The notes below the pieces were generated by a model. That model saw nothing but the letters and a program-made list of their open reading frames with translations, made no database searches and was not told the DNA's origin. The translations under genes and the position numbers were made by a program. From positions 1 to 50,097 of the IMG/VR virus record IMGVR_UViG_3300042445_001208: a stretch of 50,097 nucleotides of DNA. One strand, written 5' to 3'. Positions 1 to 50,097 of this stretch are shown one piece after another; position 1 is the first letter of the stretch, and the number at the start of each line of letters is the position of its first letter. Source of the stretch: a virus.

Positions 1-3000
1 CTTGCAAAACCTAATACATTAATATTATCTCCGCTTGTATTTCTTTTTGCATAATAGTAATTGCCATTTGGTATAAAAACATTTCCCCCTGCCGTTACAC
101 TACTTGAGAATGTAGCTGCTCCTGTAGTATCAATAGACAATGGAATTCTTGTTACACTAAAATCAGAACTTGCTTGTCTTAAAACAAAAGTACCAACAGT
201 TGTAGTATTTGCTCCATAAGATTGCCAAAATGCACCACTTCCACCTTCTTGTGAAATAGTAGTTCTATTTGCTCCGTGTCCTGTAATTGTACCCGTAGAC
301 ATTATAGCACCTGCAACCGATAACCTTTCCGCAGGAGAAGTAGTACCTATACCCAAAAAGCCTGAAGCTGATAAGGTCATTTTAGCAGTAGGAGTAGTTG
401 AGCCGCTACTTGATGTTCTAAATTCAATATAACCACCATCTGCTCCTGTTGTTGTTTGCTCAATATGAATAGCACCTAAAGAACCTCTATTGCTTTGACC
501 CGTAAATCTTCCACCTGCCGTTGCAACGTCTAATGCTTGTTTAGATATAACTTGTCCATTGGTATCTATTAAAAAAGAACCTCCTGTTTGTGTAAATGTA
601 GCTGTTGTACCAAACCAAACAAACCCTTTACTGGCGTTTCCTGCTAAGTTTAATGCTTGAAAATAAATATTGTTAGCGTCAAGTTCTCCAAAATTTAAAA
701 CAGTATTTGCTCCTTCATTTCTTTGTAGTCCACTAACATTTAATTTGTAGCCACTAACCGGAGTCATTCCAATTCCTATTAAGCTACTTGCTTCTTGAAT
801 TACACTATCCCCTATTGTACTTGCACCTGTAAACTTAGGTAGATAGTTTGTAGTACCCGTACCCGTTACTGGATTGGTTAAAGCGTTTTGCTTGTTGTTA
901 AATGTGTTCCAGTCAGTTGAGCTTAAATAACCATCACTAGCAGCTCCCGATTGAGTAATACCAATAGTACCTGTAGAAGTTATAGTTCCACCTGTTATTG
1001 GACCCGTAGTTGCAATGCTTGTAACTGTACCCACTCCTGAACCACCAACTAAGGCAATAGTTCCTGTAGCAGATGGTAAAGTATAAGTATATGTACCATT
1101 GGTAATTGTTGATTCTAGCCTTAATTGACCAGTAAATCTAACGGTTCCGTTTACATCAAATCTATATGTGTTGTTGGTATTATTGATTGACACATTACCC
1201 GTTGGGGTTATCCTCATTCTCTCCGTAGTACCTGTACCAAATAAAAAGTTACCTAAAGATGAAGTAGTGTTATTCGCAAGTACCATATCACCAGCCACTG
1301 CGCCTATAATAAAGTTATTTGAAGCCGTAGCTAAGCCGATAATACCGGTGTAATTAGGAGAAGTAATCGTATCTGCAAATCTAAATGATGGAGCTGAACC
1401 GATTGCCTGATAATGATTATCTGCCGTGGTAGAATACACCATAAATTTAGATGTACTAGCCGTAGTTGTTCCAATCAAAACAGCAGTTCCGGCATCATAA
1501 ACCAAACTATCAGCCAAAGACGTAGTGCCTGTAGCTTTAGGTATATATCCTGAAGTTAAAGAACCTGTATGCGTACCTACTGACCAACTTCTATCCGCAC
1601 TTAAATCATAAGCCGTACCATTAATGGTCAATTGTCTACTTGTAGGCACACCACCTAAACCACTTAAAGTGTAGGTAGGAACATTCAATGTAGCACCTAC
1701 TAAAGTAGCAGACCCACTAGAGCCTGTAGTCGTTAAAGTTAAAGCATTTTGCTTACCATTAAATGTAGTCCAGTCTGTAGAGCTTAAATAGCCATTTTGA
1801 GAGCCTGTAGCCACTTGGATAGAGAAAGCCCCAGTACCACTATTATAAGCCAATGGTGAGCTTGCAGATAGCGAAGAAAGGGTAATAAAGTTTGCACCGT
1901 TAGTTAGCTGACTTGTATTGGTTGGGATTGTAATAACACCAGTAGTATTATCATAAGCTCCCGAACCTGCCGTAAAGCTTAAAGCAAGTCTTGCTCTTGA
2001 GTCTAAATAGTACAAATTAGTACCTTCTGCGATATTAGAAGTAGTTAAACTCACCGCTCCTGTAAACCCGTTCACCGAACTTACTGCATCTGTATTGTCT
2101 ACTTTATCCCATGTAGTGCCATTAAATATAGCCCAGTCACCTATTTTCCAATCGGTAATACCATTTAAGTTGGTAGAACCAGCTACACTAACAATATAAT
2201 AATAACCTTTAGTTCCTACAGAACTTGTTAATGTAGGAGTATTTGTAGATGCGTCCCATGTGCCTTGAAAAGTAACACCTCCTACCATTCCTGATATTTG
2301 GTTTTGTACCTTACCAAAAGCCTGTAATATAGAATCGGTAGCAGCAATAGTGCCACCGCCTGCTAAATTTAATCCTGTAAGCAATTTACCTGTAACCGCA
2401 GAAGTACTTAAAGTTACACTTGCACTCCCCGGTCCTGAAGCCGTAGCCTCACCTGTTAATGCAGTAATGTAGCTACCTGCTGTTTGTTTATTATAAAAAG
2501 TATTCCAATCGGTTGAACTCAAATAACCATCGGTTGAAGTAGTTGCTTGAGATATAGAAAATACCCCCGTAGTATTACTATAGCTTAATGGAGCCGTAGC
2601 CGATAAAGCTGTTAAGGCAATAAAAGAACTTGGGTTAGAAGCCAAGTAATAAGTTGAACTATCTACACTGCCATCGGCTTTTAAAAACTGACTTGATGTG
2701 CCACCGATTTTAACAAAAGAGCCACCATTAATAGAACCCGTAAAGTAGTTAGCCGTTGTTGATGTGTTACCAAAAGTAGCAGTATTGCTACCATTACCAA
2801 CCGCATTATATCCTATTACTATTTCGTTTGTTCCGCCATCTACTTTCGCTTTAGTATCTCTACCAATATAAACGCTACTCGAAGCCGTTGTGTTAGGAGT
2901 TGAACCGCCTGTAATGTGTGAACCTGCATTATAACCTAAAGCAGTATTTGAACTACCGCTTGTGTTATGCTGCATAGCATCAAGACCTACAACTACGTTA

Positions 3001-4031
3001 CTGCCACCACTTGTATTATATAGTAAAGCATTTAAGCCTATTGCTGTATTCTGACTACCTGTGGTGTTTGTAAATAAAGCAGATTGTCCTAAAGCCGTAT
3101 TGTATTGACCCGTTGTTGTATTATGCGCTGCCTCGTAACCTACTGCGGTATTATAGTTACCCGTAGTTATATGGAATAAAGTTCTATAACCTAAAGCCGT
3201 GTTATTTGCTAAACTGCTATTTCCTTTACCTATTGTTAAAGTTTGTACCGTTAAATCAAAAGCACCTAAATCAACTGCACCTGTCGCTCCCGTATATGGC
3301 ACATAACCTGTTAATGCGCTTCCGTAATTAGGAATATTTAAAGTTGTTCCAATTAAAGTTGACGCTCCACTTGAACCAGTTGTAGTAAGTGTAATCGCTC
3401 CTTGTTTAGCGTTAAATGTTGTCCAATCTGTAGAAGTTAAATAACCATTCACAGAACTTGTTGCAGCAGGGATAGATACAGTTCCAGAAGTGTTTACTAA
3501 TGGAGCACTAAAAGTTAATGCAGATTGCTTGCTATTAAAAGTTGTCCAATCAGTTGATGATAAATAACCATTTTGTGAACCATTTGCTACTTGTATAGAA
3601 AATGCTCCTGTAGTATTATTATATAATAAAGGGCTTAATGCACTTAACGAAGTCAAACTAATGCCACCAAGTCCAGCCAAAGTGTATGTTGGAATATTTA
3701 AAGTTCCGCTAATCAAAGTTGCAGAACCATTATTACCAGTTGTAGTTAAAGTAATACTGCCTTGCTTAGAATTAAATGTACTCCAATCGGCAGAGCTTAA
3801 TAAACCTCTATTTGTTGCAGATGCGGTTGGTAAATTTAAAGTAATATTACCACTACTCGTTATTGGGCTATTCGCAACATTCACATCAGTTCCTGTTGAA
3901 CCAACAGCTAAACCAACGCTCGTTACAGTACCTGCATCAGATGCTACTTCTACGATACCATTTACAGCTCTTAATACACCGTTTAATTCTCTTATCTTAA
4001 CGTCACCGGTAAAAAAACCTTGTATAGCCAT
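1..4031 (-). CDS. Tail fibre / receptor-binding adhesin, C-terminus beyond the left edge
   Basis: An open frame of 1343 complete codons starts at the ATG at 4031 (MAIQGFFTGDVKIREL) and runs off the left edge without a stop. It is Gly/Ser/Thr/Asn-rich, as expected of a trimeric fibre. Six copies of a module like GYLSSTDWTTFNGKQ recur. Around residues 273-369 there are six 17-residue NTAxG repeats resembling YadA-type head repeats. Around residues 580-675 a WDAST...KGYYYIVSVAG...GDWAIFNGTTW segment resembles carbohydrate-binding-like modules of phage fibres. Near the edge, LGIGTTSPAERLSV is a motif common in fibres that end in an intramolecular chaperone (peptidase S74 type), so such a domain is expected beyond the edge but not seen. 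Last gene of the late block. Host-surface binding is inferred. Confidence 0.85.
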   Translation of the reverse strand, partial: MAIQGFFTGDVKIRELNGVLRAVNGIVEVASDAGTVTSVGLAVGSTGTDVNVANSPITSSGNITLNLPTASATNRGLLSSADWSTFNSKQGSITLTTTGNNGSATLISGTLNIPTYTLAGLGGISLTSLSALSPLLYNNTTGAFSIQVANGSQNGYLSSTDWTTFNSKQSALTFSAPLVNTSGTVSIPAATSSVNGYLTSTDWTTFNAKQGAITLTTTGSSGASTLIGTTLNIPNYGSALTGYVPYTGATGAVDLGAFDLTVQTLTIGKGNSSLANNTALGYRTLFHITTGNYNTAVGYEAAHNTTTGQYNTALGQSALFTNTTGSQNTAIGLNALLYNTSGGSNVVVGLDAMQHNTSGSSNTALGYNAGSHITGGSTPNTTASSSVYIGRDTKAKVDGGTNEIVIGYNAVGNGSNTATFGNTSTTANYFTGSINGGSFVKIGGTSSQFLKADGSVDSSTYYLASNPSSFIALTALSATAPLSYSNTTGVFSISQATTSTDGYLSSTDWNTFYNKQTAGSYITALTGEATASGPGSASVTLSTSAVTGKLLTGLNLAGGGTIAATDSILQAFGKVQNQISGMVGGVTFQGTWDASTNTPTLTSSVGTKGYYYIVSVAGSTNLNGITDWKIGDWAIFNGTTWDKVDNTDAVSSVNGFTGAVSLTTSNIAEGTNLYYLDSRARLALSFTAGSGAYDNTTGVITIPTNTSQLTNGANFITLSSLSASSPLAYNSGTGAFSIQVATGSQNGYLSSTDWTTFNGKQNALTLTTTGSSGSATLVGATLNVPTYTLSGLGGVPTSRQLTINGTAYDLSADRSWSVGTHTGSLTSGYIPKATGTTSLADSLVYDAGTAVLIGTTTASTSKFMVYSTTADNHYQAIGSAPSFRFADTITSPNYTGIIGLATASNNFIIGAVAGDMVLANNTTSSLGNFLFGTGTTERMRITPTGNVSINNTNNTYRFDVNGTVRFTGQLRLESTITNGTYTYTLPSATGTIALVGGSGVGTVTSIATTGPITGGTITSTGTIGITQSGAASDGYLSSTDWNTFNNKQNALTNPVTGTGTTNYLPKFTGASTIGDSVIQEASSLIGIGMTPVSGYKLNVSGLQRNEGANTVLNFGELDANNIYFQALNLAGNASKGFVWFGTTATFTQTGGSFLIDTNGQVISKQALDVATAGGRFTGQSNRGSLGAIHIEQTTTGADGGYIEFRTSSSGSTTPTAKMTLSASGFLGIGTTSPAERLSVAGAIMSTGTITGHGANRTTISQEGGSGAFWQSYGANTTTVGTFVLRQASSDFSVTRIPLSIDTTGAATFSSSVTAGGNVFIPNGNYYYAKRNTSGDNINVLGFA
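884..3808 (-). repeat. Six dispersed fibre linker repeats (STDW-TF-KQ module)
   Basis: Within the fibre gene, a segment encoding GYLSSTDWTTFN(G/S/A)KQ or close variants occurs six times, at about 3761-3808, 3521-3575, 3401-3447, 2481-2530, 1746-1795 and 884-935. Several copies are followed by a second shared stretch (LTTTGSSGSATL...LNVPTY). DNA identity between copies is high but not perfect, so they could recombine with each other and shorten or lengthen the fibre. Confidence 0.85.
2925..3213 (-). repeat. 17-residue NTAxG tandem repeats (YadA-head-like)
   Basis: Six consecutive units of 17 residues (51 bases) begin NTALGYR, NTAVGYE, NTALGQS, NTAIGLN, NVVVGLD and NTALGYN. The NxxxG spacing is like that of the left-handed beta-roll heads of trimeric autotransporter adhesins. 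Only the sequence pattern is seen; the fold is inferred from that family. Confidence 0.75.
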
Positions 4032-4046
4032 TTTAATATTTTTTTA

Positions 4047-4565
4047 TTAGATAACTAATATTCTCACAAATTCTCCTGTGCCAAAAGGTACAGTTGCTGC
4101 AACTGTTAAAGTTCCAGTATTAGTATCCCATCTAACTTGATTTCCTGTAGGTACGCCACTAAATATAATTTCACCAACATCAATACCACCTCTACTTGCG
4201 TAAAGAAGTGTTTTATTAACTGCTTCACTAAATGTAATTGTTGTAGAACCACTACTTGCAAATTTAGAATACTGCTCAATAGTTATTGCAGAACCTCCGC
4301 TACTTGGATTAACAACGATACCACCTGTGCCAATAATACCTTCTGCTTCATAAGCATACCCACCGCACATTCCATACACGTATTCTGTAAAACCAACAAG
4401 GTTTATTCCTGTGTAATTCGCATCATCAACCCATTGCAAAATATCTGCTTCCATTTGCAATTTCTTAGGTAAAGTCAAATCTGTTTCTTTACCTAATGCA
4501 ATATCTCTTATTGCTAAAGAGGTTGAAACTTTTGCTATATCAATAACATCTGCTGTAGTTGGCAT
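4047..4565 (-). CDS. Hypothetical late protein, probably virion-associated
   Basis: A 172-residue protein with no domain I recognise. The N-terminal third is charged and helical in character (MPTTADVIDIAKVSTSLAIRD). The rest is Gly/Ser/Thr-rich with a beta-strand pattern (GGIVVNPSSGGSAITI, GNQVRWDTNTGTLTVAATV) and one CGG. The start overlaps the stop of the upstream gene by one base (TAATG), and the fibre gene follows after 15 bases, so translation is probably coupled. Position between capsid and fibre genes suggests a tail or fibre-attachment protein; this is inference. Confidence 0.65.
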   Translation of the reverse strand: MPTTADVIDIAKVSTSLAIRDIALGKETDLTLPKKLQMEADILQWVDDANYTGINLVGFTEYVYGMCGGYAYEAEGIIGTGGIVVNPSSGGSAITIEQYSKFASSGSTTITFSEAVNKTLLYASRGGIDVGEIIFSGVPTGNQVRWDTNTGTLTVAATVPFGTGEFVRILVI

Positions 4566-5083
4566 TAGTAAACTAATTTAGGATTGTCAATAATATATTT
4601 TGCTTTATTCAAACTTAATTGCGCAATAGCGATTCCTGCACCTAGTGTAATTGCATCATCTGCTGCACGGATATAAGTATTTAAAGCAAACTTTGTAGAA
4701 AGCCAATTATCCCCATCCAATCTTTCAGGAGCAGATATTTGAGCTTTAGATAATTTAGTATTATAAATCTTTGCGTAAGTAGAAAAACCATACGTAACCG
4801 TCTTGCTATAAAGCGTGTTTGAATTATCTCTCCACTCAACTGTGATGTTCAATGCATAATCTCTATCTAATACGTTAAAACTAATTGTATTTCCAGTGGC
4901 TAACGACCATACTTCATAGTTGGTAGTTGTACCAGTTTCAACTAAATAAGTACCATCTGATTTTTGCATATACACCCTTCTAGTAGTAATAGCAACATCA
5001 GAACCTGTACTTGTATCATTTAATATTAATAAATTAGGGGTTGATATAACCTGCGATGCGGTAAAATTTGGTGTAAGCGGCAT
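4565..5083 (-). CDS. Hypothetical late protein, probably virion-associated
   Basis: A 172-residue protein starting MPLTPNFTASQVISTP. An in-frame ATG at 5110 would add nine residues (MVILVNFFI) encoded by the AT-rich leader just after a terminator, so the inner start is preferred. The middle has a beta-rich pattern (SFNVLDRDYALNITVEW) and the C-terminus a helical region with Lys/Ala. No known domain is seen. It is the first gene after the hairpin at 5127-5162 and is coupled to the next gene by a TAATG overlap. Role in the virion is inferred from position only. Confidence 0.65.
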   Translation of the reverse strand: MPLTPNFTASQVISTPNLLILNDTSTGSDVAITTRRVYMQKSDGTYLVETGTTTNYEVWSLATGNTISFNVLDRDYALNITVEWRDNSNTLYSKTVTYGFSTYAKIYNTKLSKAQISAPERLDGDNWLSTKFALNTYIRAADDAITLGAGIAIAQLSLNKAKYIIDNPKLVY

Positions 5084-5126
5084 AATAAAAAAGTTTACCA
5101 AAATTACCAAAAAAATCTTAAATAAT

Positions 5127-5162
5127 AAAAAAAGCCCTACTTTTTTATAGTAGAGCTTTTTT
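5127..5162 (-). terminator. Hairpin terminator after the 301-residue gene
   Basis: AAAAAAGC-C-CTACT pairs with AGTAG-A-GCTTTTTT with one internal mismatch and a short AT loop. On the minus strand it follows the stop at 5182 and ends in a T run. It is nearly symmetric, so it could work in both directions. It separates the capsid-side genes from the two hypothetical genes and the fibre. Confidence 0.75.
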
Positions 5163-5181
5163 CTTATAATTTAATTAAATT

Positions 5182-6087
5182 TTAAGCCTTAGCTAACTCA
5201 CTTAATTGCTTTTCAATATTAGCAAGAACTTCTTTACCATTCTTTGCAGTTTGGATAAATTGAGTCAATGCATCTGTTACATTTCCTCTGTCTTGTTTTG
5301 AAATTGTAGTGATTTCTTGAGAGCCAATTGAAACCTTACCAGTAGCCATATCAAATGAAATTACTTCATTATCTAAGCCTTGTCTTACTGCTGACTTAAT
5401 ATCTTTAGAAGGGTCTGAATAAACCTTTAAGAATTCATCCGGCTTAGAACGAGCAAAGTTTGCTACTTCCGCTAAGATTACCTCATCATCAGTAAATTCA
5501 TTCCAGTTAAGTGCGGCTCCAATTTTACGAGCTTCTGCTGGTTTCATCTTAGAAATAATACTAATTGCTTCTTTCAGGATTTCAAAACCTTGAAGTGCCT
5601 TTTGACTTGATTTTCTTTGATTTACAACACCAAAAAGTGGCGCTTTACTAGCATCTCTTGATTCTCCTAAAACACTATCTCTGTTGTAGTTGCTAATCAT
5701 AAGGTACTCATAAAGCTCCTCATCTTGCTGATTACCACCTACTAATGCAAAACGGCCTGTGAATTGGAATCCACCTAAACCATCGCTAACACCCGGCATA
5801 AAGAATCTTTCCTTGCCCGGTTTTTCACCATCCCACCAATCAGCTACTACCACATCTACCCATGCATCTTTTCCTTGCTTTGCTAAATAAGGGTCTTTAA
5901 TCCTGTCTCTAGTAGGAATATTAGCTTTTGGGTAAAGTAATGGGTTTCTTTGTCTTTCTTTCTCATCTGGGTCGTTGTTTTTAACCCCTGTAAGCATCTC
6001 AAAAGTTACAGATTGCCCCGGCTCTAAAGCAGGAATGGCTTTCTTTAAATCTTCTGAAATTCCGTTGAATTTTCCAACTACTTGCAT
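5182..6087 (-). CDS. Conserved-looking head-cluster protein of unknown function
   Basis: A 301-residue soluble protein directly downstream of the major capsid gene. The first 110 residues carry charged/aromatic segments (DAWVDVVVADWWDGEKPGKERFF). The C-terminal half is helical (EILKEAISIISKMKPAEARK) and ends in a Lys/Glu helix. I recognise no catalytic motif. Placement after the capsid gene suggests a head decoration, completion or connector protein. The leader has ACACATATATG at the start, part of a recurring start context in this genome. Function unknown. Confidence 0.7.
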   Translation of the reverse strand: MQVVGKFNGISEDLKKAIPALEPGQSVTFEMLTGVKNNDPDEKERQRNPLLYPKANIPTRDRIKDPYLAKQGKDAWVDVVVADWWDGEKPGKERFFMPGVSDGLGGFQFTGRFALVGGNQQDEELYEYLMISNYNRDSVLGESRDASKAPLFGVVNQRKSSQKALQGFEILKEAISIISKMKPAEARKIGAALNWNEFTDDEVILAEVANFARSKPDEFLKVYSDPSKDIKSAVRQGLDNEVISFDMATGKVSIGSQEITTISKQDRGNVTDALTQFIQTAKNGKEVLANIEKQLSELAKA

Positions 6088-6118
6088 ATATGTGTTTTTT
6101 GATTTAAAATATAATAAA

Positions 6119-6146
6119 GGTAAGCCGTATATTTCAACGGCCTACC
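6119..6146 (-). terminator. Hairpin after the major capsid gene
   Basis: GGTA-A-GCCGT pairs with ACGGC-C-TACC around an 8-base loop, 21 bases after the capsid stop on the minus strand. The following minus-strand sequence is T/A-rich but not a clean T run, so it may be a weak terminator or a processing/stability hairpin for the abundant capsid message. Confidence 0.5.
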
Positions 6147-6166
6147 ATTATTTTGTCTACAAAGAA

Positions 6167-7522
6167 TTATGATAATACTTGCTGACGTAAGAAGTGCTGA
6201 ACACCTAAACACTCAAGACCTTGAGCAGTTGTCCAAGAACAAGTCCAGTTCATAGCATCTCCGTTAGGATTTACTGGAGAAATTGCACCGCTGTGGATTT
6301 CACCAATCATATCGTTACCGAATTTAGTTTGAGCTGGTACGTATCTTACACGCATTGCTGAATCATAACCACCACCTTGTACTTTAACACGGTTGTTGTA
6401 AGGAACATAGTATGCACATTTGTTAATTACAGTTTGACCGAATAATACTGGTTGGTCTTGGATTGGCATAGCCATGTAGTTAAGGGTGAAACCACCGTAA
6501 CTTACTTTGTCTACTTGTAAATCAAGTTCTTTACCGTCAACAACGATACGAACTGATTGTACGCCAGAAGAACCTAACGCCTTCCAATAGGTGTCATGAG
6601 CTCTCTTAACTGCACTTGAACCGAATACTAAATAATCTTTAGGAGATTTAGCTGCGATAAGTGTATCAAGAGCATCATCAATGTTTGCTTTTTGTACTGT
6701 ACCTAAAGTACCGTTAACGATTGTGTTACCGTACATCTCGATGTATTTGTTTAAACCACGAGTTGTTTGTACTGGTCCACCACCATCACTACCTGAAGTA
6801 TTACCATCAGTAAGGATAGGGTTAGTATCACTGAAAGTAGTAACTGACATATCACCAGCGATGAAAGCAGCATTGATTTTACCTTTAAGTAAAATTGCTT
6901 TTTCAAGGTGGTCTTTAACGATAAATTTGTTTTGACCGTTAAATTCAACTTCAATAGTTGCAGCGTTTTGAACGTCTGTAATTTTTGAAATTTCACGGAA
7001 GATTTGGTACTTGTTAGTGTACTTAGTTAAACCAAAACGTAAGTTAGTTTGGCTTACTGAGTTTTCACCAACAGCTACTGAGAATAAAGATAATTTATTA
7101 CCAGCAGTTAAAGTCATGTTAGCACCAGATACAGATTTGATGTATACGGTATCAACACCTGAAGTTGTTACAACATTTGTAACGATAGCAGAGATAGCAC
7201 CAGTTGGAACTAGAACTAAATCATCTTTACGTGCTTGACCAGAAGTCGCAGTAGTACAAGTAAAGTTGATAGAAGTTGTACCAGAACCATTTACAGTACC
7301 ACCAGTTGTATCAAGAAGTTTGAATAAAGCTTCGTTTACAAAAGTGTAATAGATAGGTTGACCAGTAGAGATAGGCTTCTTTCTGTCGCCTAACCACAAA
7401 ATGTCTGTTAAAGCATCATCGTTCTGAATATCAGTAACGAGCTTGTTAATCTCTCTCGTGTCAAGCACCGGGTCAATTGCGCTGACGTAGGCTTTGTTAA
7501 TGTTACCTAAATTGTCTGCCAT
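6167..7522 (-). CDS. Major capsid protein
   Basis: A 451-residue protein beginning MADNLGNINKAYVSAIDPVL. Length, mixed alpha/beta character, position between a scaffold-like gene and a decoration-like gene, and the C-terminal pattern (MRVRYVPAQTKFGNDMIGEIHSG) fit an HK97-fold major capsid protein of the kind in crAss-like and related Bacteroidetes podophages. An inserted Gly/Thr-rich segment near residues 70-110 could be a surface loop. It has its own leader of about 40 bases and a hairpin after the stop, consistent with high expression. Identification rests on context plus sequence character, not on a search. Confidence 0.82.
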   Translation of the reverse strand: MADNLGNINKAYVSAIDPVLDTREINKLVTDIQNDDALTDILWLGDRKKPISTGQPIYYTFVNEALFKLLDTTGGTVNGSGTTSINFTCTTATSGQARKDDLVLVPTGAISAIVTNVVTTSGVDTVYIKSVSGANMTLTAGNKLSLFSVAVGENSVSQTNLRFGLTKYTNKYQIFREISKITDVQNAATIEVEFNGQNKFIVKDHLEKAILLKGKINAAFIAGDMSVTTFSDTNPILTDGNTSGSDGGGPVQTTRGLNKYIEMYGNTIVNGTLGTVQKANIDDALDTLIAAKSPKDYLVFGSSAVKRAHDTYWKALGSSGVQSVRIVVDGKELDLQVDKVSYGGFTLNYMAMPIQDQPVLFGQTVINKCAYYVPYNNRVKVQGGGYDSAMRVRYVPAQTKFGNDMIGEIHSGAISPVNPNGDAMNWTCSWTTAQGLECLGVQHFLRQQVLS

Positions 7523-7564
7523 TTTTAATCTTTTTAATTTTTTTTAAGTAAAAGTTTTTAATTT

Positions 7565-8710
7565 TTACCTGCCTATGGTTCCCATTTTAGCCCTTGAGCC
7601 AAAAGCTTCACCTAACGATTCATTGGGTTGGGCAGGTGCACTACCAACAGGTCTGCGTGCGTTTTGTCCTTCTTCAATGATAGCTTTCAATCCCAATGAC
7701 TTTCCATAATTCACAAGGTCCTTTTCATAGTTTGGATTAAGAGCAACTAATGCAATTTTTTGCAATTTAGCCACATCTGGAATTAACTTTGCTGGGTCCG
7801 CCTCTTGCGGATTTACAGAAATAGCTCTTTGCCACTTTTCTCCATCCAACGCTACTTCCATTAAATTTTCAGGTTTATCAATATTAAAATTGAATTTGCC
7901 ATTATCTCCTAAATCAATAGCAACTCTTTTGCTATTTAATAAGGATTTGGTAGCATCATGTTCCCTGAAAAACTGGAGAACTTGTTGTTGTTGTTCCATC
8001 ATAAACCGCTCTTGCTCTGCATATTGAAGCTGGTTGTCCACCTCTTGTGGCCTACTAACTTCTGGTATACGGAACTGCTGCTGTTCATAAATTCTTTTTT
8101 GTCTAACTAATTCTGCGTCTGCTTCTAGTTGAATTAATCCAATTTCTCTATCCTCATCAGCCGCAAAATCAGTCTGCTTATATCTTGCTTGATACAGCTT
8201 CTCAATCTTATCATCGCTAAGATTAGGATACTGTAATTTCAATTCATCAAATACCAAATCAGTATGAGATACATTATTCCAATCAAAAGCTTTTGCTTCT
8301 AGGAACTTATAAGCATCTCCACCATTTTTTCTAAACTCAGCAAAATCAGCAACAAAATCATCATAACCTAATTCTTTTAAAATTTCTTTAGGGTCAGACT
8401 TCTTTAATTGCTCTCTCCAATCAGTTACCTGAACAGGAGCGGATGATTGAGTTTCTTCGGTAGCATTTTCAACAGGCTCATCACCAAAATTAGGCATAGA
8501 AAAAGCTGTTACATTTTCCTCAGCCCGAGCTTCTGGTTCTGTTACAACCGTAGACTGAGGTCCTTCAGTTGATACCGTAGCTGATTCTGCACTTTCAGTT
8601 TGAATAGGTGCGGCAGGCTCTACAAACTCATCTTGAGGCATAGGGATACCGGTACTCATTCTATAAACTGGTTTTTGTTCTTGTGGTTGTTCTTGTTCTA
8701 GTTCTGACAT
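7565..8710 (-). CDS. Scaffolding-like protein
   Basis: A 381-residue acidic protein. The first about 110 residues are Glu/Gln/Pro/Thr-rich and probably disordered (MSELEQEQPQEQKPVY). The middle is strongly helical with Gln-rich coiled-coil stretches (RKRIYEQQQF, ERFMMEQQQQVLQFF), and the end is Arg/Gly-rich (FGSRAKMGTIGR). This composition, and the position immediately upstream of the capsid gene, match head scaffolds of tailed phages. No protease motif is seen. The leader contains CGTAACG and ACACATTTATG, sharing elements with the operator repeats and the start context seen elsewhere. Confidence 0.7.
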   Translation of the reverse strand: MSELEQEQPQEQKPVYRMSTGIPMPQDEFVEPAAPIQTESAESATVSTEGPQSTVVTEPEARAEENVTAFSMPNFGDEPVENATEETQSSAPVQVTDWREQLKKSDPKEILKELGYDDFVADFAEFRKNGGDAYKFLEAKAFDWNNVSHTDLVFDELKLQYPNLSDDKIEKLYQARYKQTDFAADEDREIGLIQLEADAELVRQKRIYEQQQFRIPEVSRPQEVDNQLQYAEQERFMMEQQQQVLQFFREHDATKSLLNSKRVAIDLGDNGKFNFNIDKPENLMEVALDGEKWQRAISVNPQEADPAKLIPDVAKLQKIALVALNPNYEKDLVNYGKSLGLKAIIEEGQNARRPVGSAPAQPNESLGEAFGSRAKMGTIGR

Positions 8711-8764
8711 AAATGTGTTTTACGTTACGAAAATAATAAAATTTAGTTAAAAAAATAAATTTAT

Positions 8765-9259
8765 TTAATTTTTACCCATACCCTTATCGAAGAACAGGAT
8801 TTCTTTAGATTCTGCTGCTATTTTATATTTAGCTAATAAATCACCATATTCACCAACTGCTTTTCTTTGAATTTCCATAAACTGTAATAAAAACTGTGCA
8901 ACTACACAATCTTCTTCTTCAGCCATTTGATAAAACTTTTTATATTGGTTATAAACTTCTAATTCTGTTTCATAACCAATTTCTAATGAGTCTCCTAAGT
9001 TTTCAATTTTATCTGTAATGGCATCTATTCTTGGAACGTCTGCGCAATCGCCCATATCATTCATAAACTCTACAATCATTTGATAGTGCGTAAGTTCTTC
9101 AGCGCTTTCTGCTAAAAAGTATTTTTGCGTACCAAACAATCCTAACTTCTGTAGCTGGTTCGCTAAACTTTTCCATAAGTTAGATTGATATAGTTCTACG
9201 TACAGAGCATCCTGTAGACCTTTTCTCATTTTGCCGCTGAGTAATGATTTAACTTCCAT
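8765..9259 (-). CDS. Ferritin-like protein (FtnA-type) in the head gene cluster
   Basis: A 164-residue protein, the usual bacterial ferritin length, with a four-helix-bundle pattern. Residues 22-36 (ELYQSNLWKSLANQL) match the first ferritin helix with the iron-ligand Glu at 22. Residues 51-60 (ESAEELTHYQ) give the ExxH pair Glu55/His58. YETE places Glu99 at the third-helix ligand position, and FLLQFMEIQ aligns Gln131 with Gln127 of E. coli FtnA. Even the tail (EILFFDKGM) resembles the FtnA tail (GLYFIDKEL). Site A looks complete. The fourth-helix acidic residues that build site C in FtnA are replaced (Lys133, Ala134). It lies 7 bases after the portal stop, upstream of the scaffold gene. Iron oxidation and storage are family knowledge; a virion role is speculation. 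Confidence 0.82.
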   Translation of the reverse strand: MEVKSLLSGKMRKGLQDALYVELYQSNLWKSLANQLQKLGLFGTQKYFLAESAEELTHYQMIVEFMNDMGDCADVPRIDAITDKIENLGDSLEIGYETELEVYNQYKKFYQMAEEEDCVVAQFLLQFMEIQRKAVGEYGDLLAKYKIAAESKEILFFDKGMGKN

Positions 9260-9266
9260 CTTATTT

Positions 9267-11594
9267 TTATTTTTTATTATTATTAACTGTTATTTTAGCT
9301 TCGGCTGAAATTCTTTGAGCAATAACTTTTGCGTCACTTTGAATCTTAGCTTCTTGAATATCGCTTTCTTTCTTACCCATTTGGATAATATAATCCCACT
9401 GCTTCTCTGCATTGATTTTAGCAATATCTACTTCTAATTGAGTCTGCAAAGTTGTTCTTTTCTCTTGCTCTGCAACCTGAGCTGCTTGAGCATTACCTTG
9501 CGTTTGTTGTTGAATTTTTTGTAATTCAAACTGCTGCATTTGCTCTCTGCGCTTTTTGATTCTGTAAGCCAAAATCATTGAAGCCATTTTCAAATTACGG
9601 CAACTCATTACAAGTATCTTATCTTCAGGCTCAATTAATCCTTGTGAATCACGAATGTTTAATTCTTGAATCAATTGCTGTCTTTCATAATCTTGCGGAG
9701 CATCTTCTATGAAAATACCGAATTCATGAATAGATAAATTAGGATTAATTTGTAAAAACTTAACTGTCTCCTCACCTAAAGCTTTAGACACACCTTGAAC
9801 TTTACCTAACTTAACAGCTATTTGAACCTTTGCAACAACCGCATCAGCCACAGCTTGAATTAATTGCTTATCAGCAAAAGTTAATAAATAAAGAGCATTA
9901 TTGGTACTTTCCATTGCTGCATTTGCAACAGGAACTAAGGTTCTTGCATTAGGAGTAGAGCCATCTGTCAGTTCATTCAATCCAGATACTTGACGCATTA
10001 AATCAATAGTGCGCATTAAATCATCATATAATTGACCGAATACAACTAATTGACCAGAGGCTTCGATACTTACTGGCTTGTAGTTTGGATTTTGACTTAA
10101 CAAATCTGTTGAACGATAAGGAACAACAAAGTTTGAGAAAATGAAATCCATAACTTTAGTAGGATTCATTTTTTCCCCACCACCGCCAAAGTCAACACCT
10201 TCAAGTGCGTTTAAGTCAATATTGATTAAATAAGGAATAAGTTTATTAGACATATTCTGTAACCTAAACCAAGCCAAACAAGCTTTATCCTCTAATGGAA
10301 TAAGTCTTTCAGTAACACCAGCAAAACGCATCTTGTAGAAGTTCCAAGCGTATAACTGAATATTCAATTGAGTATCCCACCAAGATGATGGTTTTCTAAT
10401 TTGGTTTTCAGACATACCCCAGTCATACATAAAGTCTGTCATTACAACCCACTTACACTTGTAAACAACCTTTTTGGTTACAGGCATAAAAACAGGGTCT
10501 GCTTGACCTTTGCTTTCCGTTTGACTCATTGGATTATTAAATTCAGATTCTAATGAACCTAATTGATTAACAGCCATTCTTGAAGCAGACTGATATTTAG
10601 TTTTACCAAATCTTATATTACCACGACCATCTACTTCTTCCTTGTAAGTATAATCGTTCCATGATAAAAATTCAAAATCTAAAACTAATATTTTAAACCT
10701 ATTCCAATATTTAGAATAGTCAGTTCCGTACATAAAGTTTGAAGGGTTGCCGAATCTTCCGGCAACAGATGTTACCATTTGATTCATCTGGTCTGCCGTA
10801 AAATATGGAGCTAAATCTCCAATATACATTTCTCTTACTTCACCCCAATGAACCAAATCAGAAAAATCACTTTTAGAGCAATAAGATAACACCATGTTTT
10901 CAGGGTTAATTTCTCTTATCTTAACGTGACCATTCTCATCAATCCATTGAGTATAACCACCCATTCCAAAATCAAACAAATTTTCTATAGTTCTTTTTCT
11001 CTTGTCATCAAATTTATTTTGATAAAAAGATAGTGATATAGCTTGCTCCGCCTCCATTGACATTACGTGCTTATATCCAAACTGCTGCTCCATTTCTAAT
11101 TGCTCCATATCTTGAGGCTCACCCGGAGCTGGCGCTAATACAGGACTATCTGCAAGTTCTTCTCCTCCAGCTTTCTTCAAAGCTTCACGCATCATAATCT
11201 TAACCTTCATTTCATTGAAGTAAGTATCTTCTTCACTTTTAGCTAATGGGTCTACAGCAAACGCTTGAATATCATATCTCCTTTGCACCAATTTTGAAAT
11301 AGCAATCTCCCTAAATTTAGTCAAGAATGATGGCGGAGTCCAGTCAATATTCAACCAGCTTTTATCTGTTTGCTCATCAGCGAGCAACATTTTTTTATAT
11401 TTAGTTGTACTTTGTCTACCTAATGCATACTCTCTAATTTCGTTCATTTTTGATTGACCGAAATTGAGCATATTGTTGGGTACATAACCACGGGAATCAC
11501 CCCAAGCTGCTTTTACATAAGATAAAATCCAATCGTACCCTTTTTCTCTTGGGTCTATCTGTTGATTGGGATACGTATTCGTTTGTTGCTGCAT
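9267..11594 (-). CDS. Portal protein
   Basis: A 775-residue protein starting MQQQTNTYPNQQIDPREKGY. An upstream in-frame ATG at 11621 falls inside the -7 promoter element, so the start at 11594 is preferred. The length, the early DWTPPSFLTKFREI segment, the NEMKVKIMMREA segment and the position beside the head genes match portals of crAss-like phages. The C-terminal about 130 residues are a long Gln/Lys/Ala coiled coil (QKIQQQTQGNAQ), as expected of a portal barrel or crown helix. It forms the DNA-entry ring for the terminase. Family assignment is from pattern recognition. Confidence 0.82.
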   Translation of the reverse strand: MQQQTNTYPNQQIDPREKGYDWILSYVKAAWGDSRGYVPNNMLNFGQSKMNEIREYALGRQSTTKYKKMLLADEQTDKSWLNIDWTPPSFLTKFREIAISKLVQRRYDIQAFAVDPLAKSEEDTYFNEMKVKIMMREALKKAGGEELADSPVLAPAPGEPQDMEQLEMEQQFGYKHVMSMEAEQAISLSFYQNKFDDKRKRTIENLFDFGMGGYTQWIDENGHVKIREINPENMVLSYCSKSDFSDLVHWGEVREMYIGDLAPYFTADQMNQMVTSVAGRFGNPSNFMYGTDYSKYWNRFKILVLDFEFLSWNDYTYKEEVDGRGNIRFGKTKYQSASRMAVNQLGSLESEFNNPMSQTESKGQADPVFMPVTKKVVYKCKWVVMTDFMYDWGMSENQIRKPSSWWDTQLNIQLYAWNFYKMRFAGVTERLIPLEDKACLAWFRLQNMSNKLIPYLINIDLNALEGVDFGGGGEKMNPTKVMDFIFSNFVVPYRSTDLLSQNPNYKPVSIEASGQLVVFGQLYDDLMRTIDLMRQVSGLNELTDGSTPNARTLVPVANAAMESTNNALYLLTFADKQLIQAVADAVVAKVQIAVKLGKVQGVSKALGEETVKFLQINPNLSIHEFGIFIEDAPQDYERQQLIQELNIRDSQGLIEPEDKILVMSCRNLKMASMILAYRIKKRREQMQQFELQKIQQQTQGNAQAAQVAEQEKRTTLQTQLEVDIAKINAEKQWDYIIQMGKKESDIQEAKIQSDAKVIAQRISAEAKITVNNNKK

Positions 11595-11618
11595 TACTAT
11601 GCTAAATTTAAGGTTACC

Positions 11619-11651
11619 CAAAAATACTTAAAACTATGTTAAAAATACAAA
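11619..11651 (-). promoter_or_regulatory. Bacteroidetes-type promoter for the portal/head operon
   Basis: On the minus strand, TTTG (11651-11648) is followed after 21 bases by TATTTTTG (11626-11619), matching TTTG-N19-21-TAnnTTTG. Transcription would start near 11612, about 20 bases before the portal ATG at 11594. It separates the glycan cassette from the portal-ferritin-scaffold genes. Confidence 0.7.
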
Positions 11652-11672
11652 ATAATTTATTTAAAAATTAAT

Positions 11673-12218
11673 TTAATATAATTCACGTCCTATAAGCAAA
11701 TCATCGTAACTCATATCCATCTTTGTGTTATACGAAAATCCATTATATTGGATGGCTGCAAATGGGTTACAAACATAGTATTTTCCCAAATTCGACAACG
11801 CCCTGTCTATATGCTCATCATCCGGAACGCTTAAATATTTATCATAAAACCCTTCATTAACTATATAGCAATGAAAACCTGTAAATGATTTAACAGAATT
11901 ATCCTCTAAAATTTCCCCTATGTATATGCCACTTAAATAAATATCAAAATCTTTTGGCTTGCTTTCTAAAAAATATTTAAAACTATTAGGATTTGTGAAC
12001 CTGACATCATCCTCCATTATACATATTTCCTTGAGTCCATTATCTTTTGCAAACTGAACGCATTGTTTATGGGCCAAATTGATACCTTTCATAACAGAAT
12101 ACTGGTCGTGTATAGCAGGGAATATCTGATAATCCCTTATACCTTGACCTATAAACTCTTGCATAAGCCTATCAAACCTTTCGTGAGAATCAAAATTGTG
12201 GATAACTGCTATCTTCAC
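11673..12218 (-). CDS. Glycosyltransferase-like protein (GT25-like)
   Basis: A 181-residue protein. MKIAVIHNFDSHERFDRLMQ, then ICIMEDDV (about residues 66-73), resembles the start and the acidic EDD motif of family 25 (LPS biosynthesis) glycosyltransferases, though the protein is short. The central segment FDIYLSGIYIG parallels the 'ILYLGA' region of the second GT25-like protein at 16793-17416. No membrane segment. It is the last gene of the glycan cassette and overlaps the upstream exostosin-like gene by four bases (ATGA). The substrate cannot be told. Confidence 0.62.
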   Translation of the reverse strand: MKIAVIHNFDSHERFDRLMQEFIGQGIRDYQIFPAIHDQYSVMKGINLAHKQCVQFAKDNGLKEICIMEDDVRFTNPNSFKYFLESKPKDFDIYLSGIYIGEILEDNSVKSFTGFHCYIVNEGFYDKYLSVPDDEHIDRALSNLGKYYVCNPFAAIQYNGFSYNTKMDMSYDDLLIGRELY

Positions 12219-13036
12219 TTTTCTAAAATCTTAATTATGTTATTAAGTGCTCCTTCGTAAGTGTAATACTCTTTGTATATTTCACCTATTCTTTCTTGCT
12301 TATCAACTATTTCCAAATTAGAAATACTACCCAAAATTTGTTCTATTCTATCAGCATCCCTTTCTTCTATTATAATACCAAAATCCCTAAAATCTAAATC
12401 AAATGGATTTACAAATTCATCGGATATGTAAACAGGTATAGTTAAATACTGCATACATTCAGCTATCCTAAAACTATTTAATCCATAACCCCTTGGACAT
12501 AAGCCAAATAATGATTCAGATATAATATCACAAAACTGATTGATGTCATGTCCTTTGTCTGATATGTAATAGTCTGGATTCAATATATTAAAAACGTGTT
12601 CTCTTACCGGATGAGTATGGGTTCCAATAAATGAAGCAAATCTTCTCTTTCTACCATCCCATTCAAAAGAGTGTGGCATACAAAGAAGCGGTATTTCAAC
12701 ACCTACCTTCTTGCTCATGCTAAACTGAAGTACATCTAAATCTTTTAGGTCAATGATTATTCCGTCATCATATTGACATATAGTCCAATACTTTTTATCT
12801 CTTGACAAGTTGTCCACATATTTCTGTAGCTTATCAATAGCTTGCTTATCGTTGCCATAACTATTATTAACATGATAAGCGGTCCATTGTATTGGCAAAT
12901 ACTCCCTTTCTGTTTGTGGAATATATTGCCTCGTTACCCAATCCTCAAAAATAAAAATATTTTCAAACGGATAAATGGTATTTATTGTTGGCGTAAATTC
13001 TGAAGGTACGTTTATCATAATTATTTTTTTATCCAA
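12215..13036 (-). CDS. Exostosin-like glycosyltransferase (GT47-like)
   Basis: A 273-residue protein. The C-terminal half carries the pattern FGLCPRGYGLNSFRIAE followed by YLTIPVYISDEFVNPF, close to the exostosin/GT47 signature in which the Arg/Glu pair and the IPV...D...PF stretch shape the sugar-nucleotide site. MPHSFEWDGRKRRFASFIG matches the preceding strand/loop region of that family. It overlaps the FkbM gene by 16 bases and the next gene by four, so the set is translated as a unit. The donor and acceptor sugars are unknown. Confidence 0.72.
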   Translation of the reverse strand: MDKKIIMINVPSEFTPTINTIYPFENIFIFEDWVTRQYIPQTEREYLPIQWTAYHVNNSYGNDKQAIDKLQKYVDNLSRDKKYWTICQYDDGIIIDLKDLDVLQFSMSKKVGVEIPLLCMPHSFEWDGRKRRFASFIGTHTHPVREHVFNILNPDYYISDKGHDINQFCDIISESLFGLCPRGYGLNSFRIAECMQYLTIPVYISDEFVNPFDLDFRDFGIIIEERDADRIEQILGSISNLEIVDKQERIGEIYKEYYTYEGALNNIIKILEK

Positions 13037-13644
13037 ATTGCATCACCCCATGAATGATAATGAGAAGCCCATTTTGTTTCTACTCTGTGAAATCCAAAAG
13101 GTAAAAGAAATTCATCTAGCTCCTCAACCATTGGGCATCCTTTATATGTTTCTTGTCTGTTAACCTCTAAGTAAAGTAAATCAAATTGAGGTAGCACTTT
13201 TACCGAACCTTTCAAAACCTCTAATTCGTATCCTTGAGTATCTACCATAAATAAATTATACCAAGAAGGGAATTCTATACTATCCAATGTCACAATCTTA
13301 ACTACTTGTGGGTCTCCGTTAAAAATAACTTCAGAGTGCTGCTCTAAATGAACAAATGGCTCTAACAAGCTATTGCTTTGTCCTTGGTTAGTTGTATCTA
13401 CACACATAACGCCTACATCAGGTTTACTACCAATTGCAACATTTTCTAATTTTACATTAGAATCTCCTGCGAATCTTTGAACTAAAACTTCAAATGCTTC
13501 CTTAATAGGCTCTACATATAAAAAACCTCTAAGTCCACAATCAATATAGTCGTTATGTTCTTCTGCCCAATGAGCGCCAACGTGAGCAACTCCATCTAAT
13601 TTTATATCATACTTTTCAAGTATTGGTTTTAATGGTATCAGCAT
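13021..13644 (-). CDS. FkbM-family methyltransferase
   Basis: A 207-residue protein. LDGVAHVGAHWAEE resembles the SAM-binding loop of FkbM methyltransferases, followed by the acidic VEP (strand-2 end), and VKIVTLDSI ... LFMVDTQGYELEVLKGS is the family's very typical TLDS...D(V/T)(E/Q)GxELxVLKG stretch. FkbM enzymes O-methylate sugars or polyketides. Here it sits between an epimerase and an exostosin-like transferase, so methylation of a glycan is likely. Overlap with the next gene suggests coupled translation. Confidence 0.82.
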   Translation of the reverse strand: MLIPLKPILEKYDIKLDGVAHVGAHWAEEHNDYIDCGLRGFLYVEPIKEAFEVLVQRFAGDSNVKLENVAIGSKPDVGVMCVDTTNQGQSNSLLEPFVHLEQHSEVIFNGDPQVVKIVTLDSIEFPSWYNLFMVDTQGYELEVLKGSVKVLPQFDLLYLEVNRQETYKGCPMVEELDEFLLPFGFHRVETKWASHYHSWGDAIWIKK

Positions 13645-13645
13645 A

Positions 13646-14635
13646 TTATACTTTTTGATTAATCCAGTTATATAATTTCTCTATTCCTTCACGAAGTGGT
13701 TTTGATGGCTTCCATCCTAATTTTTCTTCTATAAGAGTATTGTCAGAATTCCTACCACGTACACCTATTGCATTTGATTCTACATTTTTAATAGATAAAT
13801 TCTTTCCAGAAATATCAATAACCATTTTAGCTAAATCATTAATTGCAATCATTTCATTTGAACCAATATTTACCGGATGCACGTAGTCGCTGTCTAACAA
13901 TCTCATTACTCCTTCTACAGCTTCATCTATAAAAAGAAACGACCTAGTTTGTTTACCATCTCCCCATATCTCTACTTCACCATATTCTTCGGCAGAAGCC
14001 ACTTTATAGCAAACGGCAGCAGGAGCTTTTTCCTTGCCATTATTATAACATGATTCAGGTCCAAATATGTTATGAAACCTACAGATTCTTACATCTAACT
14101 TGTAATTTCTTCTGAATGAATCAAATAGTATCTCACTAAATATCTTTTCCCATCCGTAGGGTGAATCTGGATTAGCAGGGAAACAATCGCTTTCTTTTAA
14201 CGCTGCACAATCTTCTCTTTCTTGAATTTGCTCAGGATACGCACAAGCTGAAGATGAAAATAATATTTTCTTTACTTTATTCTTAGTGCAATAGTGAACC
14301 ATGTTTAGATTAACCAATGCAGAATTATGCATTACGTTAGCATCATTATCACCTGTAAATATATACCCAGCTCCGCCCATGTCGGCAGCCATTTGAATAA
14401 CTAAATCAAACGAACCATGTCCGCTATATATGTCGCTCTGATTAGGCGCAAACGTAATCCTACTTACAAGTTCTGGATTTCTTAAATCACCTACCACAAA
14501 ATGGTCAGCTTCTGTTTCAGAATACTCAGGTCTTTTTAAGTCAACACCTCTTACCCAATAACCTTCTTTCTTTAATCTTTTTACCATGTGGCTACCAATA
14601 AATCCACCTGCGCCACAAACTAATGCTGTTTTCAT
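13646..14635 (-). CDS. GDP-mannose 3,5-epimerase-like extended SDR enzyme
   Basis: A 329-residue extended short-chain dehydrogenase/reductase. The NAD-binding GAGGFIG is at residues 8-14, SSSACAYPE with Cys131, and SPYGWEK with Tyr160/Lys164. Further matches are AADMGGAG, RICRFHNIFGP, GKEKAPAA, GDGKQTRSFLFIDE and GVRGRNSDN. This series closely follows plant GDP-D-mannose 3',5'-epimerase (GME), where the Cys and a Lys carry out the epimerisation and the Tyr/Lys pair is the SDR dyad. The expected product is GDP-L-galactose (and GDP-L-gulose). A UDP-sugar epimerase or GDP-fucose synthase is less likely given the RGRNSDN and ADMGG stretches. Sits in the glycan cassette two bases after the methyltransferase stop. 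Confidence 0.83.
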   Translation of the reverse strand: MKTALVCGAGGFIGSHMVKRLKKEGYWVRGVDLKRPEYSETEADHFVVGDLRNPELVSRITFAPNQSDIYSGHGSFDLVIQMAADMGGAGYIFTGDNDANVMHNSALVNLNMVHYCTKNKVKKILFSSSACAYPEQIQEREDCAALKESDCFPANPDSPYGWEKIFSEILFDSFRRNYKLDVRICRFHNIFGPESCYNNGKEKAPAAVCYKVASAEEYGEVEIWGDGKQTRSFLFIDEAVEGVMRLLDSDYVHPVNIGSNEMIAINDLAKMVIDISGKNLSIKNVESNAIGVRGRNSDNTLIEEKLGWKPSKPLREGIEKLYNWINQKV

Positions 14636-14637
14636 GT

Positions 14638-15225
14638 TTATTTATTTAGTTTTAAATACCATTGTTTTCTAAAAAACCATACTCCAAAATTGTTTAAAGT
14701 ATCTTCTGATTGTAATACATTTTCAGGATTAAAGCTTCTGTCACCAATATCATCTCTTACAAATACTTTAGGAACAACTTCTTCAACTGCCCTACGTACT
14801 TCATCTGCATTATAATCATGTCCTGCTAAAATGTATTCATCTTTAACTTTTGGATACCAAGCCCTAATTTCTTTTTTAGTTTCTTCATATGTATGTGATG
14901 AGTCTATATAACAGAAATCTAAGTATCCGTCATTAAACATTTCCGATGCTTCTAAACTACCAAATGGAACTACTTCTATAAAATCACCTAATCCGCTTTT
15001 AATTATGTTTTGGTAAATAGTTTTCATTTGAAGATACTTACCATAATCCATATTATCTACCATATATAGCTTAAACTTCTTTCCAAGTCTATTAAGCTCC
15101 TGAGCTAAAAACAAAGCGCTATCCCCATCGGCTACTCCAACCTCACAAATCTTACAATCATCTGGAAGTTCTTTTGCAATTCTTTGATAGAAGTGCGGAA
15201 AATCAAACATTAAAAAATCGCTCAT
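14638..15225 (-). CDS. Class I SAM methyltransferase (Methyltransf_24-like)
   Basis: A 195-residue protein. CKICEVGVADGDSALFLA is a Rossmann SAM-binding loop, LYMVDNMDYG gives the acidic ribose-binding residue, and LDFCYIDSSHTYEETKKEI is the IDGxHxYE-like strand-4 motif of the Methyltransf_24 group, often found in surface-polysaccharide loci. AGHDYNADEVRRAVEE fits the following metal/active-site region. It probably methylates a sugar or a glycan precursor. Two-base gaps join it to its neighbours. The exact substrate is unknown. Confidence 0.75.
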   Translation of the reverse strand: MSDFLMFDFPHFYQRIAKELPDDCKICEVGVADGDSALFLAQELNRLGKKFKLYMVDNMDYGKYLQMKTIYQNIIKSGLGDFIEVVPFGSLEASEMFNDGYLDFCYIDSSHTYEETKKEIRAWYPKVKDEYILAGHDYNADEVRRAVEEVVPKVFVRDDIGDRSFNPENVLQSEDTLNNFGVWFFRKQWYLKLNK

Positions 15226-15227
15226 AA

Positions 15228-15965
15228 TTACATTTTTATAAAATAAGGTGGAACAATATCGCTAGTATCTAAACCATCCCATCCCGGACTAAACCAAAAT
15301 GTAGGGAATATAACTTTTTTATTTTCGTTTCTATTCAACCATCCTCCCCACCAGCTAAATGTACTTGGGCTGCATATCTGATGCTCACACCAACTCATTT
15401 CTAATAGGTCTGATACCTCATCAGTATTACCAGAAAATTCGCAATCATTTCTGTGCTTAAAGTTCTCCATGCACCACTGAATGTCATCAGAAAAGAACTT
15501 AAACTTGTATCCCGGAAATTCAGCCATAACTTTTTCATACCATTCTACTTTTACTTCTGGATGCTTGTTTCTTAATTGAACATAATCACCCCTTCTAACA
15601 TGACAAGCTACGTATCCGTCCTGTCTATTATATGGGAAATTAAATAGGTATAATATCTCGTTTCTATATTCATCAAAATACTTTGCCGTCTGCCTGTAAC
15701 CTTCTATTGAAATATTCTTATCTCTCCATTCTTCATTAAAAGGCAGTTCTTCGTAACTATGTTTACCTTCCCATAAATTAATCTTCTCTAAGTTAGGATT
15801 ATAATTTGGGTTAACCAAGTGTAAGCAATATATAGGATTCCATTTAGGATGGTCGCTATGAGATGGCACAGTGAAATCTAGGTTATGTTTTAATGCATAA
15901 GCTATAGCGGTGGCTGCTTCAAAGCACCAATTACCCATTCTTCCAGCGTTTGTAAATGTTACCAT
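15228..15965 (-). CDS. Alpha-1,2-fucosyltransferase-like glycosyltransferase (GT11)
   Basis: A 245-residue protein. GRMGNWCFEAATAIAYA near the N-terminus and the donor-binding CHVRRGDYVQ at about residues 121-130 are the GT11 hallmarks (GxxGNxxFxxA and HxRRGDY). FFSDDIQWCMENF and CSPSTFSWWGGWLN match the two later conserved blocks of this family. GT11 enzymes move L-fucose from GDP-L-fucose. Because L-galactose is 6-hydroxy-L-fucose and the same cassette encodes a GDP-mannose 3,5-epimerase, GDP-L-galactose is a plausible donor here (inference). The start codon lies 6 bases after a strong stem in the leader (15972-16077), which may control translation. Confidence 0.82.
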   Translation of the reverse strand: MVTFTNAGRMGNWCFEAATAIAYALKHNLDFTVPSHSDHPKWNPIYCLHLVNPNYNPNLEKINLWEGKHSYEELPFNEEWRDKNISIEGYRQTAKYFDEYRNEILYLFNFPYNRQDGYVACHVRRGDYVQLRNKHPEVKVEWYEKVMAEFPGYKFKFFSDDIQWCMENFKHRNDCEFSGNTDEVSDLLEMSWCEHQICSPSTFSWWGGWLNRNENKKVIFPTFWFSPGWDGLDTSDIVPPYFIKM

Positions 15966-15971
15966 AATTAA

Positions 15972-16077
15972 AAGCCCCCTACGACAAGACGGCTTAATTC
16001 ACGCAGGGGGGCTTGAACGTCTTGTTTTCGGGGGTATGTCTTATTTAACAACTAACCATTTATTTATGAATTAAGCG
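15972..16077 (-). ncRNA. Structured leader with three interleaved complementary arms
   Basis: In the minus-strand transcript three pairs of complementary arms occur in the order A B C A' B' C'. A (GAATTAAGC, plus-strand 16068-16076) pairs with 15992-16000. B (CGTCTTGT, 16018-16025) pairs with 15984-15991. C (AGGGGGGCTT, 16005-16014) pairs with AAGCCCCCT at 15972-15980. This order is not a simple inverted repeat: the pairs cross, giving pseudoknots or mutually exclusive stems. C-C' ends 6 bases from the fucosyltransferase start codon and is followed by TTTAATTATG, so it could act as a terminator or hide the start. I know no named RNA family that fits. Confidence 0.5.
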
Positions 16078-16094
16078 ATACTAAAATAAATAAT

Positions 16095-16790
16095 TTATTT
16101 CATATTTCTAAGTTCTTCTTCAACTTTTTGATAAAATTCTGGGTCTATACTACAATTAAGTTTATAATGCGATTCATCGTGAACCAAATGCTCGTATTGC
16201 ATCCCCGGAACTATGTGCATTTTATTGCCCCACTTAAACCAATTCATGTTTTGATATATACTATCTGAGCTATGTGGGTCCGTATTTGCATCCCAAACCT
16301 TTACATAATCCATTGCAGAAACAAAATAATTCATGCAATTTAGGCAAGTGGAAAAAAATGGCCTATCCATGTATTTTGCTACATTTTCTTTAGATATTGT
16401 TAACCCACTAAATTCTGTGTAATCAAATAATGGTTTTGCAAAATCAGGAGCCAATATGGTTTTTTTATCCCAAGTTTGAGAATATATCTTATCTATGTAT
16501 TTTTCATCTATCTGATTGTCGCTATCTAATAATATACAATAGTCGGTTGGTGAATAGCTAACAGCTACAAATTTATTGGCATAACAATCCTGATTTGTGA
16601 CATTTCTGTAAAGCTTAACCTTGCTTAACTTATCACATTCTTCCTTTAACCTAGTATACACATCAATATCACTAGCATCATCTACTATTACAATAGTGTC
16701 TATTCTAGCGTCATCATAAACTTTTTTAAAGCTATTTAGGGTCATTTCTACCCTATTCCAAGTTGGGATACAAATACTTATCTGTTGCAT
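16095..16790 (-). CDS. Glycosyltransferase family 2 protein
   Basis: A 231-residue GT-A-fold enzyme. QQISICIPTWNRVEMTLNSF is the usual GT2 opening, IDTIVIVDDASD carries the first Asp pair of the nucleotide site, and YCILLDSDNQID provides the metal-binding DxD-type motif at about residue 94. No membrane segment, so probably a cytosolic transferase. It is separated from the next downstream gene by the structured leader, and from the GT25-like gene upstream by two bases. Donor unknown. Confidence 0.82.
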   Translation of the reverse strand: MQQISICIPTWNRVEMTLNSFKKVYDDARIDTIVIVDDASDIDVYTRLKEECDKLSKVKLYRNVTNQDCYANKFVAVSYSPTDYCILLDSDNQIDEKYIDKIYSQTWDKKTILAPDFAKPLFDYTEFSGLTISKENVAKYMDRPFFSTCLNCMNYFVSAMDYVKVWDANTDPHSSDSIYQNMNWFKWGNKMHIVPGMQYEHLVHDESHYKLNCSIDPEFYQKVEEELRNMK

Positions 16791-16792
16791 TG

Positions 16793-17416
16793 TTAAAGGT
16801 TTGATTCAGAAAATTTTTGATAATATCGCTGCTCTATAAATGGTTGCCAATTTATTTCAGTCCTTCCTATATCACTATATCCCGGTCTTTGCGTACAAAG
16901 CAATGGATATGTTATGTACGTATGTCCGTTTGGCTGAACTGTTTTTACTACGCAATTATCTATCGGAGCCTCTAATCCTGCTGCCAGTATCTCCTTCATT
17001 CCATCAAGAGATATAGCCCATGCGTGTGTTGCAAATGCCATATCTAATAAAAGTAAATTATTTGACGGCTTTGCTTTAAATCCGTTTGTGCATTGCGCTC
17101 CCAAATATAGTATTTGCCAAGTAGGAGGCAACTGCTTTACTACCTGCTCCATAGTTTCATTAGGGTTACCGCAGCTATCTACAAACATTGCGTCATCTTC
17201 AAATATTAAAACAGATTTTAAATTATCTGTTACTGCATCCCTAAATATCTTTTCTACAGTAATTCTTAATCCTTCTGCACCGTTTTCGTGTGGAGTTGCG
17301 TTCACTAACTCGTATGGTATTCCCCATTTATAAAGTTCTTCAGCTATTTGCAATAGCCGGTCAGTTCTACTCGGAAGATTTATAACAAGTATTTTATCAA
17401 AAAAATCGGTCCACAT
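16793..17416 (-). CDS. Glycosyltransferase family 25 (LPS biosynthesis) protein
   Basis: A 207-residue protein. KILVINLPSRTDRLLQIAEEL is the classic GT25 N-terminus (VINLxxRxDR), followed by VLIFEDDAMF with the acidic EDD motif and then the WQILYLGAQC and AFATHAWAIS regions typical of the family. GT25 enzymes add galactose or related sugars to LOS/LPS or proteins. It is the first gene of the glycan cassette, and its start overlaps the terminase stop by one base, so the cassette is read from the terminase transcript. Confidence 0.82.
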   Translation of the reverse strand: MWTDFFDKILVINLPSRTDRLLQIAEELYKWGIPYELVNATPHENGAEGLRITVEKIFRDAVTDNLKSVLIFEDDAMFVDSCGNPNETMEQVVKQLPPTWQILYLGAQCTNGFKAKPSNNLLLLDMAFATHAWAISLDGMKEILAAGLEAPIDNCVVKTVQPNGHTYITYPLLCTQRPGYSDIGRTEINWQPFIEQRYYQKFSESNL

Positions 17417-19467
17417 TAGCGTGTTGGTTTCATGGCAAAAAAATCAGAAAGCTTAGTTTTATTATCTACTTTTTTCAAGTTAACTTTTTTATAATAATCT
17501 GCAAATAAAGTCCATCCGCCTCCCATTACCAAATCCGATACTTCTGTATCATTAACATTGAACTTTAGCAATCCGTCATACTTATCATCTATCAAATTAG
17601 GATATATTATTTTACCGTCCTTACCACTTGTAAGTATATATTGTTCCCATAAATTTACCATTAACGCTTTATTATCTGAATTAGGGTCTACACCATAAGT
17701 ATCTTTATTAGGAAGCTTCATTAAAAACATTTCTAAGTAATTGTCAACAAAGAACTTACGCAAACCACCGTCCATTTTAGCCTCGACTAATAATTGTCCT
17801 CCATAAGCAAAGCACTGAAGTGCCATGTCCATGTGAAAAAGCTCTACCATCTTAGGTCTTGCATGGTACTTTGAAACAAGCATCCTATCAAATACGGGGT
17901 CATTATCTCCCTTATCGTATCTATTCATTACAAAACTACTGGCTTTAGAGCCTTCTCCAGATTCAACTACTGAGTTTTGGAAGGGGTCAACAGCACTTAC
18001 AAACTGAACATAGTTCTTAGGTATAAACAAACTCCCTCTTTTCTCATAAGTTTCTTCTGGAGTTTTGAAATCCTTAGCCCTATGCCATCTTGCACTTTCT
18101 TTATCGCACTTATGCCAAATAGCTTTTGTGAAAGGTATACCGCCCTCCCATACATAATTACCATACTCAACTGCCGAACTTTCACCAACCTTTGCTAATT
18201 CATACAAGTCATTTAATACAACGGCATCGAAGTGACAATTATTGTTCCGAAGCATAAACATTTCCCTTTCATCAAAAGGGTTCATCCTTATTTCTTCCTC
18301 TAATTGTACGCCTTCTAGCTGCTTTCTTTTTTCTTCAAGGTACTTTTTAGCGCCTAATCTTATATCACTTTCATCCAAGTCACCAGCTCCAACATAATAC
18401 TCAACTAGAAATTTATATTGTTCTTCTGTAGGCTCATTAATAACACTCATTCCGAACTTGTCAATAAAACCTAAATAGCCATCATAAGCTGGGGCAAAGT
18501 ACTTAACTAATCTATTAGGAGTCTTTGCGTATTTAAAATGGTCTGCGCCATCCCATACATTCTTAAATTCCTCACCACCACTTGTCATTGAGTTTGATGT
18601 AGAAGGACACTCTATAAATCCAACCCTTTTAGCACCCTTTACAAGAGTCTTACTTACAATTGATATAAATGTAGAAAAAGGGTTTTCTTTAGCCCATTTT
18701 CCACCTTCATCAAACAACCCTCTACTTAGTCGACCTGAGTCATAAGAGTTCAATGAAGGCGCTCTATAATCAATCCTAGACCTATGTCCTGTATCTGTAT
18801 CTACTATACTTCCCTTAGCGCCTCTTACCTCTACTGATTTGTGAGCAAATACCAATTCACTAACGCTATCTTTATTATTTAATTGTTTTGGTTTTAAAAA
18901 TACTGGCAATTGCCTGTAACCAAAAGAAACCATGTTCGTAAATGCAGCCTTAGCATCTATTTGAGTTTTACTTGTTAAACCGCAGAAGCTATTCTTGTAA
19001 AATATACATTCATAAACCAAGTTAGAAGTAGCTACCGAAGTAGCACCCTCACGTCTTTTCTTACCTCTCACAATACCTAAGCACCAAGGGGTTCTTTCCC
19101 AATGGTCTAAAAATAAAAAGTATCTTCTATCTGTATCCCTGTAGTCTGGGTATATGTCATCCTCTAGCTTCCAAAAGCTTAAATAAAAATAATTTTTACC
19201 GCTTATGTAAGTTGGAGTGCCATTATTGTAAAACCAAAATCCCTTCTTGCATCTTAGAACTTCTCTATTAGCGTAAGCGGCTTGCTCTGCGTTTAACAGG
19301 GCATTACCCTCACTATCATATTCTACAAGAGATAAAAATGCAGGTATTTCTTTTCTTCTCCAATATTGTTCATTAGGGTCATCTGTACCCCAATTTTCTA
19401 TATCAGATGCATCAGGCTTTTCCGGAAGTTGAATTTCCGTGCCGTATATTTTTATGGTTTCTAGCAT
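17416..19467 (-). CDS. terL: Terminase large subunit
   Basis: A 683-residue DNA-packaging ATPase/nuclease. RGKKRREGATS at residues 134-144 is the arginine/lysine-rich Walker-A-like loop seen in crAss-like terminases, and LFDE at 251-254 is Walker B with its catalytic Glu. GFIECPSTSNSMTSGGEEF corresponds to the motor coupling region. The C-terminal RNase H-type nuclease begins at VQFVSAVDP (Asp494) and continues at LLVEAKMDGG (Glu562). It cuts and drives DNA through the portal. Upstream lie two small genes, one of which might be the small subunit. The overlap with the glycan cassette puts both in one late transcript. Confidence 0.9.
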   Translation of the reverse strand: MLETIKIYGTEIQLPEKPDASDIENWGTDDPNEQYWRRKEIPAFLSLVEYDSEGNALLNAEQAAYANREVLRCKKGFWFYNNGTPTYISGKNYFYLSFWKLEDDIYPDYRDTDRRYFLFLDHWERTPWCLGIVRGKKRREGATSVATSNLVYECIFYKNSFCGLTSKTQIDAKAAFTNMVSFGYRQLPVFLKPKQLNNKDSVSELVFAHKSVEVRGAKGSIVDTDTGHRSRIDYRAPSLNSYDSGRLSRGLFDEGGKWAKENPFSTFISIVSKTLVKGAKRVGFIECPSTSNSMTSGGEEFKNVWDGADHFKYAKTPNRLVKYFAPAYDGYLGFIDKFGMSVINEPTEEQYKFLVEYYVGAGDLDESDIRLGAKKYLEEKRKQLEGVQLEEEIRMNPFDEREMFMLRNNNCHFDAVVLNDLYELAKVGESSAVEYGNYVWEGGIPFTKAIWHKCDKESARWHRAKDFKTPEETYEKRGSLFIPKNYVQFVSAVDPFQNSVVESGEGSKASSFVMNRYDKGDNDPVFDRMLVSKYHARPKMVELFHMDMALQCFAYGGQLLVEAKMDGGLRKFFVDNYLEMFLMKLPNKDTYGVDPNSDNKALMVNLWEQYILTSGKDGKIIYPNLIDDKYDGLLKFNVNDTEVSDLVMGGGWTLFADYYKKVNLKKVDNKTKLSDFFAMKPTR

Positions 19468-19470
19468 AGG

Positions 19471-19782
19471 TTATTTTCTGCTTTCAGCAATGGTTTCTAC
19501 AAATGGTTTCTTAGCAATGTCTTTTTGCTCATCACCCGTAACACCGGCAGATATACCTAAATCCCTAATAGCAGTTGATATGCTTGCGCTATCATTCCAT
19601 AAAATCTTCAATCTTTCAAACGTCTTGTCGTTCTTATCTTCTAATTGCAAATGGGATAAGTTTGTCTTATTTAACAAATCCGCCATTTCATTAGCTTTAC
19701 GATTCAAAGCGTAGAATAACTTAGCCGCTCCATTTTGTTCGTAAAGTAGTAGTTTTTGCTTTAGTTCTTCAAGTGTTTCCAT
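19471..19782 (-). CDS. Small hypothetical protein upstream of terL (possible small terminase)
   Basis: A 103-residue, mostly helical, charged protein (METLEELKQKLLLYEQNG; SLDLxx-free, ending KKPFVETIAESRK). It lies three bases before the terL start. Position, size and predicted coiled-coil character would fit a small terminase subunit, but I see no clear DNA-binding helix-turn-helix, so this is only a positional guess. The leader carries the exact ACACATG start context. Confidence 0.55.
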   Translation of the reverse strand: METLEELKQKLLLYEQNGAAKLFYALNRKANEMADLLNKTNLSHLQLEDKNDKTFERLKILWNDSASISTAIRDLGISAGVTGDEQKDIAKKPFVETIAESRK

Positions 19783-19785
19783 GTG

Positions 19786-20007
19786 TTAATTTAGTATTAT
19801 ATTCGGTAACCCTACATTATACTTGCCTCCTTCATTATGGTCACAAGCCGTTAGGGATATTACCGTAATTTCATGATTATCATTAGTTAAATCCAAGACA
19901 GCGCTATCCTCTATACATATAGGGAATAGCGTGTCGTTTGCAAATATATACATTTCTGTGTCACCATCTAACTCTGCTGTCAATTCTCTAAAATCTTCTA
20001 ATGTCAT
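19786..20007 (-). CDS. Small acidic hypothetical protein
   Basis: A 73-residue acidic protein (MTLEDFRELTAELDGDTEMY) with alternating hydrophobic strands (MYIFANDTLFPICIED; HEITVISLTACDH) and no recognised domain. The start overlaps the stop of the giant upstream gene by four bases, indicating coupled translation. Function unknown. Confidence 0.6.
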   Translation of the reverse strand: MTLEDFRELTAELDGDTEMYIFANDTLFPICIEDSAVLDLTNDNHEITVISLTACDHNEGGKYNVGLPNIILN

Positions 20008-23000
20008 CTGTTAAACCTTTTTCTTGCTCTTGATAATTTTCTATCTTCAATTTTCTCCTCTCTAGTTTTTCTTTCTTTACCAAAAAGCTTTTCTTTTGAC
20101 AATCTTGTTGCTTCGGAAGCTATTGACTTTTTAGCTTTCTTAACTTCTTCTTCTGTCATATCTTCAACCTTTTTAGTAACTACATTTCCTTTGTCTAATG
20201 TAAGATTAAATTTTGATTTACCATCGTATAATTTTCTTATTTCTTTTTCTATATTAGCATCTCTTAGTTTAACTAATTCATCAAATTCTTCATTATTTAT
20301 AGGTCTATCTCCATCTTTATGATTCTTGATTAGCTCAGGATTCATCTCATCAGAGTTCAACATTCTTTCTAAAGAAGTTTCTAATGATTCTTTATTTGCC
20401 TGAGTAGCATAACTTCCGTAACCAATACCTAAAATGTTTGGAAGAAGAACAGTAGCTAATGAAGTAATACCCTCATCTTTTAATGCTTCTGCAAAATCAT
20501 CAGCATACATTGGATAAGCTTCTAATACTTCATAAGGGTCAAAATCTTGATTTAAAGTATTTTTACCCAATATAGCATTTACCGCATAGCCGGTATTTGG
20601 AGCCAACTTGTTTCTAAAAAACTTAACTAATGAACTTCCGGCTCTTTCAAGTTTTTTCTGTTGATTATACTTATTATCACTAACTCTTGAATATAATGCA
20701 GATACCATTCTAAAGAATGTTCTTAAATAAGCAGCTTTACCTCCGGTAATGTCATACACCTTTTCACCAAATCTAATTTGTAAAAAATCTGGTTCATCTG
20801 GGTCTAACGTCACAGTAGCTCCTGCTGCCGATGCTGCAAGCATTATTCCGGTTGTAGTAGTAACAATAGATAAAACATCTTTCATTACATCCTTCCTAAC
20901 TCCCGGAGGCAATTTAGCATATTTAACAGGATTTAAGCTATTTATATTTGCGGCCATTAAACGAGCGCCATAAAATGTATTACTTACAACTTTGTTTGCT
21001 TTACCTGATTCTAAGAAGCTAATTAATTTTCCACGACCTGTCATATTCATAACAAGGTCTGCCATTCTTTTGTAAGCTTCAGGGTCAGACTGTCGAGTAA
21101 TACCCTGCTTTAATAATTGCTTTTCATACTTTAAATACATCTCGTATCTAGCCGTATTTAAAAATCCATCAGCCGCTCTCTGAGATGCCAATAATGGCTC
21201 TGTTATTAACTGTCTTACAATAGGTATCTTAATACCATAAAGAAAACTTTTTTGGAAATCTTCATTTCTTTCTTCATTCTTTAATGCATCAAGCTCATTA
21301 AACTTAATGCCATCTTCTACCATTTTACTATATTCAGAAGAATTATGTATATCATACATTAAACTATTGAACTTTTTATCACTAAACACGCTTTTCATTT
21401 GATTACCAAAAGCCTTAGCAAAAACGTCCCATTTTCTAAAATTTAGAGCAATCGAAATACCTTGACGTAAAGAAACGGATAAGTCAAATGCAGTTTGCAT
21501 AACCCTTCTGATACCAGTAATTTGATTGATATGGTCAAGGGCCTTTTCTGTTTTGCTCATTTTTTTATAAGCATCTTTTTGTCTTTCAGCTTCTATCTGT
21601 CTTTCAAGCTTAATAACATTATCTTTTAATAATTGTGTTTTTCTATCTAACTCAAGTTTAGGTGGAGCCTTTTTTTCTTCCAAATACCTTTTATTTTTAA
21701 TATCTTCTTGAAGTTTTTCTATTCTTCTTGTAAGCATTTTTCTTTTAGAGGCAAGTAATTCATCTTCAGTTTTTGAAGCAAATTCTGGTTCAGTAAATTC
21801 TTCAGGAACACGGTCTCTTTCTTTATTAAGCCTTTTTACCTCTTTTATTTTATCTTCAAGCTCTAATATTCTATCGTTCTTTTTAACTTTTTGAGCAGGA
21901 TTCTTTTCCTTCTCAATACCTTTTCTAACATTTTCAAGCTCTTTTATTAACGCAGCTTCTCTTTGTAATAATCTTAATTCTTCAGCCTTTTCATTTCTGG
22001 TTCTTGGTTTTGACTCATCATACTCACCATTAAAAATATCTAGTACATCTTTTTTAGTCATGCCATCTACTATATCTTTAAATTCAGCGTAAGTATCATT
22101 TACAATATCATCTAGTTTATTAGCGCCTTCTTCTACCAAGCTTTTTATATATTTTTTAACATGAGGTGATACAGCTTTCAATTCTCTAAAATAAGGAACA
22201 ACCACAGCGGTAACCCCTTCTTCTCCAGTTCTTAACTTTCTTAAAGCTTCGCGTGCATCAGCTAGTGATTGCTTTCTCTCAATAACATATTCTTCTCTTG
22301 TCTTTTTAGCAGCTTTTTTAGCGGCGGCTCTAGCTTTATTAACTCCCATTTCGGCAATTAATTTAGCATTAACTTCTTCGCTTTTTTGTAACGCTTCTTT
22401 TAAAGCATTTTTTTCTTTTTGAAGCTCCTCAAATATTCTAGCTTGGTCTTTTATTTCAGATTCAGTAAACGGATAACCTCTATCATTTTCTCTCATTAAT
22501 AAGAAGTCAGGTAAAGTATCTTCCACTTGCTTGACACCTTGTCTAGCTCTTAATGATTGACCAACCAATTTACCTCCGACATTATTACTTAGCTCCATTA
22601 TTCTTTTAAATTGAGCTAAGTTTTCTGGTGAAGGATTAGCATTAATCTTTGCCTTTGCAGAAGATATAATAACCAACATAGCTCTTTGCTCTTGAGGTGT
22701 AGGTATTTTACCTTCTTCGTATTTAGCAATTAATTTATTAGCATATTCTGGGTCATTAGCCAATTTCTGTTTAGCTTGATTATCCCATTGCTCAACTGTT
22801 TCAGGACTTGCTTCGTACTCAGGGAAATCTAATTCACGTGCTACCTCATTTAATTGCTCATGGGTAATACCAATTACTTCGCCTTCCTCAGCACCCTTGG
22901 GTTGTGCTTCTTCTGCGGTTTTGGCTTTGCTTTCTCTGGTAGACTCATCCCCTTGCTTTCCTTGTTCCACTCGTTTACGTCCACCCCCTGTGCCTCCATC

Positions 23001-26000
23001 TCCTTCTTGTTTACGTTGAAGTACTTCTGCTGCGCTTTGCTTTTGTACGGCATCTTGTATATTTTTAATTGTTTTTAAATCAAAATTACTATCTACTATT
23101 TCAGACATTTGGGCTTCTGTTAATTCATCTGCCAATGGCTTGAATTCTTCAGGTAGATTATTTCTTACAAAATCTTTTTTCTTTTTATTAGATTTTATTT
23201 TTTCATATTCTTCTTTGAGTCCTTCTTTTCCACCATCTCTGCCGCTAATCTCTTTATTAGCTTCTCCCTTACTTTCGGATTCAAGTTGTTTATTTTCTCT
23301 TTCAAATTCTGCTTCATATTGTTTAATTAAATTGTTTATATGTTCTACTGATGCTTCTCCTTCAATCTGCTCATCTAAAGGTTCTCTTAGCTGCCTTTCA
23401 AGTTCTTCTTGCTCTTTTAAAAACTCCTCTTTTCTTTCTTCGGCAAGTCTGTTATAGTACTGTTCTTCTTGGTATTCTGGACTATACCTTTCTAAATAAG
23501 CTTTACTTGCATCTAATCTTGTATTATTACTGCCAATTTCAACCATTAGAGCATCTTTAATATCCCTTTCGGATATTTCTTGACCACTATTTTCCCATAA
23601 TCTATGAGCTAAATCATCTAATGATTCATTTCCGCTTGCATAATCTCTAGCTTTTGCTTCTGCTGTTTTTAACTCTCTGCGTCCAGTGTTTAATGAAGCT
23701 CTTTTTGTAGTTCCAGAAATCTCGTTAATAGCATCTTGACTTACTTTTCCGCCTTCAGATAAATACCTTAATGCAACTTGAGCTGCATCACTAGGAGGCT
23801 CCATTTCAGCAACTCTACTATGGATTTTCTTTGCTTCAGCTCTATCTAAATCTTTTTGAGCAAATGTTTTTTCTTCTTTTGCCTTTGCTTCAGTTGGTTT
23901 AACTTCCTCTGTTACTTTAACTTCTGTAGGTTTCTCTAATAAAGGAGATATTAACTCATCATACTTATTATAAACTTCATCAAATGCTTTTATATCTTCT
24001 TCATTGGTTAACTTGGCTCTATCTACCTTACCATCTACCCTATACTGTTCTGCATTTGGTATTTTAGAATCAAGTTCGGCTTGTTCTTCTGCTCTTAGTT
24101 GCTCTACAGTCTTTACTTCAGTTGTTTTAACTTCTTCTGTTACTTCAACTTCAGTTGGTTTTTGCTCTAATGCTAGTGGCTTTTCTGAACTTTGTTTTAA
24201 ATCTTTTAAAATTGGTTCTAGCTTTCTTTTAGCCATAACCATAGCATCTTGCTCACTATACCCATCCTTAACAAATTCTTTTGATAACTCTTTAAAAACA
24301 TCTATTCCTCTGTTCTGAGCTTCTTTTACAGACTCCCTTAATCTTAATCCATCAGAATACCAAGATGTTGGATTACCAAACATAGCATCTTTGTAGTCTT
24401 TTATTATTTCCGAATCTGTTAATTTTTTTACATTTTCTTTTGAATATTTATTTGCAATTAATTTTAATGACCTAGCATCCCATTGCTCAATATAAGAACC
24501 AAATCCATTTTGCTGTTCTTTATCTTTTTTAATTAATTCATCAGCAACTTCAGATACCTTATCTAATGGAGAATCAAAAACTTTTCTCCATTCTCTTTTT
24601 TCAAGCTCTTTGTCAATATTATTAAATTCATCTCTTTCCGGAGTGCCTGATTTTGAACCTTCAATTTCTAAAAGCCTTTTTTCTAATTCAACTTCTGAAG
24701 ATTTAGATAAATCTTTAACTTCCTCCGTTACTTTAACTTCTGTAGGAGTAGCTTCTACTTCTGTTTCCATCATTTTAGAAGTAATCTTATCTAATTCTTG
24801 AAGGCTTGTCTTATCAGTTACGCCTAAAGCATCTTTCATTTTACTCATCAATGCTTCAGAACTTAACCTAGCATTTTCAGGAACTGTAACTGAAGCGGAT
24901 TTAAAGCCCGGCGTTCCAAATTCATCAAAAACTGTCGTGTCAACTAATGTAAATATCTTCTTGCCATCTTTTTCAGTTTCTTTAACAAAGAATTTTTCGC
25001 CATTGTTTCTTCTTTCAGCCGCTTCTTGTCTTATATCACCTATAGAATTAGCCTCATTACCAGCAATAACTTCATATCCATTTCTTGTTCCTTCTACAGT
25101 TATTTCTGGTATTTCTTCAGTTATTGGCAATTTAACTGGCTCTGTTGTTTCTTTAGGTATAGAAGATACATCTACAATCAACTCGGATGGAATACCTTTA
25201 CCAGCATTTGCATCAGGTCTATTTTGATTAAATTTTACTTCTGTTAATTGACCTCTAAGATTATCTGCATTGTCTTTTGCTTCTCTTGCTTTAGCTTCAA
25301 GTTCAGCTCTTTGATTAGGGTCTTGAGATTGTTGCGCTTGTTGAGAAAATTGAGAAGATAAATCTTCCGATTCTTTTATTTTATTATCTAAATCTACTTC
25401 TTGTTTTTTAAGTGGATTTAAAAGATTATTAATTTCTTCTGCTTTTTGTAAAAATTCTTTTTTAGCGCTTTCTGGTAAATCATTACTTGCTTTTAAATCA
25501 GCAAATCCATCCTTGTTTTGAATAACCATATCAGTAGCTTGCTTAACTCCTGAAGCTTTAGCAAAAGTGATGGCTTCTGCTGTATATTGCGCTTTCTTTT
25601 GTAAATCTGTAGTTTCCTTTGCTTTTTTAGTAGCTACTAATGCTTTTAAATGAAGCATATCAGCGCTTTCTGGTGAATTATACACCTCAATAATACTTTC
25701 AGGAGTAGCATCTACAAAATTTGATATAGCAACCCCCTGTTTAACCTCTTGAGTCTGCCTTAATGCTCTATTTAATTCAACATTAGATTTAATATTCTCT
25801 AGTCCGCCTTTTACTCTAAACAATGCTGCAATACCAGTACCATTAGCTATTTCTTCTCCTGTTGCCCATCTTCCTTCTAATGCTGCATTAGCAAAAGGGC
25901 TTACTATACCAAAAGCAAGCACATCATTAGCCAAATTAACAAGCTCTTTTGTGGCCATACCCTTTACGCCAGTCAATCCAATTTTTTCAGCCTGATTCAT

Positions 26001-26864
26001 TATTGATTTCGTAGCCATATTACTACCAGCTCCAAGGAGCGCCATTTCCATACCCGTCTTAGTACCCCTTCCAGCACCTTTTACTGCCTCTAAAGAAGAT
26101 TCTCCAATATCTTTTCCTTTTTTTCTAGATTCACCATAACCGGACAATCCTTCTTTAACAGCCATGTATTTGGTAAAATTATTAAACAATAAGTTACCAG
26201 TTTTAGCTAAAAAACTTGCTCCTTGCGATAATTTAGTTTCTGGAAATAATCCGGCAACTGCAATATCCGGAACAAAACTATTCACAGATGACACTGCCTT
26301 ACCCCAAAATGTATTAGGTAAAGGATTATTTGCAATAACCTGTTTCATCCTCTCCTGATTACCATGTAATCCTCTAATTACGCCACCAAGAGGGTCTAGC
26401 TGCCATGGAGTAGGAATTGACTTTCCTGTACTTTCCTCTACTTGTTTCATAGCAGAAGATACATCAGGAATATAAGGGTTTTTAGACAAGTCTTTAACTA
26501 ATGTAGTAGCATCTGCTACTAAATTAGTACCTGCTAATTCTAAATTAGCAAATACATTCTGAACAATATTAGACCATTTGCCTTCAGGAGCCGCAGGTTG
26601 AGCAGGTCCTTTAGGTATTGATTTACTAATCCCCTTTAAGAAACTATTATCAGCTAATGAAGCTCCTTGCTTTAAAAAATCAGGCTGACTTGGTAATGGT
26701 GATGGTGTAACCGAAGATACTACAGGAGTAGATTTTTTTTTTAAAATACCCAACGGGTCGTTATCTACAGGAGCGGCTCCTTGAACTTTAGGAGTCGCTG
26801 GTTTTTTAGAAAGAATACCCAATGGGTCATTTTCTTGCTCTATTTCTACAAATTCTTCTGCCAT
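20004..26864 (-). CDS. Giant internal virion (cargo/ejection-type) protein
   Basis: A 2286-residue protein. The N-terminus carries NDPLGIL twice (about residues 13 and 35). Residues about 180-340 contain Gly/Ala-rich, possibly membrane-active segments. The centre is very long Lys/Glu coiled coil with three PTEV(K/E)VTEEVK repeats. Residues about 1750-2250 are a compact region (SLRQGISIALNFRKWDVF, ADGFLNTARYEMYLKYEKQL, a hydrophobic helix at IVTTTTGIMLAASAAGATV, LLPNILGIGYGSYATQ) resembling C-terminal regions of large polyvalent or ejected phage proteins. Position between other internal proteins and the terminase fits capsid cargo delivered with DNA. No polymerase or lysozyme motif is seen. 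Confidence 0.7.
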   Translation of the reverse strand: MAEEFVEIEQENDPLGILSKKPATPKVQGAAPVDNDPLGILKKKSTPVVSSVTPSPLPSQPDFLKQGASLADNSFLKGISKSIPKGPAQPAAPEGKWSNIVQNVFANLELAGTNLVADATTLVKDLSKNPYIPDVSSAMKQVEESTGKSIPTPWQLDPLGGVIRGLHGNQERMKQVIANNPLPNTFWGKAVSSVNSFVPDIAVAGLFPETKLSQGASFLAKTGNLLFNNFTKYMAVKEGLSGYGESRKKGKDIGESSLEAVKGAGRGTKTGMEMALLGAGSNMATKSIMNQAEKIGLTGVKGMATKELVNLANDVLAFGIVSPFANAALEGRWATGEEIANGTGIAALFRVKGGLENIKSNVELNRALRQTQEVKQGVAISNFVDATPESIIEVYNSPESADMLHLKALVATKKAKETTDLQKKAQYTAEAITFAKASGVKQATDMVIQNKDGFADLKASNDLPESAKKEFLQKAEEINNLLNPLKKQEVDLDNKIKESEDLSSQFSQQAQQSQDPNQRAELEAKAREAKDNADNLRGQLTEVKFNQNRPDANAGKGIPSELIVDVSSIPKETTEPVKLPITEEIPEITVEGTRNGYEVIAGNEANSIGDIRQEAAERRNNGEKFFVKETEKDGKKIFTLVDTTVFDEFGTPGFKSASVTVPENARLSSEALMSKMKDALGVTDKTSLQELDKITSKMMETEVEATPTEVKVTEEVKDLSKSSEVELEKRLLEIEGSKSGTPERDEFNNIDKELEKREWRKVFDSPLDKVSEVADELIKKDKEQQNGFGSYIEQWDARSLKLIANKYSKENVKKLTDSEIIKDYKDAMFGNPTSWYSDGLRLRESVKEAQNRGIDVFKELSKEFVKDGYSEQDAMVMAKRKLEPILKDLKQSSEKPLALEQKPTEVEVTEEVKTTEVKTVEQLRAEEQAELDSKIPNAEQYRVDGKVDRAKLTNEEDIKAFDEVYNKYDELISPLLEKPTEVKVTEEVKPTEAKAKEEKTFAQKDLDRAEAKKIHSRVAEMEPPSDAAQVALRYLSEGGKVSQDAINEISGTTKRASLNTGRRELKTAEAKARDYASGNESLDDLAHRLWENSGQEISERDIKDALMVEIGSNNTRLDASKAYLERYSPEYQEEQYYNRLAEERKEEFLKEQEELERQLREPLDEQIEGEASVEHINNLIKQYEAEFERENKQLESESKGEANKEISGRDGGKEGLKEEYEKIKSNKKKKDFVRNNLPEEFKPLADELTEAQMSEIVDSNFDLKTIKNIQDAVQKQSAAEVLQRKQEGDGGTGGGRKRVEQGKQGDESTRESKAKTAEEAQPKGAEEGEVIGITHEQLNEVARELDFPEYEASPETVEQWDNQAKQKLANDPEYANKLIAKYEEGKIPTPQEQRAMLVIISSAKAKINANPSPENLAQFKRIMELSNNVGGKLVGQSLRARQGVKQVEDTLPDFLLMRENDRGYPFTESEIKDQARIFEELQKEKNALKEALQKSEEVNAKLIAEMGVNKARAAAKKAAKKTREEYVIERKQSLADAREALRKLRTGEEGVTAVVVPYFRELKAVSPHVKKYIKSLVEEGANKLDDIVNDTYAEFKDIVDGMTKKDVLDIFNGEYDESKPRTRNEKAEELRLLQREAALIKELENVRKGIEKEKNPAQKVKKNDRILELEDKIKEVKRLNKERDRVPEEFTEPEFASKTEDELLASKRKMLTRRIEKLQEDIKNKRYLEEKKAPPKLELDRKTQLLKDNVIKLERQIEAERQKDAYKKMSKTEKALDHINQITGIRRVMQTAFDLSVSLRQGISIALNFRKWDVFAKAFGNQMKSVFSDKKFNSLMYDIHNSSEYSKMVEDGIKFNELDALKNEERNEDFQKSFLYGIKIPIVRQLITEPLLASQRAADGFLNTARYEMYLKYEKQLLKQGITRQSDPEAYKRMADLVMNMTGRGKLISFLESGKANKVVSNTFYGARLMAANINSLNPVKYAKLPPGVRKDVMKDVLSIVTTTTGIMLAASAAGATVTLDPDEPDFLQIRFGEKVYDITGGKAAYLRTFFRMVSALYSRVSDNKYNQQKKLERAGSSLVKFFRNKLAPNTGYAVNAILGKNTLNQDFDPYEVLEAYPMYADDFAEALKDEGITSLATVLLPNILGIGYGSYATQANKESLETSLERMLNSDEMNPELIKNHKDGDRPINNEEFDELVKLRDANIEKEIRKLYDGKSKFNLTLDKGNVVTKKVEDMTEEEVKKAKKSIASEATRLSKEKLFGKERKTREEKIEDRKLSRARKRFNR

Positions 26865-26866
26865 TG

Positions 26867-28393
26867 TTATTGTTTAATGATAGTGCCTAATTTTATCGCT
26901 TGTTCAATTTGGTCATCTGTATAACCTTTCTTATTTAAATCAGCCTTACTAAATGTCTGATTTCCAACTTTGTAAGTTTCTTTTTTTGGCTTTTCACCAA
27001 CTAAACTTTTTTCTGCTTTTGAAGAACTACCGGTAATATCTTGATACAAACCTACAAGCTGTGCTCTTAAATTTGAAGCTCCTGATTTCAAGGTCCTAGT
27101 AACGATGTCGCCATATTCATCTTGTAAATTAAATTGAACACCAGTTATTGTTCCGTCTTTTCTTTTATATGGAACTACTGATTGATAAACAAATTTACCT
27201 CCTCTAAGTCCTGCTAAATTATCAGCAAGTGATGTTAATGATGATATATCGTTACTCTGTATTGAATCCTGTATATTCTTTATAAAATCATAGTCAACTG
27301 TTTTAGGTGGCGCTCCGCCTCCTCCAGTACTAACTCTTATTACAGGCGTTTTAGCAATTTCTTCCGTAACTAATCCATGAGGGAGTAATTTTTCAGCTTG
27401 AGTATAAGCAAAATTCCTAAACATAGCATCTTCTATAGCAGGGTCTTTTGAATAGTCTACGCCTCTTTTAGCTTTTTCATCTTCCCATAATTTATAAAAA
27501 GATAATTTAGACTTTGGCTCAGACATAATATAAGCTAATAAATCATCATCAGCCCCCTTCATTTCTTCCAGCTTACCAGTTGTCGGATTCTTTCCAACCG
27601 GAATGTTGATTCCTTTAACAGAAACCACAGGCTCTCCTTTATCATTTTCAACTATTTCTGTAAATGGAGTTGTCTTTCCGCTAAACTTATAAGACTGAAC
27701 TTGACCCTTTTTATTAACGTAATTTTTCTTACCAACGTTCTGAGTAGGTATACTCCCCATTCTTTCATAAAAACCAGATGTATTATTAACTAATGGAGCT
27801 AATGTTTTTGGATTATCAAATTGCTCAAAATAGTTTTTATTAGGAACTACTGATGAGTAATTTTTTCTTTTTAATTCATTTGTTGCTGGGTCTAATTCTG
27901 TGTAATTATCTAAAAATGCTTTAGATACTAAAGTATTAGCTTTATTTAAGTCAATATTAGGGAATGTTGAATTAAGCTCGCTTTGTTTTGCTTTTATATT
28001 AGTAGCATCCGTTTTTGCCATATTATTCCACTGAACAAGGTCTGAAAGACTCGTATTCAACCAATTCTGAAACTCTTGTGGACTCTTGCCAACTAATTGC
28101 TCTCCCTGATTTCTTATTTTTTGCAACTCTTTCTGAGTTATTGAATTTACTTGTAAATCAGGAGTAGCGTATTGAGTACCAAAATCGGTTTCCTTGGTTA
28201 ATATACCAAGGTTCTTCATCTTATCATCTTCCGCTTTTTTCTGAGCGGCCTGCATTGCTCTTACTTGATTCTCATAATTAAATTCACCTCTCCTATCCTG
28301 CATAGCAATAGCCGATTGCAAAACCTGACCCGGAGATGGGAAATAGTTTGGTAAAGTAAATGCGTAATCTACGTTGTTATATCCGTCTGCCAT
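26867..28393 (-). CDS. Putative internal virion protein
   Basis: A 508-residue protein (MADGYNNVDYAFTLPNYFPS). The first 140 residues are Gln/Lys/Asn-rich helices (NYENQVRAMQAAQKKAEDDK), the centre is Lys/Pro/Asn-rich and the end is Lys-rich (KVGNQTFSKADLNKKGYTDD), a pattern resembling a small DNA- or protein-binding module at the C-terminus. No transmembrane segment. Gene order (tail/muzzle protein, 203-residue protein, this, giant protein) mirrors the internal ejection-protein set of podoviruses, so it probably rides in the capsid. Function not otherwise recognisable. Confidence 0.62.
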   Translation of the reverse strand: MADGYNNVDYAFTLPNYFPSPGQVLQSAIAMQDRRGEFNYENQVRAMQAAQKKAEDDKMKNLGILTKETDFGTQYATPDLQVNSITQKELQKIRNQGEQLVGKSPQEFQNWLNTSLSDLVQWNNMAKTDATNIKAKQSELNSTFPNIDLNKANTLVSKAFLDNYTELDPATNELKRKNYSSVVPNKNYFEQFDNPKTLAPLVNNTSGFYERMGSIPTQNVGKKNYVNKKGQVQSYKFSGKTTPFTEIVENDKGEPVVSVKGINIPVGKNPTTGKLEEMKGADDDLLAYIMSEPKSKLSFYKLWEDEKAKRGVDYSKDPAIEDAMFRNFAYTQAEKLLPHGLVTEEIAKTPVIRVSTGGGGAPPKTVDYDFIKNIQDSIQSNDISSLTSLADNLAGLRGGKFVYQSVVPYKRKDGTITGVQFNLQDEYGDIVTRTLKSGASNLRAQLVGLYQDITGSSSKAEKSLVGEKPKKETYKVGNQTFSKADLNKKGYTDDQIEQAIKLGTIIKQ

Positions 28394-28416
28394 GATTTAT
28401 CCTTTTGATTTAGTTT

Positions 28417-29028
28417 TTATCCTCCTAAATATGAGCTATTAGTTTTAGATAAAAAATTTCCATATTTCGATGGGTCTTTCAGCATACCAAATTGCATAGC
28501 CCCTGCACCTATATCTCCTATTCCTCCAAATATATTTTGCATACCAGATTGTCTAAGTGCGGCTTTTGCTTGACTATCCATTTGAAACTTCTGCATCATA
28601 CTATCGTAAGCTTTATCACCTTCTGCAATAACACCTCTGTAAGCCTGATTTAAACTAGGAAGTAATCCTGCTTTACTTTGACCCTCAGCAGCAGCTAAAT
28701 TAGAAAATGCATCATTAACACCTCCCTGAAGTCCTGCACCCATAGCTAACAATTGAGAAGCGTCAGTAGCCCCTCTTTGAGCGTTAGCTAATTGATTTGA
28801 TTGGGCTTGCATAATATTAGACTCAGCCCTTTGCGCTCCCGGCATACGACCAAAAAACATATTTTTATTTACAGCTAAATTTTCTTGCGCTAAAGGGTTT
28901 TGCTGATATTGCTGGAATATAGGATTAATTTGATTCGCAAGCTTATTCTGCTTTGCTCCTGCAAATATTTTACCTAAAGAACCAAGTGCACTTACTCCAG
29001 CTCCAATGGCCATTAATGGTGGAGGCAT
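28417..29028 (-). CDS. Putative internal virion / DNA-ejection protein
   Basis: A 203-residue Ala/Gly/Gln/Met-rich protein. MPPPLMAIGAGVSALGSLGK is a glycine-zipper-like hydrophobic N-terminus, followed by Gln/Asn/Ala helices, and a second Gly/Ala hydrophobic stretch (MQNIFGGIGDIGAGAMQFG) lies near the C-terminus. This size and composition resemble the small ejection proteins (T7 gp14 type) that insert in the host envelope to extend the tail channel. It is placed immediately after the muzzle/tail gene. Homology to gp14 is not claimed, only a similar role. Confidence 0.62.
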   Translation of the reverse strand: MPPPLMAIGAGVSALGSLGKIFAGAKQNKLANQINPIFQQYQQNPLAQENLAVNKNMFFGRMPGAQRAESNIMQAQSNQLANAQRGATDASQLLAMGAGLQGGVNDAFSNLAAAEGQSKAGLLPSLNQAYRGVIAEGDKAYDSMMQKFQMDSQAKAALRQSGMQNIFGGIGDIGAGAMQFGMLKDPSKYGNFLSKTNSSYLGG

Positions 29029-29077
29029 ATATTTATAGTTTAGATGTTTAAAATTACTACTTATTTTTCAAATTTAA

Positions 29078-32000
29078 CTACCCAGCCAAAATAAAATTTT
29101 GACCTCTTGATAAGTTAAATCCTACGTCTACAAAATTAATATAAATTATTGATGAATACTGTTGAAATTCAGCCATTATTTGAGGTATTTGTGAAATTAA
29201 AATATCCCCCGTCATTAACTTTTGGTCAGGCGTTCCTGTTGCATTTGGAGATAACCTATCTCTAAATAGCCTAGCGTACAAAATGCCCTCTTGGTTAACA
29301 TAATCAGTATTTATCAAATCTGTGATTTGGGTGTTAGGCAATGTGGTGTAAACTACCGTAAAATCAGGTGCTACACTACTTTCCATAACTATCTCAGACA
29401 TATCCTTCAATCCGCTTAATGGCTTATTTACTACCCAACAAACCCTAACTGGGTATTGAGTACCAAACCAAGTGTTCCACGTGGAAGTATTTGTGTTGAA
29501 CTCATAAGGAGCACCATTTTTGAATCCAAAGAACCTGTTATCAAAATAGTCATATTGCTCACCCATAAATTGATAGTCACTTATCCACTTATTTTCAGAT
29601 AGGTTAAAAACTACTGTTTTAGCTAAATTATCTGATATATCAAATCTATTGATAATAGAACTTGCATAAGACGGAACCGTAGCATAACTAGGTAATGTGG
29701 ATGCATAGTTCTCGTAAGTTAATCCTACTAATGATACACCAAATTCCTTATGGAAAGGGTCTATAAATGTAGGCAAATGGTGAAATCCATTGATATTATC
29801 AAGGTTATTGTTATTAGCCGCTAGGTATCCTTTTGCGTAATTTTTAAACAAACGCTCCATTTTAAAGCTACTAATAGGGAATAATCCATTTGAACTGTAC
29901 TGAACAACTTGACCATTATTTAAGTCATACCAAAAAACATTACCTAAATATTCAACAACAGTTTCTGGGGATGTAGTTCCAAACATACCTTTTAGTACGT
30001 TTATAGTACCAATTACAGACGTATCTTGAACTAGAGATGAGTTAGCGGATGACCCAACTAATTGAACCTCACCTAAATAGCAAGAAGCTGTCTGAAAAGC
30101 ACAAACGGATAACATAATAACACCCTGTTCTGCTGTTTTTGATGCAAGCTGTAGTTTTTGTATAGAACCTGTACCTAATGGTACACTTTTAAAGTTTAAC
30201 GCCTCAAAAGTACTTAATCCATTATTTGCAGTTCCAGCAGTATACACATTTGAATACCTTATTTCGTGCTCGTTTCTAGTCTGACCCAAAGTTGTGATAA
30301 AATTAGGCCATCCTGTATTTGTATTCCAGTATTGCCACATACTATCATTAGGTGACATATTTTGAGTATAATATAAGGCAGATGAAGTATCTGTTCTTTC
30401 TAATGTATAAACATCTCCGCTTAATTGACCACTAAGTGTACCATATTGTCTTGATATAGTTCCCGGATTAGTTACTGCATAAGAATCAGAAACTTCAAAA
30501 AATGGTTCATTTACAAATGTCTTTTTAGGAGTATATATTTCAATAAAAAAGTTTGATGTTGTTGCATTAAGTGCCCCGAAATCAAATCCGTCAACTAATA
30601 TATAATTACCATCTTGACCTATTATTCTTAAATTTATAGTTGGCGTTGATGATATATAAATCTTTGCCATATCACCCTCTTGATAATTATATCCAATACC
30701 AATTGAGTTTAATGGAGATATATTTAAACCAACAGCATATATGCCACTAGAAAAAGTATTACCATACGTTAAATTGGTTGTACTTGTTGAGCGAGTAGCA
30801 TACTGCGCTCCTGCTATCTTAACTTGCAAAAAAGCTGTGCTATTTAGATTCTTGGTACTTAGTATTTGATAATAGTGAGCCCAATCCGGTATTTCATTAA
30901 CAGCATTTGAGTTACTTACAGCCCAATTCAAATAACTAACAAAAGATGATTGTCCAAAAACATAATCTGGTATATTATAATTCGTAAACTTACTTACAAC
31001 GCCACATTTTCTTCTAAATCTATCATAAAAAGCTATAGATATATTATAAGAAGCTCCTGTTTTATAAAGATTTTGACTAATAAATTGACCAGTATTGTTA
31101 TTTATGGTAATGAAATAACCTCTTGGTAAAGTATACGCAGCAGACAAATTAGCATAATCCCAATCATATCCTGTTGTATTTGGATTATATGTAGATGTAA
31201 AATTATTTAAGAAAAATGTTAAATTATAATCTTCAATTGTTACATCAGCCAAATTTAAAGGGCTAGGTATAGTTGCTGGAGGTATATTTCTATATGCATT
31301 ATAATAAAGTACTTTATTAAAGTAAGAGGAGGTATACATAAAGTTAACCTCCTCTACTGTTGTATCAAAAGGGAAAGTATTTCTTTTAATAGGTATATAA
31401 TAGCTAGTAACTTCAGCAGTAAATGTATTACTTGCTGGTGATGTGCTAGTTGAGGATGGGATATTTAAACTTGTTTCTGTAGGTGTATCGTAACCAGAAA
31501 GGTTATTACCCATAAACAATCTACTTGTAGCTGACTCTAATGTTTTTGTCAAAATTGGAACAGAATCAAACGGTATATTAGATTGACTTGAATCTAAATT
31601 TGCTCCTGCTATGTTATTATAAAAATCAAATACCAATTGTGCGGTTCCAGCATTATGCGCATTTATTGCAGCTAAATCATTAGTATTTGCTTTATCAAAT
31701 GTTTTAACTATAAATATTACATTATTTAAAACGTCTTTAGCGCATATATTAATTCTTTGAATTTCATCTTCAATATATTCAGAATACGGTAGTTCTGAAG
31801 CTATGTAATTAGCACTACTATCAGGAGAATTAAAATTTAATAATTCGCTAAAAGCAGAAAGTCTAGATTTTTCATCATCCACAAACTCATAGTAATAGCA
31901 CATCTGAAAAGCAGACCTTTCAATAAAATTATTATTATAAGTAGCATCATTTGATTTGGCTACTTGTAATGAATAAAAAGGAGGCCTGCGAATTACCGTC

Positions 32001-32533
32001 AATGTTGTGTATGGTATACCATTTGGATATAAGTTATAAGCAGTTTCCTCTGTCGGATAACTTGCATGATTTGTTTTTATACCCTTGTCTATATTTATCT
32101 TTTTTGGTTCATTATAATTATCTGACCAATAAAGAATATTATTTATTACTCTACAGTTTTTATCAATTCTGTAGTTTTTATTAAAGTTTAAACCTTCTTG
32201 AACCTGACTATCATAAATAACAGCGTATACTTGATTGTCTACAAAATCAAAACAATAAATACCGTGGTCACCAAATGTGTTACATATAAACCATAACATT
32301 CTTTGACCTTCGGTATCTATACAGCTACCAATACAAATATTAGTTCCGTATGGAGGATATACAGCTTGTGAAATCAAAGTAGTTCCCGGAACATTTTCAA
32401 CTCTAGCATTGCGGCCATATTGAGTTATCCCAACACGACCATTCATGATTCTTAAATACTGACTATCTTCTAATAAATGCAACGAATCATCTTGATTCGC
32501 TCCGCCTGTAAATATCTTTTTACTTCTAATCAT
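29078..32533 (-). CDS. Muzzle / tail tubular B-like protein
   Basis: A 1151-residue beta-rich protein. It begins MIRSKKIFTGGANQDDSLHL and then shows repeated strand patterns with Asn/Tyr/aromatic residues (MLWFICNTFGDHGIYCFDF; NILYWSDNYNEPKKINID), like the propeller-type nozzle proteins of podovirus tails and the muzzle of crAss-like phages. NNVFWYDLNNGQVVQYSSNG-type segments near residues 860-880 support repeated blades. It follows three ring-like genes and precedes the ejection proteins, the expected position for the distal tail tube. Assigned by pattern and context. Confidence 0.7.
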   Translation of the reverse strand: MIRSKKIFTGGANQDDSLHLLEDSQYLRIMNGRVGITQYGRNARVENVPGTTLISQAVYPPYGTNICIGSCIDTEGQRMLWFICNTFGDHGIYCFDFVDNQVYAVIYDSQVQEGLNFNKNYRIDKNCRVINNILYWSDNYNEPKKINIDKGIKTNHASYPTEETAYNLYPNGIPYTTLTVIRRPPFYSLQVAKSNDATYNNNFIERSAFQMCYYYEFVDDEKSRLSAFSELLNFNSPDSSANYIASELPYSEYIEDEIQRINICAKDVLNNVIFIVKTFDKANTNDLAAINAHNAGTAQLVFDFYNNIAGANLDSSQSNIPFDSVPILTKTLESATSRLFMGNNLSGYDTPTETSLNIPSSTSTSPASNTFTAEVTSYYIPIKRNTFPFDTTVEEVNFMYTSSYFNKVLYYNAYRNIPPATIPSPLNLADVTIEDYNLTFFLNNFTSTYNPNTTGYDWDYANLSAAYTLPRGYFITINNNTGQFISQNLYKTGASYNISIAFYDRFRRKCGVVSKFTNYNIPDYVFGQSSFVSYLNWAVSNSNAVNEIPDWAHYYQILSTKNLNSTAFLQVKIAGAQYATRSTSTTNLTYGNTFSSGIYAVGLNISPLNSIGIGYNYQEGDMAKIYISSTPTINLRIIGQDGNYILVDGFDFGALNATTSNFFIEIYTPKKTFVNEPFFEVSDSYAVTNPGTISRQYGTLSGQLSGDVYTLERTDTSSALYYTQNMSPNDSMWQYWNTNTGWPNFITTLGQTRNEHEIRYSNVYTAGTANNGLSTFEALNFKSVPLGTGSIQKLQLASKTAEQGVIMLSVCAFQTASCYLGEVQLVGSSANSSLVQDTSVIGTINVLKGMFGTTSPETVVEYLGNVFWYDLNNGQVVQYSSNGLFPISSFKMERLFKNYAKGYLAANNNNLDNINGFHHLPTFIDPFHKEFGVSLVGLTYENYASTLPSYATVPSYASSIINRFDISDNLAKTVVFNLSENKWISDYQFMGEQYDYFDNRFFGFKNGAPYEFNTNTSTWNTWFGTQYPVRVCWVVNKPLSGLKDMSEIVMESSVAPDFTVVYTTLPNTQITDLINTDYVNQEGILYARLFRDRLSPNATGTPDQKLMTGDILISQIPQIMAEFQQYSSIIYINFVDVGFNLSRGQNFILAG

Positions 32534-32537
32534 CTAA

Positions 32538-33326
32538 TTAGTATTTAGGAGATGCTTGACTATTCTTTTGAACAATTCTTTTAATTTTCTCAACGCTCCA
32601 ATCAGCTTTTCTAGCTCTTAGGATTTTTCTTTCACGCACATACTCGTTTTGGGCCATTTGTCTTTCACCCATATTATAATTTCTATTATTCTCTCTAGTC
32701 TGCCAACCAATATAAGCTTGTATCGTTTTTATAGCGTATGGGTCTATTTGAGTAGCCGCATCAGCTTCTTGACCATCCGATACATATTGAAGTACAATGT
32801 TTTCAACAGAATAAGTTTGGTCTAATTGAATTTGATTTCTTTCTTTAAAAATCTGAAAAGTATCTTCCTGATGACCTGCGCCAAAACCAAAACTTCTACC
32901 AATATTTTCACCATAATCATTATACCTAACGGTAAACCATTGAGCATAAGGTAATGCTCCATAATATAATTGAGCTGAATTTGAATCAGAAGAAGTTACA
33001 TTCTCATTCCAAGGTTGCTCTGCAAAATTCAAATTTTCATTCAAATTAATAAGAGGATTTAGTGTACTTGTAGGAGTCAACGGTCTGATTCTTTGACCAA
33101 CCATAACACCAACTGTAACGTAATCCTGATAATCACTTGGTAATTCTGCTGCATTAATAGTTTGGTCTACAGGTAATATTTTTGTATTAATTACACGCAA
33201 ATCATCAAACGTAATATCACGTAAGCAATCCGCTGCGTAAACCAAAGACTGCATATACCAGTGCAATGGGTATCCTTTTTTTAAAAGAAAATTTTTTACT
33301 ATATAATCTAAAGATGCGGTAGTCAT
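32538..33326 (-). CDS. Tail ring/adaptor protein (tail tubular A-like)
   Basis: A 262-residue protein. Early LKKGYPLHWYMQSLVYAADC, then DDLRVINTKILPVDQT and AAELPSDYQDYVTVGVMVGQ, form a pattern I associate with ring proteins of crAss-like tails (helical N-terminus, then 'LP.DY..W..VG'). The C-terminus is Arg-rich (YVRERKILRARKADW). It lies between another ring-like gene and the muzzle gene, with gaps of two to four bases. Likely part of the neck/tail ring stack below the portal. Confidence 0.7.
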   Translation of the reverse strand: MTTASLDYIVKNFLLKKGYPLHWYMQSLVYAADCLRDITFDDLRVINTKILPVDQTINAAELPSDYQDYVTVGVMVGQRIRPLTPTSTLNPLINLNENLNFAEQPWNENVTSSDSNSAQLYYGALPYAQWFTVRYNDYGENIGRSFGFGAGHQEDTFQIFKERNQIQLDQTYSVENIVLQYVSDGQEADAATQIDPYAIKTIQAYIGWQTRENNRNYNMGERQMAQNEYVRERKILRARKADWSVEKIKRIVQKNSQASPKY

Positions 33327-33328
33327 TT

Positions 33329-33970
33329 TTAATTAATTTTATTTGTTGCTGCATTATAGTTATCAACTATTCCAGTTTCCGGTGTAACAATTGCAAATTT
33401 AGCATATACCTTTTCTATAATCTCATCTTCAGCTCCAGCAGGTATAGGTAACGGGTCCGTGTTTGAATAAAGTGAAATATCCATAACCACTAAATACATA
33501 TTTACAGTACTTACGCCTAATAGTGTGATATCTTTTGAGAAAACAACAGTAAAGTTTCTTAACTCATACCAAACACTACCTAATAAATCATTCAATAATT
33601 TATCTGCTCTTATTAAAGCTCCTTGACCTAAAGGAACAGGAATATAATCATTATCATTTGAATCGGTAACACGATACACCCCCATATTTCTAGGAAGTGA
33701 TATTGGCATTACAGGCAATGTTGCTTTTGCCTTTTGACCAAAACTTGTTACCGGAATATTTTCATAAAAAGCAACCATTAAGTTGTCTGGAATAGTTTCA
33801 CCTGTAGGTAAAGTAGCTGAATAGTACTGCATTTGAAAAGTTGCATTAACAACTTGCTCAATTGCCTTTACAACATCTTCCATTTGAACAGGCTGGTTGC
33901 TATCTCTATAACCACCAGCTAATCTTGTTAAGATTTGTTCAGCCATTAAATATTTAGTAGTGCCTGCCAT
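33329..33970 (-). CDS. Tail ring/adaptor protein
   Basis: A 213-residue protein (MAGTTKYLMAEQILTRLAGG). An N-terminal helix pair is followed by strands (NMGVYRVTDSNDNDYIPVPL) and a late beta pair (FTVVFSKDITLLGVSTVNMYLVVMD), then an amphipathic helix EDEIIEKVYAKFA. Together with its two neighbours it forms a three-gene ring-protein set like that of crAss-like phages. No catalytic motif. Role in the head-to-tail connector is inferred. Confidence 0.65.
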   Translation of the reverse strand: MAGTTKYLMAEQILTRLAGGYRDSNQPVQMEDVVKAIEQVVNATFQMQYYSATLPTGETIPDNLMVAFYENIPVTSFGQKAKATLPVMPISLPRNMGVYRVTDSNDNDYIPVPLGQGALIRADKLLNDLLGSVWYELRNFTVVFSKDITLLGVSTVNMYLVVMDISLYSNTDPLPIPAGAEDEIIEKVYAKFAIVTPETGIVDNYNAATNKIN

Positions 33971-33972
33971 TT

Positions 33973-34614
33973 TTATTTAGTTTCTTGAGTTTGAACCTGA
34001 GCAAATTGCTGAATATCTTGTTCAGCCATATTGATACCCCAAAACTTCAACGCTCTTGATATAATATTGTTAATATAAACGTCTGTAAACTCCAATTGAG
34101 TACTTGTTCCCGGATTATAAGTTATAGTTCTACCTGATTGAGTATAACCCAAAACTGGAGTAGCTGGTCTTTTTAAATAATTATAAAAACCAGATTGTGT
34201 AGCACCAGGATATAATCTAAACCCAACTGATGCATCAATTGCAATAGGATTACTTGTAGAAACGGCTCTTAATTGACTTTTTAAAGCTAATGCTAATTCA
34301 TCTTCATTTAAAAACCTTACGTTGTTAATTGTACTTCCACTAACAGTGTAAGCTCCACCAATTAAATGCAAGTAATCGGCATCAAAAGTTACTAATCCAG
34401 TAGAATCGGATGTAAAACTTTTTTGAACCCTTAGCTTTCTTATCGCATCATGAATTATTTGCGTTGTACCGTAAGTTGAAAACCACTCCTCAACAGCTTC
34501 TAATTGTGCATTATCTAGCGTTTGCATGGCTTCATTTACAGTTACAAAAACTCCACGTTCTTTACGAACAATGAATAACATTTGATTGTATATGTCATTT
34601 ATATTATAAGGCAT
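33973..34614 (-). CDS. Head-to-tail ring/adaptor protein
   Basis: A 213-residue protein with an N-terminal helical bundle pattern (MPYNINDIYNQMLFIVRKER, then NAQLEAVEEWFS), a central beta region around residues 70-120 and a C-terminal segment VYINNIISRALKFWGINMAEQ. This organisation is usual for the small ring proteins next to tail tube genes in podoviruses. The start lies inside the end of the upstream GroES-like gene (11-base overlap). Function inferred from context. Confidence 0.65.
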   Translation of the reverse strand: MPYNINDIYNQMLFIVRKERGVFVTVNEAMQTLDNAQLEAVEEWFSTYGTTQIIHDAIRKLRVQKSFTSDSTGLVTFDADYLHLIGGAYTVSGSTINNVRFLNEDELALALKSQLRAVSTSNPIAIDASVGFRLYPGATQSGFYNYLKRPATPVLGYTQSGRTITYNPGTSTQLEFTDVYINNIISRALKFWGINMAEQDIQQFAQVQTQETK

Positions 34615-35455
34615 CTTCTTCCTCCCAAATTCCCAGCGCTCTGCGGGATTTTATTAAATAATAATTTTTACCGTTGTATTCGTATTTCTCCAAATACTTC
34701 TCCTCAAATCCAACAACATCACCTTCTTTTAAACCAGAGTTTTCAGGTGCTGAAATAACTTTAGCTCTATCTCCAAGTCTTGCTTTGAATGTACTCTGCG
34801 GCAACTCTATGCCCATTTGGGTTAATACTTCTTTTGGAATATCTAAATCTATTGGCTCAAGAATAATTCTATCACCAACTGTTTTTAATTCTTCACCATC
34901 AAACTTCGCATAAATATCCCTATACGAAGCTTTCCATACATCACCGGTTCCGGTATCTAAAAGATTTGTAAAAAAGAATTGCTGAGTTTCACCAAAACTA
35001 AATTGCGACTTCCATCTACTTAATTCACTTTCAGAACCTTGGCATCCATGAATAAAATTTCCACGACTATCACTAAAAGTTCCAGACCAAGTGTGTGTAA
35101 TTTTTCCGGGTAATGCTACAATAAATAACTTTTCCCCTTTACCATTGATAAACTTCTGATAGTACGGGCTATCTTTTGTAACTTCTGTAAAATAAGCTCC
35201 ATCTGATTCAAATTTTCTTTCAGCAACTACTGAATAATCAAATAAAACTTTATCGCCAATTTTTAATTTAGAAATTGTTTCAGAATACTCTCCTTTAGGG
35301 TTTTCTGGCAATGCTACTATTTCACCAACAACAGTTGCGTTCCATTCTGGTCGGAATGAACCGTCTAAGTATAACTCTAAATCACCTACTTTGATTGTAT
35401 CTTGAATAGGCTTGTCTAAATTAAGAAAAATATGGTTTATCGGTTGTGCGCTCAT
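34604..35455 (-). CDS. Double GroES-like-domain protein at the head of the late operon
   Basis: A 283-residue protein from the ATG at 35455 (MSAQPINHIFLNL). An in-frame ATG at 35521 lies inside the GroES terminator and is rejected. Two parts look like the co-chaperonin beta-barrel. One is near the N-terminus (NATVVGEIVALPENP ... LKIGDKVLFDYSVV). The other is C-terminal: GDRIILEPIDLDI, then GIELPQSTF, GDRAKVISAPENSGLKEGD, VVGFEE, and NYYLIKSRRALGIWEE, which mirrors GroES 'DRVLVKP ... GI.LP ... VGDxVxF ... YLIxR ... DIxAI'. A unique middle segment joins them. It follows the phage groES gene and precedes ring genes. It may help fold or assemble virion proteins, or be a GroES-derived structural protein. 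Confidence 0.6.
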   Translation of the reverse strand: MSAQPINHIFLNLDKPIQDTIKVGDLELYLDGSFRPEWNATVVGEIVALPENPKGEYSETISKLKIGDKVLFDYSVVAERKFESDGAYFTEVTKDSPYYQKFINGKGEKLFIVALPGKITHTWSGTFSDSRGNFIHGCQGSESELSRWKSQFSFGETQQFFFTNLLDTGTGDVWKASYRDIYAKFDGEELKTVGDRIILEPIDLDIPKEVLTQMGIELPQSTFKARLGDRAKVISAPENSGLKEGDVVGFEEKYLEKYEYNGKNYYLIKSRRALGIWEEEDAL

Positions 35456-35494
35456 AGATGGTATAAAATTAAGTTTTTTATAGGATATAAAAAT

Positions 35495-35524
35495 AAAATG
35501 CCCCCAAAATTTTGAAGGCATTTT
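35495..35524 (-). terminator. Terminator between groES and the double GroES-like gene
   Basis: AAAATGCC (35495-35502) pairs with GGCATTTT (35517-35524) around a 14-base loop. On the minus strand the stem ends in a T-rich run (TTTTATTTTT). It follows the groES stop at 35543, so the early and late minus-strand units are probably transcribed separately. It also rules out a start codon at 35521 for the next gene. Confidence 0.75.
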
Positions 35525-35542
35525 AAATAATTGGTTAAATCA

Positions 35543-35809
35543 TTAGATTATTGCGTCAATATAAAGCTCATCAGGAATAAGTCTAAATTGCTGTCCGTTA
35601 ACCTCAATATCAACTCCTACGCTACTAGCAAACATAATTTTGTCTCCTTTTGCTACACTTTCAGCTTCTTTACCAGCCATTTCTACAACTCCTGTGATAA
35701 AGTCTTTTTGGGCTGTTTCTGGTAAGTAAAGGCCGCTATCTGTCTTGTCTTTAGGAGCATCTAGTTTTACAAGCACCCTTTTTCCCAATGGTGTGAATTT
35801 TTGTTTCAT
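35543..35809 (-). CDS. groES: Co-chaperonin GroES (Cpn10)
   Basis: An 88-residue protein with the whole Cpn10 plan: PLGKRVLVKLDAPKDKT, the mobile-loop/strand region SGLYLPETAQ, GVVEMAGKEAESVAKGDKIMF and the C-terminal FRLIPDELYIDAII. It is slightly shorter than bacterial GroES (about 95 residues). It should form a heptameric lid on host GroEL and adapt it for capsid protein folding, as T4 gp31 does. Its own terminator follows. A TACTTTTG promoter element lies about 25 bases upstream of the start. Confidence 0.92.
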   Translation of the reverse strand: MKQKFTPLGKRVLVKLDAPKDKTDSGLYLPETAQKDFITGVVEMAGKEAESVAKGDKIMFASSVGVDIEVNGQQFRLIPDELYIDAII

Positions 35810-35831
35810 TTAATTTAATTTAATTTATTTA

Positions 35832-35839
35832 CAAAAGTA
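35832..35839 (-). promoter_or_regulatory. Possible -7 element for groES
   Basis: TACTTTTG on the minus strand matches TAnnTTTG and lies about 23 bases upstream of the groES ATG. No convincing TTTG -33 element was found at the usual spacing, so the call is tentative. Confidence 0.4.
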
Positions 35840-35844
35840 ATCAT

Positions 35845-36063
35845 TTATTTCCAATTATGCGGTATATCCATATCAATTCCCATGCCATTCATTGCGTTCC
35901 CGTAAACCCTAATATCTTCAGAATAATAATGCTTAACTACGCCACCCTTTAGCCTAACAAGCCATACTGAATTAACATTTAAACCATAGTCAATCAATAA
36001 GATACACTCACCAGCTCCATGAGGGGTATGAACCTTTATAGGTGTTGAAAATTCATGTATCAT
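35845..36063 (-). CDS. Small hypothetical protein
   Basis: A 72-residue protein (MIHEFSTPIKVHTPHGAGEC) with a strand-rich, SH3-like pattern (ECILLIDYGLNVNSVWLVRL; VVKHYYSEDIRVYGN). Such short barrels are common among phage accessory proteins, but no family is claimed. The start overlaps the stop of the upstream 50-residue membrane protein gene as ATGA, so the two are translationally coupled. Confidence 0.6.
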   Translation of the reverse strand: MIHEFSTPIKVHTPHGAGECILLIDYGLNVNSVWLVRLKGGVVKHYYSEDIRVYGNAMNGMGIDMDIPHNWK

Positions 36064-36212
36064 AATACAAAATATAAATATAAAACAACCCAGCTAATTG
36101 TTGCAGATACGGTTATACCCATAATAAAAGATAAAATGTTAAACTGAAACTTTTGATACTCTTTGCCAGCATAAAAGCCCATTTGATAATATTTTTTGTT
36201 TATATCATTCAT
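36060..36212 (-). CDS. Small single-span membrane protein
   Basis: A 50-residue protein beginning MNDINKKYYQMGFYAGKEYQ. After a charged N-terminus it has one hydrophobic helix (NILSFIMGITVSATISWVV then LYLYFVL) running to the C-terminus. Overlaps on both sides (8 bases with the upstream gene, ATGA with the downstream gene) strongly support a real gene despite its size. The Lys/Tyr-rich N-terminus would be cytosolic by the positive-inside rule. Possible roles are superinfection exclusion or another membrane function; nothing in the sequence decides. Confidence 0.65.
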   Translation of the reverse strand: MNDINKKYYQMGFYAGKEYQKFQFNILSFIMGITVSATISWVVLYLYFVL

Positions 36213-36486
36213 TTTTATTTTTTAAAACCCTTACTGCGTAATACTTACCGTTTATTCCCTTAATCCTTTTGCCTACTTTTCTATTTTTAAAAACAGAATC
36301 AATCTTAACACCAAGCAGCGCTGCGACTTCAGCAGCAGAATCTAGGATAACAACCTTCTTTTTTCTTTCTTCTAAATCCAAGGAGCAATCATAAACCAAG
36401 TGTGTCAGCTCTTTTTCTATTTCACCAACAAACTCTGCTTTTCCTATATACTGCCTTGGATTATTTTTACTTGATTTAAAAGCCAT
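36205..36486 (-). CDS. Small basic hypothetical protein
   Basis: A 93-residue Lys-rich protein. The segment ILDSAAEVAALLGVKIDSVF resembles a helix-turn-helix-like or NUMOD-like recognition unit (residues about 47-66), followed by basic KNRKVGKRIKGINGKYYAVRVL. DNA binding is plausible but unproven. It overlaps the small membrane protein gene downstream and abuts the 93-residue gene upstream. Confidence 0.58.
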   Translation of the reverse strand: MAFKSSKNNPRQYIGKAEFVGEIEKELTHLVYDCSLDLEERKKKVVILDSAAEVAALLGVKIDSVFKNRKVGKRIKGINGKYYAVRVLKNKNE

Positions 36487-36768
36487 CTATCTATTCATTT
36501 CTTTTTCTAAATATTCTTTCATTTTTTTGGTTGCCCTTGCGTTCTTGTCTATTCTAGGATTAAACCTGTAGTCGTACCATGTTACATAGTTACCGAACTG
36601 GTCTCTACCTTCCATCTTAACACGACTAACAACGCATCCAAATGGCTTCTCTACCTCTCTTGGTATTTCCCTAGCTGGATTGCTGTAACCAGTAAGCCTA
36701 ATAGAATTACTTACATTGATAATATCGCCTTTCAATAGCGATTTAATTAAAGCGCATTTCTTGTTCAT
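36487..36768 (-). CDS. Small helix-turn-helix-like protein
   Basis: A 93-residue basic protein. KCALIKSLLKGDIINVSNSI followed by GYSNPAREIPREVEKPFG resembles a helix-turn-helix domain frequent in Bacteroidetes phages, in which this arrangement precedes a basic wing (YVTWYDYRFNPRID). Probably binds DNA. The leader contains the exact ACACATG start context and an 18-base sequence that is repeated at 43551-43568. Confidence 0.55.
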   Translation of the reverse strand: MNKKCALIKSLLKGDIINVSNSIRLTGYSNPAREIPREVEKPFGCVVSRVKMEGRDQFGNYVTWYDYRFNPRIDKNARATKKMKEYLEKEMNR

Positions 36769-36791
36769 GTGTATTTGGTTTGATTTAGTTA
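36765..36791 (-). repeat. Leader repeat, copy 1 (other copy at 43539-43568)
   Basis: The plus-strand sequence TCATGTGT...TTTGGTTTGATTTAGTTA covers the start codon and leader of the 93-residue gene. A second copy with three extra T and one base change is at 43539-43568. The last 18 bases are identical in both. Such identity between non-coding sites suggests duplicated leader/operator function or a remnant of gene duplication. Confidence 0.65.
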
Positions 36792-36911
36792 TTTTCCCTG
36801 ACCTCGGTACTGAGAAACGGCTTTTTGTTTTGGTCCTCGTGTTTTTTGTGCTTTTCCACCCTTTCTTTTTCCGAAGTTTAGTTTTGTTGAAGTTCCTGTA
36901 GCTTTTGCCAT
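36789..36911 (-). CDS. 40-residue basic protein
   Basis: A short gene (MAKATGTSTKLNFGKRKGGK, ending in YRGQGK) with about one third Lys/Arg and many Gly/Thr. It starts at 36911 and stops at 36789, overlapping the leader repeat of the next gene. The NFGKRKGGKAQKTRGPKQK style is familiar from tiny nucleic-acid-binding proteins of phages. A TAGTTTTG promoter-like element lies about 33 bases upstream. Probably binds nucleic acid; the function is unknown. Confidence 0.6.
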   Translation of the reverse strand: MAKATGTSTKLNFGKRKGGKAQKTRGPKQKAVSQYRGQGK

Positions 36912-36943
36912 AAATTAATTTTTAATAAAATTAATCATTTTTA

Positions 36944-36951
36944 CAAAACTA
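36944..36951 (-). promoter_or_regulatory. Possible -7 element upstream of the 40-residue gene
   Basis: TAGTTTTG on the minus strand fits TAnnTTTG and lies about 33 bases before the ATG at 36911, in the 70-base AT-rich gap after ssb. The -33 region is only AT-rich, so support is weak. Confidence 0.4.
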
Positions 36952-36981
36952 CTAAAATTTTTAATTTAATTAATATTTAAT

Positions 36982-37329
36982 TTAAAACGGAACTTCTTCT
37001 CCTTTTTCAGATTTACCACTAGATAAAAGCTGCAAGCTAGATACTCTAACCGACAATTGTGGAACCACCTCGTTAGCGCTATTAGAATAAGTTTTAGCTT
37101 CTGGCTTACCTTCTAAATAAACTTGAGTTCCTTTTTTTAAGTAATTTCCTAGATTAATTTTTTCGGTCCAATACGCACAACTTATCCAAGTTGTTTTTGA
37201 TACTTCAGTGTTTTCAGCGTTTTTATACTTTTCTGTGTGCGCAACTGAAAAATTAATTACATTTTTTCCGCCAACATTGTTGACTACTGCATCTTGCCCT
37301 AAATTTCCGATTAACTGTAACTTTAGCAT
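36982..37329 (-). CDS. ssb: Single-stranded DNA-binding protein
   Basis: A 115-residue OB-fold protein. MLKLQLIGNLGQDAVVNNVG, INFSVAHTEKY and TTWISCAYWTEKINLGNYLKKG (with GTQVYLEGKPE) follow the bacterial SSB core, and the C-terminus ends EEVPF, the acidic tip that recruits replication partners. It lacks the usual long disordered linker, a common phage trait. It works with the primase-helicase and the recombination set. It lies in the minus-strand replication operon. Confidence 0.92.
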   Translation of the reverse strand: MLKLQLIGNLGQDAVVNNVGGKNVINFSVAHTEKYKNAENTEVSKTTWISCAYWTEKINLGNYLKKGTQVYLEGKPEAKTYSNSANEVVPQLSVRVSSLQLLSSGKSEKGEEVPF

Positions 37330-37353
37330 TGTTTTTGTTTTTATTGTTATTAA

Positions 37354-37992
37354 TTATTTTATTTCATTTATGTCATAATAAAAAGAACTACTATCTTGAC
37401 TTACCCATCTATCACTACTTGATTCAACACACTTCAATTCTGTATCTACTTTAAAATCTTTTGGGTCAATAGGGAAATCTTTTGTAACCCAATTTGAATC
37501 CTTCCAATATATTCTATTGTTTGGTTGGCAAAGCAAATAACCATCATCCGCTTCCAATATATGTCCACACTTATAATCCGTAGGTTCATCTGAATATGGA
37601 TTACTAAACCAATCTATAGTAAATAAATAAGTAGCCCATATAGTTGATTTATCTTTTAATATAACCTGACATCTTTTTTCAGCTAAATAAGAATATTCTA
37701 TTACACTTAAATTTTCTGAAAAACAATCCCAAAGTTGCTTAAAGTCACTTGGTATATCAAATTTAGGTTCCTTAAAAAAAAGCTCTGATATTGGAACTCG
37801 ACTACGAAGCATACCGTAATCGGTCATAATATGAAAAGTTAATATTTTACCTGCTACACTTTGCACGCCAAAAGCATAGCAGTTTTCATAGATATTAATA
37901 TCACTTTCTTTTTTAGTAAGCCAACTTCTCCTAACCTTTAATTTAAGATTATGAATATTAGCATTTAAAACATTTGACTCATTTAACAGCAT
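37354..37992 (-). CDS. Hypothetical protein in the replication operon
   Basis: A 212-residue protein with many aromatic and acidic residues. Strands such as RCQVILKDKSTIWATYLFTI and GHILEADDGYLLCQPNNRIY are followed by a Lys/Asp/Ser-rich end (KDFPIDPKDFKV; CVESSSDRWVSQDSS). I recognise no domain. It sits between primase-helicase and ssb with short gaps, so a replication accessory role is possible. Confidence 0.6.
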   Translation of the reverse strand: MLLNESNVLNANIHNLKLKVRRSWLTKKESDINIYENCYAFGVQSVAGKILTFHIMTDYGMLRSRVPISELFFKEPKFDIPSDFKQLWDCFSENLSVIEYSYLAEKRCQVILKDKSTIWATYLFTIDWFSNPYSDEPTDYKCGHILEADDGYLLCQPNNRIYWKDSNWVTKDFPIDPKDFKVDTELKCVESSSDRWVSQDSSSFYYDINEIK

Positions 37993-38010
37993 TGTAATTA
38001 ATTTTATTTA

Positions 38011-39900
38011 TTAAAAATCTATTTGACTAACATCATCTACAACTCCTTGGTTATCCCAATTAGGTGGCAAGTTTAATTTTGCTTGTTTACCTTTCCAGCT
38101 ATTCCAAAAATCATATTTCTTTTTATTTAAAATATCCTGAATAATATCTCTACCTTGCACAAAAAATCTTCTAGTATTCCATATATACTCAATTGTCATA
38201 AACCCTCTTTTGCCAACGCTTTTCTTTTTTATCTTTTTAAAGTGAACTTCGGCCAATGGATTATTTGTATCTATTTGAGCAAAAGGTCTATGGTAAACCA
38301 TAATATTATTCATCTTGTTATTCCACATTGCACCATCTGCAATATCAAAAACATCTGGGCACTCGTAGTTTCCTGATTTATCTTTTTGCATTGATTTAGG
38401 GTGCGCAATAATCCAAAAGTAAACATCATTCTTTTGTGAAAACCTTGCGCAGTCTGCTAAAAATGTTTCCAAATACTTATCCGTTCTTCCACCAAAACCT
38501 TTATAATCATTTGTAAGCTGATTAAATGGGTCAATACAACAAAAGTCAACCTTCTCTTGAATAATTAATTCTAAAAACTTTTCTTTTACGTATTGAGGTG
38601 TGGGTGACAACATTTCAGCACTAATGTAAAATATATGCTTTGATACAAAATCATAAGCTGCTTCATAAACTTTATTTGGCGGCCTATTTGGATTGTATGG
38701 AGTACACTCACATCCTAATACCATTTCAACATAATCATGAAAATATTCTTCAGCAGGTGTATCTTCCGGTGAAAACGTAGCAATCTTTTCTCCAAACAAT
38801 AAAATCCTTGTAAGTATATACCATTTTTTAAAAGCACTCTTTCCATAGTTACCAATACCAGTAAGCAATGTAATCTCTCCTCTTTTTGGTTTAAAATGAA
38901 AATCTATTTCGGGTACACCTATACCAATAACCTTTTCAAAACCTTTTTCGTTAATCTGTAAAGCTCTTTCTTTTACATCAATACCATAAACAACATCTTC
39001 AACTCTGTAATTCTCATCTTGATGCTCTTGAAAGTCTTTTCTTACATTAATCTCACTTCTTGTTGTATTATCTACTAATATTTCTTTCTGTATCGTTGCG
39101 GTATTGAAATTATGCCTACTTGCTCTGTATGCGCTTTTGATTGCATTTTTCATTTCACTCATAGTAAAGTCATTACTAACTGTGTACTCTGATGAAATCA
39201 GATTTATTGCAGAATCTTCTTCAATACCAAAACGACAACACGCTGATGCTAACTTGAAAATATAAATATTTCTCTCTCCAGTTACAAAAGCATCGTTCCT
39301 ATTAGTCAACCATTTTAATATTTTAGTAAAATTTTCAGAATCACTACCGGTAGCATCTTGTTTTACTAATTTCTTTTCTATGGTTTTTATCTTGTTAAAA
39401 ACCTCTGAGTTTTCATTAATATAAATTTCAGGGTCATAACTTTCATAACAAACACGACTTGGGTTAATTCCACTTTTATCTATTTCAGGAAAAAATTCTT
39501 GTAAAGACTGAAAATGCTCTCTATGTTTTGAACCATCAGCTATTTTCACCAATGCTTTTAAACCATTACCTGATGGGCTAACCCAACAAGCATAAACGAA
39601 TGGCTTTGAAATTATATCGGTTTGTTTTTCTCTTAAATCAATAACATCATCAAAATCTAAAACTATAAATCCACTATGTTCAATTATCTGCTCATCTTTC
39701 CTATCGCTACCAAACTTTCCACTAAAACAAATAGATGGTAGATTTAATTTTAATTTTTGTGATTTTGATTTATCTAGTGTTCCACGAATCTCATTAACCA
39801 AAGACATACTTTTACCTGAAGATATTCTGGATAAAGCATCACTTACAGATATATAGAATGGGTTCTTGGAAAATATGTTTTGAAATATTGTTACTTGCAT
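38011..39900 (-). CDS. Primase-helicase fusion (VirE_N/BT4734-like primase plus RecA-type helicase)
   Basis: A 629-residue protein. The N-terminal third has FIVLDFDDV (Asp82/Asp84) and SPSGNGLKALVKI (108-120), the metal-binding and SxxGxxx motifs of the archaeo-eukaryotic-like primase domain in the VirE_N/BT4734 group. Residues about 190-260 look like a primase C-terminal helical module. The C-terminal half is a RecA-fold ATPase with Walker A GIGNYGKS (348-355), Walker B DFCCID (452-457) and WIIAHPKSM, as in Twinkle/DnaB helicases. One chain would prime and unwind the phage DNA. It lies between the replication organiser and a hypothetical gene. Confidence 0.85.
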   Translation of the reverse strand: MQVTIFQNIFSKNPFYISVSDALSRISSGKSMSLVNEIRGTLDKSKSQKLKLNLPSICFSGKFGSDRKDEQIIEHSGFIVLDFDDVIDLREKQTDIISKPFVYACWVSPSGNGLKALVKIADGSKHREHFQSLQEFFPEIDKSGINPSRVCYESYDPEIYINENSEVFNKIKTIEKKLVKQDATGSDSENFTKILKWLTNRNDAFVTGERNIYIFKLASACCRFGIEEDSAINLISSEYTVSNDFTMSEMKNAIKSAYRASRHNFNTATIQKEILVDNTTRSEINVRKDFQEHQDENYRVEDVVYGIDVKERALQINEKGFEKVIGIGVPEIDFHFKPKRGEITLLTGIGNYGKSAFKKWYILTRILLFGEKIATFSPEDTPAEEYFHDYVEMVLGCECTPYNPNRPPNKVYEAAYDFVSKHIFYISAEMLSPTPQYVKEKFLELIIQEKVDFCCIDPFNQLTNDYKGFGGRTDKYLETFLADCARFSQKNDVYFWIIAHPKSMQKDKSGNYECPDVFDIADGAMWNNKMNNIMVYHRPFAQIDTNNPLAEVHFKKIKKKSVGKRGFMTIEYIWNTRRFFVQGRDIIQDILNKKKYDFWNSWKGKQAKLNLPPNWDNQGVVDDVSQIDF

Positions 39901-39909
39901 CGTTTTATT

Positions 39910-40677
39910 TTATAAAGATTGGCCTAATTCAGATTGTCTTTTTTTGTATTCTTCTAATTCAGCGTTTAACTTATTATCGGTATTTAATTTAATTATATTA
40001 GGTTTAACTTTACCCTTCTCCATTACCGCATCAACCACCCATCTTTTAATAGTTAAATAATCAGACTTGGTTGTATATGATTTTTCAATTTTATAGGAAG
40101 ATAATAAATCGTAACAGGCATTGACAAAATCTTGACCATATTCAGATATTAACTTTTCGTTTTCATTTTCAGACAAAACGATATTATCTCGGTATGATGT
40201 TTCCTTTACTTTACTTTCCTTTTCTTTCTTTTCTTTTACTTTACTTTCCTTTACTTTAATAGCATCATTTCGCATACCGACTGCATTACGTTTGCTATGC
40301 GACTGCATTGCGTTTGCATTAACTAATTGATTATCAGAACTATTAGACCATCTTAAATTAGCTGCATTGCGTGCAGATTCTGTTTTTTTCTGCATAGAAC
40401 GACATAATCTTTCAGAAAAAAAATGTGTATCATCTACAGTAAATAATTCATAGTTTTTTATAACTGTTTCTACTTTTTCTTTAGAAGTGCCCCATCTTTT
40501 AGCATAACTTCCTGTTAAAGCTATTGGTAATCTATAGTCAGTTTCGTTCCTTAATTTTTCAATTAAAGCCCAAAATATACCATAACCCTCCATCCCTAAT
40601 TGGTCTATAAGTATCATACATTTAGGGTCATCCTGAGAATTACTATCATGTGAAAAATAATAAGCATCTTTTGCCAT
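39910..40677 (-). CDS. Replication organiser-like protein (DUF4373/Lin1244-like N-terminus)
   Basis: A 255-residue protein. The N-terminal 110 residues (DAYYFSHDSNSQDDPKCMIL, MEGYGIFWALIEKLRN, YELFTVDDTHFFSERL) match the winged-helix DUF4373 domain found before DnaD-type replication proteins. A low-complexity linker of repeated KVKESKVKEKKEK follows. The C-terminal part (LISEYGQDFVNACYDLLSSY, SDYLTIKRWVVDAV) resembles the end of such phage replisome organisers. It probably binds the origin or loads the helicase. Immediately downstream of the repressor gene, so an early gene. Confidence 0.78.
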   Translation of the reverse strand: MAKDAYYFSHDSNSQDDPKCMILIDQLGMEGYGIFWALIEKLRNETDYRLPIALTGSYAKRWGTSKEKVETVIKNYELFTVDDTHFFSERLCRSMQKKTESARNAANLRWSNSSDNQLVNANAMQSHSKRNAVGMRNDAIKVKESKVKEKKEKESKVKETSYRDNIVLSENENEKLISEYGQDFVNACYDLLSSYKIEKSYTTKSDYLTIKRWVVDAVMEKGKVKPNIIKLNTDNKLNAELEEYKKRQSELGQSL

Positions 40678-40695
40678 TGCGATATTTTGTCTGTA

Positions 40696-40884
40696 TTAGA
40701 AATTTACTTGGTACGGGAAGGCAGCTCTTATTTTCTCTAGCTGCTTATCAGTTGGGATTAATCTACCAGATACAATCCTTGATATTTCAGACTCTTGAAT
40801 ACCGGTTTTCTTTGATAGCCACCTGTTTGTCCTTCCATCTAAGGCTATTTTTAATAGTGCTGTAAGTGTTCTTTGTGGTTCCAT
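40696..40884 (-). CDS. Cro/CI-like helix-turn-helix regulator
   Basis: A 62-residue protein. LSKKTGIQESEISRIVSGR is a typical XRE-family helix-turn-helix, followed by the usual PTDKQLEKIRAAF helix. The size is that of Cro-like repressors with no oligomerisation domain. It is the first gene of the minus-strand early block and lies beside a divergent plus-strand promoter, so it may govern the choice between the two directions or repress itself. Operators were not identified with certainty. Confidence 0.82.
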   Translation of the reverse strand: MEPQRTLTALLKIALDGRTNRWLSKKTGIQESEISRIVSGRLIPTDKQLEKIRAAFPYQVNF

Positions 40885-40902
40885 TATTTTAGGTTATTTA
40901 TG

Positions 40903-40934
40903 CAAAGTAAGTAATAAAAAATCAAAAATACAAA
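40903..40934 (-). promoter_or_regulatory. Promoter for the minus-strand early/replication operon
   Basis: Minus-strand TTTG (40934-40931) and TTACTTTG (40910-40903) are separated by 20 bases, one base from the TAnnTTTG consensus. Transcription would start about 15 bases before the regulator ATG at 40884. A second TTTG lies closer but at unsuitable spacing. Confidence 0.6.
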
Positions 40935-40967
40935 AATGTAGATAAATAAATTTTTTATGAAAAAATA

Positions 40968-40998
40968 TTTGTTTTTAATTTAATTAATCTTATATTTG
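40968..40998 (+). promoter_or_regulatory. Promoter for the plus-strand operon 41003-43493
   Basis: TTTG (40968-40971), 19 bases, then TATATTTG (40991-40998), an exact TAnnTTTG match. The GTG of the first small gene is at 41003, about where transcription should begin, so that message may be leaderless. Together with the minus promoter it forms a divergent control region of about 120 bases. Confidence 0.75.
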
Positions 40999-41002
40999 CA
41001 CT

Positions 41003-41131
41003 GTGATTGAAAACAGAGAGAATATCTACAAACTAGCAGAAGTATTAGACTTTGTGATAGAAGTTTATAGGGATGGTGTGTTTATTGGTAAATATAGGTA
41101 TATAAATGGTAAAATAACAAAAATTGATTAA
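41003..41131 (+). CDS. Small hypothetical protein, GTG start, possibly leaderless
   Basis: A 42-residue frame from GTG (IENRENIYKLAEVLDFVIEV, then YRDGVFIGKYRYINGK) to TAA at 41131. It is acidic at the start and Lys/Tyr-rich at the end, with a plausible helix then beta hairpin. The promoter -7 element ends 4 bases before the GTG, so there is almost no leader. It is followed after one base by the next ATG. No family recognised. Confidence 0.5.
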   Translation: MIENRENIYKLAEVLDFVIEVYRDGVFIGKYRYINGKITKID

Positions 41132-41132
41132 T

Positions 41133-41360
41133 ATGGGTACTGTGAAAAAGAGTTTTAAATACACTTTTGGTAATCCCAAAAATTGTTCAGGAGTAAAAAA
41201 AGGGTTAAATATAAAGATGGTTATTTGTAAAAATAATAATAAAGTTTATAGTAGTATATCTGATGTTGCTAAAGAACAAAATGTATCAATAAGCCATATA
41301 TCAAGATGTATAAGAATAGACGCTGAAGTTAATGGATTGCTTTTTGAATTTATAAAATAA
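41133..41360 (+). CDS. NUMOD-like small DNA-binding protein
   Basis: A 75-residue basic protein from the ATG at 41133 (MGTVKKSFKYTFGNP). The last 45 residues (MVICKNNNKVYSSISDVAKE, NVSISHISRCI, GLLFEFI) follow the NUMOD1 pattern, a small helix-turn-helix module usually attached to homing endonucleases. No nuclease part is present, so it is either a freestanding DNA-binding protein or a remnant of one. A TTG at 41124 would overlap the previous gene and is less likely as start. Confidence 0.68.
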   Translation: MGTVKKSFKYTFGNPKNCSGVKKGLNIKMVICKNNNKVYSSISDVAKEQNVSISHISRCIRIDAEVNGLLFEFIK

Positions 41361-41367
41361 TAATAAA

Positions 41368-41604
41368 ATGGAAATTAATTACAAAAACGAGCTATTTGAG
41401 ATAGCAGGTAAAATGGAAATGATTGTAGATTTTACTGAAATAATTGAAAGAATTCCTAAACATTTAAATGATAATGGTGAAGATGAAGTTACTATAGAAT
41501 TAAATTCTGTAGAAATAGTTATAGCAGGTAGGGGAGTAGATATTTTACCTAAATTAACTGATAAGCAAAAAGAAGAAGTGATTAATAATTTAAGTATTTA
41601 TTAG
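41368..41604 (+). CDS. Small acidic hypothetical protein
   Basis: A 78-residue protein (MEINYKNELFEIAGKMEMIV). Mostly helix-forming, with a central strand pair (EDEVTIELNSVEIVIAGRGV) and a final helix TDKQKEEVINNL. No recognised domain. It lies 7 bases after the NUMOD-like gene and abuts the nuclease-like gene. Function unknown. Confidence 0.55.
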   Translation: MEINYKNELFEIAGKMEMIVDFTEIIERIPKHLNDNGEDEVTIELNSVEIVIAGRGVDILPKLTDKQKEEVINNLSIY

Positions 41605-41967
41605 ATGAAGTATTCTTCAAGTTTTACTCACGATTTGAATTTCGGAGAATCTGGTGAGGATTGGGTAAATGAAATATTTACAAAAGGTAAAAAAGTGGAA
41701 GTAAAAACGGATAGAATGACTCATAAAACCGGTAATGTATTTATAGAGTATGAGTCAAGAGGTAAGCCGTCTGGTATTGCTACAACCGATGCAGATTACT
41801 GGGTTTATAAAATAGATGAAATTGGTTTTGCGATTATATTTGAAGTTGAAATATTAAAAGATAAGCTTAGAAAATATTATACAGATGGAATGTATTTGAA
41901 AAAAGGTGGAGATAATGATACATCAAAAGGTTTTTTAGTACCAATTATACAATTATTTAAAAAATGA
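41605..41967 (+). CDS. PD-(D/E)XK-like nuclease
   Basis: A 120-residue protein. FGESGEDWVNEIF, then KKVEVKTDRMTHKTGNVFIE and YESRGKPSGIATTDADYWVY, shows the usual order of a restriction-type core: an acidic helix residue, E-V-K as the ExK motif at about residues 32-34, and a later strand with polar residues. Proteins of this size in phage recombination clusters act as Holliday-junction or structure-specific nucleases. It is followed by an overlapping gene for a secreted protein. Assignment by motif only. Confidence 0.66.
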   Translation: MKYSSSFTHDLNFGESGEDWVNEIFTKGKKVEVKTDRMTHKTGNVFIEYESRGKPSGIATTDADYWVYKIDEIGFAIIFEVEILKDKLRKYYTDGMYLKKGGDNDTSKGFLVPIIQLFKK

Positions 41968-42443
41968 AAATTATGAAAAAGCTGTTAACATTTATTTTAA
42001 TTTTTCTTTTCTTAGAATCAAGCTCTCAAAAATATAATGGAGTAGACCTTGATAGTGATTTATATTCAGTAATTAATAATTTAAACAAATCAGGATACGC
42101 TATGTTAGGTTCAGTAATTAATGGTGCTATATTAAAAAGCACAACAGGTGATAATTCACAGGTTTTTTTATGTGCTACTAGAAGTTCAAATACTATATTT
42201 AGAACAGCTGTATATAGTGAAAAGATTAATAATCCATCTGATTTAAAAAATGAATATAATAACTACTATAATTTAGTTAAAAAAGAATATGGTAGCCCTA
42301 CGTATATTTATAAAAATTCAGCATTTTGGATAAATGAAATAATAGATATTTCAGTAGAGATAACTAACCTTAATCAAGTAAAAGTTATTTATGATAATAA
42401 AATAAATTTAAACATAAAGAAATATGAGGAGTACAATAATTAG
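41964..42443 (+). CDS. Secreted or periplasmic protein of unknown function
   Basis: A 159-residue protein with an evident N-terminal signal (MKIMKKLLTFILIFLFLESS; cleavage probably after the SSS stretch near residue 22). The mature part starts QKYNGVDLDSDLYSVINNLN, a pattern I associate with Bacteroidetes exported proteins that begin with a 'FxGIxLDG' segment. The rest is Asn/Lys/Tyr-rich. The start overlaps the previous stop by four bases and the end overlaps ninG by 20. An exported protein inside a replication/recombination operon may act on the host envelope, for example in superinfection exclusion (speculative). Confidence 0.66.
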   Translation: MKIMKKLLTFILIFLFLESSSQKYNGVDLDSDLYSVINNLNKSGYAMLGSVINGAILKSTTGDNSQVFLCATRSSNTIFRTAVYSEKINNPSDLKNEYNNYYNLVKKEYGSPTYIYKNSAFWINEIIDISVEITNLNQVKVIYDNKINLNIKKYEEYNN

Positions 42444-42966
42444 TAAAAAAAAGATTTGTGTTTCTTGTGGTAATTTAGATTATCATTTTTCTAAAAAAAT
42501 GTGCAAGCAGTGCGCTACTATCAAAAGCACATCAAAAAGGGTAGAAAAATACGAGGAAGAACAGCAAGATGAAAGCTTAAAACATTTAGTTGAGGATTTA
42601 GATTCTATATTTAGTCAATACATAAGATGTAAATATGCTAATAAAGATGGAATGGTTTCTTGTTACACCTCCGGCAAGATAATGAGGTGGCAAGATTCTC
42701 AATGCGGACATTTCATTAGCCGTAAAAATTATGCAACTAGGTGGCTTCCGCAAAACTGTAGGCCTCAATCAGAATATGATAATTGTTTTCTATCAGGAAA
42801 CATTGATGTGTATAGACAAAAGTTAGAAGAAGAAGAACCGGGTATTGTAGAATATTTACAAGAAGAAGCTAGGCAGGTTTCTAAGCCAACAAGGGATGAG
42901 TTAAAATCATTAATAATAGAATATAGGCACAAATTAAATTTAGTAAAGAAAAAATTTGAAAAATGA
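42424..42966 (+). CDS. ninG: NinG-like recombination protein
   Basis: A 180-residue protein. An N-terminal zinc-binding set (CVSCGN ... CKQC), a Lys/Glu-rich helix and the core CYTSGKIMRWQDSQCGHFIS, ATRWLPQNCRPQSEYDN and EYLQEEARQ, are the signature of lambda NinG (Rap), which acts on recombination intermediates. Family length is about 200 residues, so it looks complete. It overlaps the secreted protein gene by 20 bases and the DnaA-like gene by four. Confidence 0.88.
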   Translation: MRSTIISKKKICVSCGNLDYHFSKKMCKQCATIKSTSKRVEKYEEEQQDESLKHLVEDLDSIFSQYIRCKYANKDGMVSCYTSGKIMRWQDSQCGHFISRKNYATRWLPQNCRPQSEYDNCFLSGNIDVYRQKLEEEEPGIVEYLQEEARQVSKPTRDELKSLIIEYRHKLNLVKKKFEK

Positions 42967-43493
42967 GCGTAGAGTCAAATGAGTATTTAGAAAGACCAGA
43001 AGTTGAAACAGAAACATTGCTTTACAAAAGAAGATTGGAGGCAAAGATTATTGAAAGGTTTAAAAAAGAGTTTAAAGAAAAAATTGGTTATGAGCCACAC
43101 GTGTTAACAATGATAGATGAAAGGTCGGATATACCAAAGGTTCCTATTTTAATGCTGAGAGATTTTATTGATTGCTTAATGCTTGATAAATTCGGTAATC
43201 AAAGAATTGGTAATGATATAGCCAGATTAGCAAATAGTGGCAGACACCGTGATATAGTTAACTACAGGTTTATATACTTTAAATTAGCTAGAATGATGGG
43301 TAATTCATTTGCTTCAATCGGTCAAACTATAGCAACAAGTAAATCAAAAAAGTATGACCACACGACAGTAATGTATGCGTGTAAATCTTTTGATGATTTG
43401 ATTAATACAAATGAGGAGTTTAGGGGTATATACATAGACTTGGTAATTAAATTAAAAGAAAAGTTTGCAAAAAAAGATTTAGTGCTAAACTAA
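42963..43493 (+). CDS. DnaA domain IV-like DNA-binding protein
   Basis: A 176-residue protein. The C-terminal part (YFKLARMMGNSFASIGQTIA then KKYDHTTVMYACKSFDDLIN) matches the DnaA C-terminal helix-turn-helix, including the DHTTV signature that contacts the DnaA box. The N-terminal 90 residues are helical (RRLEAKIIERFKKEFKEKIG) and no AAA+ ATPase is present. It could recognise a phage origin or host oriC-like boxes. Last gene of the plus operon; an A/T hairpin and then the bidirectional terminator follow. Confidence 0.83.
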   Translation: MSVESNEYLERPEVETETLLYKRRLEAKIIERFKKEFKEKIGYEPHVLTMIDERSDIPKVPILMLRDFIDCLMLDKFGNQRIGNDIARLANSGRHRDIVNYRFIYFKLARMMGNSFASIGQTIATSKSKKYDHTTVMYACKSFDDLINTNEEFRGIYIDLVIKLKEKFAKKDLVLN

Positions 43494-43538
43494 AAATATG
43501 CTAAAAACCAAAAAAAATAATATAATTTTACACAGTTC

Positions 43539-43568
43539 TCATGTGTGTTTTTTGGTTTGATTTAGTTA
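43539..43568. repeat. Leader repeat, copy 2 with A/T hairpin
   Basis: TCATGTGTGTTTTTTGGTTTGATTTAGTTA shares its last 18 bases exactly with 36774-36791. In this 105-base gap AAACCAAAAAA (43505-43515) can also pair with TTTTTTGGTTT (43550-43560), and CACA with TGTG inside it. On the minus strand the copy keeps an ATG, but only four codons follow before a stop, so no gene is expressed from it. Confidence 0.6.
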
Positions 43569-43569
43569 G

Positions 43570-43600
43570 GGCCCCTATTATTCTTAATGGGGGCTTTTTT
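43570..43600. terminator. Terminator ending the plus operon
   Basis: GGCCCCTATT and AATGGGGGC form a stem with a short loop, followed by TTTTTT on the plus strand. It lies about 80 bases after the DnaA-like gene and overlaps the stop of the converging minus-strand gene at 43599. It therefore ends the plus transcript and could insulate the two. Confidence 0.78.
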
Positions 43601-43787
43601 ATACAAGGTCCATTTCTAGCTCCTCTATTGTAAATGGTATCAGATTAAGCTTAATTAAAAGCTCATTCAACCTGCAAAGAAGCTGGTAGTCGGATAGGTA
43701 TTTTAGGTTTTTAACCTTCTCGTTTGCAATTAGAGATAGCTTAACCACTAATTGTTCGTAATTGCATCTTAGATTATAGTTTTCCAT
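43599..43787 (-). CDS. Small hypothetical protein
   Basis: A 62-residue Leu/Asn/Tyr-rich helical protein (MENYNLRCNYEQLVVKLSLI, ending ELEMDLV). No domain recognised. It lies three bases after the PP-loop gene and its stop codon falls in the T tract of the terminator, so it is the last gene of the short minus operon. It may be a helical partner protein; function unknown. Confidence 0.55.
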   Translation of the reverse strand: MENYNLRCNYEQLVVKLSLIANEKVKNLKYLSDYQLLCRLNELLIKLNLIPFTIEELEMDLV

Positions 43788-43790
43788 AAG

Positions 43791-44570
43791 TTATCTATGA
43801 CAAAACGCACCGCAGCTTGTTTCTTTTTTTAATGATTTATATAATTTTTCTATATCTGGGAACATTAATTTTTCGGTTTCACATTCTGTCATTAAATCCC
43901 TAAGTCTTTTACCATTACCCATTATTGAATAGAACTTCTTCCTTTTATCTTGAATTTTTTCCTCAAATTCCAATACCTCCATAAATTCTTTATTATTCAA
44001 ATGATACATGGCTTTGTATTCTTTTTCGCTTTTGAAAAAGCACATCCTACATCCGCCTCGCATCATATATACAGGGAAATTAGGGTGCATACCATGTTTT
44101 TTCAATATTTCTTCACAATCATTCCTATCATACCCATCTGCAATCAAAGGATAAGTATATTTTACATTTTTCATTGCTTCTAGGCTACCAGTTCTGCCTT
44201 GTTCATCATAATTAAATCCAATCATTAGCTCACACTCTCCTTGCTCTTTTAAATACTTATCTATTGGCGCTGCTTTAAAATAATTGGTGCAAAATCTCAT
44301 TTGTTGGCTAGGCATAACCTTACAGGCAACTATTAAATCTTCTAAGCTAGAATATAATTCGCCTTTATACAATTTCCCCCCCCCTATTTTAATTAAATTA
44401 AATTCACCATTGTGAAAATCTTTTATATAATCTTCAACTTTATTGATTCTTTCATACATTTCGCCATGTTCTGCACCAGTATCACACCAAATTGCAGTAG
44501 CACCTTTGCCATAAAGCAAACACATTGTAGTAGACTCAACACCTCCACTAAAACTTATAAATCTTTTCAT
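43791..44570 (-). CDS. PAPS reductase-family PP-loop protein with cysteine cluster
   Basis: A 259-residue protein. SFSGGVESTT (residues about 6-15) is the PP-loop ATP-pyrophosphatase signature, and AIWCDTGAEHGEMYERI matches PAPS reductase/DndC-like enzymes. Cysteines at MRFCTN, GGCRMCFF and the C-terminal SCGAFC could bind an Fe-S cluster or zinc. Family members make activated nucleotides for sulfur transfer, including thiolation of nucleic acid bases or DNA phosphorothioation. No DndD/E or cysteine desulfurase is in the window. It sits between a zinc-ribbon gene and a 62-residue gene. Confidence 0.82.
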   Translation of the reverse strand: MKRFISFSGGVESTTMCLLYGKGATAIWCDTGAEHGEMYERINKVEDYIKDFHNGEFNLIKIGGGKLYKGELYSSLEDLIVACKVMPSQQMRFCTNYFKAAPIDKYLKEQGECELMIGFNYDEQGRTGSLEAMKNVKYTYPLIADGYDRNDCEEILKKHGMHPNFPVYMMRGGCRMCFFKSEKEYKAMYHLNNKEFMEVLEFEEKIQDKRKKFYSIMGNGKRLRDLMTECETEKLMFPDIEKLYKSLKKETSCGAFCHR

Positions 44571-44572
44571 TT

Positions 44573-44842
44573 TTAATTATTTTTATTTTCAGATTTCCAA
44601 ATCATTAAATCCATTCCTTTTAGTCCAGATGGGGGCTCTATATTAGTTTTTGCAATAGAGGTTTCTTTTTCTAATTTAGAAGCAAAATTTGAGCCGATTA
44701 TTTGTTTTTGCGGCTCATTTTTTAAAACACTCTTTGTCCTAGAAAAATACACTCTACATTTTTCAGAACAAAACCTTTTTTTAGCGGTTATGCTTTCCAT
44801 TTTTTCACCGCAATATTCGCAGTTTTCTTTCTTCTTTATCAT
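44573..44842 (-). CDS. Zinc-ribbon protein
   Basis: An 89-residue basic protein. CEYCGEKMESITAKKRFCSE-KC with following RVYFSRTKS forms a CxxC...CxxxC zinc ribbon in the first 35 residues; the remainder is Lys/Ser-rich and probably flexible, ending in LKGMDLMIWKSENKNN. It may bind DNA or RNA. The start has the ACACATG context and lies immediately beside the GTTACG repeats, so expression is likely controlled by whatever binds them. Confidence 0.7.
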   Translation of the reverse strand: MIKKKENCEYCGEKMESITAKKRFCSEKCRVYFSRTKSVLKNEPQKQIIGSNFASKLEKETSIAKTNIEPPSGLKGMDLMIWKSENKNN

Positions 44843-44844
44843 GT

Positions 44845-44912
44845 GTTACGATTTGTTACGATTTGTTACGCTAAGTTACGATTTGTTACGATAAAAACAA
44901 AAAAATGTTACG
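44845..44912. repeat. 10-bp-phased GTTACG operator or iteron repeats
   Basis: GTTACG occurs at 44845, 44855, 44865, 44875 and 44885, exactly one helical turn apart, and again at 44907. Four of the ten-base units read ATTTGTTACG or similar, and one reads CTAAGTTACG. The array starts 3 bases upstream of the zinc-ribbon ATG (minus strand) and overlaps its promoter, so all copies face the same side of the DNA. This fits cooperative regulator binding, or iteron replication sites near the origin-like island. Confidence 0.8.
44871..44901 (-). promoter_or_regulatory. Promoter for the zinc-ribbon/PP-loop operon inside the repeats
   Basis: Minus-strand TTTG (44901-44898), 19 bases, then TAACTTAG (44878-44871), which differs from TAnnTTTG at one base. 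The -7 element is the one deviant unit of the GTTACG array, so the repeats flank and cover the promoter as operators would. Confidence 0.55.
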
Positions 44913-44934
44913 ATTCTGAAAAATATTTCAATAA

Positions 44935-44948
44935 AATTAAATTAATTA
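44935..44948. repeat. AT-rich motif AATTAAATTAATTA, recurring in the right arm
   Basis: The 13-base core AATTAAATTAATT is present at 44935, 45302, 47413 and 49552, always in intergenic DNA. Two of these flank the C/A-rich island. In such AT-rich DNA chance is a real possibility, but the intergenic restriction of these four copies is worth noting. They might be unwinding or upstream promoter elements. Confidence 0.4.
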
Positions 44949-45050
44949 TGTCCATAAAATTAACTTAAATAGGCTATAAAACGGCTTAATTTAGGCCTAA
45001 ATCTAAAATATTCAAAATAAAGCCCATTAAGGCACCTATTTTTTCAAAAT

Positions 45051-45300
45051 GATATTACCCCCTTACACACACTACCAACCACCAAACAAGACACGAAAGA
45101 AACGCAAACAAGCGCAATAACTTTGCCCGAACCCGAACCCGACAAACCACCCACCCCCACGCAATAGCCCGAAACGAAACCGGAAACCGAAACGCAAACC
45201 CCACCGGCTCACGCTTTGCCATTTGCCCGAAGGAAAACGCACCCCCACTTTTAAAACGTCACCCCCTCCATGTCCAAGCGAGCTTCGCCCCGAAATTCAT
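45051..45300. other. C/A-rich strand-skewed island, candidate replication origin
   Basis: This 250-base stretch has no gene. By hand count 45061-45240 holds about 70 C, 27 G, 68 A and 15 T, so it is far richer in C than the rest of the window and strongly asymmetric. GCCCGAA occurs at 45125, 45167 and 45225; TTTGCCCGAA is repeated exactly 100 bases apart (45122 and 45222); CCCGAACCCGAACCCGA is a short tandem. From about 45315 to 45395 the skew reverses to G/T-rich. It lies between divergent operons next to AT-rich DNA and the GTTACG repeats. An origin, priming or packaging site is inferred. Confidence 0.5.
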
Positions 45301-45374
45301 TAATTAAATTAATTGTCAGTTTTTCAAAAATTTTTTTTTGGTGTTTTTGGGTTTTCTTTTTGTTGTTGGGGTGG

Positions 45375-45404
45375 TTGTGAATTTGTGATTTTGTGGTATA
45401 TTTG
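45375..45404 (+). promoter_or_regulatory. Promoter for the 336-residue gene
   Basis: TATATTTG at 45397-45404 matches the TAnnTTTG -7 element exactly, and a GTTG lies 19-20 bases upstream as a partial -33. The ATG is at 45419, about 15 bases further, leaving a leader of only a few bases. Confidence 0.6.
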
Positions 45405-45418
45405 TAAAAATTGAAACA

Positions 45419-46429
45419 ATGCCTCTTGGTATAACTCAGCCTCCTTTTAAATCTTATGGTGGATTTAGAAATTTGAATACACCAGTTACTAGATTGCCAT
45501 TTTTACAAGAAGGCGAAGATGCGGCTAGTAACGCATTGTTATCAAGAATATCTCAGCAAGTATCTCAGCAACCGCAACAACCTCAAAAAAAAGTAAAACA
45601 AGAACCGGGTTTTGGTAAAAAATTACTTGGTAGGGCGGCAAATATTTTTGCTGATGTGATGACAAATGAGGCTTTTACAAATCCTATAACTGGTCCGTTT
45701 TTTGAAGAATCTTTATTAACTAGAATGGCATTAAGAAATCTTTCAGAAAACATAAATCCGTATAACTACGATGATGTAGATGCGCAGACCGGAGCACAAA
45801 TGCCTTGGTATGGCCGTGCGGTAAATACTGTTTTAGGGCAAAAAGAGCCTAATAGGATTTTGACAGAAAAAGCAGCACAACAGGGCGTTGACCCGTACAC
45901 TGGTAAGCCTTCAAATGAAGCAAGAACAAGACTTGATTTGCTAAATATGTTTGCTAATAAACCACAGCAATATGGCACACTTCAGCCTTCTGAATACAAG
46001 CCATCAATTGGGGCTGAAAAAGGTTCTAGGTACATGAAATCGAAAGCAATTGAAAGTGACATATTGAATAATATGTTTACTCAAACAGAACAGGGTAAAA
46101 AAATTCTAGAATCTGGAATTCGTTCAGAGTCTGATTTGGAAAAATTATTAACAGAATCAGGACTTCCCTACGAAAAGGGAAAAGGCGGTTATGTAATGAA
46201 AGTTCCCGGACTTGGACAGGGCACTTTAGGTGTAAAAAAAGATAAAGATGGGGTGTATTTAAGTTACTCTGATGTTTGGGATGTTGACCCGTCAAGTGGA
46301 ACTTCAGGAGAAAACTCTAATTTACTAACTACCGCTCTTGGAAAATTTGCAAAAGCCGGCTTCATATCCCCTCAAAAAGTTTACGGAAGAATATACTTTG
46401 ATGAAAAAACAGGTAAACCTAAAAAATAA
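45419..46429 (+). CDS. Hypothetical protein, Gln/Lys-rich
   Basis: A 336-residue protein (MPLGITQPPFKSYGGFRNLN). Residues about 40-60 are a Gln/Pro tract (SQQVSQQPQQPQKKVKQ), then a basic helical segment GKKLLGRAANIFADVM and a long region rich in Asn/Glu/Thr. The C-terminal third is Gly/Lys-rich with strands (GGYVMKVPGLGQGTLGVKK). No domain recognised. The style resembles virion accessory proteins more than enzymes. Own promoter; the 3' end overlaps a converging small gene by 11 bases. Confidence 0.62.
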   Translation: MPLGITQPPFKSYGGFRNLNTPVTRLPFLQEGEDAASNALLSRISQQVSQQPQQPQKKVKQEPGFGKKLLGRAANIFADVMTNEAFTNPITGPFFEESLLTRMALRNLSENINPYNYDDVDAQTGAQMPWYGRAVNTVLGQKEPNRILTEKAAQQGVDPYTGKPSNEARTRLDLLNMFANKPQQYGTLQPSEYKPSIGAEKGSRYMKSKAIESDILNNMFTQTEQGKKILESGIRSESDLEKLLTESGLPYEKGKGGYVMKVPGLGQGTLGVKKDKDGVYLSYSDVWDVDPSSGTSGENSNLLTTALGKFAKAGFISPQKVYGRIYFDEKTGKPKK

Positions 46430-46592
46430 TCTTTCTCTTTATTTTTTTGCCAAAAGCCATGTAAGCCAGCCAAATAGTTAAAATTGGCCAAATAATACAG
46501 AATATCCACACGTTTATTTCTTCATAAGTAATTCCGAGTATATAAGCAATATTTTCTAGGAGGTAAACACAATCATTAAAAGTTTCGTTCAT
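46419..46592 (-). CDS. Small membrane protein with its own promoter
   Basis: A 57-residue protein (MNETFNDCVYLLENIAYILG) with a hydrophobic helix VWIFCIIWPILTIWLAYMAF followed by a Lys/Arg tail (GKKIKRKIIF). The tail would be cytosolic. It is the only minus-strand gene in the right arm. A near-perfect promoter lies upstream (46641-46612), and its end overlaps the end of the 336-residue gene. Independent transcription against the arm suggests a separate expression program, such as a lysis, immunity or exclusion role (speculative). Confidence 0.62.
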   Translation of the reverse strand: MNETFNDCVYLLENIAYILGITYEEINVWIFCIIWPILTIWLAYMAFGKKIKRKIIF

Positions 46593-46611
46593 TTTATTAA
46601 ATTTTATAATG

Positions 46612-46641
46612 CAAAAATAATATTAAGGCTTGTTAATCAAA
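46612..46641 (-). promoter_or_regulatory. Promoter for the small membrane protein gene
   Basis: Minus-strand TTTG (46641-46638), 18 bases, then TATTTTTG (46619-46612): both elements match the Bacteroidetes consensus exactly. The ATG at 46592 lies 20 bases downstream. Confidence 0.75.
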
Positions 46642-46657
46642 AGTTAAAAAAAAATCT

Positions 46658-46665
46658 TAAATTTG
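46658..46665 (+). promoter_or_regulatory. Possible -7 element for the 208-residue gene
   Basis: TAAATTTG fits TAnnTTTG and lies 15 bases before the ATG at 46681. No -33 element at normal spacing was found. It is back to back with the minus promoter at 46612-46641. Confidence 0.45.
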
Positions 46666-46680
46666 GTAAAACATTTAAAT

Positions 46681-47307
46681 ATGGAAAACTTTGGTATGAT
46701 GTCAAGTCCATCTGAATTGTACGGCGGAGGCGGAGGTGGTAAAAAGGGCAAGAAGGGTAAGAAAGAAAAAAAACCGGGATTAACGGTTTATGCTGGCGGT
46801 GTTGAAAAAACCCCAACTGGTTTAAGCAATGCTTTTAGTGCAAATGAAGCTGGATTAACACCTGAAATGTTAATGCAATACGCGCAAGATTTTAATTTAC
46901 CTACAACAAGTAATAGAGCCTTCCAAGAAGCTCAATTAGCACTTCTTCAGTCTACACCTCAAGGTCAGGCTCAACTTCAAAGAATGGTTGAAAAATATGG
47001 TATGCCAAAAGCAGGTACATACGCTGATGATATTCTTGGCGTAAGAACGCAGGCGTTGATAAAGCAGGCACTATTCCCTCCTAAAGGCACTAAAAAATAT
47101 ATAGTAGATGGGGTAGAGTCAACTGAAGAAGATTTCTTAGGCGCTGGAGGCGGTCAGATTCCCGGTGGCAAAAAAATTGTATACGCTAATCCGCAACCAT
47201 ACCAACGTAGGGTTCTTCGCTTAGATGGAACTCCTGAAACAGACCCAGATAAGATTCGTAGAGCTTTAGGAATTGCACCTGCTATGGATTCAATGCAACA
47301 GTTTTAA
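46681..47307 (+). CDS. Hypothetical protein with Gly/Lys-rich N-terminus
   Basis: A 208-residue protein starting MENFGMMSSPSELYGGGGGG, followed by a Lys/Gly run (KKGKKGKKEKK). An upstream TTG at 46663 lies inside the -7 element and is rejected. The centre is Gln/Ala/Leu helical (LTPEMLMQYAQDFNLPT; EAQLALLQSTPQGQAQLQRM) and ends in a Pro/Arg-rich segment. No domain is recognised. The poly-basic N-terminus suggests nucleic acid or membrane contact. A promoter-like element and a terminator follow. Confidence 0.62.
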   Translation: MENFGMMSSPSELYGGGGGGKKGKKGKKEKKPGLTVYAGGVEKTPTGLSNAFSANEAGLTPEMLMQYAQDFNLPTTSNRAFQEAQLALLQSTPQGQAQLQRMVEKYGMPKAGTYADDILGVRTQALIKQALFPPKGTKKYIVDGVESTEEDFLGAGGGQIPGGKKIVYANPQPYQRRVLRLDGTPETDPDKIRRALGIAPAMDSMQQF

Positions 47308-47325
47308 TTAACTTGAATAATTCAT

Positions 47326-47395
47326 TATATTTGCCTTAGCAATAAGGTTTAGTTAAGGTCTCAACGCCCCTGTATATTTTATATGGGGGCTTTTT
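47326..47395 (+). ncRNA. Possible short transcript ending at a strong terminator
   Basis: TATATTTG at 47326-47333 is an exact -7 match about 30 bases before a strong terminator, in a 150-base gap between genes. If used, it would give an RNA of about 55 bases with no reading frame. No good -33 element is present, so the element may be a chance match in AT-rich DNA. The terminator alone is well supported. Confidence 0.3.
47366..47395 (+). terminator. Terminator after the 208-residue gene
   Basis: GCCCC with TATA pairs with TATA and GGGGC around a T-rich loop, followed by TTTTT. Similar in form to the terminator at 43570-43600, including a TTTAGTTA(A)GG stretch just upstream in both. Confidence 0.78.
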
Positions 47396-47429
47396 ATTAA
47401 ATTTATTTTTTTAATTAAATTAATTAATA

Positions 47430-47437
47430 TACTTTTG
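47430..47437 (+). promoter_or_regulatory. Promoter element for the recombination operon
   Basis: TACTTTTG fits TAnnTTTG and lies 22 bases before the ATG at 47460, just after the terminator at 47366-47395 and beside one copy of AATTAAATTAATT. The -33 region is only T-rich. Confidence 0.5.
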
Positions 47438-47459
47438 TTCTAAAATAAAACAAATACAC

Positions 47460-47657
47460 ATGGCACGACATCCAGACCCAGAATCGGTATCAAACAAGGT
47501 AGCTCAGTTGCAGCTAAATGAAACTATTGTACTAAATAATCCATACACATCAGTAATGGTTATGGTTTCAAACCTTAAAAGGAAAGAAGGAAACCAAGAC
47601 AAAGTTTTCAAAATTAAATCTCTTGACGCAACGACCCACGTAACAAGAGTAAAATAA
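47460..47657 (+). CDS. Small hypothetical protein at the head of the recombination operon
   Basis: A 65-residue protein (MARHPDPESVSNKVAQLQLN) with a short N-terminal helix and a strand-rich remainder (NPYTSVMVMVSNLKRK; DKVFKIKSLDATTHVTRVK), which could be a small DNA-binding barrel. The leader carries the exact ACACATG start context. It precedes the annealing protein gene by 17 bases. No family claimed. Confidence 0.6.
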   Translation: MARHPDPESVSNKVAQLQLNETIVLNNPYTSVMVMVSNLKRKEGNQDKVFKIKSLDATTHVTRVK

Positions 47658-47674
47658 TTAAACGGCCTTAACTA

Positions 47675-48292
47675 ATGACAACCAAAGAACTCCTGCAATT
47701 GGTGGATAACCAAATCGCAAACGCACGCACATTTAAAGAACTATGCAATATAGAGCAGCCAAAAGAATGGATTAAAACAAAGAAGTCTATTTCAAATGAG
47801 ACAGAATACGAATTCAATGAAGTAGAATTGATTGAAAGTCTTTGTGACAAAGTTTTTGATGATTGGCACTATGAAATAATTTTTTCTCCGGTTATATATC
47901 AAGATAAAAATGGTGTATCAGTAACACAGACGGTAAAGTTATTTTACTTTAGTGGCGGAAAGGAATATATACAAACAGGAACTGCAACCGAATACGTAAA
48001 CTCAATGAAATTATTATCATTAGCTACACCAAAATGTTCTACAATGGCATTTAAAAATGCTTGCAGAAAAGTTGGTAAGCTATTTGGTGGAGGATTGAAC
48101 AGAGGAACAGAAGAAGCTGATTTGCCTACAATTGTAATAGAAAAAGAAGCTCCTGACCGTGCAGAACAAAGATATAAGCTACTAATAGATGATTGCAATA
48201 GTATTGATGAATTAAGAACATACCAATTTGTGATTCCCAAATCGCTAAAAGAACATTACGACCAAAAACTGAAAACCTTAAACGCTAAATAA
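47675..48292 (+). CDS. ssDNA annealing protein (Rad52/ERF-like)
   Basis: A 205-residue protein. The middle carries WHYEIIFSPVIYQDKNGVSV and VKLFYFSGGKEY, followed by LATPKCSTMAFKNACRKVGK with LFGGGLNRG. This parallels the 'DAlKRAxxxfGxxLG' stretch that marks Rad52/ERF-type phage annealing proteins, though the usual Glu-Thr is replaced. The C-terminus is a short helical tail. It is followed one base later by an exonuclease-like gene, the classic annealase/exonuclease pair of phage homologous recombination. Confidence 0.76.
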   Translation: MTTKELLQLVDNQIANARTFKELCNIEQPKEWIKTKKSISNETEYEFNEVELIESLCDKVFDDWHYEIIFSPVIYQDKNGVSVTQTVKLFYFSGGKEYIQTGTATEYVNSMKLLSLATPKCSTMAFKNACRKVGKLFGGGLNRGTEEADLPTIVIEKEAPDRAEQRYKLLIDDCNSIDELRTYQFVIPKSLKEHYDQKLKTLNAK

Positions 48293-48293
48293 A

Positions 48294-49046
48294 ATGATAG
48301 ACTTTTCTAAAACACTTATTCGCTCTAGTTCTGTAGGATATTTAATGACAGAACCACAATCAAAAGCAGCAAAAGATGCTGGAGAATTATCAAAAACTGC
48401 AAAATCACACTTATTAGATGTATACATTGCAGAAAAATACGGTAGAAAGAGAGATATTCAGACAAAACAAATGAGAAAAGGAGTAGAGGTGGAAGAAAGC
48501 TCAATTGATTTACTGTCAAGATACCTAAAAAAGCATCTACAGAAGAACGAAGAACGAATTCAAAACGATTTTATTACAGGTTTGCCAGATATTTTTGAAG
48601 GCGAAAGTATAAGCAACGCAGATGTAATCACAGATATTAAGTCTAGTTACGATTTATGGACGTTTCTAGGCAATATTCCTGATAAATTGGATAATCTATA
48701 CTATTGGCAGCTAATGTCCTATATGTGGCTTACAAATGCAGAACAGGCGTATATTGCATATTGCTTAGTAAATACACCAGATAGTATAATTGAGCAGGAG
48801 AAATACTACCTATTGAAGAAAATGGATGTAATATCAGAGGAAAGCCCTGAATTTATCAAAGAATCGGCTAAAATTACATTCAATATGACCTTTGATGACA
48901 TTGATATTCCTGAGAGAGTACTGCTATTTAAGGTAGAAAGAGATGAGCATGAGATAATGAAGATACAAAACAAGGTAGAAAGAGCAAGAGAATACCTAGT
49001 TGAGCTAGAAAGCACACATAAAAACTTCAATATTGGCAAGATATAA
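48294..49046 (+). CDS. Phage exonuclease-like protein (PD-(D/E)XK, YqaJ/RecE type)
   Basis: A 250-residue protein. Residues about 63-75 (KGVEVEESSIDLL) supply the helix acidic motif, NDFITGLPDIFEG (about 90-103) gives the GxPD strand, and ADVITDIKSS (about 107-116) is the (D/E)xK motif, here DIK. YYWQLMSYMWLTNAEQAYIA is the QxxxYxW helix typical of YqaJ/Cas4-like exonucleases. It would resect double-strand ends for its annealing partner. Coiled-coil tail at the C-terminus. Confidence 0.8.
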   Translation: MIDFSKTLIRSSSVGYLMTEPQSKAAKDAGELSKTAKSHLLDVYIAEKYGRKRDIQTKQMRKGVEVEESSIDLLSRYLKKHLQKNEERIQNDFITGLPDIFEGESISNADVITDIKSSYDLWTFLGNIPDKLDNLYYWQLMSYMWLTNAEQAYIAYCLVNTPDSIIEQEKYYLLKKMDVISEESPEFIKESAKITFNMTFDDIDIPERVLLFKVERDEHEIMKIQNKVERAREYLVELESTHKNFNIGKI

Positions 49047-49116
49047 TAAACTTACTAACAATAAGTGTTTATAAATTGTTAATAATTTGTATTGAATAAT
49101 TGATTAACTTAGCAAC

Positions 49117-49254
49117 ATGAAAGGAAAATTAAATAAACTAGGCGTTATGAATAGCCTATGGAATAACATCCGTGCCAAAGCCGGTAGTGGAAAGAAGCCA
49201 ACTAAGGAAATGCTAGAGCAAGAAAAGAAGATAAAAAAAGAGGAAAAGAAATGA
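49117..49254 (+). CDS. 45-residue basic protein coupled to the DUF6321-like gene
   Basis: MKGKLNKLGVMNSLWNNIRA, then KAGSGKKPTKEMLEQEKK and a Lys/Glu tail. The stop overlaps the next start as ATGA, which supports a real gene. The Lys/Gly content suggests nucleic acid contact. No family is claimed. In the 70-base AT-rich gap after the exonuclease gene I saw no clear promoter. Confidence 0.6.
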   Translation: MKGKLNKLGVMNSLWNNIRAKAGSGKKPTKEMLEQEKKIKKEEKK

Positions 49255-49544
49255 TACACAAAACTCCAGCTTGGACAAGAAGTGAGGGAAAGAATGAGAA
49301 AGGTGGCTTAAATGCTAAGGGTCGTGCATCGTATAATGCAGAAACTGGTGGTAACTTAAAAGCTCCTGTAAAATCAGGAACTAATCCAAGACGTGTATCT
49401 TTTGCAGCAAGATTCGCAGGCATGAAAGGCCCAATGAAAAAACCTAATGGAGAGCCAACTAGGAAAGCTTTAGCATTAAGAGCTTGGGGTTTCAGAAGTG
49501 TAGAATCAGCTAGAAACTTTGCAAACAAACATAAGAAGTCATAA
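49251..49544 (+). CDS. DUF6321-like basic protein
   Basis: A 97-residue very basic protein. HKTPAWTRSEGKNEKGGLNA, KGRASYNAETGGNLKAPV, SFAARFAGMKGPMKK and PTRKALALRAWGF are the conserved blocks of a family (DUF6321 as I recall it) widespread in aquatic phages and related proteins of unknown function. Many Gly/Lys/Arg residues point to nucleic acid binding. Coupled by ATGA to the preceding 45-residue gene. Followed by a hairpin terminator. Confidence 0.78.
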   Translation: MIHKTPAWTRSEGKNEKGGLNAKGRASYNAETGGNLKAPVKSGTNPRRVSFAARFAGMKGPMKKPNGEPTRKALALRAWGFRSVESARNFANKHKKS

Positions 49545-49570
49545 TACATATAATTAAATTAATTAAAAAT

Positions 49571-49603
49571 ATGCTACAATCTTAACCGAAAGTAGCATTT
49601 TTT
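49571..49603 (+). terminator. Terminator before rusA
   Basis: ATGCTAC (49571-49577) pairs with GTAGCAT (49592-49598), followed by a T run. It follows the DUF6321-like gene and ends only 7 bases before the rusA start, so rusA must be expressed by read-through or from an unrecognised promoter. Confidence 0.7.
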
Positions 49604-49609
49604 ATTTCT

Positions 49610-50074
49610 ATGAAACAGAAAGTAATACTAAACATCACACCACAGACACACGTTAGGGCAACACAAGGAGATTCAATATTCTTCAGGATACCAAGAGAGA
49701 GGCTAAGGCCATCCGGATTGAGCAGACTTTTGAGATTAGAAAAGTACAACCAATACAAGATAGATTTACTAGCAGAAGCAAAGTCAAAATCCTTTGTCAT
49801 GCCACCTCAAGGAGCATCAATTACCTTCTTTATACCAGTACCAGCATCTTGGTCCAAGAAAAAGAAAAAGCAACATCATGGGATGCTCCACCAATCAAAA
49901 CCAGACTTAGACAATTTACTTAAAGCTTTTGGGGATTCCCTTATTTCCGAAGATAAGTACATTGCGCATTATGGAGAGCTTTCTAAGAGATGGGTAGACT
50001 TTGAAACAGGATGGATTCAGATAGAGATAACCGAACCAACCGAAGTATTAATTACGCCTCCTGCCAAAGAATAG
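49610..50074 (+). CDS. rusA: RusA-like Holliday junction resolvase
   Basis: A 154-residue protein. KPDLDNLLKAFGDSLISEDK is the RusA catalytic block (the two Asp of the DxDN motif and the later Asp/Glu), preceded by a strand-rich N-terminus (GASITFFIPVPASW) and followed by KRWVDFETGWIQIEI, as in the family. RusA resolves four-way junctions. With NinG, the annealase and the exonuclease it completes a recombination pathway. Length (about 120-155) is normal. The last about 23 bases of the window hold nothing recognisable. Confidence 0.85.
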   Translation: MKQKVILNITPQTHVRATQGDSIFFRIPRERLRPSGLSRLLRLEKYNQYKIDLLAEAKSKSFVMPPQGASITFFIPVPASWSKKKKKQHHGMLHQSKPDLDNLLKAFGDSLISEDKYIAHYGELSKRWVDFETGWIQIEITEPTEVLITPPAKE

Positions 50075-50097
50075 GCTTTTATGAGTATTATATATAC

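Follow-up and report, generated by a model that had tools for sequence, protein, structure and literature searches.

The window, by which we mean the whole 50,097-nucleotide stretch analysed here (IMG/VR record IMGVR_UViG_3300042445_001208), carries a head-gene neighbourhood in the order TerL, sugar-gene cassette, portal, ferritin, scaffold-like protein and probable capsid, all on the minus strand. The ferritin gene (8765..9259) encodes 164 amino acids from an ATG start and is separated from the portal ORF (9267..11621) by exactly 7 bases, the spacing given in an earlier note made from the DNA letters alone. The portal ORF spans 784 amino acids when counted from a TTG start, the real start perhaps lying further in, and its identity is firm by homology (phrog_6547, 4e-64; 25% identity to an Elemovirus portal, E=1e-42). 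Downstream of the ferritin, the scaffold-like protein (7565..8710, 381 amino acids) is named from its position and from a profile match to the same-place 'structural protein' of Elemovirus and Callevirus (hhalign probability 84%, E=8e-6). The probable major capsid protein (6167..7522, 451 amino acids) agrees in position and size with the Calle_1 major capsid protein, and one of its five homologues has a SU10_MCP Pfam match (2.8e-5); hhalign gave no support against the Elemovirus/Callevirus capsids (probability 1.4%), and AlphaFold brought no confirmation of the fold (model pLDDT 30, set aside). The earlier note had placed ferritin ahead of scaffold and capsid genes: this order holds, and the two names are more weakly supported, through synteny, the scaffold profile match and the single SU10_MCP homologue.

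On the other side of the portal, and on the same strand, lie the sugar-gene cassette (11673..17416; GT2, GT11, GT25, GT47, NAD epimerase, FkbM, Methyltransf_24), the terminase large subunit TerL (17416..19467; phrog_6681, 3.2e-73), giant protein A (20004..26864, 2286 amino acids), which is ejection-type by position, and a GroES-like protein (34604..35521; phrog_13932, 8e-10, and synteny). The best segment of giant A is about 80% identical to giant A of a related phage (G001), and no Pfam, PHROG or PDB match was found for the window's own copy; its homologues in sister phages range from 1416 to 3557 amino acids, with apparent gain and loss of domains. The sugar cassette, which includes a GT47-like exostosin and FkbM and Methyltransf_24 methyltransferases, keeps its place between TerL and portal in relatives and possibly serves virion glycosylation. 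Two further genes of the same phage are possible redox genes, one PAPS-reductase-like (43791-44570) and one whose protein matches a PHROG labelled 'ferredoxin' (37354-37992; 1.9e-39) without a Pfam match.

The ferritin ORF matches Pfam Ferritin (PF00210) with E = 8.3e-16 and 58.6 bits (cutoff 24.5), Ferritin and Rubrerythrin being the only Pfam families above cutoff. In a PDB search the top matches are ferritins, down to 2e-9 and spanning residues 5-159, and the PHROG match, phrog_16594 (1.3e-9), is to a family without annotated function. The AlphaFold2 model (pLDDT 93.6) comprises five predicted helices (A 9-38, B 42-68, C 88-116, D 118-151, E 154-160), and Foldseek superposes it on the E. 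coli, Archaeoglobus and Thermotoga ferritins of the PDB with a TM of 0.91-0.92 and an rmsd of 1.3-1.6. Profile and model together put the match far above chance level, and the ferritin identity proposed in the earlier note is borne out, the predicted fold including the short helix E. A four-helix bundle followed by a fifth C-terminal helix is the architecture of maxi-ferritins (pLDDT 93.6, TM 0.91). Dps hallmarks are missing from the protein, whose loop 69-87 is devoid of a helix and which possesses helix E and intrasubunit ligands, and the place of the bacterioferritin heme-ligand Met, beside the bridging Glu, is taken by an invariant leucine, L56. The Pfam scan found no MuF/SPP1 gp7 domain (PF04233) in the ferritin, and no fused packaging domain or packaging signal was found on it. 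The gene thus encodes a genuine non-heme ferritin, and it belongs to a phage-only family.

Alignment with E. coli FtnA superimposes E17/E50/H53/E94/Q127 on E22 (codon at 9194-9196), E55 (9095-9097), H58 (9086-9088), E99 (8963-8965) and Q131 (8867-8869) of the window protein, the very residues singled out earlier as ligands. They form the intrasubunit pattern Glu / Glu-x-x-His / Glu / Gln and are invariant in 102/102 distinct phage proteins. The loss of the third iron site, also proposed earlier, is real: FtnA E126/E129/E130 correspond to I130/K133/A134, and site C is likewise gone across the clade, with position 130 hydrophobic in nearly all of the 102 proteins and position 134 restricted to A or S. 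Ferritins as a whole are not defined by site C, which H-chains lack. The human H-chain counterparts of the phage residues are E27, E62, H65, E107, Q141 and A144; Q131 and A/S134 occupy the places of Q141 and A144, so that the suspected change of ferroxidase behaviour amounts, by alignment, to a centre resembling that of animal H-chain ferritin rather than a defective site. Elsewhere in the 102 proteins, position 29, equivalent to FtnA Tyr24, holds Tyr or Trp, and four residues never vary: G136, Y138, G139 and D140, which form on helix D a G-x-Y-G-D motif that is not present in the cellular ferritins aligned here. The window ferritin is probably catalytically competent in the H-chain manner and probably forms an oligomer, which may be a 24-mer; it would also be expected to bind iron.

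A single-sequence scan of IMG/VR with the window ferritin returned 29 loci, and profile scans returned at least 67 loci and at least 224 encoding stretches, with at least 131 from the distant end, these sets overlapping. At least 108 distinct IMG/VR ferritin genes were compared and 102 distinct proteins entered the ligand alignment; such counts are not independent events, and independence was judged from unrelated head genes and from the mixed tree. In this tree the phage ferritins group together, with a support of 0.57 for the whole clade and 0.99 without the three most distant members, and gene settings are intermixed across it. When 84,980 genomes of bacteria and archaea were scanned, a single match, at 26% identity, emerged at the search sensitivity used. 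Each of 20 long phage records holds exactly one ferritin copy, and dN/dS between close pairs is about 0.01-0.06: the protein is under strong purifying selection. No cultured relative carrying the family ferritin was found among 50,697 phage records. The best INPHARED match, MT838721 (human faeces), looks like a bacterial fragment and was left out of the set of phage relatives; listed in GenBank as 'Bacteriophage sp.', MT838721.1 (L030) has two ferritin-like ORFs together with phosphoglycerate-mutase-like and sigma-factor-like ORFs, and is probably mislabelled.

The nearest named phages, Elemovirus (Flavobacterium) and Callevirus (Cellulophaga), with a portal identity of 23-25%, share the order GroES, TerL, portal, 'structural protein' and capsid, with no ferritin in between. 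Closer relatives were collected through the capsid, a presence test not selected on ferritin. Where the capsid is 85-99% identical and the sequence adequate, ferritin lies between portal and scaffold in all relatives but one (L127), and the gene is therefore nearly fixed in the window lineage; recurrence at this site, which the earlier note had suggested looking for, was thus found, in a placement that proved broader than proposed. The exception is a natural empty site, with 7 bases from portal stop to scaffold start, in a record of 4.5 kb, so that a copy elsewhere is possible. Since cultured relatives of the same gene order and this empty site lack it, ferritin is not generally needed for assembly.

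Among related phages the gene occupies three places: after the portal (the window and G016), after the GroES-like gene (G010) and between giant proteins A and B (G001, in the order giant A, ferritin, giant B). The G010 ferritin stands between the GroES-like homologue and the next late gene, in a phage whose portal is about 63% identical. One further relative (L024) resembles the window at 85-99% identity along most of the ferritin flanks and has a different ferritin allele, 59-84% identical in DNA across most of its length, whose protein clusters in the tree with the ferritin of the GroES-site phage; this replacement suggests that ferritin types are exchanged between phages. At 4672-5163 of that record, the ferritin gene alone appears cleanly replaced within otherwise near-identical phages. 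The gene has thus been moved and exchanged yet kept, its protein strongly constrained.

Across the clade, ferritin is found in five or more different gene settings, nearly all of them in the virion module. Automatic assignment placed 106 of 108 distinct genes in virion-module contexts; L102 was added by eye to the giant setting because the start of giant B lies within the ORF that follows its ferritin, and L269 is the sole gene left without an assigned setting. The settings are portal/ferritin/scaffold (in two unrelated groups), MuF/ferritin, GroES-like/ferritin/connector and giant/ferritin/giant, the commonest having ferritin between a giant upstream protein of about 900-2000 amino acids and a giant downstream protein. 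In the second portal-adjacent group (L187/L188, 61% GC, unrelated to the window), TerL and portal (phrog_12082, 5e-166) are followed by ferritin and then by a scaffold-like protein; neither portal nor terminase belongs to the family found in the window. In the MuF setting (L192/L193), TerL, a Mu-type portal (PF06074, 4e-40) and MuF (PF04233, 1e-9) precede ferritin. Downstream giants of higher-GC phages carry ART-PolyVal, Zeta_toxin or LPD39 domains in 5/5 scanned (L090, L096, L098, L101, L191), and an InPase domain occurs in one upstream giant neighbour of ferritin. No polyvalent-type domains were recognised in the low-GC giants, and a search of cultured phages did not recover the giant-B head, the matches covering mainly the ART part.

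Where ferritin sits between the giants (L012, L083, L096, L101 and relatives), giant A ends in ..NF..I..L..KI..C(P) and giant B begins with M..C.Y....; the giant A tail is missing in phages without giant B, and the two look like a matched pair of termini. The conserved Cys tail as a ferritin dock was considered and dropped: L051-type and window-type phages lack both tail and giant B and keep ferritin, and the tail therefore follows giant B, not ferritin.

The association of ferritin with genes that build or load the virion points to a part for iron handling in virion making or delivery. We consider the best explanation, with an even chance of being right, to be that the ferritin is made late and becomes virion cargo performing Fe(II) chemistry in the head and perhaps in the new host. 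It would be expressed together with the head genes and would enter the prohead in the manner of portal-linked minor head proteins of the SPP1 gp7/MuF type and of polyvalent proteins; in the head, and possibly after ejection into a new host, it would oxidise and bind Fe(II), using up O2 or H2O2 and so reducing Fenton damage to phage DNA and co-packaged enzymes. A 24-mer ferritin cage is about 12 nm across, too wide for the portal channel, and delivery, if any, would therefore need subunits or unfolded chains; otherwise the ferritin would remain in the head. By analogy, packaging is favoured by the slot after the portal, which is that of MuF, by the MuF neighbour in L192/L193 and by polyvalent or ejection-type neighbours in most carriers. 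Ferritin also shifts its position within one lineage yet stays among late genes. Against packaging, a neighbourhood suggests co-expression and not packaging, and the cage size argues against intact ejection. The three functions offered in the earlier note (iron loading of virions, protection of DNA at assembly, transport of host iron to a new cell) are conjectures that go beyond what sequence can show. The broader proposal, which we advance tentatively and hold to fall a little short of an even chance, is an old and widespread virion class in which ferritin would be internal cargo, packaged alongside the portal, MuF, ejection and polyvalent proteins; delivered to the host or put to use during infection, it would keep iron and peroxide in check near the genome as it enters.

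Whether the protein is packaged or cytosolic, it would be expected to oxidise Fe(II) by means of O2 or H2O2 and so to lessen Fenton damage to DNA. A late-expressed ferritin that stays unpackaged in the cytosol is a serious contender, which we would nonetheless rather bet against. The late operon would then provide timing and dose, and the protein would mop up free iron and peroxide while the host is dying and DNA is being packaged. Intact catalytic ligands and strong conservation need no packaging, the gene shifts among several late sites, and the Dps-like and Mn-catalase genes of gut phages are read in the same way (PMC8008677). What timing leaves unexplained is the repeated adjacency, in unrelated phages, to portal, MuF, ejection-type and polyvalent genes, and not to lysis or tail-fibre genes. 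That the four-helix bundle has been co-opted as a head or portal accessory, its metal chemistry incidental, seems improbable to us: the portal-adjacent slot in two unrelated groups and the phage-only invariant G-x-Y-G-D would fit, but a purely structural role would not preserve five metal ligands in 102 proteins, most phages place the gene away from the portal, and L127 has the empty site.

Still less probable is an iron-loaded decoy ('Ferrojan horse'), in which particle iron would exploit host iron-uptake receptors, as put forward for Vi01-like phages with the ferritin-like gp217 (PMC10892097); in that system TonB and FeoB mutants were infected with similar efficiency, and the genes next to ferritin here are of the internal head, ejection-type and polyvalent kinds rather than tail-tip genes. 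We give least credence of all to a host gene recently inserted by chance into the head cluster, as an ordinary moron or auxiliary metabolic gene. Sister genera without ferritin speak for it, but the sporadic presence and close host homologue that define such genes were not found: all adequately covered capsid relatives except L127 have the gene, the bacterial and archaeal scan gave its single distant match at the sensitivity used, and the same clade recurs in several unrelated head modules.

Virion cargo, the reading we prefer, bears on a debate over virion iron and the 'Ferrojan horse' that has lacked a defined protein carrier, for which this family is a concrete candidate. With its intact ligands, phage-only signature and many environmental carriers, its presence in virions is directly testable, for instance through the predicted tryptic peptides AVGEYGDLLAK, AVGHYGDLLAK or SVGEYGDLLAR in viral metaproteomes. 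If the proposal is true, iron and redox control would be added to the recognised roles of proteins that accompany phage DNA into the cell, and metal handling would be part of the injected set.

Compared with cellular non-heme ferritins (FtnA 1EUM, P. furiosus 2JD6, A. fulgidus 1S3Q, T. maritima 1VLG), the phage proteins share the fold including helix E, the length, the site A and B ligands and the helix-D Gln; they differ in having 20-29% identity, I/L, K/T/R and A/S at the site-C places, the G-x-Y-G-D motif and W/Y at the Tyr24 equivalent. With animal H-chain ferritin they share the ferroxidase centre E, E/H, E, Q plus A/S, without site C, at low identity and here in a phage gene. Phage genes of the ferritin superfamily were already known, namely Gratiaviridae Dps, Lactobacillus phage Dps, SU10 CDS67, Vi01-like gp217 and the phiLo putative ferritin. 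Dps and Mn-catalase genes are present in gut phages (PMC8008677), CDS67 is a Dps-domain middle-gene product detected in SU10 preparations (PMC4281155), and gp217 was seen by mass spectrometry in a Vi01-like phage whose infection is independent of TonB and FeoB (PMC10892097). Those checked in the text are Dps-type or remote, none being reported as a portal-, MuF- or polyvalent-linked family. The full-text literature searched, which most subscription papers lie outside, described no ferritin family with a portal, polyvalent or auxiliary-metabolic link, nor one tied to virion and ejected-protein genes, and the paper on polyvalent proteins makes no mention of ferritin (PMC5512222). MuF proteins, whose slot follows the portal, are represented by SPP1 gp7, a portal-binding protein located in the capsid (PMC5576092); the window ferritin, without a MuF domain, has the same slot directly after the portal, and that of L192/L193 follows MuF itself. 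Polyvalent proteins, for which packaging and injection along with the DNA have been proposed (Iyer et al. 2017, PMC5512222), supply the ART-PolyVal, LPD39 or Zeta_toxin domains of ferritin's direct downstream neighbours, ferritin itself being a solo protein.
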